Origin: a virus
Strand: one strand, 5' to 3'
Length of the DNA stretch: 31,875 nucleotides
IMG/VR virus record: IMGVR_UViG_3300030020_000068
Span: 1 to 31,875 of that record
The position numbers were made by a program, and so were the translations under genes. The notes beneath the pieces are model-generated. The model was not told where the DNA came from. It saw only the letters and a list, made by a program, of their open reading frames with translations, and ran no database searches. This document shows, piece by piece, positions 1 through 31,875 of this stretch; within the stretch, counting starts at the first letter, position 1, and each line of letters starts with the position of its first letter.

Positions 1-153
1 ACTTGCATTGGATGCGGTTTGGCAGGATATGAAGTGAAGGATATTGCACCTATGTTCGCAGATGCACCACCAAACGTCATAATGCCAAAACCATTTCAAA
101 TATTTTTTAAAGGAGAATATTATGATCCAAGAGGATTTGAACACTCAACTTAG
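1..153 (+). CDS. C-terminal end of a macro-domain-like protein (partial)
   Basis: The frame is open from base 1 and ends at TAG 151-153, giving the last 50 residues; the start lies outside the window. Near its beginning it reads CIGCGLAGYEVKDIAPMF. The IGCGLxG piece resembles the 'RIGCGLGG' loop of macro (ADP-ribose-binding) domains, followed by an acidic or aromatic tail as in phage members. This is family resemblance by eye over a short fragment. It overlaps the next gene by 32 bases, typical of a compact phage operon. An ADP-ribose or ADP-ribosyl hydrolase role is an inference only. Confidence 0.45.
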   Translation, partial: TCIGCGLAGYEVKDIAPMFADAPPNVIMPKPFQIFFKGEYYDPRGFEHST

Positions 154-304
154 TCCAAGACAAGATTTTCTACATCAACTATTTGGGTATATTATAATGA
201 GTGAAGTAGATGAAGCAATAGAAATACTTGATTATGTTGTTGATGATGCTATTACAGATCATAAATTTGAAGATATATTAAAGGACTTAGAAAAGAATGG
301 ATAA
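122..304 (+). CDS. Small hypothetical protein (60 aa)
   Basis: The ATG sits 7 bases after an AGGAG Shine-Dalgarno site at 111-116. The product is acidic and probably helical, with no cysteine pairs or membrane segment. It overlaps the upstream partial gene in another frame and the downstream gene by 8 bases, so the three are translationally linked. I do not recognise a family. Confidence 0.6.
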   Translation: MIQEDLNTQLSPRQDFLHQLFGYIIMSEVDEAIEILDYVVDDAITDHKFEDILKDLEKNG

Positions 305-575
305 CGAAAACAACGAGAAACTTTCAATTTTTGATTTTGGTTTCTCAACAACTACCGAAGAAGAATTAAAACGTTCTGAAAGAGAAAACATCGAGTCTTT
401 ACATACAAAGCTTTCAGAATCCAATGCTAAACTTATTGGACTCAAGGAAATTATCTGGCCTTTATTAGAAGAATTTCGTAAAGACCCCGGCAATCCTATC
501 ATCAAGTGGCCCAATCGTGTAGCAATCATTAATAATTTAATGAAGAAAATCAATGACTACATCAACGCTCAATAG
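297..575 (+). CDS. Hypothetical protein (92 aa)
   Basis: It starts at ATG 297 inside the end of the preceding gene and ends 22 bases inside the next one. Residues 20-55 are charged and heptad-like, suggesting a helix or short coiled coil. A 'PIIKWPNR' segment near the C terminus recurs in small T4-like phage proteins, but I cannot assign a function. Confidence 0.6.
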   Translation: MDNENNEKLSIFDFGFSTTTEEELKRSERENIESLHTKLSESNAKLIGLKEIIWPLLEEFRKDPGNPIIKWPNRVAIINNLMKKINDYINAQ

Positions 576-876
576 ACAATATGATCCGAGAAATCCTAGT
601 AAATTGATTACCATTCAAGAATTAGTATGGCTTTATGAAGAACAAATAAAGCTTTCTATGTTGAAATCTAAAGATTCAACACGTCTTGTAGCTTGTTTAT
701 TAGGCATTTATTTAGCTGAAGAAGTTTTATATTATTCTACACATACTGTATATCATAATATAGGTAATAAAGAAGAAAAGAAAAGAATTATTGGTGATAT
801 TGTTAACGAAATAACAAAAAGACTTGGTTGTGAAGTTTATGGTTGTACAGCGGCAATTTTAGGAGAATATCTATAA
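553..876 (+). CDS. Hypothetical protein (107 aa)
   Basis: It starts at ATG 553 within the previous gene. The product has a basic N terminus and a moderately hydrophobic helix around residues 45-65, not long enough to call a membrane segment. No catalytic motif is visible. Its last codons contain the AGGAG ribosome-binding site of the membrane-protein gene that follows, so the two are probably translationally coupled. Confidence 0.6.
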   Translation: MTTSTLNRQYDPRNPSKLITIQELVWLYEEQIKLSMLKSKDSTRLVACLLGIYLAEEVLYYSTHTVYHNIGNKEEKKRIIGDIVNEITKRLGCEVYGCTAAILGEYL

Positions 877-1673
877 TATTTCTTAGTATCATCTTATTCT
901 TAGCAGCGTTTGAATTATCAGGTATTTCAGCTTTCTTTAGTATAACAGGCATGACGGCAATCTTTCCGTCTGCCTATTGGTCAATTGTCGTTATGGGAAT
1001 CGCGTTAGAAGTCGGTAAGCTGTCTTCTATCAGCTTTCTTCATTTCCATTGGAAAGAAGTTCCGGGTCTGATTAAGGCGTATCTTATTAGCGCCATAGTT
1101 ATTCTCATGTTCATTAATTATATTGGACTGTTCGGCTACCTTTCAAAGGCTCATATCGAGCAACAGGTTAATAATAGTACTCAGTATGCACAAGTAGAAA
1201 TTGTACAATCGAAGATTGATAACGAAACTAACACCATTACCGATTTAGATAAACAGATTGCTCAAATCGACAATGCCTTACAGAAGCTCACAGACACAGG
1301 CAGGGCAGCATCTTCACTTGCACAGGCACAGAGCCAGCGAAAGACGAGAGATAGCCTTGTAAAGGCCAAGACAGATCATTTAACGACACTCGATACACTC
1401 AAGAATCAAAAGATAACCGCAGAAGTTTCCAATAAGAAATTAGAAGCTGATTTTGGTCCTTTAAAATATATTGCTGATGCAGTCTATGGTAATCCAACGC
1501 CAGAACAAATGGAAAATATTGTAAGATGGATTATTTTTATTTTAGGATTCGTGTTTGATCCTCTGGCTTTATGTCTGTTGATATCAGCACAATTTACTCT
1601 GACAAATCGAAAGAAAAGGTTGACATATCCATCAAACGAGGGTATGATAACTATTGATGATAGTAAACTCTAA
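843..1673 (+). CDS. Membrane protein with central coiled coil
   Basis: Three hydrophobic segments lie near the N terminus (FLSIILFLAAFELSG; YWSIVVMGIALEVG; AYLISAIVILMFINYIGL). They are followed by a long polar heptad region at about residues 105-205 and a fourth hydrophobic segment near residue 235. This suits an inner-membrane protein with a large soluble coiled-coil loop, an arrangement seen in other T4-like phages; the role is unknown. The start is uncertain. TTG 843 is in frame, but the only good ribosome-binding site (AGGAG, 861-865) would serve an ATA codon at 873, giving an N terminus MIFLSIILFLAAF. No ATG is available near the beginning of the hydrophobic region. Confidence 0.75.
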   Translation: MYSGNFRRISIIFLSIILFLAAFELSGISAFFSITGMTAIFPSAYWSIVVMGIALEVGKLSSISFLHFHWKEVPGLIKAYLISAIVILMFINYIGLFGYLSKAHIEQQVNNSTQYAQVEIVQSKIDNETNTITDLDKQIAQIDNALQKLTDTGRAASSLAQAQSQRKTRDSLVKAKTDHLTTLDTLKNQKITAEVSNKKLEADFGPLKYIADAVYGNPTPEQMENIVRWIIFILGFVFDPLALCLLISAQFTLTNRKKRLTYPSNEGMITIDDSKL

Positions 1674-1681
1674 GGAGTAAT

Positions 1682-1960
1682 ATGGCACATTATGCATTTA
1701 TTCTGGCATGGAAACAGCCACCAGAATCTATACCTGAAGAAGAATTTGAATTAATCTTGAAATTTTTCAAGGCTTATAGATTCAAAATGTTTGCAAATCA
1801 AATACCGCAAATATGGGTTGCAGAAGATGAGGGTCTAAATCCTGTAATTAGAATTGTAGGAAGAATTCCTATGTCAATTACTAGGCATTTAACCTCAATC
1901 TATTGTACTCGAATGTCAGATACATCTGGCGATTATATAGACAAAATCGGAGCAAAATAA
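1682..1960 (+). CDS. Hypothetical protein (92 aa)
   Basis: ATG 1682 follows AAGGAG (1672-1677) by four bases. The product is soluble with scattered aromatic residues and ends KIGAK. It is followed after two bases by the TTG start of uvsX, and its last codons hold the GGAG site used by uvsX. No family recognised. Confidence 0.6.
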   Translation: MAHYAFILAWKQPPESIPEEEFELILKFFKAYRFKMFANQIPQIWVAEDEGLNPVIRIVGRIPMSITRHLTSIYCTRMSDTSGDYIDKIGAK

Positions 1961-1962
1961 GT

Positions 1963-3027
1963 TTGGTTAAGGCAAAAAAAGAAAAACTTGGTGGTTCATT
2001 AATTGAAAGATTACAAAGAGCCGGTTCAGGAAACATAACATCTACGTTAGCTTCTGATAGTGCATTTAATGTGCAAGCCGACACAGTGGCTACTACAGTA
2101 CCTATTATCAATGTAGCATTTTCTGGTAAGTTAAACGGTGGATTTGTTCCGGGTCTTACAATTCTAGCTGGCGAGTCCAGAACTTTCAAGACTTTACTTT
2201 CACTTTTACTCTTAAAATCTTACTTAGATAAGTTTTCAGATGGTATCGGAATTATTTACGATATCGAAAGAGGCATCACCAAAGAATATTTAGATATGGT
2301 CGGAGTTGATTCTGATCGTGTACTTCTGCTTAGAGACATAATTCATATTGAAGAATTGAAATTCGATATGGTTAAGAGATTAGAAGAAATTGAAAAAGGT
2401 GATCACGTATTCTTTCTTGTAGATTCTTTGGGTATTATTGCTTCAAATAAAGAAATTGAAGACGCCATAGAAGAAAAATCTGTTACTGACATGACTCGTG
2501 CTAAATCTCTTAGAAGTTATCTTCGCGTCGTTTCTCCTTACTTCTTAAGTAAGGAAATTCCTTGTGTAATGATTAATCACGTTTATCAGACTTTAGAGAA
2601 TTATTCAAAGACTGTAGTAGGCGGTGGTACAGCTATTATGTATATTGCTAATCAGGTTCTTATTGTTACTCGTGCTCAAGAGACTGAGGGTGAAGGTAAA
2701 GATAAAGAATTATTAGGATATAAATTTACCTTACATATTGAAAAATCACGATTTGTAAGAGAAAAGGCAAAATTAGCCTTTACAGTCCTTTTCGATGGTG
2801 GTATAGATGAAACTTCTGGCCTCCTTGAAGAAGCCAAGGAATTTGGATTGATAGAAGGTGGCGGCGGTGGATGGTATACTTATAATGGTAATAAGTATCG
2901 TTCATCACAATTTACCAAAGAATTTTGGAAGCCAATTCTAGCAAATGAAGAATTCCAAACATTTGTTGAAAACAAATATAAATTATCAGGAAATTATGAT
3001 GATAAAGAAGATTCTAGCGAAAGTTGA
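1963..3027 (+). CDS. uvsX: UvsX RecA-like recombinase
   Basis: RecA-family strand-exchange ATPase of T4-type phages. It coats single-stranded DNA and drives recombination-dependent replication and repair. The Walker A motif is GESRTFKT (residues 70-77; T4 has GPSKSFKS). Walker B lies in HVFFLVDSLG, followed by the T4-like block SVTDMTRAKSLRSYLRVVSPYF and KTVVGGGTAIMY. About 354 aa against 391 in T4, with a shorter acidic tail. I choose TTG 1963, preceded by GGAG at 1949-1952, because alignment to the T4 N terminus (LKSRLIKAST) begins there; an in-frame TTG at 1903 would add 20 residues with no support. The gene follows a small gene by two bases and overlaps the next by 32 bases. Confidence 0.93.
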   Translation: MVKAKKEKLGGSLIERLQRAGSGNITSTLASDSAFNVQADTVATTVPIINVAFSGKLNGGFVPGLTILAGESRTFKTLLSLLLLKSYLDKFSDGIGIIYDIERGITKEYLDMVGVDSDRVLLLRDIIHIEELKFDMVKRLEEIEKGDHVFFLVDSLGIIASNKEIEDAIEEKSVTDMTRAKSLRSYLRVVSPYFLSKEIPCVMINHVYQTLENYSKTVVGGGTAIMYIANQVLIVTRAQETEGEGKDKELLGYKFTLHIEKSRFVREKAKLAFTVLFDGGIDETSGLLEEAKEFGLIEGGGGGWYTYNGNKYRSSQFTKEFWKPILANEEFQTFVENKYKLSGNYDDKEDSSES

Positions 3028-3154
3028 TATCGAATTCTTTAAGAAATTTAAAGAAAGATACGAAGGTTGGGACATTGTACGATATGAAGATAATTCGCTC
3101 GTCATGATCCCACCAAAGCGTGAACCTATTGTAAGGAAACGAAGATGGCCATGA
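2996..3154 (+). CDS. Small basic hypothetical protein (about 52 aa)
   Basis: Two adjacent ATGs (2996, 2999) follow a CAGGA site at the end of uvsX. An upstream in-frame start at 2945 would lie deep inside uvsX and lacks a ribosome-binding site. The product is lysine- and arginine-rich with a C terminus KREPIVRKRRWP, so nucleic-acid binding is possible. It overlaps both neighbours in other frames. Confidence 0.5.
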   Translation: MMIKKILAKVDIEFFKKFKERYEGWDIVRYEDNSLVMIPPKREPIVRKRRWP

Positions 3155-3582
3155 AAATTGGTGTGACAGGCACTCGTAATGGCCTTAGTAAGGACCAAAA
3201 AGAATTTGCTAATACTGCATTATTCAATATTCCTTTAGGAAATCCATTAGAAAAATATGAATTTCATCATGGAAATTGTATTGGTGTGGACGTTGAAGTT
3301 GCTGCCATAGCAAGGCAATATAGTTATCACATTGTATGTCATCCTCCGATGATTAAAGATTTGATAGGAGACTTCATATCTGATGAATATCGACCTCCCT
3401 TAACATATTTTCAGAGAAATCGTAATATAGTTAATGAAACAGAACTTTTGCTTGCATTTCCTAAAGAAATAGAGAGACAAGCAAAAGGAGGAACGTGGTA
3501 TACGGTAGATTACGCTAATAAACGTAATAAAGCTGTAATTATTATATTTCCAGATGGTAGTACAAAAGGGCATAACATTTAA
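3145..3582 (+). CDS. SLOG-superfamily (YspA/DprA-like Rossmann) protein
   Basis: The N terminus MAMKIGVTGTRNGLSKDQ, the block HHGNCIGVDVEVAAIARQ, and later RNRNIVNETELLLAFPKE plus GGTWYTVDYANKRNKAVIII match the order of the small SLOG-type Rossmann proteins: a glycine-rich loop, an HGxCxGVD strand and helix, and a GGTWxTVxYA loop. The family is thought to bind nucleotide-like ligands; the reaction in phage is unknown. ATG 3145 follows AAGGA by 8 bases. The final TAA overlaps the next ATG (TAATG). The family call rests on motif resemblance. Confidence 0.7.
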   Translation: MAMKIGVTGTRNGLSKDQKEFANTALFNIPLGNPLEKYEFHHGNCIGVDVEVAAIARQYSYHIVCHPPMIKDLIGDFISDEYRPPLTYFQRNRNIVNETELLLAFPKEIERQAKGGTWYTVDYANKRNKAVIIIFPDGSTKGHNI

Positions 3583-3857
3583 TGTGGAAAACTTTAGCAG
3601 TAGATATTAGCGATGATATTATATCAATAGATGGTAACGTCTGTACATTTGATGTACTCCATGTTATTGTAACTGAAAAATTTCCCCCGGATGAAGATTT
3701 AAAATACTTCTACGAGGAACTATCTACAGATATAGAACTCGGTCTGACTGATCTTGTTCCATTGAAAGACTATCTATTAGTCCGAACGGAAATTTTAGAC
3801 GAAGAAGAAATTAACAAATGGAAACAAATTCTTGGAGAATATAAAGAAAATGAGTAA
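3582..3857 (+). CDS. Acidic hypothetical protein (91 aa)
   Basis: It starts at an ATG overlapping the stop of the SLOG-like gene and ends 8 bases inside gapR. It is strongly acidic (many D and E) with predicted beta and helical stretches and no cysteines in pairs. Such charge is common in small phage proteins that mimic DNA or bind host proteins, but nothing specific can be claimed. Confidence 0.6.
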   Translation: MWKTLAVDISDDIISIDGNVCTFDVLHVIVTEKFPPDEDLKYFYEELSTDIELGLTDLVPLKDYLLVRTEILDEEEINKWKQILGEYKENE

Positions 3858-4110
3858 TACAGAAGTATCAGGTACAGAAGAAATAAACTCAGGTCATCTT
3901 CGTTCTTTTATTGAGCGTATTGAGCGTCTTGAAGAAGAAAAGAAGGTAATTGCCGAAGACATTAAAGACGTTTACGTTGAAATAAAGTCTAATGGCTTTG
4001 ATGTAAAGATTGTACGCACTATTGTCAAGCTCCGTAAGCTAGATCGTGATAAGCGTCATGAAGAAGAAGAAATTCTTTCACTTTATATGCAAGCCATTGG
4101 TATGAATTAA
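3850..4110 (+). CDS. gapR: GapR-like DNA-binding protein (DUF2312)
   Basis: The sequence matches the DUF2312/GapR pattern closely. HLRSFIERIERLEEEKK is followed by IAEDIKDVYVEIKSNGFDVK, then a basic helix VRTIVKLRKLDRDKRHEEEE and the terminal YMQAIGMN. Cellular GapR is a nucleoid-associated, AT-rich and overtwisted-DNA-binding tetramer almost confined to alphaproteobacteria, so this gene is a strong host clue. ATG 3850 has GGAG ahead of it (3834-3837); an in-frame TTG at 3832 is less likely. 86 aa, near the usual family length. A phage copy could reshape host chromosome topology or protect phage DNA (inference). Confidence 0.9.
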   Translation: MSNTEVSGTEEINSGHLRSFIERIERLEEEKKVIAEDIKDVYVEIKSNGFDVKIVRTIVKLRKLDRDKRHEEEEILSLYMQAIGMN

Positions 4111-4199
4111 TGACTGTTAAACAAGAAAGCATAACTGTTATACTTATAACATTAATTGTGCTGTATATTTTAGGTTATACTATAGTTTATGGACCATAA
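4110..4199 (+). CDS. Single-pass micro-membrane protein (29 aa)
   Basis: ATG 4110 overlaps the TAA of gapR (TAATG). The peptide is MTVKQESITVILITLIVLYI and then LGYTIVYGP, essentially one transmembrane helix after a short charged N terminus. The exact start-stop coupling with its neighbours argues it is translated. Function unknown. Confidence 0.5.
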   Translation: MTVKQESITVILITLIVLYILGYTIVYGP

Positions 4200-4202
4200 T
4201 TA

Positions 4203-4271
4203 ATGCCAGTATTTTTAATTTGTGTTTTAGCAGTAATATTAGCAGTCGCAACAATTTTAGGATATCATTAA
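4203..4271 (+). CDS. Hydrophobic micro-peptide (22 aa)
   Basis: ATG 4203 lies three bases after the previous stop, and its TAA is immediately followed by the GTG of the next membrane gene. It encodes MPVFLICVLAVILAVATIL plus GYH, a bare transmembrane helix. Position and packing support it; there is no strong ribosome-binding site of its own, so coupling is likely. Confidence 0.4.
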   Translation: MPVFLICVLAVILAVATILGYH

Positions 4272-4853
4272 GTGTTTTTACCGTTTGATTTAGATTTATT
4301 TGCATTTTTCTTTTTAACTCTTATTTTTCTGAGTTATAGATTTTGGATCGGACTTCCGATATTAATTATTTTTTATAGTGCTTTATTATCATACTTTGGA
4401 TTTAATCCAATATCAAATTCTTATCAATGGCTTTCTGAGAATTATGTAAAAGCCATTCTGTACGTATTTACATATGTTGCCATTGGTGTATTATGGTCAA
4501 TATTCATGTGGTATGTAAAAGTAAAGAAATGGATAGGTGAAGTTAAAGTTAAAAAAGCTAATTATGATAATTTAGCTGTCAAAAAAGATTTAAATTTTAA
4601 AGCTTATTATTCCAGAGTATCTTACGACACACTTGACTCTATGAAGGTTTCTAATTATAAGTCAGAAATCATTTTCTGGATTAGTTTTTGGTGGTTTTCA
4701 TTCATTGAAACCTTCTTCGGAGAATGGCTCAAGAATTTCTTCAACGGAATCTATACTCTTTTCAGTAGCTTATATGGTGCAATTTTGTCAAATGAATTAA
4801 AAAAAATTGGAATAGATAATAAATCTGTTGACATCGATAAGGAAGTAGGATAA
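4272..4853 (+). CDS. Multi-pass membrane protein (193 aa)
   Basis: It begins with GTG directly after the upstream TAA. Hydrophobic segments lie at about residues 4-45 (probably two passes) and 62-80, with an aromatic-rich amphipathic stretch at 130-170 (FWISFWWFSFIETFF) that may be membrane-associated. Together with the two preceding micro-proteins it forms a small membrane cassette. No transporter or holin motif is recognised. It is followed by the tRNA region. Confidence 0.6.
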   Translation: MFLPFDLDLFAFFFLTLIFLSYRFWIGLPILIIFYSALLSYFGFNPISNSYQWLSENYVKAILYVFTYVAIGVLWSIFMWYVKVKKWIGEVKVKKANYDNLAVKKDLNFKAYYSRVSYDTLDSMKVSNYKSEIIFWISFWWFSFIETFFGEWLKNFFNGIYTLFSSLYGAILSNELKKIGIDNKSVDIDKEVG

Positions 4854-4880
4854 ATATAAAGCATGAATCTTTAATTAAGA

Positions 4881-4979
4881 TTAACTGGCTCTGAGGTGGC
4901 CGAATGGCAAGGCTCGCGACTGTTAATCGCAGGACTCCAAAAGAGAGTAGGTTCGATTCCTACCCTCAGAGCCAGTTAA
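4881..4979. repeat. Perfect 16-bp inverted repeat enclosing tRNA-Asn
   Basis: TTAACTGGCTCTGAGG (4881-4896) is the exact reverse complement of CCTCAGAGCCAGTTAA (4964-4979). The inner 7 bp are the tRNA acceptor stem. The outer 9 bp extend the helix through the leader and beyond the encoded CCA. Confidence 0.9.
4890..4974 (+). tRNA. tRNA-Asn (anticodon GTT), class II variable arm
   Basis: The acceptor stem TCTGAGG/CCTCAGA (4890-4896/4964-4970) is followed by discriminator G and an encoded CCA. The D arm is GCC-GAATGGCAA-GGC. The anticodon loop CTGTTAA carries GTT, which reads AAC/AAU. The T arm is GTAGG-TTCGATT-CCTAC. The first anticodon-stem pair is C.A, leaving four good pairs. The variable region is about 15 nt with a small CTC/GAG stem, the form normally seen in Leu, Ser or Tyr tRNAs rather than Asn. 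G73 suits AsnRS. Confidence 0.88.
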
Positions 4980-5003
4980 TTTTTTAAAAGGTTCGAATTT
5001 TAC

Positions 5004-5045
5004 TATAAATGCTCCGAAGATTAATTTCAACGGAGTATTTTTTTG
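5004..5045 (+). promoter_or_regulatory. Late promoter plus SD-masking hairpin ahead of HNH gene
   Basis: TATAAATG at 5004-5011 resembles the T4 late box TATAAATA. A hairpin pairs AATGCTCCG (5008-5016) with CGGAGTATT (5031-5039), which contains the CGGAG ribosome-binding site for TTG 5043. RNA arriving from upstream would hide the site. RNA started from the late box at about 5017 lacks the 5' arm and would expose it. Because the stem is followed by a T run, it may also act as a terminator after the tRNA. Confidence 0.6.
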
Positions 5046-5576
5046 TCTAAAAATTCTGAAGGTGTAATTAGATGGCGTATTAAAACAAAATCTTTAATTA
5101 TTGAACATATGGGTGGTTGTTGTCAGATATGTGGTTATAATCGTTGTCAAAACGCTTTAGATTTACATCATATTAATCCTAAATTAAAGGAGTTAACATT
5201 TGGTGAAATTAGAGTTAATCCTGTTGCTATTGCAAAAATTGCAGAAGAATTAAAAAAATGTATTTTATTGTGTGCAAATTGTCATAGAGAATTTCATGCA
5301 GGATATATTTGTTTACCTGATGATTATGCCATTTTTGATGATAAATTTATACAAAATTCAAGACGTGAGATTGACGAACGAAAAGAAAGAGCAAATCAAA
5401 AAATTAAGAATAAATTAAAAGGTGGTAAGCGTTTAAAAATTCTCTTGACGAACGAAGAATTTATTGCTAAGTTTCAATCTGAATTTAAGGGTAACAAATC
5501 TAAATTTGCCGAGTTCCTTAATGTTTCTGAAGCTGCTGTCAGAAAAAGACTGAAGAAGATCGAGAGTATAAAATGA
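5043..5576 (+). CDS. HNH homing endonuclease with C-terminal HTH
   Basis: Two zinc-knuckle pairs (CQICGYNRC and CANCHREFH) flank the HNH core LDLHHINPK, with ILLCANCH as the second half of the beta-beta-alpha-metal fold. The C terminus NKSKFAEFLNVSEAAVRKRL looks like a helix-turn-helix that would read target DNA. The start is TTG with CGGAG seven bases upstream. It is a freestanding mobile gene lodged between tRNA-Asn and a deaminase; its stop overlaps the deaminase ATG. Translation is probably delayed to late infection by the hairpin upstream. Confidence 0.85.
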   Translation: MSKNSEGVIRWRIKTKSLIIEHMGGCCQICGYNRCQNALDLHHINPKLKELTFGEIRVNPVAIAKIAEELKKCILLCANCHREFHAGYICLPDDYAIFDDKFIQNSRREIDERKERANQKIKNKLKGGKRLKILLTNEEFIAKFQSEFKGNKSKFAEFLNVSEAAVRKRLKKIESIK

Positions 5577-5983
5577 AGAAGATCGACATTTTTAATTTCC
5601 TTTTCAAGTCGGCTATTGCGATTGATGAAGTCGCGGCTAATGCTCGACTCGTCTCGATTATCACCTACAAGAACACTGTTGTTTCTGTAGGCTTTAACAA
5701 AATGAAATCTCATCCTTTCCAGAAGAAGTTTGGAAAGAATTCTGAGGCTATTTTTCTTCATTCTGAAATTGACGCTATCAAGAATGGTCTGCGTCATATC
5801 GATCAGGACGACTTTAAGAAGTGCGAGCTTTATAGCCTGCGTGTCAAGCGTGAAAGCCGTAACGGACCTTTTGTGACTGGCATTTCTATGCCTTGTGATG
5901 GATGCATGAGAGCAATTGTTACATTTGGTATTAAAAAGGTGTTTTACACCGAAAATGAAAAAAACTGCTTTACTTGTCTATAA
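5573..5983 (+). CDS. Cytidine/deoxycytidylate-deaminase-fold protein
   Basis: The zinc deaminase signature is present: H63-S-E65 (in LHSEIDAIKNG) and P107-C-x2-C111 (in MPCDGCMRA), the catalytic Glu and zinc ligands of the CDA superfamily. Length is 136 aa. It differs from the dCMP deaminase at 13179 in having HSE in place of HAE and little else in common, so the substrate (free nucleotide, nucleoside or nucleic acid) cannot be read off. ATG 5573 overlaps the HNH stop. A late-type box lies over its stop codon. Confidence 0.75.
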   Translation: MKKIDIFNFLFKSAIAIDEVAANARLVSIITYKNTVVSVGFNKMKSHPFQKKFGKNSEAIFLHSEIDAIKNGLRHIDQDDFKKCELYSLRVKRESRNGPFVTGISMPCDGCMRAIVTFGIKKVFYTENEKNCFTCL

Positions 5984-5986
5984 ATA
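5979..5986 (+). promoter_or_regulatory. T4-type late -10 box TATAAATA
   Basis: An exact TATAAATA overlaps the end of the deaminase gene, about 11 bases before tRNA-Gln(CTG). It could drive late transcription of the tRNA pair. It is a sequence match only. Confidence 0.4.
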
Positions 5987-5996
5987 AAGAGTATAT

Positions 5997-6071
5997 TCTG
6001 GAATGGTGTAATTGGCAGCACGCAACTCTCTGAAAGTTGAAATACAGGTTCGAGCCCTGAGTCCAGAGCCA
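5997..6071 (+). tRNA. tRNA-Gln (anticodon CTG)
   Basis: The acceptor stem TCTGGA/TCCAGA is followed by G73 and an encoded CCA (6069-6071). The D arm is GTG-TAATTGGCAG-CAC. The anticodon arm CAACT-CTCTGAA-AGTTG has CTG, reading CAG. The T arm is ACAGG-TTCGAGC-CCTGA. Two mismatches fall at the acceptor/T-arm junction (A7.G66 and A49.A65), so the molecule may be weakened. The variable region is short (class I), unlike the two neighbouring tRNAs. Confidence 0.85.
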
Positions 6072-6082
6072 ATTTTTTAATA

Positions 6083-6188
6083 ATGTGCTTAGATGGAGAA
6101 TAGTTTAATTGGTAAAACAATCGACTTTGAATCGATTAACAGGAAATGCTTGTGTAGGTTCGAATCCTACTTCTCCATCTAAGCACAT
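6083..6188. repeat. Perfect 18-bp inverted repeat enclosing tRNA-Gln(TTG)
   Basis: ATGTGCTTAGATGGAGAA (6083-6100) and TTCTCCATCTAAGCACAT (6171-6188) are exact reverse complements. Seven inner pairs form the acceptor stem and eleven outer pairs extend it. This repeats the arrangement around tRNA-Asn with a different sequence. Confidence 0.9.
6094..6178 (+). tRNA. tRNA-Gln (anticodon TTG), class II variable arm
   Basis: The acceptor stem is TGGAGAA/TTCTCCA (6094-6100/6171-6177). The D arm is GTTT-AATTGGTA-AAAC. The anticodon arm ATCGA-CTTTGAA-TCGAT has TTG, reading CAA. The T arm is GTAGG-TTCGAAT-CCTAC. The 17-nt variable region can form an ACAGG/CTTGT stem, a class II feature not expected in Gln tRNAs. 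The discriminator would be T73, and CTA rather than CCA follows, so CCA must be added after trimming. The anticodon identity is clear; the aminoacylation identity is less sure. Confidence 0.82.
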
Positions 6189-6231
6189 CAATTTCTACCG
6201 TTAGATAAATAATAAAACGGAGAAATTGATG
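6186..6231 (+). promoter_or_regulatory. SD- and ATG-masking hairpin with late box in its loop
   Basis: CATCAATTTCT (6186-6196) and CCGTT (6198-6202) pair with AACGG (6216-6220) and AGAAATTGATG (6221-6231), a 16-bp stem with one bulged A. The 3' arm holds CGGAG and the ATG of the HNH gene. The loop contains GATAAATA (6204-6211), a near match to the late box, which would start RNA at about 6217, just before the CGGAG. Confidence 0.7.
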
Positions 6232-6777
6232 CAGTCTGATTTAATAAAACAATATCTTATTGAAGGTAAATCTTTTAAAGAAATACAAAGCGTTGTAACT
6301 ATTTCTAAAGCTACATTATCGTATCATAAGAAAAAACTTGGTTTACCAACGTTATCCTGTGGTAAGAGATATAATTGGAAATTGATAGGTGAAGACCTTG
6401 ACAATGGTTATGATATATAATATATTATAGATAAGTATGGTGTTTCAAATCATACTCTTTTAAATGCTAAATATAAAAATAAAATATTTTTTGAGATTCC
6501 AAAAAAGACATTAGAAATTTATACTGTAGAAAATCATTCTAAAGTTGGTTCAAATATAAGAAATAAAATCAAAAAGTTAATAAAAGAAAAAAACGGAATT
6601 CTTGAATGTCAAGAATGTGGTGTTGGAGAAATTTGGAATAATAAGAAATTAGTTCTTCAGCTTGATCATAAAGATGGAAATCCTAAGAACAATTTTATTG
6701 ACAATTTAAGAATTTTATGTCAGAATTGTCATTCTCAAACACATACATTCGCTGGCAGAAATGTAAAAAGGAACTAA
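6229..6777 (+). pseudogene. HNH homing endonuclease interrupted by an in-frame TAA
   Basis: From ATG 6229 the frame reads a helix-turn-helix N terminus (SFKEIQSVVTISKATLSYHK) and then meets TAA at 6418-6420. The same frame continues without shift to TAA 6775-6777. It encodes an HNH domain: CQECGVGEIW, then LVLQLDHKDGNPKNN, FIDNLRILCQNCHSQTH. Restoring one base would give a 182-aa enzyme. It is a pseudogene, or a gene needing read-through, or a split into a 63-aa DNA-binding product plus a silent nuclease half. It sits between tRNA-Gln and the kinase gene. Confidence 0.8.
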
Positions 6778-6778
6778 A

Positions 6779-7255
6779 ATGAAAAAATATATTTGGCTTC
6801 TTGTAGGGCTTCCGGGTGTAGGTAAGTCAACTTGGCTTAATAATCATGCAGTCAATCGTAAGGATGCTGTTATTGTATCTTCAGATACAATCATCGAGGA
6901 TATGTGCAAGGCAGAAGGATTGACCTACAATGAAGGGTTTCAACGTTTTATCAACGTTGCACAGAAAAAGTTCTTTCTCGATCTGGCAGAAGCTTTGATC
7001 GATGGTAAGGACGTATTCGTGGATCGCACGAATTTGACTGTAAATTCACGTAAGAAAATTCTCGATTTGGTTCCTGCCGGATATGATAAGCAGGCAATCG
7101 TTTTTCATTGTGATCATAAAATTCATAAGGAAAGACTCGCTTCAAGACCGGGAAAGACTATTCCGGGTCATGTCATCGACCAGATGGAAACCACATTTCA
7201 AATGCCGACTGTAGACGAAGGTTTCAGCGGTATCACCACAATCAATACAAACTGA
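6779..7255 (+). CDS. Polynucleotide-kinase-like P-loop kinase
   Basis: P-loop GLPGVGKST at residues 10-18, an SSDTIIE strand and helix, and VDRTNLTVNSRKKILD match the kinase half of T4 PseT/AAA_33 polynucleotide kinases, which phosphorylate 5'-OH ends of RNA or DNA. The 3'-phosphatase (HAD) half of PseT is absent: the protein ends at 158 aa. An arginine-rich lid (KERLASRPGKTIPG) follows. It begins one base after the broken HNH gene and may use AAAGGA at 6767-6772. In T4, Pnk repairs cleaved tRNA with RNA ligase; no ligase is in this window. Confidence 0.8.
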   Translation: MKKYIWLLVGLPGVGKSTWLNNHAVNRKDAVIVSSDTIIEDMCKAEGLTYNEGFQRFINVAQKKFFLDLAEALIDGKDVFVDRTNLTVNSRKKILDLVPAGYDKQAIVFHCDHKIHKERLASRPGKTIPGHVIDQMETTFQMPTVDEGFSGITTINTN

Positions 7256-7263
7256 GGTATAAT

Positions 7264-7593
7264 ATGAGATATGCAAATTTTGATAGAGTAAAACTAAAAA
7301 CAACATTTACACTTGAAGTTGTAAAAAATGAGAGTGAACGTAAAAATATTTTTTATGTAAAAAACCCTTGGAATTACGATCCACAATTATTTAAAATATC
7401 TGAACATGATATAGATTTTATCGTATATGATGCACCATTAATTGTTGGTGAATTGGTAGAATATGTTAACGATTCAAATAAAAAAGGGTTGTGGACAATT
7501 ATATCAATTAATGATGGTTATGCATGGTGCAGAGCCAATTCACAGACATACAATACTTTTAAAATTTTAGAGCTAAAAAGATATAGAGGATAA
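7264..7593 (+). CDS. Hypothetical protein (109 aa)
   Basis: ATG 7264 follows TGAGGTATA by a few bases (weak GAGG site). Beta-rich sequence with the motifs GELVEYVNDSNKKGLWTIIS and YAWCRANS, which suggests a small SH3- or barrel-like fold (inference). No recognised family. Confidence 0.55.
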   Translation: MRYANFDRVKLKTTFTLEVVKNESERKNIFYVKNPWNYDPQLFKISEHDIDFIVYDAPLIVGELVEYVNDSNKKGLWTIISINDGYAWCRANSQTYNTFKILELKRYRG

Positions 7594-7666
7594 AAGAAAT
7601 CCTCATATGTCAGAAGCTAAAGAAAAAATGAGACAATCAGCACTAAAAAGAGGTAATAATAAATGA
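7592..7666 (+). pseudogene. NUMOD3-like relic of a homing endonuclease
   Basis: A 24-codon frame reads KRNPHMSEAKEKMRQSALKR and then GNNK before TGA. NUMOD3 motifs of phage GIY-YIG/HNH endonucleases have the form NPhhSEETKEKhRxAxKG, so this looks like the last trace of a deleted endonuclease. It could be translated from ATG 7607. Its end provides AGAGG, the likely ribosome-binding site of the glycosyltransferase gene. Confidence 0.55.
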
Positions 7667-8631
7667 GTGATAGTATTTTGTTAGGAGGTACGGAATTAAT
7701 GGTAAAGCGTCTTAAAGATTCTTTACCATCAGAATTATTGGATAATTTTCAGATTATTCCGACAAGGTTAACAGAAGAACTTGATGAAAGCAAAATTCGT
7801 ATTGCTTATATTCATGATCTTGCGAATGATCCTCAACTTGCATATCTCGATAATGGCGGATGGCGAAAGTTTCATTTGCTAGTTTTCGTTTCTAATTGGC
7901 AGATGCAATCTTTCATTGGCCGTTATCAAATTCCTTGGGAACGTTGCCTAGTCATTCAGAACGCAATTGTACCTATTGACGTAGACCTTGATAAGAAGCC
8001 TACTGACAAGGTTCGTCTGATTTATACACCTACACCGCATCGTGGTCTGAATATCCTCCTACCAGTCTTCGAAAAGCTGTTAGAAGTCTATCCTGATCTA
8101 GAGTTAGATGTTTTTTCTTCATTCAAGCTTTATGGATGGGAACAAAGAGACGATCAATTTAAGTCTCTCTTTGAAAAATGTGAGAATCATCCTAACATAA
8201 ATTATCATGGTTCACAATCTAACGAAGTCGTTAGAGAAGCCTTGAAGAATGCACATATCTTTGCATACCCTTCAAAGTGGCAGGAAACAAGCTGTCTATG
8301 TCTTATAGAAGCTATGTCTGCCGGTCTGATCTGTGTTCATTCCAATTTAGGCGCTCTTTACGAGACAGCCGCTAATTTTTCATATATGTATCAATTTACA
8401 GAAGATGAAAATCGTCATGCACAAATATTTTACAGTGCATTGAGAATGGGTATTGAAAATCTCAAGAATGATGTTAATATAGGGTTGAGAATAAAGCACC
8501 AGAAGGTATATGCAGATCAAGTTTATAATTGGAATGCTCGCAAAGACCAATGGAACGCTTTACTTAATTCAATGTTAACTCTACCTAGAGAATTCGAAAA
8601 GCCAAAGTTTGTTTACAATACAGGATATTAA
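7663..8631 (+). CDS. GT-B glycosyltransferase (GT4-like)
   Basis: 322 aa with the C-terminal Rossmann half of GT-B enzymes well kept: RLIYTPTPHRGLNILLPVFE, NINYHGSQSNEVVREALKNA and HIFAYPSKWQETSCLCLIEA. The latter holds the E-x7-E nucleotide-sugar motif ETSCLCLIE. The N-terminal half is short and starts GGTELM. The protein should move a sugar from a nucleotide-sugar donor; the acceptor (modified phage DNA, virion or host surface glycan) cannot be deduced. The start ATG 7663 overlaps the TGA of the NUMOD3 relic. Confidence 0.82.
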   Translation: MSDSILLGGTELMVKRLKDSLPSELLDNFQIIPTRLTEELDESKIRIAYIHDLANDPQLAYLDNGGWRKFHLLVFVSNWQMQSFIGRYQIPWERCLVIQNAIVPIDVDLDKKPTDKVRLIYTPTPHRGLNILLPVFEKLLEVYPDLELDVFSSFKLYGWEQRDDQFKSLFEKCENHPNINYHGSQSNEVVREALKNAHIFAYPSKWQETSCLCLIEAMSAGLICVHSNLGALYETAANFSYMYQFTEDENRHAQIFYSALRMGIENLKNDVNIGLRIKHQKVYADQVYNWNARKDQWNALLNSMLTLPREFEKPKFVYNTGY

Positions 8632-8633
8632 TT

Positions 8634-8864
8634 ATGACTGAGAAACTACCAGTAAATATTGAAGAAAAAGGTTGGGTATTGGATTTTCGCTACAAGAATA
8701 AACTTGTAACTGAAGATTTTATTCGAAATCTTATTGAAAAGCAAATTCAATCTCTTAGCGATAAGGGTATTGAAATGTTTTCTGCTGCTCTTTATGCAGA
8801 AGCAAAAAAGCGTGCTAAACCACGATCTTTATCTATTGATCCTTGGGGTAATGAAGCCGCCTAA
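8634..8864 (+). CDS. Small hypothetical protein (76 aa)
   Basis: ATG 8634 lies two bases after the glycosyltransferase stop. Helical, charged, with the C terminus KKRAKPRSLSIDPWGNEAA. It ends convergently with the GIY-YIG gene, sharing two bases (8862-8863). No family recognised. Confidence 0.55.
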   Translation: MTEKLPVNIEEKGWVLDFRYKNKLVTEDFIRNLIEKQIQSLSDKGIEMFSAALYAEAKKRAKPRSLSIDPWGNEAA

Positions 8865-9601
8865 GCACATTGATATTTACAATTATTATTGTGCCATCTA
8901 GTAATATTAGATTTTAAAGCTTTTAAACCACACTTGATACAAGTAGACTTTTTATAAATTCTACTATCATTTGAGTGTTTGATTTTTTCTAATGTTTCTA
9001 AAGAATGGGATATTCCTTTATTCCAAGGGATATCACCACTTTTAAATTGTTTAGGTGGAATAATTCCTTGTTTAGCAATAGATTTCTTTTTTCTGGTTTC
9101 TTTAGATTCTTTAATTCCTTTTTTGACTCCGACAAGTTCACCAGATAGCCAACGAGGATCATCTTTAGAGACTTTTAGACCAAATCCATTTTTATCAACA
9201 ACTGATATTTTACCTTTATTTGCTTTAGAAATTTTTTGTTTTTGAAAATTTGTTTTTGGGTTTCCTTTTTGTAAAGGAAAACAATCTCTACCGCCTTCTG
9301 TCAGGTTATATAAAATACCTGTTGAATTTAGTTTTCTGCCATAAAATGCAATTAATTCTTCTTCTAAATAAAATGCTTCATCTTCAAAAAGATCAGTCGC
9401 ATACATAATTATGGGAGGATTTTTATTTGTCTCTTGACGAATTGTTTGAATTAAGTTATACTTATCTAAATTAGTATACTTTTCCCTACAGTGTGTTAAA
9501 TGTATTTTATGTCTGTTTCCACAACCTTTACCAATATAAAATGGCTGATTATTATCTAAAGGGTTTAAATAAATGTAAACATAAAATTTAGTTTCTAACA
9601 T
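8861..9601 (-). CDS. GIY-YIG homing endonuclease with NUMOD motifs and zinc finger
   Basis: The N terminus YVYIYLNPLDNNQPFYIGKG carries the GIY...YIG signature. The catalytic Glu is likely in EDEAFYLEEELIAFYG, followed by NLTEGG. The middle has NUMOD3-like repeats (QKQKISKANKGK; SLETLEKIKHS) that bind DNA, and the end a C-x2-C...H-x4-C finger (CIKCGLKALKSNITRWHNNN). 246 aa, apparently intact. It lies on the opposite strand to its neighbours, directly before the RNase H coding region. Its AGGAG site is masked by a hairpin. Confidence 0.9.
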   Translation of the reverse strand: MLETKFYVYIYLNPLDNNQPFYIGKGCGNRHKIHLTHCREKYTNLDKYNLIQTIRQETNKNPPIIMYATDLFEDEAFYLEEELIAFYGRKLNSTGILYNLTEGGRDCFPLQKGNPKTNFQKQKISKANKGKISVVDKNGFGLKVSKDDPRWLSGELVGVKKGIKESKETRKKKSIAKQGIIPPKQFKSGDIPWNKGISHSLETLEKIKHSNDSRIYKKSTCIKCGLKALKSNITRWHNNNCKYQCA

Positions 9602-9602
9602 G

Positions 9603-9640
9603 AGTGATTCTCCTTACTTATTATTTATAGAAAAATCACT
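9603..9640 (-). promoter_or_regulatory. Late promoter inside SD-masking hairpin for GIY-YIG gene
   Basis: Read on the minus strand, AGTGATTTTTCT (9640-9629) can pair with AGGAGAATCACT (9614-9603): 12 pairs, two of them G.U. The second arm holds the AGGAG site of ATG 9601. Between them lies an exact late box TATAAATA (9629-9622), which would start RNA near 9616 and leave out the masking arm. Confidence 0.7.
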
Positions 9641-9656
9641 TGATTTTCACGGAAGG

Positions 9657-10163
9657 ATGATAAATATTTCAATTTTGGTAGATTTTCACGGAACCATGAT
9701 AGCCTCTATCATGGTTCAAATTCATAGAGATAATAATTATCTGATCGACGAAGACCTGATTAGACACAGTATTCTCAATAGTATTCGTCGATATAGAACT
9801 AAGTTTGGTCGAGAATATGGTAACATGATTATTTCATGTGACTCTGGTAGTTCTTGGCGATACTCTATATTCGAACAATATAAAGCAAAACGTAAGAAAA
9901 GTAAAGACGAATCTGAATTTGATTGGGTAGCTATTCACGAATACATGGATAAAATCAAAAAAGAATTGCGTGAATATATTCCTTTTCCTGTCCTTCAGGT
10001 TGCCAACGCCGAGTCCGACGATATTATCGGAACTTTGGCTTCTTCACCATATGTGAAGAAGTGTCTGATTATTTCGGAAGATAAAGATTTCTTACAATTA
10101 TTATCAGAAAAAGTTTCTATATACAAACCTATTAGAGATATATTAATCAAGTTGAAAGATTGA
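9657..10163 (+). CDS. rnh: RNase H / 5'-exonuclease, N-terminal (catalytic) fragment
   Basis: T4 RNase H family (FEN-like 5' nuclease that removes RNA primers). Visible are SILVDFHGTM (first metal-binding Asp), a DSGSSWRYSIFEQYKAKRKK helical-arch region, the acidic ANAESDDIIGTLA and ISEDKDFLQLL. The frame stops at TGA 10161-10163, just before the helix-three-turn-helix domain, which is found in a separate frame at 10422. Start choice: ATG 9657 has GGAAGG touching it; ATT 9666 has that site nine bases upstream and would give the typical N terminus MSILVDF. An ATG at 9600 has no ribosome-binding site. Confidence 0.82.
   Translation: MINISILVDFHGTMIASIMVQIHRDNNYLIDEDLIRHSILNSIRRYRTKFGREYGNMIISCDSGSSWRYSIFEQYKAKRKKSKDESEFDWVAIHEYMDKIKKELREYIPFPVLQVANAESDDIIGTLASSPYVKKCLIISEDKDFLQLLSEKVSIYKPIRDILIKLKD
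9692..9716 (+). repeat. 10-bp inverted repeat inside the RNase H coding start
   Basis: AACCATGATA (9692-9701) and TATCATGGTT (9707-9716) are perfect inverted copies with a 5-base loop. The hairpin lies about 35 bases after the start and could affect translation or mark a nicking site of the adjacent endonuclease. Confidence 0.6.
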
Positions 10164-10360
10164 CCAACCTTCAGAATTTTTTCTTTCCTCAAAATTTCTA
10201 ATAAAATTTGCTTTATTAGAAATTTTTGGTACAGTATTGTATTCTTCATTAACATCCTTATATAATTGACTAAAAGATATTTTATGTATATTACAAAATT
10301 TTTTTAATTCTCCATGAATAATATACTCTATATCATTATGAAAGCGTATATAAAAGCCAT
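10143..10360 (-). pseudogene. C-terminal relic of a homing endonuclease within RNase H
   Basis: On the minus strand a frame from 10358 to TAA 10145-10143 encodes about 71 aa: FYIRFHNDIEYIIHGELKKF, CNIHKISFSQLYKDV and a final SEGWSIFQLD. The pattern GELKKFCxxHxIS...L...G W is the C-terminal DNA-binding repeat of phage GIY-YIG/HNH endonucleases. The nuclease domain is missing. An ATG at 10360-10358 preceded by AGGAT is in another frame by two bases, so a deletion has joined the old start to the tail. It splits the rnh gene. Confidence 0.65.
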
Positions 10361-10424
10361 TGATTTATCCTATTTTCTGTGGTAATATATTATTTATATA
10401 ATAGGATAAGGATTTTAATCAATG
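10358..10424. promoter_or_regulatory. Inverted repeat with minus-strand late box; overlaps start of rnh C-fragment
   Basis: TTATCCTATT (10365-10374) pairs with AATAGGATAA (10400-10409), and CATTGAT (10358-10364) with ATCAATG (10418-10424), with an 8-base bulge. TATAAATA is read on the minus strand at 10398-10391 in the loop. This is the same plan as at the intact endonucleases and marks the old endonuclease start. Its outer arm now also contains AAGGA (10408-10412) and ATG 10422 of the RNase H C-terminal fragment. Confidence 0.6.
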
Positions 10425-10802
10425 AAGGAAGAATTTTATACTAAAGATGAAATAAAGAAGTTTCTGTTTGAGCACATTATTAAAGGTGATGCAACGGATG
10501 GAATACCGAATATATTTTCTGATGATGATACTTTTATTAATAATACCAAGAGACAAAAGCCAATTTATCAAAAAAAGATTGATGAATGGTTTATAAATAA
10601 AAATGAGTTTGATAAGGTCATTGCAGACTCTCACTATATCAGAAATGATCGATTAATTAATTTAAAGCATACACCAGCAGAAATCAAGGCTGATATTATA
10701 AAAGATTTGATTGATCAAAGCAAAAAGCCAAATTTGCTTATGGATTATCTTCAAAAGTATAATCTTGCATATTTGCTAGAACATTACCAAGAATTTATTT
10801 AG
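10422..10802 (+). CDS. rnh: RNase H / 5'-exonuclease, C-terminal (H3TH) fragment
   Basis: Residues 11-35 (IKKFLFEHIIKGDATDGIPN) match the helix-three-turn-helix DNA-binding motif of the RNase H/FEN family (T4: MTKIIKGDKKDGVAS). The rest follows the T4 C-terminal domain, including NRLI-like NDRLINLKHTPAEIKADI (T4: ENLVLIDFDYIPDNIASNI). It has its own AAGGA site and ATG, 258 bases after the N-fragment stop. Joined to that fragment it would give an approximately full-length T4-sized enzyme (about 296 residues versus 305). The two pieces may assemble in trans, or the enzyme may be lost. Confidence 0.82.
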   Translation: MKEEFYTKDEIKKFLFEHIIKGDATDGIPNIFSDDDTFINNTKRQKPIYQKKIDEWFINKNEFDKVIADSHYIRNDRLINLKHTPAEIKADIIKDLIDQSKKPNLLMDYLQKYNLAYLLEHYQEFI

Positions 10803-10811
10803 GAGACATGA

Positions 10812-11261
10812 ATGGCAAGAAATAAACCAATTTCTGAGGTTTTTAAGGAAGCATCAGAAATCCGACTAAAGAAAGATCGCATTGATTTTCTGAGAAGTCA
10901 TGCAACGCATTTAATGCGTTATGTCGTGCAAGGAGCATATCACCCTAACGTGTTTTGGCTTTTACCTAAAGGTGTACCTAACTTTAAGAGGTCAGAGCCA
11001 GTGGGGTCCGAAGGGGCTTTCATGCAGGAATTTAATCGTCTTTATCTATTCTGTAAAGGCGGAAATGATAATCTAAAACAGTTTGATAGAGAAAGACTGT
11101 TTATTAATATGTTAGAAAAACTTCATCCAGATGATGCAATTCTACTTTGTCATGTTAAGGATAAAAAAATTAATTATTCATTTCTTACATATGCTCTTTT
11201 TAAGGAAGCCTTTCCTGACTGGCTACCAGAAAAAGCTAAAGAAGAAAATGATGTTGACTAA
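10812..11261 (+). CDS. DUF6433-like phage protein
   Basis: The block ISEVFKEASEIRLKKDRIDF, then YVVQGAYHPNVFWLLPKG, GGNDNLKQFDRERLFINMLE, LHPDDAILLCHVKDKKINY and a terminal EAFPDWLP follows the conserved outline of a 150-aa family widespread in T4-like and marine myoviruses. No enzyme motif is evident and the function is unknown. ATG 10812 is preceded by AGGAG (10801-10805). It overlaps the next gene in another frame. Confidence 0.75.
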   Translation: MARNKPISEVFKEASEIRLKKDRIDFLRSHATHLMRYVVQGAYHPNVFWLLPKGVPNFKRSEPVGSEGAFMQEFNRLYLFCKGGNDNLKQFDRERLFINMLEKLHPDDAILLCHVKDKKINYSFLTYALFKEAFPDWLPEKAKEENDVD

Positions 11262-11427
11262 ATCAGAAATTGAGGATACAATTCGACATCTAAGAAAAAG
11301 ATCAGATGCTTTTAACTATTATAAGGAAGGATTTTCTTATGACGTAAGAGACGAGCGAGTTGATTACCTTGTAATTGGATTTCTAGAAGATTTTTTAAAA
11401 CTAGATAAGGAAAATAACAATGAATAA
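11248..11427 (+). CDS. Small hypothetical protein (59 aa)
   Basis: Two adjacent ATGs (11248, 11251) lie within the end of the preceding gene; earlier in-frame starts have no ribosome-binding site. Helical and charged, with EDTIRHLRKRSDAFNYYKEG. It overlaps the next gene by 8 bases. Confidence 0.55.
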   Translation: MMLTKSEIEDTIRHLRKRSDAFNYYKEGFSYDVRDERVDYLVIGFLEDFLKLDKENNNE

Positions 11428-11764
11428 TGATTTACGCGATACAATGGAACGATTTCTTAAGGGAATGTTCCAGAAAGCAAGCGGAGATAGAATTGATGAA
11501 GTTCTATTCAAGCAAGTTAAGGGAAATAATACAGTCGTATTCAGAACCCTTGTAGACAAGGACGAACTCGATCTTAGGGAAACCTATAACGAATATTCAT
11601 TAACTTCAGATGAACTTCTTGAATTCATTTTGACCGATCAAAAGGTTGTCGATTTCATTCATGGTTACTATGCAGAAAGCCTTGCTGAGCTTCATGGTTA
11701 CTATGATCCTGATTTTGAATTCGATGATGAATTAGAAGATGCATTTTTTAAAGGTTTAGTATAA
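11420..11764 (+). CDS. Acidic hypothetical protein (114 aa)
   Basis: ATG 11420 follows AAGGA at 11407-11411. The C terminus is very acidic (YYDPDFEFDDELEDAFF). It is followed directly by a TTG start. No family recognised; conserved position between DUF6433-like and zinc-ribbon-like proteins suggests a core operon role. Confidence 0.6.
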   Translation: MNNDLRDTMERFLKGMFQKASGDRIDEVLFKQVKGNNTVVFRTLVDKDELDLRETYNEYSLTSDELLEFILTDQKVVDFIHGYYAESLAELHGYYDPDFEFDDELEDAFFKGLV

Positions 11765-11998
11765 TTGCCTAATTATAACGTAGAAAATAAAGAAACAGGC
11801 GAATATTCAACAGTATCAATGCCTTGGGTTGAGTTTGAGGATTATCTAAAAAATAATCCTCAATTTCGACAAGTTTTTGAAAAGGTTAGACTTAGTTATA
11901 GAGGCGTCGGAGACGTCAAAGTTCCCGAAGATTTCAATAGTATATTGAAGAAAATCAAAAAGGATTATCCGGGGTCTACAATTAATCCATTAAAGTAA
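11765..11998 (+). CDS. FmdB-like phage protein lacking the zinc cysteines
   Basis: MPNYNVENKETGEYSTVSMP, the EFEDYLKNNPQFRQVF repeat-like helix, and the ending FNSILKKIKKDYPGSTINPL match the small phage family usually called FmdB-like zinc-ribbon (KETGE...EYLKxNPxxxQ...KxxHPGSTIN). The usual N-terminal cysteines are missing here. It starts at TTG immediately after the previous stop, with AAAGG ten bases before. Function unknown. Confidence 0.65.
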   Translation: MPNYNVENKETGEYSTVSMPWVEFEDYLKNNPQFRQVFEKVRLSYRGVGDVKVPEDFNSILKKIKKDYPGSTINPLK

Positions 11999-12011
11999 AA
12001 GGTTATAAATA

Positions 12012-12749
12012 ATGGAAGAAGAACAAGAGCAAAAAGAAAAAGGAGACTTCTTGACCGAACGTAAGAGTAATAAGAAACCACAACTCCGTATTATTAAGCC
12101 AAAAACAAAAAATCAAGATAAAATTTTTAAAGCATTTGAAAATGAAAAACATGTTTTGATACATGGAACAGCCGGTACAGGTAAGACTTTTCTAGCACTT
12201 TATCTGGCACTTGATGCAGTTTTGAATAAAAGACTTTTTAATGAAGTGGTAATTATTAGATCAGCAGTTCCAGCAAGAAAGCAAGGCTTCTTACCCGGAA
12301 ACGAAGAAGAAAAGAACGAAATTTTCGAAATACCTTATGAAGCTATTGTCAATGATTTGATGCAGGCTCCCGGTCAATATAAATTTCTCAAAAATGAAAA
12401 GAAAATTAGATTCGTTTCTACCTCTTACCTTAGAGGTATTACACTAGAAAACGCTATCGTCATTATTGATGAAGTACAAAATTTCAATGGTGGTGAAATC
12501 GATACCAGTATGACACGAGTCGGTCATGGTTGTCGAGTTATGATTTGTGGTGACACAAAGCAAAACGATCTACTTTATCTACATGAAGACTCATGTTTAG
12601 AAGACGTTTTGAAGATTGTAGATAAGATGAAGTCTTTTGCTACAATTAAAATGACTCCTGCCGATAACCAGAGACATGATATTGTCAGAGAATGGATTGA
12701 AGCAAGAGACAGTAGTTCAAATACTCTGCCTAGATTTATTACAGGTTAA
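12012..12749 (+). CDS. phoH: PhoH-like ATPase
   Basis: Walker A GTAGTGKT at residues 52-59, the block EVVIIRSAVPARKQGFLPG, Walker B AIVIIDEVQNF near 150, and CGDTKQNDL place it with PhoH family NTPases (helicase superfamily-1-like fold), common in T4-like phages. The biochemical role in phages is unsettled; RNA helicase or ribonuclease-associated activity has been reported for cellular relatives. The N terminus is a charged, lysine/glutamate-rich stretch. AAAGG at 11998-12002 precedes the ATG. Confidence 0.9.
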   Translation: MEEEQEQKEKGDFLTERKSNKKPQLRIIKPKTKNQDKIFKAFENEKHVLIHGTAGTGKTFLALYLALDAVLNKRLFNEVVIIRSAVPARKQGFLPGNEEEKNEIFEIPYEAIVNDLMQAPGQYKFLKNEKKIRFVSTSYLRGITLENAIVIIDEVQNFNGGEIDTSMTRVGHGCRVMICGDTKQNDLLYLHEDSCLEDVLKIVDKMKSFATIKMTPADNQRHDIVREWIEARDSSSNTLPRFITG

Positions 12750-12754
12750 TAATC

Positions 12755-13177
12755 TTGTCAGGATGGATTTATGAAGGTAAAGAAATAGACGAATCAGACA
12801 TTCCAGCCGGAAGCGTAGGATTCGTCTATATCATTTTTATAGCCGGTACAGATAAAAAATATATAGGTAGAAAGATTTTAACTTCTACCAAGAGGAAACC
12901 TCCGAAGAAGGGTGAAACCCGACGCACCAAAGTCGTCTCAGCTTCTAACTGGCAAAATTATTACGGTAGCTCTGCTGAAATGAAGAATCTGCTATTGACA
13001 CAGGGTAAGGATGCCTTTATAAGAAAGATTGTTCGCTTCTGTAAGAGCAAGTCTGAAATGGCTTACTACGAGGCAAAGCTTATATTTGAAGAAGACGCCT
13101 TACTTAAAGATGAATATATCAATAAGTGGCTCACCTGTCAAATCAATGGAAAAAATCTAAATTATCTAAGGAAGTAA
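12755..13177 (+). CDS. GIY-YIG-fold phage protein
   Basis: VGFVYIIFIAGTDKKYIGRK is a GIY-YIG-type strand pair. RRTKVVSASNWQNYYGSSAE and KSKSEMAYYEAKLIFEEDAL follow the pattern of a family fixed beside phoH and the deaminase in many T4-like phages, rather than a mobile endonuclease. The Glu in YYEAKL would be the metal ligand. It starts at TTG, with CAGG upstream. It may be a resident nuclease (repair or host-DNA attack); no NUMOD DNA-binding tail is present. Confidence 0.7.
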   Translation: MSGWIYEGKEIDESDIPAGSVGFVYIIFIAGTDKKYIGRKILTSTKRKPPKKGETRRTKVVSASNWQNYYGSSAEMKNLLLTQGKDAFIRKIVRFCKSKSEMAYYEAKLIFEEDALLKDEYINKWLTCQINGKNLNYLRK

Positions 13178-13178
13178 A

Positions 13179-13667
13179 TTGAGTCGTTATCATATTTGTA
13201 ATAAGTGGGACTTCAGATTCTTGAAGCTCGCCAGAGAAGTTTCTACGTGGTCTAAGGACGGAACAAAAATAGGGGCCGTATTGGTACGTCCCGACAAGAC
13301 AGTCGCCTCAGTAGGCTTTAATGGGCTTCCTAGAGGCATTGAAGATCAAGACTATCTTGGAAACCGAGAACTTAAAAATAAGTTTGTAATTCATGCCGAG
13401 CAAAATGCAATTCTTTTTTGTAGCGATAAAGACACCAATAATTATACTATGTACGGTTGGGGTCTGCATCCTTGTGCTCATTGTGCTTCCGTATTAGCAC
13501 AAAAAAATATCAAGAGAATTGTTAGTATAGATGCTGCTAAGTTAGCATCACCTTCTTGGAAAGAAGCACAATTTCTTGCAGAAGAAATTCTAAAAAAATG
13601 TAATATTGACAACGATCACTATACAATAGAGGAATTTGAAGAAGATTATGAATATATCAATAAGTAA
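13179..13667 (+). CDS. cd: dCMP deaminase
   Basis: Converts dCMP to dUMP for thymidylate synthesis. H72-A-E74 (IHAEQNAILF) and P98-C-x2-C102 (HPCAHCASVLA) are the zinc ligands and catalytic Glu. The region SWSKDGTKIGAVLV and GFNGLPRG matches ComEB/T4 Cd. Length 162 aa is normal. TTG 13179 follows AAGGAAG by a few bases, one base after the previous stop. The end overlaps the next gene by 20 bases. Confidence 0.92.
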   Translation: MSRYHICNKWDFRFLKLAREVSTWSKDGTKIGAVLVRPDKTVASVGFNGLPRGIEDQDYLGNRELKNKFVIHAEQNAILFCSDKDTNNYTMYGWGLHPCAHCASVLAQKNIKRIVSIDAAKLASPSWKEAQFLAEEILKKCNIDNDHYTIEEFEEDYEYINK

Positions 13668-13962
13668 GGGTAACGATGAATTAACACAGCTTGACAAGAT
13701 TGCCAAGGTGCTGTATGAAATGTATAATTTCGATACGCAACCTGATATGCTAGTCACAGGCATATTTACGACACCTTATCAAAAGCAAGGTGTACAGTAT
13801 ACAGAAGAAGAACTGAAAAGTTTTAATTATCATTATGATAGAATTCAAAATAATGCTGACGAGAATACCCCAATGATTTATGCATGGCGTAAGTGGGGTC
13901 CAAAGGCTGTAGAAATTCAGCTTCGTTTAGAGAAACAAGGTTTAACAATAAAGGAAATTTAA
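13648..13962 (+). CDS. Hypothetical protein (104 aa)
   Basis: ATG 13648 lies within the deaminase end, with GAGGA at 13629-13633; a TTG at 13636 would also fit. The sequence has LYEMYNFDTQPDMLVTGIFT and MIYAWRKWGPKAVEIQLRLE. Soluble; no recognised motif. Confidence 0.55.
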   Translation: MNISISKGNDELTQLDKIAKVLYEMYNFDTQPDMLVTGIFTTPYQKQGVQYTEEELKSFNYHYDRIQNNADENTPMIYAWRKWGPKAVEIQLRLEKQGLTIKEI

Positions 13963-13963
13963 T

Positions 13964-14260
13964 ATGTCAACAAATTATTTTTATGAAGAATTAGAAAAAA
14001 TAATTTCAGAGTATAATTTTGAAATTGCTGATGATAATACATTCGTTAATATGAAAAAAAGTGTATATTCATTTGTAAATAAACTATATGATAATGGGTT
14101 TATTCTAAAAATTTCTGATAAAGAAGTTAATTTAGAAAACTTATGTATAGTAGTGTATTCAGAGAATGATAATATCACAGTTGTTTTTAATGATAATCGT
14201 TATGATGTTATGTTAAAAGTTGTATTTGAATTTAATTCTGTAAAATTTGAGGAAATCTAA
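13964..14260 (+). CDS. Hypothetical protein (98 aa)
   Basis: ATG 13964 follows AAGGA (13950-13954) by nine bases and the previous stop by one. Acidic, beta-rich at the C terminus (IVVYSENDNITVVFNDNRYD). Very AT-rich coding with few G or C third positions compared with the nucleotidyltransferase after it. Unknown function. Confidence 0.55.
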   Translation: MSTNYFYEELEKIISEYNFEIADDNTFVNMKKSVYSFVNKLYDNGFILKISDKEVNLENLCIVVYSENDNITVVFNDNRYDVMLKVVFEFNSVKFEEI

Positions 14261-14296
14261 TACGTCAAAGTTGGATTGAAAGAAGGACATAAAATT

Positions 14297-15274
14297 ATGA
14301 GTATTGAAGGTCGTGGTTTTAAGCGCAATACAATCGAAAAAGTTATTCGTGCAAAGATTAATAACTGGCTAAAGTCAATTAATGATGATAATCTAAAGAA
14401 AATAATCAAAGAAAATTACATTCTGACTGGTGGAGCTATTACTTCACTCTTGCAGGGTGAACAACCTAATGATTATGATCTTTATTTTGCAACTCGTGAG
14501 TCTGCTGTTAAGGTAGCAGAATATTATCTTGACAAGTGCTCAAAGGAGCAGGACAGCAAGGTTAAGATTTATATTGACGAAAATGTAGCTGATCGAGTCA
14601 AGATTGTCATCAAGTCAGTTGGTATTCTTCAAGGTGCAAAAGACAATACTGAAGGCTACGAGTATTTTGAGACTTTCGAAGGTCAAGATGGTGTAGCAGA
14701 TACAATTGAATCTTACCTTAACAAGAATAATGTAAAGAGTCAAGAAAAGTATGCTGTTGCAATGGTAACAAGCAATGCTGTTTCGTTGAATAACGATGTA
14801 CAATTAATTTTTCGTTTCTTCGGTGACGCAGCAGAAATTCATAAGAATTATGACTTCCTGCATGTTACAAATTATTTCACCGAAAAGGATGGTCTAGTAC
14901 TCAATTCAGATGCTCTTGAGGCTATCATGTCCAAGACATTGAAGTATGTCGGATCACGATATCCGATCTGCACCATGTTCCGTATTCGAAAGTTTATCAA
15001 TCGAGGATGGTCAATCAATGCAGGAGAAATGCTAAAGATTGCATTTGATATCAATAAGTTAGACCTTAATGATATCAATGTGTTCTATGAGCAGCTTGTA
15101 GGCGTCGATGCAGCATACTTTCATCAGCTTATGGGAATGCTCGATAAGTGGATTAAAAAGAATCCTGATGTAGAGCTAGATCGTAGCTATCTATTTGAAT
15201 TGATTAACAAAGTCTTCGAAGATCATGATTTTTCTGATATGGAAGAACTTCATGACGAGGTAGACGGTGAGTGA
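14297..15274 (+). CDS. Nucleotidyltransferase (pol beta fold) protein
   Basis: ILTGGAITSLLQGEQPNDYD then LYF (residues 42-63) is the GG...DxD signature of the poly(A) polymerase/CCA-adding type nucleotidyltransferase head; G45, G46, D59 and D61 would bind the nucleotide and metal. The rest (about 260 aa) has no domain I know. ATG 14297 follows AAGGA (14282-14286); a TTG seven codons upstream is weaker. Possible jobs include RNA end addition or nucleotide modification of a protein. It overlaps the next gene by 8 bases. Confidence 0.75.
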   Translation: MSIEGRGFKRNTIEKVIRAKINNWLKSINDDNLKKIIKENYILTGGAITSLLQGEQPNDYDLYFATRESAVKVAEYYLDKCSKEQDSKVKIYIDENVADRVKIVIKSVGILQGAKDNTEGYEYFETFEGQDGVADTIESYLNKNNVKSQEKYAVAMVTSNAVSLNNDVQLIFRFFGDAAEIHKNYDFLHVTNYFTEKDGLVLNSDALEAIMSKTLKYVGSRYPICTMFRIRKFINRGWSINAGEMLKIAFDINKLDLNDINVFYEQLVGVDAAYFHQLMGMLDKWIKKNPDVELDRSYLFELINKVFEDHDFSDMEELHDEVDGE

Positions 15275-15581
15275 CTTCACATATAAGTGGGGAGAAGATG
15301 TCCGAGCAGGAATTTATTCATGGTGGCCTATTGCAGAGAAGCAAGGGCTCACCAAGGTTGAATTTCTTATCTATGCATTTGACTTGCTTATTAACGAAGA
15401 TTCTGGTAAGCTAAAAGAGCTTATCAAGGCTTCTATTGAAGCTAATCCAGATATGGTAGCCAAAGCAAAAAAGAATCCTAAGCTTGCTAACTGGTTTATT
15501 GGTCAGGTAATGAAGTTAGATTCTTCTTTCGATCCTAAAGCTTTGTTAGAAGAAGTCAATAAACAATTAGAGGTATTGTAA
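15267..15581 (+). CDS. GatB/YqeY-like domain protein
   Basis: The second half, IKASIEANPDMVAKAKKNPK followed by LANWFIGQVMKLDSSFDPKAL, resembles the C-terminal domain of GatB and YqeY (NPKAVNFLVGQVMKATKGKANP). In cells that domain contacts tRNA in the Asp-tRNA/Glu-tRNA amidotransferase. Only this small domain is present, so no enzymatic activity is expected; tRNA binding is an inference. It starts at GTG within the previous gene. Confidence 0.6.
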   Translation: MSDFTYKWGEDVRAGIYSWWPIAEKQGLTKVEFLIYAFDLLINEDSGKLKELIKASIEANPDMVAKAKKNPKLANWFIGQVMKLDSSFDPKALLEEVNKQLEVL

Positions 15582-15811
15582 TGGATATATGCGGTGTTGA
15601 TATTAGATTAGATCAATATCAGATTTCTTCACAAAGAATAAAGAATTCTCTTGAATTAATTTTTAAATATGGTCAAGTAGATGGTTCACACCATAAGGCT
15701 TGGGTTATAGATCAAGTTACCAGAATTCTAACAGAACATCAATATGATGAATTTGTTTCTGAATATGGTGGTTATGGCGAATTTGAATGGGATACAGGAG
15801 TTGCTCCATGA
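15581..15811 (+). CDS. Small phage protein (76 aa)
   Basis: ATG 15581 overlaps the previous TAA. The core GQVDGSHHKAWVIDQVTRIL is a pattern (DGxHHKxWVIDQxxR) I associate with a widespread small myovirus protein of unknown function. It ends over the next gene's start. Confidence 0.55.
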   Translation: MDICGVDIRLDQYQISSQRIKNSLELIFKYGQVDGSHHKAWVIDQVTRILTEHQYDEFVSEYGGYGEFEWDTGVAP

Positions 15812-16101
15812 TTAATATACTTAATACAATTAAACAGGCTATTAAAGAAACCATTGAAGAAATCGGAATGGCTAATTTCCGTAGAACATCTTTCTTTGCC
15901 TCAAATCAAACAAAATATTCTGACTACTGTCCAGATTACGATAATGTAACTCAGGTAGAAAAGAATATCTATACTGATGGAAAAGAATTCTTTTTTTCCG
16001 ATGAAACCGGAGATTTAGCCGGTCCATACGAATCAGTAGATCAGGCAAGAACTAAACTCAAAGAATATTGTCATTGGTTAGAAACAGGAGAAGTGGTATG
16101 A
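15808..16101 (+). CDS. Hypothetical protein (97 aa)
   Basis: ATG 15808 follows AGGAG at 15795-15799. The sequence KEFFFSDETGDLAGPYESVD then QARTKLKEYCHWL looks like a small domain that displays a sequence-derived beta sheet plus helix. Unknown function. It overlaps the next gene by 4 bases. Confidence 0.6.
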   Translation: MINILNTIKQAIKETIEEIGMANFRRTSFFASNQTKYSDYCPDYDNVTQVEKNIYTDGKEFFFSDETGDLAGPYESVDQARTKLKEYCHWLETGEVV

Positions 16102-16283
16102 CACACGATCAAGTTAAAAATGTTGTAAAGTATCCTACAGAATTTAAGCGTAATTACAAACGTTTTTATGGAAGACACTGGATCGATCCTCAAGATACTC
16201 ATGAACCTATTTCAACACAACAAATTTCAATATTTGTTCTTGGGCTTGTAGTATTTTTATGGATTGCAGCTTTTTTAATTTAA
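16098..16283 (+). CDS. Tail-anchored small membrane protein (61 aa)
   Basis: ATG 16098 follows AGGAG (16086-16090). A basic N-terminal half (KRNYKRFYGRHW) is followed by one C-terminal transmembrane helix (QQISIFVLGLVVFLWIAAFL). It would sit in the inner membrane with its N terminus in the cytoplasm (inference). It is the last gene before the tmRNA promoter. Confidence 0.6.
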   Translation: MTHDQVKNVVKYPTEFKRNYKRFYGRHWIDPQDTHEPISTQQISIFVLGLVVFLWIAAFLI

Positions 16284-16286
16284 GGG

Positions 16287-16315
16287 TTGACATTCAAAGT
16301 CGGATATGAGATAAA
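16287..16315 (+). promoter_or_regulatory. Sigma-70-type promoter for the tmRNA
   Basis: Consensus -35 TTGACA (16287-16292), a 17-base spacer, and -10 GATAAA (16310-16315). It is the only good promoter before the tmRNA acceptor piece and starts just after the preceding stop codon. Confidence 0.65.
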
Positions 16316-16348
16316 TAGATTGTAGACGGAATGAATAACTAAACTTAG

Positions 16349-16372
16349 AAATCTCTAAAGAAATCTCTAAAG
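16349..16372 (+). repeat. Tandem 12-bp repeat, two copies
   Basis: AAATCTCTAAAG is repeated twice without gap in the leader between the promoter and the tmRNA acceptor piece. Bases 16316-16439 otherwise hold no gene that I can support. Confidence 0.75.
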
Positions 16373-16439
16373 AATGTTCTTGGTTCCCTATGTATATGTA
16401 TATGAATAGTAGTCTTACTACCATATATGTACAGCGTTC

Positions 16440-16516
16440 GTTCTGTTTACATGTAAACGTTGAGCTATCGTAGATAGTGCTGAAAGACCGGGGGGCAGTA
16501 CCCCGCCGGTCCACCA
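16440..16516 (+). ncRNA. ssrA: tmRNA acceptor piece (permuted ssrA, 3' half)
   Basis: This piece carries the 3' end of the tRNA-like domain. The T arm is CGGGG-GGCAGTA-CCCCG (16489-16505), five pairs with a seven-base loop. It is followed by acceptor strand CCGGTCC (16506-16512) and encoded ACCA (16513-16516). Upstream, TGCTGAAA (16478-16485) can pair with TTTTGGCA of the coding piece to make helix P2, and CTATC-GTA-GATAG (16465-16477) forms a hairpin beside it. The acceptor strand pairs with GGGCCGG at 16608, 92 bases downstream, so the gene order is circularly permuted as in alphaproteobacteria. The 5' end is approximate. Bases 16517-16607 are the spacer that would be removed during maturation. 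Confidence 0.85.
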
Positions 16517-16607
16517 AAAGTGTATATGAGACAATTAAAATTATTCGGATAATAAAGATTATAGTCGTTATAATGTAATCCGAACATTATACATATACGT
16601 TTTTGAT

Positions 16608-16803
16608 GGGCCGGAAATAGGCTCGATTTTGGCAGGAAGTGGGTAAGGAGTTTACCGGGCGGTGTCGCTCTGATACGGGACACAAAACTGTAAATGTCGC
16701 AGCTAATGACAATAGACCCGCTGTTTCTGAAGCAATGAGAATTGCAGCTTAAACTTTAAGGTTTTGCAGTCCGAGGGGAACTGTATAAAATAATCCCCTC
16801 ACT
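16608..16803 (+). ncRNA. ssrA: tmRNA coding piece (permuted ssrA, 5' half)
   Basis: GGGCCGG (16608-16614) is the 5' acceptor strand. It is followed by AAATAGGCTCGATT, a match to the conserved tmRNA D-loop region (AAUGGNUUCGAC), and TTTTGGCA (16627-16634) for P2. Hairpins GGTAA/TTACC (16642-16656) and GTGTC/GACAC (16662-16683) lie in the PK1 area. The tag frame is at 16699-16752. After it, CAGT/ACTG (16767-16770/16780-16783) interleaves with GAGGGG/CCCCTC (16773-16778/16795-16800), a clear H-type pseudoknot. Together with the upstream acceptor piece it should rescue stalled ribosomes and tag their products. The 3' end is approximate. Confidence 0.87.
16699..16752 (+). CDS. tmRNA proteolysis tag reading frame
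   Basis: The frame has no start codon. Resume codon GCA follows AATGTC (E. coli: ATAGTC GCA). It encodes AANDNRPAVSEAMRIAA and then TAA. The ANDN beginning and the -AA end are hallmarks of alphaproteobacterial tags. At 17 encoded residues it is longer than the usual 10-13, and the penultimate residues (RIAA) differ from the common LAA or VAA, which could change recognition by ClpXP adaptors (inference). Confidence 0.85.
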   Translation, partial: AANDNRPAVSEAMRIAA

Positions 16804-16929
16804 TCTTTCTTTTATATTAGAACATATATAACGATCATTAACTCGACCTTTATGACCGCCTACATAAAATAATTTAGCTTTGGTATCATACCAAATGTAT
16901 ACATAACCAGTATAAATAATTGTTGACAA
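16756..16929 (-). pseudogene. Truncated GIY-YIG endonuclease abutting the tmRNA
   Basis: On the minus strand TTG 16929, with AGGAG seven bases before it, opens a frame MSTIIYTGYVYIWYDTKAKL, FYVGGHKGRVNDRYICSNIK, ending after 57 codons. The first 40 residues are the N terminus of a GIY-YIG nuclease (YVYIWYD...FYVGGHKG). From about residue 41 the frame runs into the antisense of the tmRNA coding piece, so the rest of the nuclease is missing. The homology break coincides with the tmRNA 3' edge near 16803-16810. Confidence 0.75.
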
Positions 16930-16951
16930 ATGCTGTCTCCTAAATTAAAGT
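16923..16951 (+). promoter_or_regulatory. Sigma-70-type promoter before small gene cluster
   Basis: TTGACA (16923-16928), 17 bases, TAAAGT (16946-16951). The -35 box is perfect and the -10 weak. It lies about 70 bases before the 49-aa gene at 17019. A late-type TATAAATA also lies just upstream at 16911-16918. Confidence 0.5.
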
Positions 16952-17018
16952 CTAATGAGATAGAATGAATGGAAGCGGGAACTTCGCGATTCGTGTCATT
17001 TATTTATAGGAGGATAAT

Positions 17019-17168
17019 ATGACTAAGAAGCAAAATCGCCGTGCTCGTCGCATCCTCAACAATAACATGGAATTCAATATGCCGATTTCCGGTCACAAAA
17101 TGAACAAGATTAAATATGGTTGTGGATTAGCAGTACAGGATATCAAACTTAAATATAACGAAGAATAA
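17019..17168 (+). CDS. Small basic protein (49 aa)
   Basis: ATG 17019 follows a strong AGGAGG (17009-17014). The product begins MTKKQNRRARRILNNNMEF, very basic, then has a neutral C terminus. Its codons are richer in C/G than those of its neighbours (CGC CGT GCT CGT CGC ATC CTC), as in a recently acquired or highly expressed gene. Likely an early, nucleic-acid-binding product (inference). Confidence 0.65.
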   Translation: MTKKQNRRARRILNNNMEFNMPISGHKMNKIKYGCGLAVQDIKLKYNEE

Positions 17169-17177
17169 GGAGTAGAT

Positions 17178-17408
17178 ATGTCTATCTATAAAAACCTTAC
17201 CATTGCAGAATGGCAACATAAATTCGCCGGAGAATTTTTTGATCTTTTTGTTGAATATGAATTAAAATCGTTTGGTAAACGTATTATATTAGAAGCAAAT
17301 CTTTATGAAATTGCTTATAATAATGCGGTAGCAGCTTCCGACGAGTGGAAACAAATTGATCCTGTGGAATCTGCAAAAATTAAATTTCTCGAATTAAAGA
17401 TAGGATAA
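17178..17408 (+). CDS. Hypothetical protein (76 aa)
   Basis: ATG 17178 follows AAGGAG (17167-17172). It is helical with a middle stretch EFFDLFVEYELKSFGKRIIL. No family recognised. It is second in the small-gene run behind the promoter at 16923. Confidence 0.6.
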   Translation: MSIYKNLTIAEWQHKFAGEFFDLFVEYELKSFGKRIILEANLYEIAYNNAVAASDEWKQIDPVESAKIKFLELKIG

Positions 17409-17409
17409 T

Positions 17410-17775
17410 ATGTTAAAGAGTTTACTATTAGTTTCTATACTGATTTTTGCATCAGTAGGTATTGCACATGCCACAGAATTAAAAATTACAAAAGAAATGC
17501 AGGCCGAAATGTGTCCTACACCTTTTGATCATTCTAGGATTGGTAATCAAAAGCCATCTTTTGGTTGGGTAAATCCATTTACTGATGTGATTAATAGTTA
17601 TTATATCGGTCCAGAAGGTATTGTTCTGCATGTAGAAACAAAGATTAAAAATAATAAAGTTGTTTCAAGCTGTATAACAGAAGTTGGAGCTATTCCGGGT
17701 GTTATTGATATTCCTACACCTAATACAGCACCAACACCAAAGGACGCACCAAAGGGTGATGTTCCTGCACTATAA
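17410..17775 (+). CDS. Secreted small protein (121 aa)
   Basis: It has a classical signal peptide, MLKSLLLVSILIFASVGIAH-A, with a likely cut after AHA (residue 21). The mature part has two cysteines (MCPTP and SSCITE) that could form a disulfide in the periplasm, and a proline-rich C terminus (PTPNTAPTPKDAPK). No lipobox. Not recognised. A second secreted protein of similar design is at 18668. Confidence 0.65.
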   Translation: MLKSLLLVSILIFASVGIAHATELKITKEMQAEMCPTPFDHSRIGNQKPSFGWVNPFTDVINSYYIGPEGIVLHVETKIKNNKVVSSCITEVGAIPGVIDIPTPNTAPTPKDAPKGDVPAL

Positions 17776-17783
17776 GGTAAGAT

Positions 17784-17945
17784 ATGTCTATTGTAAATAA
17801 GCTAACCGAAAAAGTTTTCGAATATTTTAAATATCGTGATGTCGTTAAAGAATTAAGTTCAATGACAGACCGAGAACTTTGTGATATTGGTATTTCACGT
17901 TGCGATATTCCATGCATTGCTAAGGAAGCCTCAAAAAATGGCTAA
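17784..17945 (+). CDS. DUF1127 (YjiS-like) protein
   Basis: 53 aa. The C-terminal half ELSSMTDRELCDIGISRCDI matches the DUF1127 core (ELsxlsdReLxDIGlsRxDI), with a basic or aromatic helix (VFEYFKYRDVVK) ahead of it. DUF1127 proteins are small arginine-rich regulators abundant in alphaproteobacteria; some bind RNA and affect mRNA and sRNA levels. ATG 17784 follows AAGGTAAG. It overlaps the next gene by 8 bases. A phage copy could act on host post-transcriptional control. Confidence 0.82.
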   Translation: MSIVNKLTEKVFEYFKYRDVVKELSSMTDRELCDIGISRCDIPCIAKEASKNG

Positions 17946-18432
17946 ACTTTTAAAAGATATTCTTATATCAGAAGGAATCGAACATCTGTTCAAAAATCGA
18001 GCAGTAGGAATGATTTCTGCTGTAAAAGGACATCATACAGAAAAGCAAAATGCTGATCTAACAAGCCAGCTTGGAAAAGCTTTAAAAAATCGTGGACATA
18101 CTGTAATACCAGCAAAAGGTGGCTACGTCGAAAATTTTGGTACAGATGTTGCAAAGCATTCTCATGAAGATTCATTTGTGGTTGCACATAAAACGCAGGG
18201 TGATGATCATGGTGCTTTGTTAAAAGATTTAACAGAACTTGGTGCTCGTTACGGTCAAGATTCTATTCTTCATAAGCCTCATAATTCAGATGTTGCATCA
18301 TTTCATGGTACAACAGATGGCGTTTGGCCGGGAAAAGGAAAAGTTGAACCTGTAGGAAGACTAAATACTAAGTCTAAGAATCCACAGTATTACACAGAAT
18401 TGCCAAACGGCAAGCGATTTTCCTTCGAATAG
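17938..18432 (+). CDS. DUF3293-like phage protein
   Basis: 164 aa. GMISAVKGHHTEKQNADLTS, LGKALKNRGHTVIPAKGGYV, HEDSFVVAH and LGARYGQDSILHKPHNSD follow the outline of DUF3293 proteins (N..L...L...GY...P..G.....E.SFLV.......L...YGQ.S). Function unknown. ATG 17938 has AAGGA at 17922-17926; an in-frame upstream start at 17881 lies inside the DUF1127 gene and is rejected. Confidence 0.6.
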   Translation: MAKLLKDILISEGIEHLFKNRAVGMISAVKGHHTEKQNADLTSQLGKALKNRGHTVIPAKGGYVENFGTDVAKHSHEDSFVVAHKTQGDDHGALLKDLTELGARYGQDSILHKPHNSDVASFHGTTDGVWPGKGKVEPVGRLNTKSKNPQYYTELPNGKRFSFE

Positions 18433-18435
18433 CAC

Positions 18436-18463
18436 TTGACATTTTATTCTCTTGTGAGATACT
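18436..18463 (+). promoter_or_regulatory. Sigma-70-type promoter
   Basis: TTGACA (18436-18441), 16 bases, GATACT (18458-18463). It begins three bases after the previous stop and lies 23 bases before ATG 18487. Probably active early with host RNA polymerase. Confidence 0.65.
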
Positions 18464-18486
18464 AAATTTTCATGATGGAGATAAAA

Positions 18487-18660
18487 ATGACAAAAGAACG
18501 TTGGAAGGCAAAAATTGTTATAAATGTACCTGTAAAAGGTAAGATTGAAGAAATCGAAGAAATTTTTCTTTTTGATGAATATGTGGAATTAGGCGACTAT
18601 ATCGAACAAGGTCCAGATTGGAACCTAATCGTTAGAGTTACTGTAGTTCATAACACATAG
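18487..18660 (+). CDS. Small hypothetical protein (57 aa)
   Basis: ATG 18487 has GATGGAG (18474-18480) six bases upstream. Alternative ATGs at 18472 and 18475 are too near the promoter. Beta-strand-rich with a central acidic stretch (IEEIEEIFLFDEYVEL). First gene of its transcript. Unknown. Confidence 0.6.
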   Translation: MTKERWKAKIVINVPVKGKIEEIEEIFLFDEYVELGDYIEQGPDWNLIVRVTVVHNT

Positions 18661-18667
18661 GAGCATT

Positions 18668-19117
18668 ATGTTAAAATATCTTATCCCTTTTCTGCTTGTA
18701 TCAAGTCTCGCCTTTGCTGATGAAGCAAAGATTAAGACGCCAAAACTCGACAAAGTATCTTGTTCAACAAATTTTGAACAAATGAAGTCTGACCTTCATA
18801 ATGCCGGTTATACAGCATTATTCGTTGCCAAAGATGTAAAAAATAAATCAATCTTGCATGAAGTGATGTATGATGCAGCCACCGATCATTTGGCTTCTAT
18901 TACTATGTATACAGAAGCAGATGGTAAGACTGTGGATAAGATTTGTCTCGATAATGTATTAGTCGAGCCATATGGATTTGGTCCCACCTTTAGGGACTTC
19001 GTTGTTCATCAAAAGATCGACGACTTCAATAAAGCAGCAGATGCCGTTGTTGAAGAAAAAAAGAAACACGCCTTAGAAGAACATGATCCTTTTCAGGGTG
19101 ATCCTACTAAATCATAA
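18668..19117 (+). CDS. Secreted small protein (149 aa)
   Basis: Signal peptide MLKYLIPFLLVSSLAFA-DEA, cut likely after residue 17. Two cysteines (VSCST, KICLD) and a central alpha/beta stretch (LHEVMYDAATDHLASITMYT) suggest a small disulfide-bonded periplasmic domain. The end is charged and lysine-rich. ATG follows TAGGAGC. Unknown family; companion to the secreted protein at 17410. Confidence 0.62.
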   Translation: MLKYLIPFLLVSSLAFADEAKIKTPKLDKVSCSTNFEQMKSDLHNAGYTALFVAKDVKNKSILHEVMYDAATDHLASITMYTEADGKTVDKICLDNVLVEPYGFGPTFRDFVVHQKIDDFNKAADAVVEEKKKHALEEHDPFQGDPTKS

Positions 19118-19132
19118 CTAATGGAGTTTAAA

Positions 19133-19438
19133 ATGAGTAAGACAGCAACACAGTATAGTGCAGAAATTGAAACACTTTTGAGTGAGGCAAATAAGAATGT
19201 TGAAAAGGCACTCGCACTTGCAAATGAAACAGGATTGGTTGTAAATTATCATCCTGATGGTATGGGAACTTATTATCCAAAGCTTACTAAGGATCAAGTC
19301 CTCAAGTGGGTTGAAGAAGGTTCATACCCCAACCTAAGTTGGGAAGATAGGGATCGTGCTGATCAAATTCTTTCAGGAGAAGTTGATCACTTCGACGAAG
19401 ATGATGATTATGATCATTGGCAGACATCATTTTGTTAA
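19133..19438 (+). CDS. Acidic hypothetical protein (101 aa)
   Basis: ATG 19133 has ATGGAG six bases ahead; an ATG at 19121 overlaps that site. Helical N terminus, a middle YHPDGMGTYYPKLTKDQVLK, and a very acidic C terminus (SGEVDHFDEDDDYDHWQTS). It may be a small regulator or DNA mimic, which cannot be shown. Confidence 0.6.
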   Translation: MSKTATQYSAEIETLLSEANKNVEKALALANETGLVVNYHPDGMGTYYPKLTKDQVLKWVEEGSYPNLSWEDRDRADQILSGEVDHFDEDDDYDHWQTSFC

Positions 19439-19453
19439 TAAAGGAGATTTAAA

Positions 19454-19624
19454 ATGAATAAGTATTCAAAGTCAGAAGCCATTTCTCTTGTTGAGAGTGG
19501 CGATTATAATGCTCTTTCTGAAGAAGATAAAAAGCTTGTAATTGTCGCTCTAAAGGGTGATACTGAGTCAGAAGAAGAATGGACTTCTTCTGACTGGAAC
19601 AATTCTGGTTGTATTGATTTCTAA
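19454..19624 (+). CDS. Small acidic protein (56 aa)
   Basis: ATG 19454 follows AAAGGAG (19440-19446). It encodes MNKYSKSEAISLVESGDYNA followed by an acidic tail ESEEEWTSSDWNNSGCIDF. Clear ribosome-binding site and packing between neighbours make it a likely gene. Unknown function. Confidence 0.6.
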   Translation: MNKYSKSEAISLVESGDYNALSEEDKKLVIVALKGDTESEEEWTSSDWNNSGCIDF

Positions 19625-19639
19625 TTAAGGAATTTTATT

Positions 19640-20563
19640 ATGATTTTTGTGACAGGATCAAGTGCCTTAAAGAATTATTTCGGTAATTCTTTTTGGCGTG
19701 AAATGAAAGACGAAGATTATCTTATCTCACAGGAGAGATACGACTTTGTGAAAAAAGTCTATAAAGATAATAAAAGTTTTATTATGGAAACTGCCACAAA
19801 GCGTGGTTATACCATGTTTGTAAACGGTAGCAAGCCAGTAGAATTTGAAATTTGTGAGCCGGGAACTACTGGTTACGAATTCATTCAAATTCGTAACGAA
19901 ATCTCACAATATCCAAAAAAGAGTATACCATTTCTAACACCTTTTGAGGTAGGAATGTTTAAGTATACTCATAGGTTCCTGAAGAATTCACCACACTTTA
20001 AGAAGACTATGGACGATTTAATCATGCTGAAGTCTAAAGGATGGATGCATGATAAGTCAATTTTTTATGCTGACTGGATCAAAAAGCGAGAAAAAGAAAC
20101 GTATGACTATAGTCATCCAAATCTAAACGTAAAGAAAAATGATTTTTTTCGTAAGGATACTGGTATCGACTATATCTATGATCATGATAGTATTCACGTA
20201 TCAGTCGCTTTAGGCGAGCGTCCTGCATATTTTAAATATTTAGCAGATGGTGCAGCAATCAAAACTTCTAAAGAGAAGTTTAATTCTTTGCCACTTGAAA
20301 AGCAACTTCATGGTCCTCTAGAAGAATCATATGTGCTGGCATTAGAGCGTCACCAGATACCGAATGGATTTAAGCCTGATCGTCGAAAGTCTTTCGAAAT
20401 CGGTTTGATGAAGGTTTGTACTTCTGTGACTTCAGGATGGTTCAGAGAATTCGCTTACTCAAATTACTATGACATTTTGAAACTTTACGACGAGAATTAT
20501 GTTGACAAGTTTCACATTGCTCTAGATAATGGTGTCATAAAACCATTTACAGGTACAATGTAA
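19640..20563 (+). CDS. Nucleotidyltransferase-like protein (second copy type)
   Basis: MIFVTGSSALKNYFGNSFWR then EMKDEDYLIS: a G-S-S ... D-x-D arrangement (G6, S7, D24, D26) like the minimal nucleotidyltransferase head. The remainder contains DYIYDHDSIHVSVALGERP-type His-rich segments and a long helical C terminus, as in a T4-like phage family of unknown role. 307 aa. It is unlike the protein at 14297 outside the head motif. ATG 19640 is preceded by TAAGGA (19625-19630). Confidence 0.6.
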   Translation: MIFVTGSSALKNYFGNSFWREMKDEDYLISQERYDFVKKVYKDNKSFIMETATKRGYTMFVNGSKPVEFEICEPGTTGYEFIQIRNEISQYPKKSIPFLTPFEVGMFKYTHRFLKNSPHFKKTMDDLIMLKSKGWMHDKSIFYADWIKKREKETYDYSHPNLNVKKNDFFRKDTGIDYIYDHDSIHVSVALGERPAYFKYLADGAAIKTSKEKFNSLPLEKQLHGPLEESYVLALERHQIPNGFKPDRRKSFEIGLMKVCTSVTSGWFREFAYSNYYDILKLYDENYVDKFHIALDNGVIKPFTGTM

Positions 20564-20571
20564 GGAAAATT

Positions 20572-21327
20572 ATGTATAATACAAGACCAGAAAGATTTCT
20601 CAGCCATGATCAGATTAGGGCTGTAGAAACATTTGCTTCGCTCCATATGGGAACTGGCATTAAAAGAACATACGCAATTGGTGATATTCATGGTTTGAGT
20701 GATCACCTTTTGCGTCTGTTGAAATTTATCAACACTTCTCAGCCTTTTGATACACGTCCTTCTCGATTAGTGTTTCTAGGCGATTATATCGACCGTGGAA
20801 AGGCTTCAGCAAAAGTCATTGCCATTATCCGCCTTCTACAGGAAATCATGCCAGAAAGCTCCGTAGTGGCTCTAATGGGTAATCATGAGCATATGTTCAT
20901 TTCTTATCTACGAAGCGAACGTCGTAGCCGTGTTTATCAGGAAACCTTAGATTCATTTCCGACTAACAATATTCCTGTAGATGTCGAAGAATGGCTTGTT
21001 GACCTTCCAAGATCAGCAGAAGACGATCTACATTTTTATGTTCATGGTGGAGTTAATCCTGCATATCCTTTTGATAAGCAGGACGAATATGATATGATTT
21101 GGATGCGTGAGCCTTTCTTAAGTTCTACAAAAGACTTTGGTAAGCACGTTTTTCATGGTCATACACCTGTATGGAAGATTGATAGTCGAGAAAATCGAAC
21201 AAATGTTGATACTGGTGCAGTCTTTGGAAACTTTTTGACAGCAGCCGAAATTAAGAATGATGTCAAAAAACCAGTGTCATTTTTTATGGTAAACGAATCA
21301 GGGGCCTATTGGGATACAAATGAGTAA
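20572..21327 (+). CDS. PPP-family serine/threonine protein phosphatase
   Basis: Metal-binding motifs are in order: GDIHG (37-41), GDYIDRG (70-76), GNHEH (103-107), VHGGVNP and FHGHTPVWK. They bind two metals and dephosphorylate phosphoproteins (lambda phosphatase relatives) or bis-nucleoside polyphosphates (ApaH relatives). 251 aa. Substrate in infection unknown. ATG 20572 follows AAGGA (20563-20567). The end overlaps the next gene by 8 bases. Confidence 0.9.
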   Translation: MYNTRPERFLSHDQIRAVETFASLHMGTGIKRTYAIGDIHGLSDHLLRLLKFINTSQPFDTRPSRLVFLGDYIDRGKASAKVIAIIRLLQEIMPESSVVALMGNHEHMFISYLRSERRSRVYQETLDSFPTNNIPVDVEEWLVDLPRSAEDDLHFYVHGGVNPAYPFDKQDEYDMIWMREPFLSSTKDFGKHVFHGHTPVWKIDSRENRTNVDTGAVFGNFLTAAEIKNDVKKPVSFFMVNESGAYWDTNE

Positions 21328-21499
21328 AATTAAAGTAGAAATCGCCGAAGAAATTTTAGATAAGTTCTTCGGAATTTTTGATGATGAAGGCATTGACATA
21401 TGGCCTGATGAAGTGATAGACAGTCACAAAGAACTTGTGACTGAACTTCTTAAGGAAGCTGTTCTTGACATTCTTAGGGAATATAACATAAAGAGTTGA
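21320..21499 (+). CDS. Small acidic protein (59 aa)
   Basis: ATG 21320 lies in the last codons of the phosphatase (AAATGAG), so it is coupled. It encodes MSKIKVEIAEEILDKFFGIF and further acidic helices. No family recognised. Confidence 0.55.
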   Translation: MSKIKVEIAEEILDKFFGIFDDEGIDIWPDEVIDSHKELVTELLKEAVLDILREYNIKS

Positions 21500-21501
21500 A
21501 A

Positions 21502-21879
21502 ATGATTTTTCAAATTGGTGATAAGGTTGTTTCAACCACAAAAGATGTTATTGTTGTAAAAAATTGCATTTATACTGTAAATGCAATCAAAACTACATCT
21601 AGTAATTTATCGAGTTATGGTGGAGAACAACAAGTTTATCTTCTTGAATGTGATGCATGGTTTGAAGCTAAACAATTCAAGCTTCATTCCAGAAATATGT
21701 ATATCGTTGTCAAAAATTATACGTCTGTTATTTCAAGACATTATAATGATGAAGACGCTGTGAAATGGATTAAGACACAGAACGATCCTGTAAACATTTA
21801 TACAATTTTCTTGGCAGTACGAGAATTCAAGGCTGTTCAAACCATTGAGTGGAAGGAAGTAGAAAATGTCACAGTTTAA
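21502..21879 (+). CDS. Hypothetical protein (125 aa)
   Basis: ATG 21502, two bases after the previous stop; TTG 21496 is in frame but less likely. Starts MIFQIGDKVVSTTKDVIVVK NC, a beta-barrel-like (SH3 or Tudor) beginning with GDKV. It ends 14 bases inside pnuC. Unknown. Confidence 0.55.
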   Translation: MIFQIGDKVVSTTKDVIVVKNCIYTVNAIKTTSSNLSSYGGEQQVYLLECDAWFEAKQFKLHSRNMYIVVKNYTSVISRHYNDEDAVKWIKTQNDPVNIYTIFLAVREFKAVQTIEWKEVENVTV

Positions 21880-22633
21880 GCTTAATTTTTATGGTATTCT
21901 TATTGCAAGTGTTCTGACAGCAGTTTCATATGTTGCAGGAATTTACTTCCAATGGATCGACAAGCTGAATTGGTTAGAAATCTTTTCAGTATGTACATCA
22001 TACTGGTGTACATATCTTTGTGTATTTCAGTCAAGGTTCAATTATCCGATTGGAGCAGTATCAGTCATTGCTCTAGGCGCTCTATTCTATCAGCAAAGCC
22101 TATTCGGATCAGCAGCATTACAGGTTTACTTACTTCCTTGGCTGATCTATGGATGGTTTCGTTGGGGACCAGATGACGCAACACTTCCTATTTCTCCTAT
22201 TATTTGGGGATTTTCAAGTCCGTCAGAATGGTTTTCAAGAATAAACATTTTCAATTTTTCTCAATTGAAGAATAATTGGAATTTACTTGTAGGTGACTAT
22301 ACTGTTCTTTTGGTAGTAGCATACAGCCTCATTTTCTTTACATCAAAGACAATCGATGGTAATGCTGTTGCTCTTGATAGCTTTCTATTCGCCGGATCAG
22401 TTGTAGCACAACTTATGCTTGATAATAAAAAGATGGCAAACTGGTGGATTTGGATTGCAGTCGATATCGTTTCAGTGTATGAATATTGGGGCCAAGGACT
22501 TAAGGTTCTGGCTATTCAGATGGCAATTTTCATTCTAAATGCTCTTTGGGGTCTATACGAATGGAATAAGTCAAAGAAGGTCGTAATCGATAATGTCAAA
22601 CTTCCTCAACCTAAAATTGGTGGATTAATCTGA
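21866..22633 (+). CDS. pnuC: PnuC nicotinamide riboside transporter
   Basis: Seven or so hydrophobic helices fill 255 aa. The C-terminal block LDSFLFAGSVVAQLMLDNKK followed by NWWIWIAVDIVSVYEYWGQG is the PnuC signature (W-x-W/N...D). It should carry nicotinamide riboside across the inner membrane by facilitated diffusion, trapped by phosphorylation by the NadR encoded next. The unusually long N-terminal part with RWGPDDATLP is typical of phage copies. The stop overlaps the nadR ATG. Confidence 0.9.
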   Translation: MSQFKLNFYGILIASVLTAVSYVAGIYFQWIDKLNWLEIFSVCTSYWCTYLCVFQSRFNYPIGAVSVIALGALFYQQSLFGSAALQVYLLPWLIYGWFRWGPDDATLPISPIIWGFSSPSEWFSRINIFNFSQLKNNWNLLVGDYTVLLVVAYSLIFFTSKTIDGNAVALDSFLFAGSVVAQLMLDNKKMANWWIWIAVDIVSVYEYWGQGLKVLAIQMAIFILNALWGLYEWNKSKKVVIDNVKLPQPKIGGLI

Positions 22634-23652
22634 TGAATGGTCTGATCCTGATGACAGCTATGCCCCCAACAAGGGGGCATGAATTTTTAATTGAGTATGC
22701 TGAAAATTTTATGAATTCTAGTTTTAATTCAAATCTTTATGTTATGGTGAATAGTCGTTCTCACGAGCCTATCATCGAAAATGATAAAGAAATTGCTTTT
22801 CGTAATCAATTTAAAAACAAAGATCGAATTCATTTTCATTTTTTTAATCAGGATATTGTACAAGAGCCGTCAGATCATCCTGATTTTTGGAATATTTGGC
22901 ATGATATAATCTTCTCTAATGTACAGGCAAAAATTGATTTTGTTTTTGCATCAGAACTCTATGGACTTAAGCTGGCAGAAGTGCTAAGAGCTAAGTTTAT
23001 TCCTGTTAATATTGGACGTGACATTCTACCTATCTCAGCTACACAAATTCGTAACGATCCGCTCAAGAATTTTGAATGGATCATGCCAGAATTTCAAAAG
23101 ATGGTAAGGCAGACTGTTACAATCTTCGGTCCTGAGAGCGTAGGCAAGACTACCCTGTCCAAGGCTCTATCCAAGGAAATTAATGGTCATCTGGTTCCTG
23201 AATGGGCCAGAGAATACCTAGAGACTGTTGGCTCTGACATTACCGAAGATAAGATGAAAATTATCATTGATGGACAGAAATCATTACAACAGTCTGTTAT
23301 TTCTTTTGAAAATAAGCCTTTTATCATTCAGGATACCGACCTGTTTTCCACATTAGGATTTTATAGGTTGTGGCGTGGTAATAATCCTAAATTGGTAGAA
23401 ACATTGGCTATATATCTCGCTTCAGATTTGTATATTCTTCCAAATGATAAAATTCCTTTTACACCAGATCAGCTTCGATTTGGTGGCGACAAGAGGGAGA
23501 GTGATAATTCATTTTGGATTAATATTCTAGAAGAATATTCACTACCTTATTACGTGCTTCAGTCATGGAGTCCAGAAGCCCAATTGCAAGAAGCTGCAAA
23601 ATATTGTCGAAACTTTTTTAATAAAAAAATTAATTGGAGATTTGAGCGATAA
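22633..23652 (+). CDS. nadR: NadR-like NMN adenylyltransferase / ribosylnicotinamide kinase
   Basis: A bifunctional NAD-salvage enzyme. The N-terminal nucleotidyltransferase has PPTRGHEFL (15-16 = GH motif) and ISATQIR (134-140). The C-terminal kinase has P-loop GPESVGKTT (166-174) and PEWAREYLE, QDTDLF. It would turn imported nicotinamide riboside into NMN and then NAD. There is no DNA-binding repressor domain. 339 aa. Direct overlap with pnuC (TGATG) shows they act together. Confidence 0.92.
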   Translation: MNGLILMTAMPPTRGHEFLIEYAENFMNSSFNSNLYVMVNSRSHEPIIENDKEIAFRNQFKNKDRIHFHFFNQDIVQEPSDHPDFWNIWHDIIFSNVQAKIDFVFASELYGLKLAEVLRAKFIPVNIGRDILPISATQIRNDPLKNFEWIMPEFQKMVRQTVTIFGPESVGKTTLSKALSKEINGHLVPEWAREYLETVGSDITEDKMKIIIDGQKSLQQSVISFENKPFIIQDTDLFSTLGFYRLWRGNNPKLVETLAIYLASDLYILPNDKIPFTPDQLRFGGDKRESDNSFWINILEEYSLPYYVLQSWSPEAQLQEAAKYCRNFFNKKINWRFER

Positions 23653-23837
23653 TGCAAGACAGACTTGAAAATCTTAAAGCTGCAAGATGTTGGAAAGATG
23701 AACATTCTTATGGTAAATCATGTTCCAGTTGGATAGGTTTATCTAAATTTGATGTGGAATGGGCTGTTTTTGAGATAGAGACTTTACGAGAAAAATTAAA
23801 GGAAAAATACGCAAAAAATCCTCCTTTAATGCGTTGA
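23652..23837 (+). CDS. Small hypothetical protein (61 aa)
   Basis: ATG overlaps the nadR stop (TAATG). Charged, helical, two cysteines (AARCWKDE and KSCSSW). The stop overlaps the -35 box of the next promoter. Unknown. Confidence 0.55.
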   Translation: MQDRLENLKAARCWKDEHSYGKSCSSWIGLSKFDVEWAVFEIETLREKLKEKYAKNPPLMR

Positions 23838-23862
23838 CAAAGGCTCTTTAAGAGGGTATACC
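23834..23862 (+). promoter_or_regulatory. Strong sigma-70-type promoter for the amidoligase unit
   Basis: TTGACA (23834-23839), exactly 17 bases, TATACC (23857-23862). Within the spacer CTCTT-T-AAGAG (23844-23854) is a small inverted repeat that could be an operator. Confidence 0.72.
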
Positions 23863-23895
23863 TATTTACATGATGAACAACCGAGAGGTTTTGAA

Positions 23896-24948
23896 ATGAT
23901 CACCGACCGTTCCTTTGGAATTGAAATTGAATTCGTGTTTCCTGATAATCATTATGGCGATTATGATGATTTTGCTCAGCTTGTCTCTGGGCAAGGTATC
24001 GATTGCCGTAACAAGGGTTATTCTCACAATATTGTTAATTATTGGAAACTTGTTCCTGATGGTTCTGTGGCTGGTGGGGCCGAGATTGTTTCGCCCATTC
24101 TTCGTGGTGAAGAAGGTGTTGAGCAAGTCGTCAAGATGTGCAATATTCTGCGTAAGCTGAATTGCAAAGTCAATAACACCTGTGGTCTTCATGTCCATAT
24201 CGGTGTCGAAAAGGAAGTTGAAGAAAATGATGTCAAATTCTTCAAGAATTTGCTTCGCATCTATACCTCTTTTGAGCATGTGATCGACAGCTTCATGCCT
24301 CCTTCTCGTCGTGCAAGTGCCAACAGCTATTGTGCTTCTCTGAAGGATATTAACCCTCAGTCTACCGAAGAATTCAAGACTGTTGCCGACGTTATGAGGG
24401 CTCGTTTTGGTCGTTATTATAAGATCAATATGGAAAGCCTGAATAACTACAAGACTGTTGAATTTCGTCAACATTCTGGTACTCTGGACGGCACCAAGAT
24501 TGTTTCTTGGATTAATTTCTGCTTTAAGATCGTCGAAAAGGCAAAAACTGAAATTCCTGAAGTCTTCGCTCCTTCCATGATCGAAGAAACTGTTTTACAA
24601 AATCCTGTTATGCCTTATATTCGTCATCGTTATTCTGCTGAAAAATATATTGTTGATCTGCTTTTCAGCAGGGGTCAACAAGGTTTGACCACTGAAGAAG
24701 CCAAAAGAGCTTTTGAGGCTACTACTTCTCTTGGTGCAATCATCAGGAAGCATGATATTCCTGTTAAGGTTGTTCAGGAAGGTCACAAAAAGCGTTTCAT
24801 TGTGTCTCCGGTCGAAAAGAAAGTGAAGAAGTTTCAGTATCGTACCGATCCCAATTTCTTCAATTTCGACAATCTGATCAAGTTCGTCGGATTGAATAAT
24901 CTAGAAACTGCGTTCTTTCAGGAACGTATGGAAAGTCTTAACGCCTAA
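23896..24948 (+). CDS. Amidoligase-family (ATP-dependent COOH-NH2 ligase) protein
   Basis: FGIEIEF (7-13), PDGSVAGGAEIVSPIL (54-69), CGLHVHIG (96-103) and VEFRQHSGTLD (188-198) follow the amidoligase pattern of glutamine-synthetase-like fold enzymes that join an amine to a carboxylate. The C terminus (about 220-350) has a winged-helix-like stretch (GLTTEEAKRAFEATTSLGAI). Codons are richer in C/G than those of surrounding genes. ATG 23896 follows GAGAGG (23883-23888). Next comes a gamma-glutamylcyclotransferase-like gene, a known pairing. Substrate unknown: a gamma-glutamyl or peptide modification is likely. Confidence 0.82.
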   Translation: MITDRSFGIEIEFVFPDNHYGDYDDFAQLVSGQGIDCRNKGYSHNIVNYWKLVPDGSVAGGAEIVSPILRGEEGVEQVVKMCNILRKLNCKVNNTCGLHVHIGVEKEVEENDVKFFKNLLRIYTSFEHVIDSFMPPSRRASANSYCASLKDINPQSTEEFKTVADVMRARFGRYYKINMESLNNYKTVEFRQHSGTLDGTKIVSWINFCFKIVEKAKTEIPEVFAPSMIEETVLQNPVMPYIRHRYSAEKYIVDLLFSRGQQGLTTEEAKRAFEATTSLGAIIRKHDIPVKVVQEGHKKRFIVSPVEKKVKKFQYRTDPNFFNFDNLIKFVGLNNLETAFFQERMESLNA

Positions 24949-24962
24949 TAGGAGTGGAATAT

Positions 24963-25412
24963 ATGCTTTATCTTGCTTATGGTAGCAATCTCAATGTCGA
25001 ACAAATGAAGTGGCGTTGTCCAGATGCCACCCCTGTAAAGGGTTTGGCAATTGATAAATATAAACTGGTGTTTAAATATTTTGCAGATATTGAAAAGGAT
25101 GATGATAGCATCCTTTATGCTGGTTTGTGGGATATTACGCCAAAGTGTGAAGAAAGCCTAGATCACTATGAAGGTGTAGATAATCAGCTTTATTTTAAGC
25201 GATATTTTCGCTATAAGGGTGATCCTGTTCTTTATTACAAGATGAATAATTATAAGATCGAAAAGCCAAGTCGATCTTATGTTCAGACTATTGCCAAGGG
25301 CTATAAAGATTTTAGTCTACCTGAAAGGTTCCTATATGAAAGTGTAGGAAAGGCAATTCAGTTTGAAGAAGAATTCAAATACTTTGAACCAGAGGAAGAA
25401 ACCTTTAAATGA
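24963..25412 (+). CDS. Gamma-glutamylcyclotransferase-like (AIG2/GGCT) protein
   Basis: MLYLAYGSNLNVEQMKWRCP has the YGSNL loop (residues 6-10) that holds the gamma-glutamyl group; a Glu in DHYEGVDNQLYFKR may be catalytic. 149 aa is normal. ATG 24963 follows AGGAG (24950-24954). GTG 24954 is in frame but overlaps that site. It should release a gamma-glutamyl amine as 5-oxoproline, and so could undo or finish the product of the amidoligase encoded just upstream. Confidence 0.85.
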   Translation: MLYLAYGSNLNVEQMKWRCPDATPVKGLAIDKYKLVFKYFADIEKDDDSILYAGLWDITPKCEESLDHYEGVDNQLYFKRYFRYKGDPVLYYKMNNYKIEKPSRSYVQTIAKGYKDFSLPERFLYESVGKAIQFEEEFKYFEPEEETFK

Positions 25413-25615
25413 AAACTTTTAGATACATTGATAATGACGCTCGTCGAAATATTACAGATGGACGAGAGCTTGATCATGTTCCACAACAAGGGGAAATAAT
25501 TTCCCCTTTTAATACCCCTAACGGACGAGTAATTTGGGAAGTTGTCTATGTCGAGGATATTGACTTAGACTATACATTCGTATATGTTCGTCACAAAGGC
25601 TTTCAAAAAGAATGA
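25409..25615 (+). CDS. Small hypothetical protein (68 aa)
   Basis: ATG 25409 overlaps the cyclotransferase stop (ATGA). Beta-rich: RELDHVPQQGEIISPFNTPN and VVYVEDIDLDYTFVYVRHK. It probably folds as a small barrel. Conserved position after the enzyme pair is unproven. It overlaps the next gene by 4 bases. Confidence 0.55.
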   Translation: MKTFRYIDNDARRNITDGRELDHVPQQGEIISPFNTPNGRVIWEVVYVEDIDLDYTFVYVRHKGFQKE

Positions 25616-25773
25616 ATAATCTTCTTCCTTCTAAGCCTAAAGAATCAAAAAATAAAAAGACGTGGTATCTAACCGACGATCAAGTACGTGAAATTAATAG
25701 ACAGATAGAAGAAAATGAGTCCCTTAAGAAAGAAAAGACTTCTAATGCTGGCAACCAAGCCAGCAAATCATAA
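25612..25773 (+). CDS. Small hypothetical protein (53 aa)
   Basis: ATG 25612 overlaps the previous TGA (ATGA). Lysine-rich and polar: MNNLLPSKPKESKNKKTWYL then TDDQVREINRQIEENE. Its last 59 bases are shared with the next gene in another frame. The coupling supports it. Confidence 0.45.
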   Translation: MNNLLPSKPKESKNKKTWYLTDDQVREINRQIEENESLKKEKTSNAGNQASKS

Positions 25774-25933
25774 AAGATTTTATTCCGAGTATTGCATTTT
25801 AATGCAAGAAGGTTTAGTATATTGGACGTTAGGAACAGCCTTTCTTTCCATAGCTGGTGAGAAAGAACTAGAATCCCTTATTATGGAGAAGAACAATGTC
25901 CGACAAGCAGAAAAAGTCCAAGCCACCATATGA
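25715..25933 (+). CDS. Small hypothetical protein (72 aa)
   Basis: Starts at ATG 25715 inside the previous gene (or ATG 25745). The middle reads RFYSEYCILMQEGLVYWTLG, then AFLSIAGEKELESLIM. A hydrophobic central helix without the length of a membrane span. Overlap on both sides makes the start and reality less sure. Confidence 0.4.
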   Translation: MSPLRKKRLLMLATKPANHKRFYSEYCILMQEGLVYWTLGTAFLSIAGEKELESLIMEKNNVRQAEKVQATI

Positions 25934-26087
25934 AGGGCTCAAGAACGTCTCTGAGAGCTTTACCATGACCCTTTTAGAGGGAACCGAGGCTACCTTCGCC
26001 ATTTTCGACGGAAGCCAGTCAGTGGCCCTTATAACGGTCGTAGATAAGTCCCGCAAATATAAGATCACAATGATGGAGATTGAGTGA
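25896..26087 (+). CDS. Small hypothetical protein (63 aa)
   Basis: ATG 25896 follows GGAG (25884-25887). Basic N terminus MSDKQKKSKPPYEGLKNVSE then beta strands (EGTEATFAIFDGSQSVALIT). Higher G/C at third positions (ACC, GCC, GTC). It ends in the TGA that overlaps the HD gene's ATG. Confidence 0.55.
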   Translation: MSDKQKKSKPPYEGLKNVSESFTMTLLEGTEATFAIFDGSQSVALITVVDKSRKYKITMMEIE

Positions 26088-26566
26088 TGGAAACCGGATT
26101 TACAGCCAAGGCTCGTTTTGTAGCATTCTCCCTTCATGAAGGCAAGATGTATGGACGTTTTCCATATTGCTTTCATCTTGCAGATGTGGTAAAAAACCTC
26201 GTCAAGTTTAATTACGACGACGAAGATATGATTGCTGCCGGTTATCTTCATGACGTGATCGAGGATTGTGGACAGTCCGAAGATGGTTTGTCTGACTTAT
26301 TCAATCCAAAGGTTGCCAAACTCGTTGCGGCTGTATCAGGAAAGGGTGTAAACCGTAAGGAAAAGAAAGCCGACATGATTGCCAAGCTTCAGGCTTATCC
26401 AAAGGCAGTCCCTTTGAAGATGGCCGACCGTATGGCTAATATTCAAAATTGCAAAGAATTTAACCCTCGTATGTTGGATATGTATCGAAAAGAAATGTTT
26501 GACTATCAACAGCTTTTCAGCAATACTAATTACAACATGTGGATCGCAATGGAGAATTTACTATGA
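26087..26566 (+). CDS. SpoT/MESH1-like HD hydrolase
   Basis: YCFHLADVVKNLV, AAGYLHDVIEDCG and VPLKMADRMANIQNC are, in order, the first His, the HDxxED motif and the KxADRxxN motif of (p)ppGpp hydrolases. 159 aa, the size of small alarmone hydrolases with no synthetase domain. Likely reaction: (p)ppGpp to GDP/GTP plus pyrophosphate, though phage relatives could hydrolyse other nucleotides. ATG 26087 is preferred to the in-frame GTG at 26084. The end overlaps the next gene by 4 bases. Confidence 0.82.
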   Translation: METGFTAKARFVAFSLHEGKMYGRFPYCFHLADVVKNLVKFNYDDEDMIAAGYLHDVIEDCGQSEDGLSDLFNPKVAKLVAAVSGKGVNRKEKKADMIAKLQAYPKAVPLKMADRMANIQNCKEFNPRMLDMYRKEMFDYQQLFSNTNYNMWIAMENLL

Positions 26567-26741
26567 ATAAATTTTTTAAAGCATTTTTTGAATGGGAAAA
26601 TGTAAGACCAGCTTTAAACTGGATGGCTATACCCTTGCTTATATGGGTGGAACGATTAGTGGTGATAACCCTACATTCACTACATTTTGGTTCATTGGAG
26701 TGTCTGTGTTAGCTGTAGCCTGTTATTTGGATAAACTATGA
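26563..26741 (+). pseudogene. Small membrane protein with an apparent frameshift
   Basis: From ATG 26563 the frame reads MNKFFKAFFEWENVRPALNW and stops at TAG 26710. Another frame, overlapping from about 26615 to TGA 26739-26741, reads YMGGTISGDNPTFTTFWFIG and VSVLAVACYLDKL, a natural membrane-helix sequence. The start frame's own tail (VVITLHSLHFGSLECLC) is unconvincing. A single-base change or programmed slip somewhere in 26610-26640 would join the two into a 58-60-aa protein. The second frame's stop overlaps the next gene's ATG. Confidence 0.55.
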
Positions 26742-26887
26742 CATTATCAGTTACAGGGCTATCATTCGCAGGCGGATGTCTTTTTATGAATGCAAATCCT
26801 TGGATTTGCGGAATAGGATTTTTTATGTTTCTCGGAGCAGAACTTATAGCAGAACTTATAGCAGAACTTATAGCAGAACTTAATTAG
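26738..26887 (+). CDS. Small membrane protein with AELI repeats (49 aa)
   Basis: ATG 26738 overlaps the preceding TGA. MTLSVTGLSFAGGCLFMNAN, then PWICGIGFFMFLG gives one or two membrane helices, followed by four AELI-type repeats. Last gene of the plus-strand run before the terminators. Confidence 0.5.
   Translation: MTLSVTGLSFAGGCLFMNANPWICGIGFFMFLGAELIAELIAELIAELN
26837..26884 (+). repeat. 12-bp tandem repeat, four units
   Basis: GCAGAACTTATA occurs three times in a row, plus a fourth unit ending AAT. It encodes AELI-AELI-AELI-AELN in frame. Units are identical, so the expansion is recent; repeat number may vary. Confidence 0.92.
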
Positions 26888-26969
26888 AAAATTGATTATA
26901 ACGCTTATGTTTACGATCAGACCATATGTAAACAAATCCATATTTTTCTTTTTTAATTTTAGACAAAAT

Positions 26970-27005
26970 AATACTCCTGTAAATTTTGAATTATACAGGA
27001 GTATT
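26970..27005. terminator. Bidirectional terminator hairpin
   Basis: AATACTCCTGTA (26970-26981) pairs perfectly with TACAGGAGTATT (26994-27005), loop of 12 bases. T-rich bases follow on the plus side (TTATTGTTT) and A/T-rich bases on the minus side. It lies between the convergent plus-strand early genes and minus-strand head genes. Bases 26888-26969 hold no gene that I can support. Confidence 0.72.
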
Positions 27006-27023
27006 TATTGTTTGTAAAGTAAA

Positions 27024-27075
27024 TTTTATGTGGATTACAAACTTTTTATTAAGTAATCCACATAAAAAGTTTGTA
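27024..27075. terminator. Two interleaved hairpins after gene 23
   Basis: Stem 1: TTTTATGTGGATTAC (27024-27038) with GTAATCCACATAAAA (27053-27067), 15 bp. Stem 2: TACAAACTTTTTAT (27036-27049) with ATAAAAAGTTTGTA (27062-27075), 14 bp. They share bases, so full forms exclude each other, or trimmed stems could make a pseudoknot. They lie right after the gp23 stop on the minus strand and may end or stabilise the capsid mRNA. Confidence 0.7.
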
Positions 27076-27077
27076 TT

Positions 27078-28478
27078 TTACATAAGATTTTGTATGATAG
27101 TACGGTTGTAGAATACGTTAGAATCCTGTAGGATAGCACCCTGACCGACTGTTAGACCCTGTGCGAATGGGTTAGCCACAATACCATAACGAGTCTTGAA
27201 TCCAATCTTAGGCTGCATTGTGTTAGGATCAATTGCCTTCAATAGCTGCAATGGAATATAAGGACAGTAGAAGATACCAGCATCGAATGCAGATGTACCC
27301 TTATAACCTACTACAAGATAATCACCAGTTGCATATGGGTCAATATAAACCTTGTAACGACCGTTTAGAATACCGGCAAATGTATTACCAGTGTCGTCGA
27401 TCTGTAGATCATTACCGTCTAGACGTGGTGTGAACTGTAGAACGCCAGCAGCTACTAGAGCAGATGCAACGTTAGAAGAACACAATACGATATTACCCTT
27501 ACCACGACGAGTATTCTTTGCGATAGCGTTAGCTTCAAGGTCGATACGGAATAGAAGACCCTTAAACTTTTCAACTAACCAACGACCGTCTGAGTCTGCG
27601 TCAAGGTCGAACTGACCAACAGTTGTAGTACCAGACTGACAACCTACCTTAGCAGTAACAACGATTGTACGAATAACTTCACGATTAATTTCTGCAAGAA
27701 TTTCTGTAGAAAGAATATTTGTCAATTCTGCTTCAGCGTCAAGACCGTGGATTGCCTTCAAGTCCTGTGCGATTTCGATTGAGTATTCTGCCTTCAAAGC
27801 ACGTTCTTTAGCAGTAACAGTTGTCTTTTCAATGCTTAGAGCCATTTCAGGGAATACTGAGTTACCGTATCCAAGACCTTCAGCACCGGCTATTGTCATA
27901 CCACCAGCAAAGTTATATGTGCTATTACCAGCGTTGTTAGAAATACCGGGAAGACCACCCAAGTTACCATTAGCACCACCGGGAACTGTGTTATTTGCAT
28001 AACCACCAGAAATGGTAGAACCTGTACCGTTTGAAGTCATGTTAGCACCGGGCCAACTTGAGAATCCAGTATTAACTTCATTATAGAAGTTTTCATTACC
28101 TGTCATGTTGCCGTAACGGCTACGTAGAGCGAAAATCAATCCAGTTGGACCAGTCATAGGCTGGACACCGCAAAGATCATATGCTACAAGATTAGGTAGA
28201 GTACGTCTTACGAGAGAAATCAAAATAGGATCGAAAGTATCAATATTACCTGAACCAGATGTTGATGATGAAGTACCCATGTTGTTTGTTGGGAATTCTT
28301 CGGTCAATAGACCGTATTCAGCCTTAATTCGTTTTGCTTCAGCAAATACGCCATTGTCTAAGCTGTTCTGCAACACCTGAGCCATAACACCATCCTTAGT
28401 TGTATCAGGACGATTAACTAAAGGTGATTCTAGAACTGGCTTCCAGTTTTCGATTAATTGCTTTCTTGAAGTTACCAT
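27078..28478 (-). CDS. 23: gp23 major capsid protein
   Basis: 466 aa. T4 gp23 family by FDPILISLVRRTLPNLVAYD, GVQPMTGPTGLIFALRSRYG, PEMALSIEKTTVTAKERALK, YSIEIAQDLKAIHGLDAEAE and the C-terminal KIGFKTRYGIVANPF. A gp21-type cleavage site is L58-T-E60. A Gly/Ser/Asn-rich insert lies at about 140-195. It forms the hexamers of the head after folding and proteolysis. ATG 28478 follows AAGGAGA, with a perfect late box upstream. In T4 the order 21-22-23 is the same. Confidence 0.97.
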   Translation of the reverse strand: MVTSRKQLIENWKPVLESPLVNRPDTTKDGVMAQVLQNSLDNGVFAEAKRIKAEYGLLTEEFPTNNMGTSSSTSGSGNIDTFDPILISLVRRTLPNLVAYDLCGVQPMTGPTGLIFALRSRYGNMTGNENFYNEVNTGFSSWPGANMTSNGTGSTISGGYANNTVPGGANGNLGGLPGISNNAGNSTYNFAGGMTIAGAEGLGYGNSVFPEMALSIEKTTVTAKERALKAEYSIEIAQDLKAIHGLDAEAELTNILSTEILAEINREVIRTIVVTAKVGCQSGTTTVGQFDLDADSDGRWLVEKFKGLLFRIDLEANAIAKNTRRGKGNIVLCSSNVASALVAAGVLQFTPRLDGNDLQIDDTGNTFAGILNGRYKVYIDPYATGDYLVVGYKGTSAFDAGIFYCPYIPLQLLKAIDPNTMQPKIGFKTRYGIVANPFAQGLTVGQGAILQDSNVFYNRTIIQNLM

Positions 28479-28509
28479 GTTTTTATTTCTCCTTGTTATT
28501 CTTTATTTT

Positions 28510-28517
28510 TATTTATA
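28510..28517 (-). promoter_or_regulatory. Late promoter of gene 23 (TATAAATA)
   Basis: An exact T4 late box on the minus strand, 31 bases before the gp23 ATG, in the short gap after gene 22. It gives the reference late motif for this phage. Confidence 0.8.
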
Positions 28518-28522
28518 AAATA

Positions 28523-29716
28523 TTAAAGTTTAGCGTTTTTAAGTACTTCGGCCATTCTGTTGATTCTTACATCTTCAGAATTTGTAGTCTTTGTTGGTGT
28601 TTCTGATACAAGAGATTCTGAAACAATATTTGAATCATTATTCTTTTCTCTGACAAAACCTTCCTTGACAATTGCTAATTTTTCTTTGAAGGATTCTTCA
28701 GTTTCGAATTCAATTGTTTCAGAAAGTTTCTTCAACTTATCCTTCTGAGGAAGGGTTAAGCCTTCAGAAAATGTATTAATAATTTCGTTCTTCTTAAATG
28801 TTTTAATCAACTTTTGTGTTTCGATATCTTCGTTAATTTTCTTGTTAAGAGTTGCGTTTAATTCTTCATTTTCCTTGACAAGCTTTTCAATTACGCTTAC
28901 CTTTTCTTCAGGAACATCAATATAATTTTCTACGAATAGACCATGAAGTTTTTCTAGAAATTCTGAAACAAGTTCGTTACGAAGTGAAGATTCGATAGCT
29001 ACTTCATTTTCCTTAACCCATTCTGATGCAACGTGAGTGACATATGTGTCAATCTGTTCGATCAAACTTTCTGTAAGTGAAGTAATTGTTTCGTCTAACT
29101 TTGTTTCATATGTTTCTTGAAGTTTAACAGCTTCTTCTGTAACACGAGAAATAACAGCAGTTTCGAAAAGTGTTGTCATCTTCTTCTTTGCATCTTCTGT
29201 TAATGTTGATTCTGCAAAGATGGCGTCCTGTTCGTTCTTTTGTAGCTTAGGAATAACTGATTCCATAGCTGCGGATGGATGCATCTGAATTGAGGCTGCA
29301 TTCTTGGCTGCATTGTCACCAATGCCTGCACGAGCGGCTTCACCGCCTACTAATGCCTGTTGATCGTTGAAATACTTTGTAAGGGTCTGTGTGTCTACGT
29401 CTGCAAGACCACCTAGAATAGCTCTAATCATGTCTAGACGAGTCTTTGGATTACCATCACCTTCTGATCCGGGTGCAACATCTGCACTTCCATGTGCTTT
29501 AATTGTGCCTTGAGCGGGACTTTCATCTTCATCTAACTCAACTTCTTCAAGAACATATTCTTCACCAGCAATAAGTGCGTCGAAGTCTTCTGTTGTTAAA
29601 GTTTCGTTTTCATTGTTTTCCCATTCAATAGTAACAATATTGTCATCAACTGGTTTTACGATGCCAGTTTGATTATCATTCTTGTTTACAATAACTAAAG
29701 CTGTTTTCTTACTCAT
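28523..29716 (-). CDS. 22: gp22 prohead scaffolding protein
   Basis: 397 aa, acidic and largely helical: ESTLTEDAKKKMTTLFETAV, VASEWVKENEVAIESSLRNE, FLEKLHGLFVENYIDVPEEK, then a coiled coil LVKENEELNATLNKKINEDI. These follow T4 gp22, the internal scaffold cut by gp21. It is longer than T4 gp22 (269 aa) because of about 110 extra N-terminal residues, including a GIVKPVDDNIVTIEWENNEN barrel-like start. ATG follows TAGGAGA. It sits between gp21 and gp23 as in T4. Confidence 0.9.
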   Translation of the reverse strand: MSKKTALVIVNKNDNQTGIVKPVDDNIVTIEWENNENETLTTEDFDALIAGEEYVLEEVELDEDESPAQGTIKAHGSADVAPGSEGDGNPKTRLDMIRAILGGLADVDTQTLTKYFNDQQALVGGEAARAGIGDNAAKNAASIQMHPSAAMESVIPKLQKNEQDAIFAESTLTEDAKKKMTTLFETAVISRVTEEAVKLQETYETKLDETITSLTESLIEQIDTYVTHVASEWVKENEVAIESSLRNELVSEFLEKLHGLFVENYIDVPEEKVSVIEKLVKENEELNATLNKKINEDIETQKLIKTFKKNEIINTFSEGLTLPQKDKLKKLSETIEFETEESFKEKLAIVKEGFVREKNNDSNIVSESLVSETPTKTTNSEDVRINRMAEVLKNAKL

Positions 29717-29743
29717 TATGTTCTCCTAAATGTTTTCTAATTT

Positions 29744-29751
29744 TATTTATT
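29744..29751 (-). promoter_or_regulatory. Late-type box AATAAATA before gene 22
   Basis: On the minus strand AATAAATA, one base from the consensus TATAAATA, lies 27 bases before the gp22 ATG. It is followed by AAATTAG, similar to the context of the other head-gene boxes. Confidence 0.5.
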
Positions 29752-29753
29752 AT

Positions 29754-30428
29754 TTAAACGTTTTTTCTTAATTCAGATAAGAAATTGTTGAAAATATTCA
29801 CTTTTACTTCTTCAATTTGTTGCAAAGTCATCTTGTGAAGTTTTTTCTTTACGTTTGAAATATGTTCTGGAATCCATGCTCCATTACTTTCGTCATAGAA
29901 ATACTCTACGTTTTCAAGAATACCTTTAACGAATGCTCCATGTGCTGAAGGATCGGATACAAGGTCGCCAGCAGTAATAAGCTTATAGCCGGGTTGAACT
30001 TCCATGATTCCGCCTTCTGCCAAGGCTTTTAAATTACCCATTCCTCTAGAAGATACACCTACTGATCCGCCAGATTCAATAAGACCCTTGACAAGATTAC
30101 CATTAGCGTTATCCACCACAATAGCTTTACCGTACCAGTTAGAGCCTTCCTTCCACATATCGACTAATCTATGTGAGGTATTCTTTAAAGAAACGACTGG
30201 ACCTTCTGGATGATCAATTTCACCCCATGCTGATCCGCCCTTGACTTTTTCATCAATATATTGCTTAACTGAATGATCATGATGTTCTGAACGATAAATT
30301 CTCTTGTTTTTATTAGGTGAGTCGAATTCAAGAAATTTACTTTCAAGATATAATTTTTTGTTAGCACCTTCACCTTCAAAAAGTGTCTTGACAGGATCAT
30401 GATTTTGTAGTTCTATTAACAGTTTCAT
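29754..30428 (-). CDS. 21: gp21 prohead core protease
   Basis: 224 aa. Serine protease of the herpesvirus-assemblin/T4 gp21 fold. Active-site His73 in GEIDHPEG, nucleophile Ser126/127 in GVSSRGMG, and GDLVSDPSAHG near 154-164 match T4 gp21. It cleaves scaffold and capsid proteins after (I/L)-x-E. ATG 30428 follows the upstream gene's stop with no gap, so it is coupled to it. Confidence 0.93.
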   Translation of the reverse strand: MKLLIELQNHDPVKTLFEGEGANKKLYLESKFLEFDSPNKNKRIYRSEHHDHSVKQYIDEKVKGGSAWGEIDHPEGPVVSLKNTSHRLVDMWKEGSNWYGKAIVVDNANGNLVKGLIESGGSVGVSSRGMGNLKALAEGGIMEVQPGYKLITAGDLVSDPSAHGAFVKGILENVEYFYDESNGAWIPEHISNVKKKLHKMTLQQIEEVKVNIFNNFLSELRKNV

Positions 30429-31001
30429 TTATTTAGCCTTTTTCTTTGAAGACTTTTTTTCTTGAGTATTTTCTTTTTCAAGATGTTGTAATTCATGTTC
30501 TAAATGTTCGATATCTTTAATGTATCTATTAAGTTTATCTTTGTTAGATTCTTTGACCACAGCAAATTTATTCTTTGCTATTTTGGTAGCTGCACGATTA
30601 ATAAAATTAGAAATTGCTTTATTATTAGTCGGAGAATTGAAATCTGTGTCTACCCACTTGCCATCTTTGTCAAAGATTCTTCTAATAGTTTTCTTTTTGT
30701 GAGCATTACTATATCTGTCAGATAATGATACACTTTCAGAAGTCTGACTTCCTTCGACTCTCTTATCGTAATCAGCTACAGATTCGTCTTCATTACGGCC
30801 AAATCTATTTTGTTTACGAGCAAATTCTTTTACTTTTTTTGCAACGTCAAAGACACCATTATTTGGGTCAAGAAATTTGTCAGAAACAGAAGAAATTCTT
30901 TGTAATTTAACAAAATTTTGTTCTCCTTCTGGCTTAGGGGCCATCATAAAGAGTTGTTTTTCTTTTTTAGCTTCTACTATTTCTACAAAGCTCTTTGACA
31001 T
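30429..31001 (-). CDS. Head-cluster protein, possible gp68-like prohead core protein
   Basis: 190 aa, very basic and lysine-rich, with a helical C terminus (DKLNRYIKDIEHLEHELQHL) ending EKKSSKKKAK. Position directly before gp21 is that of T4 gene 68 (prohead core protein), and the KxFVEIVEAKKEKQLFMMA start with cleavable-looking segments suits a core protein. Sequence identity with gp68 is not obvious by eye, so this is a positional assignment. Confidence 0.55.
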   Translation of the reverse strand: MSKSFVEIVEAKKEKQLFMMAPKPEGEQNFVKLQRISSVSDKFLDPNNGVFDVAKKVKEFARKQNRFGRNEDESVADYDKRVEGSQTSESVSLSDRYSNAHKKKTIRRIFDKDGKWVDTDFNSPTNNKAISNFINRAATKIAKNKFAVVKESNKDKLNRYIKDIEHLEHELQHLEKENTQEKKSSKKKAK

Positions 31002-31702
31002 TATTGAATTCCAGTATTGTCTTTTGGATGAATTGTTGCATGAATTGCGTTAGACTTACTACCAGCACCAACTTTCATGCCATCAGCAGATTTCTTTTTC
31101 ATAGGAATTCCTACTCGATTAATCTGGTCTGGATCGCTCTGGACGTTATTAGTTTTGCCACCGGCACCGACAGGTGAAGAAAGATTTCTTTCGAATAATT
31201 TCTGTCTTACTTCTTCTCTTTTTTCGGAGATAAGATCAAAACAAGCTTCTTTGACTAGAATATTAAATTCTTCAGAAATAATTAAAGGTTTCTTATCGAG
31301 AATAGCTTCAAAAAGTTTCTTATACTTATTTTCTTCTACTGTTGTAAATTCTACATCTTCTCTTAGACCTTTTCTTGATTCTAGAGCAGACTTCATTTCA
31401 TCGTAATACTTTTCTTCCCAATGATTGGCAGCTTGCTTTCTTTGAGCAGGATCAAAAGCCTTATGCCAAGGTTGATTCTTATCACCATAAGCTGAATGAT
31501 AAGCCTTAGCAGCATTGTCGGCATGATAGCTCCAAAGCTGACGAGCAGCATCTTTCTTATAATCTTTCTTTTCCATCTTCTTAACTAGATTATTAAGAAT
31601 AGGTCTTTTTGATCTATCTTCCAAATCTCTATCATTATCAGCAAAAAGAATTAAATCTTTTACGTCGTGAGGGATTTGATTCCAATTTTCTTTTACAGTC
31701 AT
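31001..31702 (-). CDS. Head-cluster hypothetical protein (233 aa)
   Basis: N terminus MTVKENWNQIPHDVKDLILF, a W/Y-rich middle (QLWSYHADNAAKAYHSAYGD) and a charged helix (KYKKLFEAILDKKPLIISEE), ending in a glycine/lysine-rich tail (MKVGAGSKSNAIHATIHPKD). It shares one base with the next gene. The place between a missing upstream head gene and the gp68-like gene suggests a prohead core or portal-associated part, but I recognise no T4 counterpart. Confidence 0.55.
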   Translation of the reverse strand: MTVKENWNQIPHDVKDLILFADNDRDLEDRSKRPILNNLVKKMEKKDYKKDAARQLWSYHADNAAKAYHSAYGDKNQPWHKAFDPAQRKQAANHWEEKYYDEMKSALESRKGLREDVEFTTVEENKYKKLFEAILDKKPLIISEEFNILVKEACFDLISEKREEVRQKLFERNLSSPVGAGGKTNNVQSDPDQINRVGIPMKKKSADGMKVGAGSKSNAIHATIHPKDNTGIQ

Positions 31703-31729
31703 TTTTTTCTCCTAGTAAATTCTTATTTT

Positions 31730-31737
31730 TATTTATT
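31730..31737 (-). promoter_or_regulatory. Late-type box AATAAATA before head gene
   Basis: AATAAATA on the minus strand lies 27 bases before ATG 31702, the same distance as the gene 22 box, and is followed by AAAATAAG. Confidence 0.5.
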
Positions 31738-31748
31738 ATTTTTAAGTA

Positions 31749-31875
31749 TTACGTATGCTTTGAAATTACTTGTGCTGCTTTTCTAAGGTCTTTTTCATCT
31801 TTAGGACTTTTCTTCTTGACATTAGTAAGAGCCTGTACAATGTGTTTAGCACCATCTACTTTATCTTCAGGATCG
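31749..31875 (-). CDS. C-terminal end of a head-cluster gene (partial)
   Basis: A minus-strand frame enters from the right edge and ends at TAA 31751-31749. The 41 residues read DPEDKVDGAKHIVQALTNVK and KKSPKDEKDLRKAAQVISKH, then T. Charged and helical. In T4 this place would be near genes 67/68 or 20; the fragment is too short to name. Confidence 0.5.
   Translation of the reverse strand, partial: DPEDKVDGAKHIVQALTNVKKKSPKDEKDLRKAAQVISKHT

Follow-up and report, generated by a model that had tools for sequence, protein, structure and literature searches.

A permuted tmRNA gene in the genome of a T4-like phage

The window, i.e. the whole stretch of 31,875 bases that was analysed, is a virus record from IMG/VR and represents a fragment of the genome of a phage of the T4 superfamily. 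It contains a single tmRNA gene, on the plus strand, which is composed of an acceptor piece (16453-16516), an intervening segment (16517-16607), and a coding piece (16608-16803). Phage genes surround it, including those for UvsX (1903-3027), PhoH (12012-12749, plus strand), and the T4-type major capsid protein Gp23 (27078-28478, minus strand), which together with the origin of the record shows that the tmRNA is phage-encoded. A DUF1127 protein is encoded at 17784-17945, and, because of this protein and the alphaproteobacterial type of the tmRNA, the host of the phage is probably an alphaproteobacterium. A megablast search with positions 5000-29000 revealed no close DNA relatives among the named phages, and blastn with the tmRNA region retrieved two 31-base matches, in the Roseobacter phages MD18 and DSS3_MAL1. 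At the protein level, relatives with identities of less than 60% were found in rhizobial T4-like phages (phiM12, phiN3, and RHph_I1_18), cyanophages, and Stenotrophomonas phages.

The original prediction was that the phage encodes a circularly permuted tmRNA of the alphaproteobacterial type, and a search with covariance models had been proposed. This search, together with the phage gene context, supported the prediction. The Rfam model tmRNA_permuted (RF04321) matches positions 16453-16752 on the plus strand with 73.6 bits (cut-off 47, E 1.6e-12), and alpha_tmRNA (RF01849) matches positions 16397-16803 on the same strand with 63.8 bits (cut-off 50, E 1.8e-15). ARAGORN also predicts a permuted tmRNA (16424-16843) with the tag VAANDNRPAVSEAMRIAA*, and no tmRNA was called when the complete window was shuffled 200 times with its dinucleotide composition preserved. 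No Rfam family other than tmRNA exceeds its cut-off at the locus; two sRNA models remain far below theirs. The RF04321 score is low for the family, i.e. the best beta-type tmRNA reaches 147 bits, and alpha-type values are 118.7 bits for DSS3_MAL1 and MD18 and 113.1 bits for locus L074. If the window's own copies are disregarded, lower values above the cut-off are restricted to locus L080 (62 bits) and RHph_I1_18 (60.1 bits).

Structure of the two pieces and the tag reading frame

The acceptor piece was delimited from the alignments to both models and from the sequence. It contains the 3′ strand of the acceptor stem, CCGGTCC (16506-16512), followed by an encoded ACCA (16513-16516), and both are located upstream of the 5′ strand, GGGCCGG (16608-16614), showing that the gene is permuted. 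All seven pairs of the stem can form, and the only G.U pair is pair 3 (16610.16510), which is the position of the alanine identity pair G3.U70. The T arm consists of five pairs (16489-16493 with 16501-16505) and a loop at 16494-16500. The proximal part of P2 comprises eight pairs, two of them G.U, between 16478-16485 (TGCTGAAA) and 16627-16634 (TTTTGGCA). The coding piece carries the 5′ strand of the acceptor stem, the tmRNA-like segment GAAATAGG, the 3′ strands of P2, the tag frame, and an H-type pseudoknot at its 3′ side (16765-16800). The stems of this pseudoknot, S1 (16765-16770/16780-16785) and S2 (16773-16779/16794-16800), have six and seven pairs, i.e. 13 in total with one G.U, and none of 60 mononucleotide shuffles was as good. 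The separated acceptor strands, the T arm, proximal P2, the tmRNA-like segment, and the 3′ pseudoknot had all been part of the original prediction and were found where it had placed them; a distal part of P2 (16453-16458 with 16650-16655) was added by the present analysis. A PK1 can be drawn just after P2 (16657-16683), and, as it was matched by 12 of the 60 shuffles, it is not distinguishable from chance. The spacer between the two pieces, which is expected to be excised, folds back such that its ends pair and the acceptor helix is lengthened (z −2.54; equally stable in 3 of 200 shuffles).

The tag frame (16696-16752, plus strand), as given by ARAGORN, reads (VA)ANDNRPAVSEAMRIAA, i.e. VAANDNRPAVSEAMRIAA, and thus is stop-terminated and has a hydrophobic-AA end. 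From comparison with the alpha consensus, the resume codon is most likely GCA at 16699 or GCT at 16702. The proposed frame of the form ANDN...AA is indeed present as ANDN...IAA*, ending at 16752.

Promoter and neighbouring genes

The tmRNA is probably transcribed from a phage promoter at 16287-16315 on the plus strand (TTGACA, 17 bases, GATAAA). The closest non-identical relative of the window, the contig G004 (locus L201; 13,069 bases), has the same two hexamers with identical spacing directly ahead of its tmRNA, at 10943. The element at 16287 is missing from a generic promoter scan, because that scan accepts only second hexamers that end in T. A similar promoter-like element with a 16-base spacer is present at 18436.

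Upstream of the tmRNA, a phrog_4400 protein is encoded at 14276-15274 (plus strand). It has no Pfam family over the cut-off, and its relatives in named phages are annotated as tRNA nucleotidyltransferase, poly(A) polymerase, or hypothetical protein. In RHph_I1_18 (locus L321, 23681-28079), the relative lies beside tRNAs and genes annotated as polynucleotide kinase, RNA ligase, and tRNA-His guanylyltransferase, and these neighbours suggest a role in RNA repair for the gene in the window.

Several further genes of the region were recorded. Only three tRNAs were called in the window, i.e. Asn (GTT), Gln (CTG), and Gln (TTG), at 4890-4974, 5997-6071, and 6094-6179; the Asn and Gln (TTG) tRNAs have variable-region inserts of 12-14 bases that resemble class II long arms. 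In many alphaproteobacteria, Asn and Gln tRNAs are amidated by GatCAB. The phrog_4400 gene is directly followed by a gene (15267-15581, plus strand) for a protein of 104 aa in which Pfam recognises a GatB/YqeY domain (E 4.3e-9). The gene at 17881-18432 (plus strand) matches the S-adenosylmethionine lyase family (Pfam E 1.7e-10), an anti-restriction type of phage enzyme. A SegE-type GIY-YIG endonuclease over the cut-off is encoded at 12755-13177 (plus strand), and its relative in G004 is on the opposite strand. A protein with a YqeY motif adjoining phage tRNAs is mentioned in the available part of PMC5587285.

A diverged phage has a tmRNA at the same place

G004 retains the gene order of the window from about 3832 to 18432, with one SegE-like gene inverted and with the phrog_4400 gene and phoH as syntenic anchors. 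Gene identities are 30-64%, apart from an endonuclease remnant with 74% (see below). The tmRNA of G004 likewise follows the phrog_4400 gene, in the corresponding position, and is 54% identical to that of the window over 214 aligned positions. Its acceptor stem is GGGCCTG/CAGGTCC instead of GGGCCGG/CCGGTCC, i.e. both partners of pair 6 have changed, and T-A replaces G-C. The tag, which was read by eye because ARAGORN made no call, is ANDNSPMVEEYRLAA*; it has 10 residues in common with ANDNRPAVSEAMRIAA, six of which are specified by different codons (also read by eye). The 3′ pseudoknot is of the same type as that of the window, and again none of 60 shuffles was as good. In three further contigs (G001-G003, loci L004-L006), the tmRNA region is identical to that of the window.

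These observations bear on the question of whether the gene is a passenger, i.e. a host ssrA that was acquired by accident and is now decaying and functionless. The low covariance score, the weak PK1, and a 5′ leader that is longer than that of G004 would fit such a history. In contrast, the acceptor stem, the T arm, the ACCA, G3.U70, the frame, its stop, and the 3′ pseudoknot are all intact, the altered acceptor pair of G004 still pairs, and a tmRNA occupies the same place in a diverged phage as well as in the identical regions of L004-L006. We therefore regard a decaying passenger as very unlikely. The same holds for the earlier suggestion of a relic of host DNA: a fresh relic appears unlikely, because diverged phages keep the location, a compensated acceptor pair, and a similar tag. 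The gene appears to be intact and maintained by selection, and the tmRNA is likely to be an old resident of the phage lineage rather than a recent passenger from the host.

The tmRNA tree was considered as a proof of vertical descent and rejected, because the two syntenic copies of the window and G004 fall apart in the tree of 217 sequences. As they do not group and are only 54% identical, replacement of the tmRNA instead of vertical descent is possible.

Occurrence of permuted tmRNAs in related and other viral loci

In the same tree of 217 tmRNAs, the window is found within an all-viral clade of 11 sequences with a support of 0.87. Five other members of this clade have a PhoH relative (L093, L095, L118, L163, and L195), and all of these except L195 also have more of the gene block of the window. 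Among 15 loci, hand-picked as tree neighbours or as those sharing most genes, eight hold a PhoH relative, and seven of these have the tmRNA downstream of it, at most 7 kb away and in the same orientation; in L118 the two orientations are opposite. The distances are biased, and order and strand less so, because the loci are short, were fetched around the tmRNA core, and were hand-picked.

When the phrog_4400 protein encoded upstream was used as the query, 64 viral loci were retrieved. RF04321 was run on 50 whole records, i.e. 48 of the 64 phrog_4400 contigs as well as DSS3_MAL1 and MD18. Thirteen of these, including G001-G003, have a match over the cut-off, and such a match is absent from the other 37, many of which are fragments. 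No tmRNA match was found in phiM12, phiN3, Cr30, and vB_OspM_OC, which are relatives by some genes, and the gene is therefore dispensable in the wider group.

With a pattern for the tmRNA core, at least 119 viral stretches (one from a copy of the window's phage) were retrieved, a set that is not purely phage, because some contigs carry housekeeping genes near the tmRNA and part of the IMG/VR contigs with a tmRNA are probably bacterial; among the matches listed, ARAGORN predicts a permuted tmRNA in 76 of the 119. Acceptor stems with at least six of seven pairs are present in 126 of 130 viral-record loci (124 are perfect), among the matches listed, of which 118 were obtained via the pattern and the rest were added. 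The listed viral-record stems comprise 17 distinct sequences, all with G3.U70; the pattern had fixed G1-G3 (5′ GGG), not U70. For comparison, 106 stems were found at 118 cellular loci, and 104 of them have G3.U70.

Two further groups of viral tmRNAs were noted. Four loci (L137, L171, L189, and L193) have permuted tmRNAs with tags of 29 residues (three distinct), longer than the other tags listed, which have a common FV(D/N)F stretch and the end VNED(F/Y)ALAA. A permuted tmRNA of the beta type, unannotated in the record, was detected in the Stenotrophomonas phage vB_SmaS-DLP_6 (L329, 1501-1722; KU682439.2, 102838-103059, plus strand), with 136.8 bits for RF04321, 103.7 bits for RF01850, and the tag ANDDSFAPMAIAA. 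The genus Stenotrophomonas has a one-piece tmRNA.

A putative endonuclease gene adjoining the tmRNA

In G004, a 194-aa ORF on the minus strand lies directly behind the tmRNA, and its end abuts the 3′ end of the RNA. The window retains only the N-terminal 38 codons of this ORF (28 of 38 residues identical, 74%), after which the frame enters the 3′ end of the tmRNA. By this similarity, 16756-16929 (minus strand) is what remains of an endonuclease gene that is GIY-YIG-like and probably of the homing type. Relatives of the G004 ORF are annotated as “putative homing endonuclease” (RHph_I1_18) and “HNH DNase” (phiM12 and phiN3). The GIY-YIG assignment rests on a motif seen by eye and on weak matches, because all Pfam matches are below the cut-off: the remnant matches GIY-YIG with E 0.053, the relatives of the G004 ORF match GIY-YIG or SegE with E 0.003 to 0.078, and the G004 ORF itself matches neither up to E 0.1.

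A general link between phage tmRNAs and endonucleases of the G004 type was considered but could not be detected. A profile was built from the G004 ORF and three of its relatives and run against 183 ORFs (80 aa or longer) in the vicinity of 81 distinct tmRNA loci and against 182 ORFs distant from tmRNAs; the G004 ORF was its only match. Likewise, when the viral loci were searched by tblastn with the protein from G004, matches were confined to G004 itself and the window's copies. In addition, 120 ORFs of each set (183 near, 182 far) were screened against Pfam, after removal of four far ORFs of extreme length and of the last entries in both lists. Among the 25 of 50 near families listed, which include PDDEXK_1 (5), SNase (3), and housekeeping enzymes, no GIY-YIG or HNH was present, and one SegE was present among the 25 of 63 far families listed; this screen is blind to the G004 family, because the G004 ORF was included and gave no GIY-YIG or HNH match. 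The available part of PMC5587285 places Seg endonucleases close to tRNA or other clusters, and that study found no ssrA; the LAGLIDADG genes within tmRNA introns in the part of PMC11915505 at hand represent a different link. The putative, perhaps homing, endonuclease that adjoins the tmRNA of G004, with 38 codons left in the window and at no other tmRNA locus examined, is new, but a small addition.

Comparison with known systems

The novelty implied by the original prediction does not hold, because two-piece tmRNAs of phages are in print, as the available text of PMC9004378 shows, and occur in annotated phage records. Buchholz et al. (2022, PMC9004378) described the two-piece ssrA of the Methylophilales phage Melnitz and of pelagimyophages, and reported, in the text available, that 402 of 18,146 phage genomes have a tmRNA, with 133 unique tmRNAs in total, and that 53 of these unique tmRNAs are two-piece forms, 50 of which come from marine or aquatic samples. 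The parts at hand of three further papers contain the RF04321 model with a screen that included viral genomes (PMC11915505), a list of phages with ssrA together with the DS6A form (PMC4131195), and tmRNAs in Bradyrhizobium elkanii phages (PMC12656738). Virus-borne two-piece tmRNAs are thus already known, and the window adds one.

According to the available text of PMC9004378, Melnitz resembles the window in having an alphaproteobacterial-type permuted tmRNA in a T4-like myophage, with the ssrA just downstream of a phage early promoter; the tmRNA of the window is likewise preceded by a promoter-like element. In contrast, the Melnitz ssrA contains a glutamine riboswitch in its 3′ part, and positions 15600-17500 of the window gave no riboswitch, of this or another type, even when matches with E values of up to 5 were considered. 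In addition, a transcription coactivator is encoded directly downstream in Melnitz, and none was found among the neighbours scanned in the window.

The tmRNAs of the Roseobacter phages DSS3_MAL1 (MN602268; annotated as ssrA) and MD18 (MT270409; unannotated) are permuted like that of the window, and both also exceed the RF01849 cut-off. They differ in their tag, ANTNAAPMEMAIAA, in the GOLLD RNA and tRNAs upstream, and in a nearby RlaP-type nucleotidyltransferase, whereas the window has the phrog_4400 protein instead. The GOLLD RNAs, over their cut-off, lie just upstream of the permuted tmRNAs (L002, 5392-5855; L003, 5235-5702). A named isolate with relatives of the window genes (capsid 52%, phrog_4400 protein 38%) is the Rhizobium phage RHph_I1_18 (MN988519). 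Its tmRNA (15520-15713, minus strand; RF01849 60.3 bits) differs from that of the window by its location at the end of a tRNA cluster, by the near absence of an intervening segment, and by a UGA stop; the record names SsrA nowhere but in a note attached to a tRNA-Ile feature. Compared with the alpha_tmRNA of hosts, the tmRNA of the window shares the permutation, the G3.U70 acceptor, a T loop like the alpha consensus, the ANDN start of the tag, and the 3′ pseudoknot, but it is located in a phage genome, its P2 and PK1 are divergent, and its tag is longer than the distinct cellular ones.

Proposed function and implications

Taken together, we propose that the locus is an intact, permuted two-piece ssrA of an alphaproteobacterial phage of the T4 superfamily, which would work as a ribosome-rescue tag RNA served by the host. 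From the sequence evidence, we assign this reading a probability of about 85%. A single precursor would be transcribed from the phage promoter at about 16287, as its conservation suggests, and, by analogy with known permuted tmRNAs, tRNA-processing enzymes of the host would excise the intervening segment. The acceptor and coding pieces would be held together through the acceptor stem and P2. The alanyl-tRNA synthetase of the host could charge the ACCA end via the G3.U70 pair seen in the stem. No SmpB gene was found within the 31.9-kb fragment, in a search that was positive in 10 of 14 control genomes, and therefore SmpB of the host would serve, unless the rest of the phage genome provides one. 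With this protein and EF-Tu of the host, the tmRNA would enter stalled ribosomes, in line with established tmRNA biology, and about 16-18 residues ending in IAA, as read from the frame, would be added as a proteolysis tag. The benefit may be an extra rescue capacity during heavy phage translation and mRNA decay in the dying cell. The original prediction had offered both continued rescue and retagging of products as motives, and the sequence by itself is compatible with either.

Alternatively, the phage tag might be a retagging device that directs products to a fate other than that of the host tag. The length of 16-18 residues, compared with 10-14 in 33 distinct cellular tags, and the end RIAA would be compatible with this. 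However, the length is not a fair contrast, because the titles of the cellular sources are largely Rhizobiales and the viral set includes probably bacterial contigs, and tag length was thus rejected as a phage signature. The end is also not peculiar to the phage, as IAA ends three of the 33 cellular tags and, among the matches listed and with the window's own included, six of 64 distinct viral-record tags, and R precedes the last three residues in four of the 33 cellular tags. We regard retagging as highly unlikely. Least probable of all is that the RNA inhibits the host tmRNA by acting as a decoy for SmpB or ribosomes, a role suggested, in the available part of PMC4131195, for the RNA of the mycobacteriophage DS6A: any SmpB-binding phage RNA should compete with the host RNA regardless of its tag, but the DS6A RNA has a tRNA-like domain only and no coding part, whereas the window has a frame, a stop, and a proteolysis-like tag end, which are similar in G004.

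Beyond the favoured reading of a host-served rescue RNA, a more far-reaching scenario appears doubtful at present: in the clade of T4-superfamily alphaproteobacterial phages, the tmRNA might be ancient, fixed downstream of phoH, under selection for a tag of its own, and guarded or spread, within one of the branches, by the adjacent antisense GIY-YIG-like endonuclease, which the phage of the window would since have lost. If true, the tmRNA would be a homing-linked, near-core phage gene and not a sporadic pick-up from hosts.

With the window, the two-piece phage tmRNAs extend to a further phage lineage; those in the available text of PMC9004378 are mostly from marine and aquatic phages. The two diverged syntenic copies in the window and G004 allow the constraint on the tag and the acceptor stem to be read. 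If function were shown, lytic phages would bring their own ribosome rescue, with the tag under phage control.

Follow-up and report, generated by a model that had tools for sequence, protein, structure and literature searches.

The stretch of DNA analysed here (the window) is an IMG/VR virus record of 31,875 bases and represents a fragment of a phage genome. On its plus strand lies a pair of genes encoding an amidoligase (PF12224; 23896..24948, 350 aa) and a gamma-glutamyl cyclotransferase of the AIG2_2 type (GGCT; 24963..25412, 149 aa). Judged from their sequences, both genes are confirmed as real and intact. They are separated by 14 bp, which contain the AGGAG of the GGCT gene. The ATG at 24963 is the more likely start of GGCT than the GTG at 24954, because this AGGAG (24950-24954) stands eight bases before it. 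An ORF of 68 aa (25409..25615, +) overlaps the GGCT stop codon (ATGA), through which it is probably translationally coupled to GGCT. This ORF matched no family in Pfam, PHROG or NCBIfam, and none of the other loci fetched contains a relative of it.

Upstream of the ligase, we found a sigma-70-type promoter candidate, TTGACA-N17-TATACC (23834..23862, +), with the 11-base palindrome CTCTTTAAGAG in its spacer. The earlier note had described this region as a strong, near-consensus promoter with a possible operator. The sequence is indeed present and matches 10/12 positions, 6/6 in the -35 box (TTGACA) and 4/6 in the -10 box (TATACC). However, 24 sites with at least 10/12 matches occur on the plus strand of the window against approximately 11 expected from base shuffles, and the candidate is one among several intergenic TTGACA sites. 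For these reasons we consider the promoter plausible but not exceptional, and its -10 box cannot be called near-consensus. The putative operator amounts to the short palindrome, in a stretch whose RNA folding was not better than that of shuffles (z=-0.58), and it is therefore weakly supported and unproven.

Genomic setting of the pair

The source of the window is a distant T4-like phage. Its major head protein shares 57 % identity with the counterpart in Stenotrophomonas phage DLP6 and about 55 % with those in cyanophages. A permuted two-piece tmRNA of the alphaproteobacterial type is encoded at 16424-16843 (+), with the predicted tag VAANDNRPAVSEAMRIAA. It scores above the gathering score for both RF04321 and RF01849, and blastn against the phage collection gave no match. 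Because the tmRNA is of this type, the host is probably an alphaproteobacterium. Two-piece tmRNAs are already known from phages, and methylophage Melnitz demonstrates that a tmRNA of such type can mismatch the host (PMC9004378).

Several other genes of the window deserve mention. A PnuC-type NMN transporter is immediately followed by a NadR-like nicotinamide-nucleotide adenylyltransferase/kinase (together 21866-23652, +), which constitutes a phage NAD-salvage pair. An HD_4 phosphohydrolase (SpoT/MESH1-like) is located downstream of the ligase and GGCT at 26084-26566 (+). The gene for a 5'-3' exonuclease (9600-10802, +) appears to be split into two parts (9600-10163 and 10422-10802), separated by about 260 AT-rich bases in which no Rfam intron match was found.

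The same ligase sequence is present in two further virus contigs, one of which also carries an identical GGCT. The GC3 of the ligase gene is 0.39, compared to 0.2-0.3 for most neighbours and 0.43 for HD4. We rejected a mobile-cargo signature, as the value is below that of HD4 and the excess over most neighbours is too small for recent gain of the ligase to be claimed.

Identity of the ligase and the cyclotransferase

The assignment of the first gene as a COOH-NH2 ligase, made in the earlier note, is well founded. The protein scored 108 bits against Pfam Amidoligase_2 (PF12224, cut-off 22) and 136 bits against the amidoligase family PHROG_2443. In an alignment of 42 sequences, comprising the window and 41 relatives from virus contigs, G8, E10, E12, W50, D55, E63, H99, H101, R138, R139, N178, E189, R191 and R344 were invariant. 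The strictly conserved motifs are GxExE, E.VSP, GxHxH and ExR, and the window ligase keeps all the fixed positions. The protein consists of a core (approximately residues 1-220), an insert (approximately 248-303) and a C-terminal helix with the invariant Arg344.

The AlphaFold2 model of the ligase was confident (pLDDT 88.9). The best Foldseek match was YbdK (E 1e-5), followed by glutamine synthetases, and the other top matches were GshAB (bifunctional glutathione synthetase), gamma-glutamylmethylamide synthetase, gamma-glutamylcysteine synthetase and the Pup deamidase Dop. The top list is composed solely of ATP-dependent glutamate/carboxylate ligases and their kin. As the TM-scores are low (~0.37), the fold class alone is secure, and the model assigns the core to the GCS2/glutamine-synthetase fold. 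Sequence comparison places the ligase as a distant relative of GshA and YbdK with no close relation to either; the NCBIfam YbdK profile gave 14.8 bits, below its cut-off of 176. In the literature surveyed, we found no substrate, product or activity for any Amidoligase_2 member.

An insert of about 60 residues (24637..24804, +; codons 248-303) separates the core from the helix that carries Arg344. In about 24 relatives, the insert is a DUF3489-like winged helix, and DUF3489 itself was above the Pfam cut-off in one (L029) of the two relatives tested. The insert of the window gave a marginal hit (E=0.018) to a DUF3489-like profile with the window left out. By sequence alone its winged helix is weak, and the H-H-H-E-E order of secondary structure predicted by the model fits such a fold. 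The insert is basic, with a net charge of +5 in the window and a clade mean of +5.5.

The second protein of the pair reached 33 bits against AIG2_2 (PF13772, cut-off 27) and 74 bits against PHROG_2520, gamma-glutamyl cyclotransferase, while the GGACT profile stayed below its cut-off (18.8 vs 22.8). Human GGCT (2pn7) was matched through a family profile with E=6e-20. The YGSNL and LDxxEG motifs align with the human enzyme and Glu70 stands in place of its catalytic Glu; Tyr-Gly and Glu70 are invariant in all nine aligned homologues. These results bear out the description of this protein as an AIG2/GGCT-like enzyme. We also checked by alignment for missing catalytic residues, and the fixed motif residues of the ligase and the catalytic Glu of GGCT are all present.

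Partners of the ligase in related loci

GGCT was found in 48 of the 80 nearest IMG/VR amidoligase loci, always on the same strand and in 42/80 within 1.5 kb. The reverse search recovered an amidoligase within 1.5 kb in 46 of the 80 GGCT loci, and amidoligase density near GGCT was 7.1-fold that farther away. The distances among the ligases correlate with those among their GGCTs (Mantel r=0.60 for 71 pairs), with a maximum of 0.24 in 2000 permutations. The pairing is strongly non-random and the two genes are co-inherited. The link of these families by genome context, which the earlier note had mentioned, is already described, and several phages carry annotations of it. The key earlier study of this association is Iyer et al. 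2009, which the papers surveyed cite.

Of 132 distinct loci, 67 have another neighbour beside the ligase, a family of about 78 residues (SP) that nearly always follows it directly. When bacterial genomes are included, 94 of the 122 SP matches start at most 30 bases after the ligase stop codon, and many overlap it. No member of the family matches Pfam or PHROGs, and the three members compared with NCBIfam gave no match either. The structural model of SP is confident (pLDDT 95), but a search of the PDB gave no fold match, and the viral proteins that resemble it in fold are unnamed or uncharacterised. We considered and rejected SP as a C-terminally tagged carrier similar to LysW or Pup, since its C-terminus is not conserved and the PDB holds no fold match. 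Most relatives without an extension such as the winged-helix insert have SP directly behind the ligase instead: SP accompanies 49/64 short-tailed vs 17/56 long-tailed ligases (Fisher p=5e-7, phylogeny not corrected). No SP was found in the window.

In 52 of the 80 bacterial-genome loci, mostly from Bacteroidota, the ligase and SP occur without GGCT; these loci are probably prophages. We compared 140 distinct ligases whose flanks were complete: 133 of them adjoin SP, GGCT or an amidotransferase-like hydrolase of class II, and seven have no recognised partner. As 58/140 have SP and no eraser, GGCT is not obligatory. The class-II amidotransferase-like protein is found near a ligase lacking both SP and GGCT in 14/140 loci, and it seldom occurs together with GGCT at one ligase locus. 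In ten Bacteroidota loci, probably prophages (L223, L224, L227, L231, L241, L242, L244, L245, L253 and L254), a class-II glutamine-amidotransferase-like protein stands immediately behind the amidoligase and replaces SP and GGCT.

No ORF fusing the ligase with GGCT or SP was found. PADLOC-DB profiles for anti-phage defence matched neither the ligase, nor GGCT, nor SP, and the cassette was not retained as a defence system. Four Firmicute phages (L004, L005, L010 and L011) carry a conserved small zinc-ribbon protein (SRxDNxTxICPxCGxREALE) directly or nearly directly behind GGCT. The 68-aa ORF of the window was considered as SP or as such a third gene and rejected, as it is similar to neither. The GGCT-amidoligase association itself is known, but the winged-helix insert, the SP partner and the alternative erasers are apparently new; we found no earlier description of the clade-specific insert or the SP partner in the literature surveyed, which did not include Iyer et al. 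2009.

Possible function and comparison with known systems

We propose that the ligase and GGCT form a writer/eraser cassette for gamma-glutamyl conjugation on a target, a reading that we hold with about as much belief as doubt. A carboxylate, in this scheme most likely the gamma-carboxyl of glutamate, would be activated by the ligase at the expense of ATP and joined to an amine on the target, which we would expect to be a macromolecule rather than a small molecule. In the opposite direction, GGCT would remove the gamma-glutamyl group as 5-oxoproline, and because of this removal the mark may be transient or limited. The target is probably positioned by the winged-helix insert in this clade and by the separate SP in most others. 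The identity of the genes, the fold of the model, the conserved motif residues and the co-inheritance carry this proposal. The suggestion in the earlier note that the pair builds and trims a gamma-glutamyl conjugate fits the fold, motif residues and co-evolution, but none of the proposed substrates was confirmed. A three-part version, in which the ligase, SP or the winged helix for recognition, and GGCT or the class-II amidotransferase-like protein as eraser would reversibly attach gamma-glutamate to a macromolecule located at the DNA of the phage or host, we regard as very unlikely.

A role at the cell surface is the published prediction for the larger RIO-1/phiEco32/LUZ24 cassettes, which comprise two ligases, ATP-grasp, GGCT and amidotransferase (PMC5498523). 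The ligase would make unusual amide links on peptidoglycan peptides, GGCT would trim them, and the altered envelope would exclude other phages. The UFV-P2 list (PMC3890496) belongs with this prediction, which PMC11318856 also invokes. For the window this explanation seems unlikely, as there is a single ligase, the genes examined yielded neither ATP-grasp nor amidotransferase, both proteins appear to be cytoplasmic, and a winged helix is not an envelope feature.

It is quite improbable that the pair serves auxiliary metabolism in the infected cell by feeding nitrogen turnover or a turnover of the glutathione type (gamma-glutamyl cycle). Neither a winged helix nor a small partner protein of its own is an obvious need of a metabolic enzyme, GshA and YbdK are only distant relatives of the ligase, and glutathione synthase was not seen among the window genes examined. 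Nitrogen metabolism has nevertheless been proposed for Phage-ZRK32, which has amidoligase, glutathione synthase, GGCT and amidotransferase (PMC10945688); moreover, gamma-glutamyl amino acids are classical GGCT substrates, and the PnuC and NadR-like genes lie just upstream of the pair. Hypermodification of DNA bases would mean that glutamate is joined to a base with an amino group, or an amine to a base with a carboxyl group, and that GGCT trims the product. This reading could draw on the basic charge of the insert, on several prophages in which genes for a DNA methyltransferase or ParB adjoin the amidoligase, and on CmoY, a proven amide ligase for carboxymethylcytosine in DNA of Synechococcus phage S-B43 (PMC12783734). 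It is highly improbable, as CmoY is of the asparagine-synthetase type, we recognised no pathway for base modification either in the window or in the 7 kb upstream on the sister contig L256, and CmoA occurs in 0/44 amidoligase contigs of relatives. In these relatives the carboxymethylcytosine link, a form of the base target named in the earlier note, found no support.

The writer/eraser cassette is the reading we favour. Many bacterial phyla have phages that carry amidoligase cassettes, and the near-universal partner (SP, GGCT or the amidotransferase-like hydrolase), together with the winged helix of this clade, offers handles for finding the substrate.

Among known systems, CmoY of cyanophage S-B43 is likewise a phage ATP-dependent amide ligase, but it belongs to a different family and acts on carboxymethylcytosine, and its partner CmoA is absent from the 44 contigs mentioned above. 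The YbdK/GCS2 carboxylate-amine ligases and gamma-glutamylcysteine synthetase share the predicted fold of the window ligase without close sequence relation. In Geobacillus phage GR1 and Arthrobacter phage Salgado (PMC5513430), the amidoligase adjoins GGCT as in the window; however, their ligases are only about 30 % identical to that of the window and lack the insert, and in Salgado GGCT comes first. The phiEco32/LUZ24/RIO-1 cassette keeps Amidoligase_2 and GGCT together among early/replication genes (PMC3890496, PMC5498523), as does the window, but adds a second COOH-NH2 ligase, ATP-grasp and a glutamine amidotransferase that do not adjoin the pair in the window. In the four Firmicute phage loci examined, GGCT is followed by the zinc-ribbon protein and the ligase lacks a winged-helix insert, whereas the window has the unrelated 68-aa ORF. 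Yet the Firmicute pairs of phages and mobile elements (Ca. Heliusvirales, Terrisporobacter phage, C. difficile Tn6164 and C. clostridioforme prophages) consist of the same two families in the same order as in the window, and the two genes are likewise adjacent or nearly so (PMC3485107, PMC11318856).
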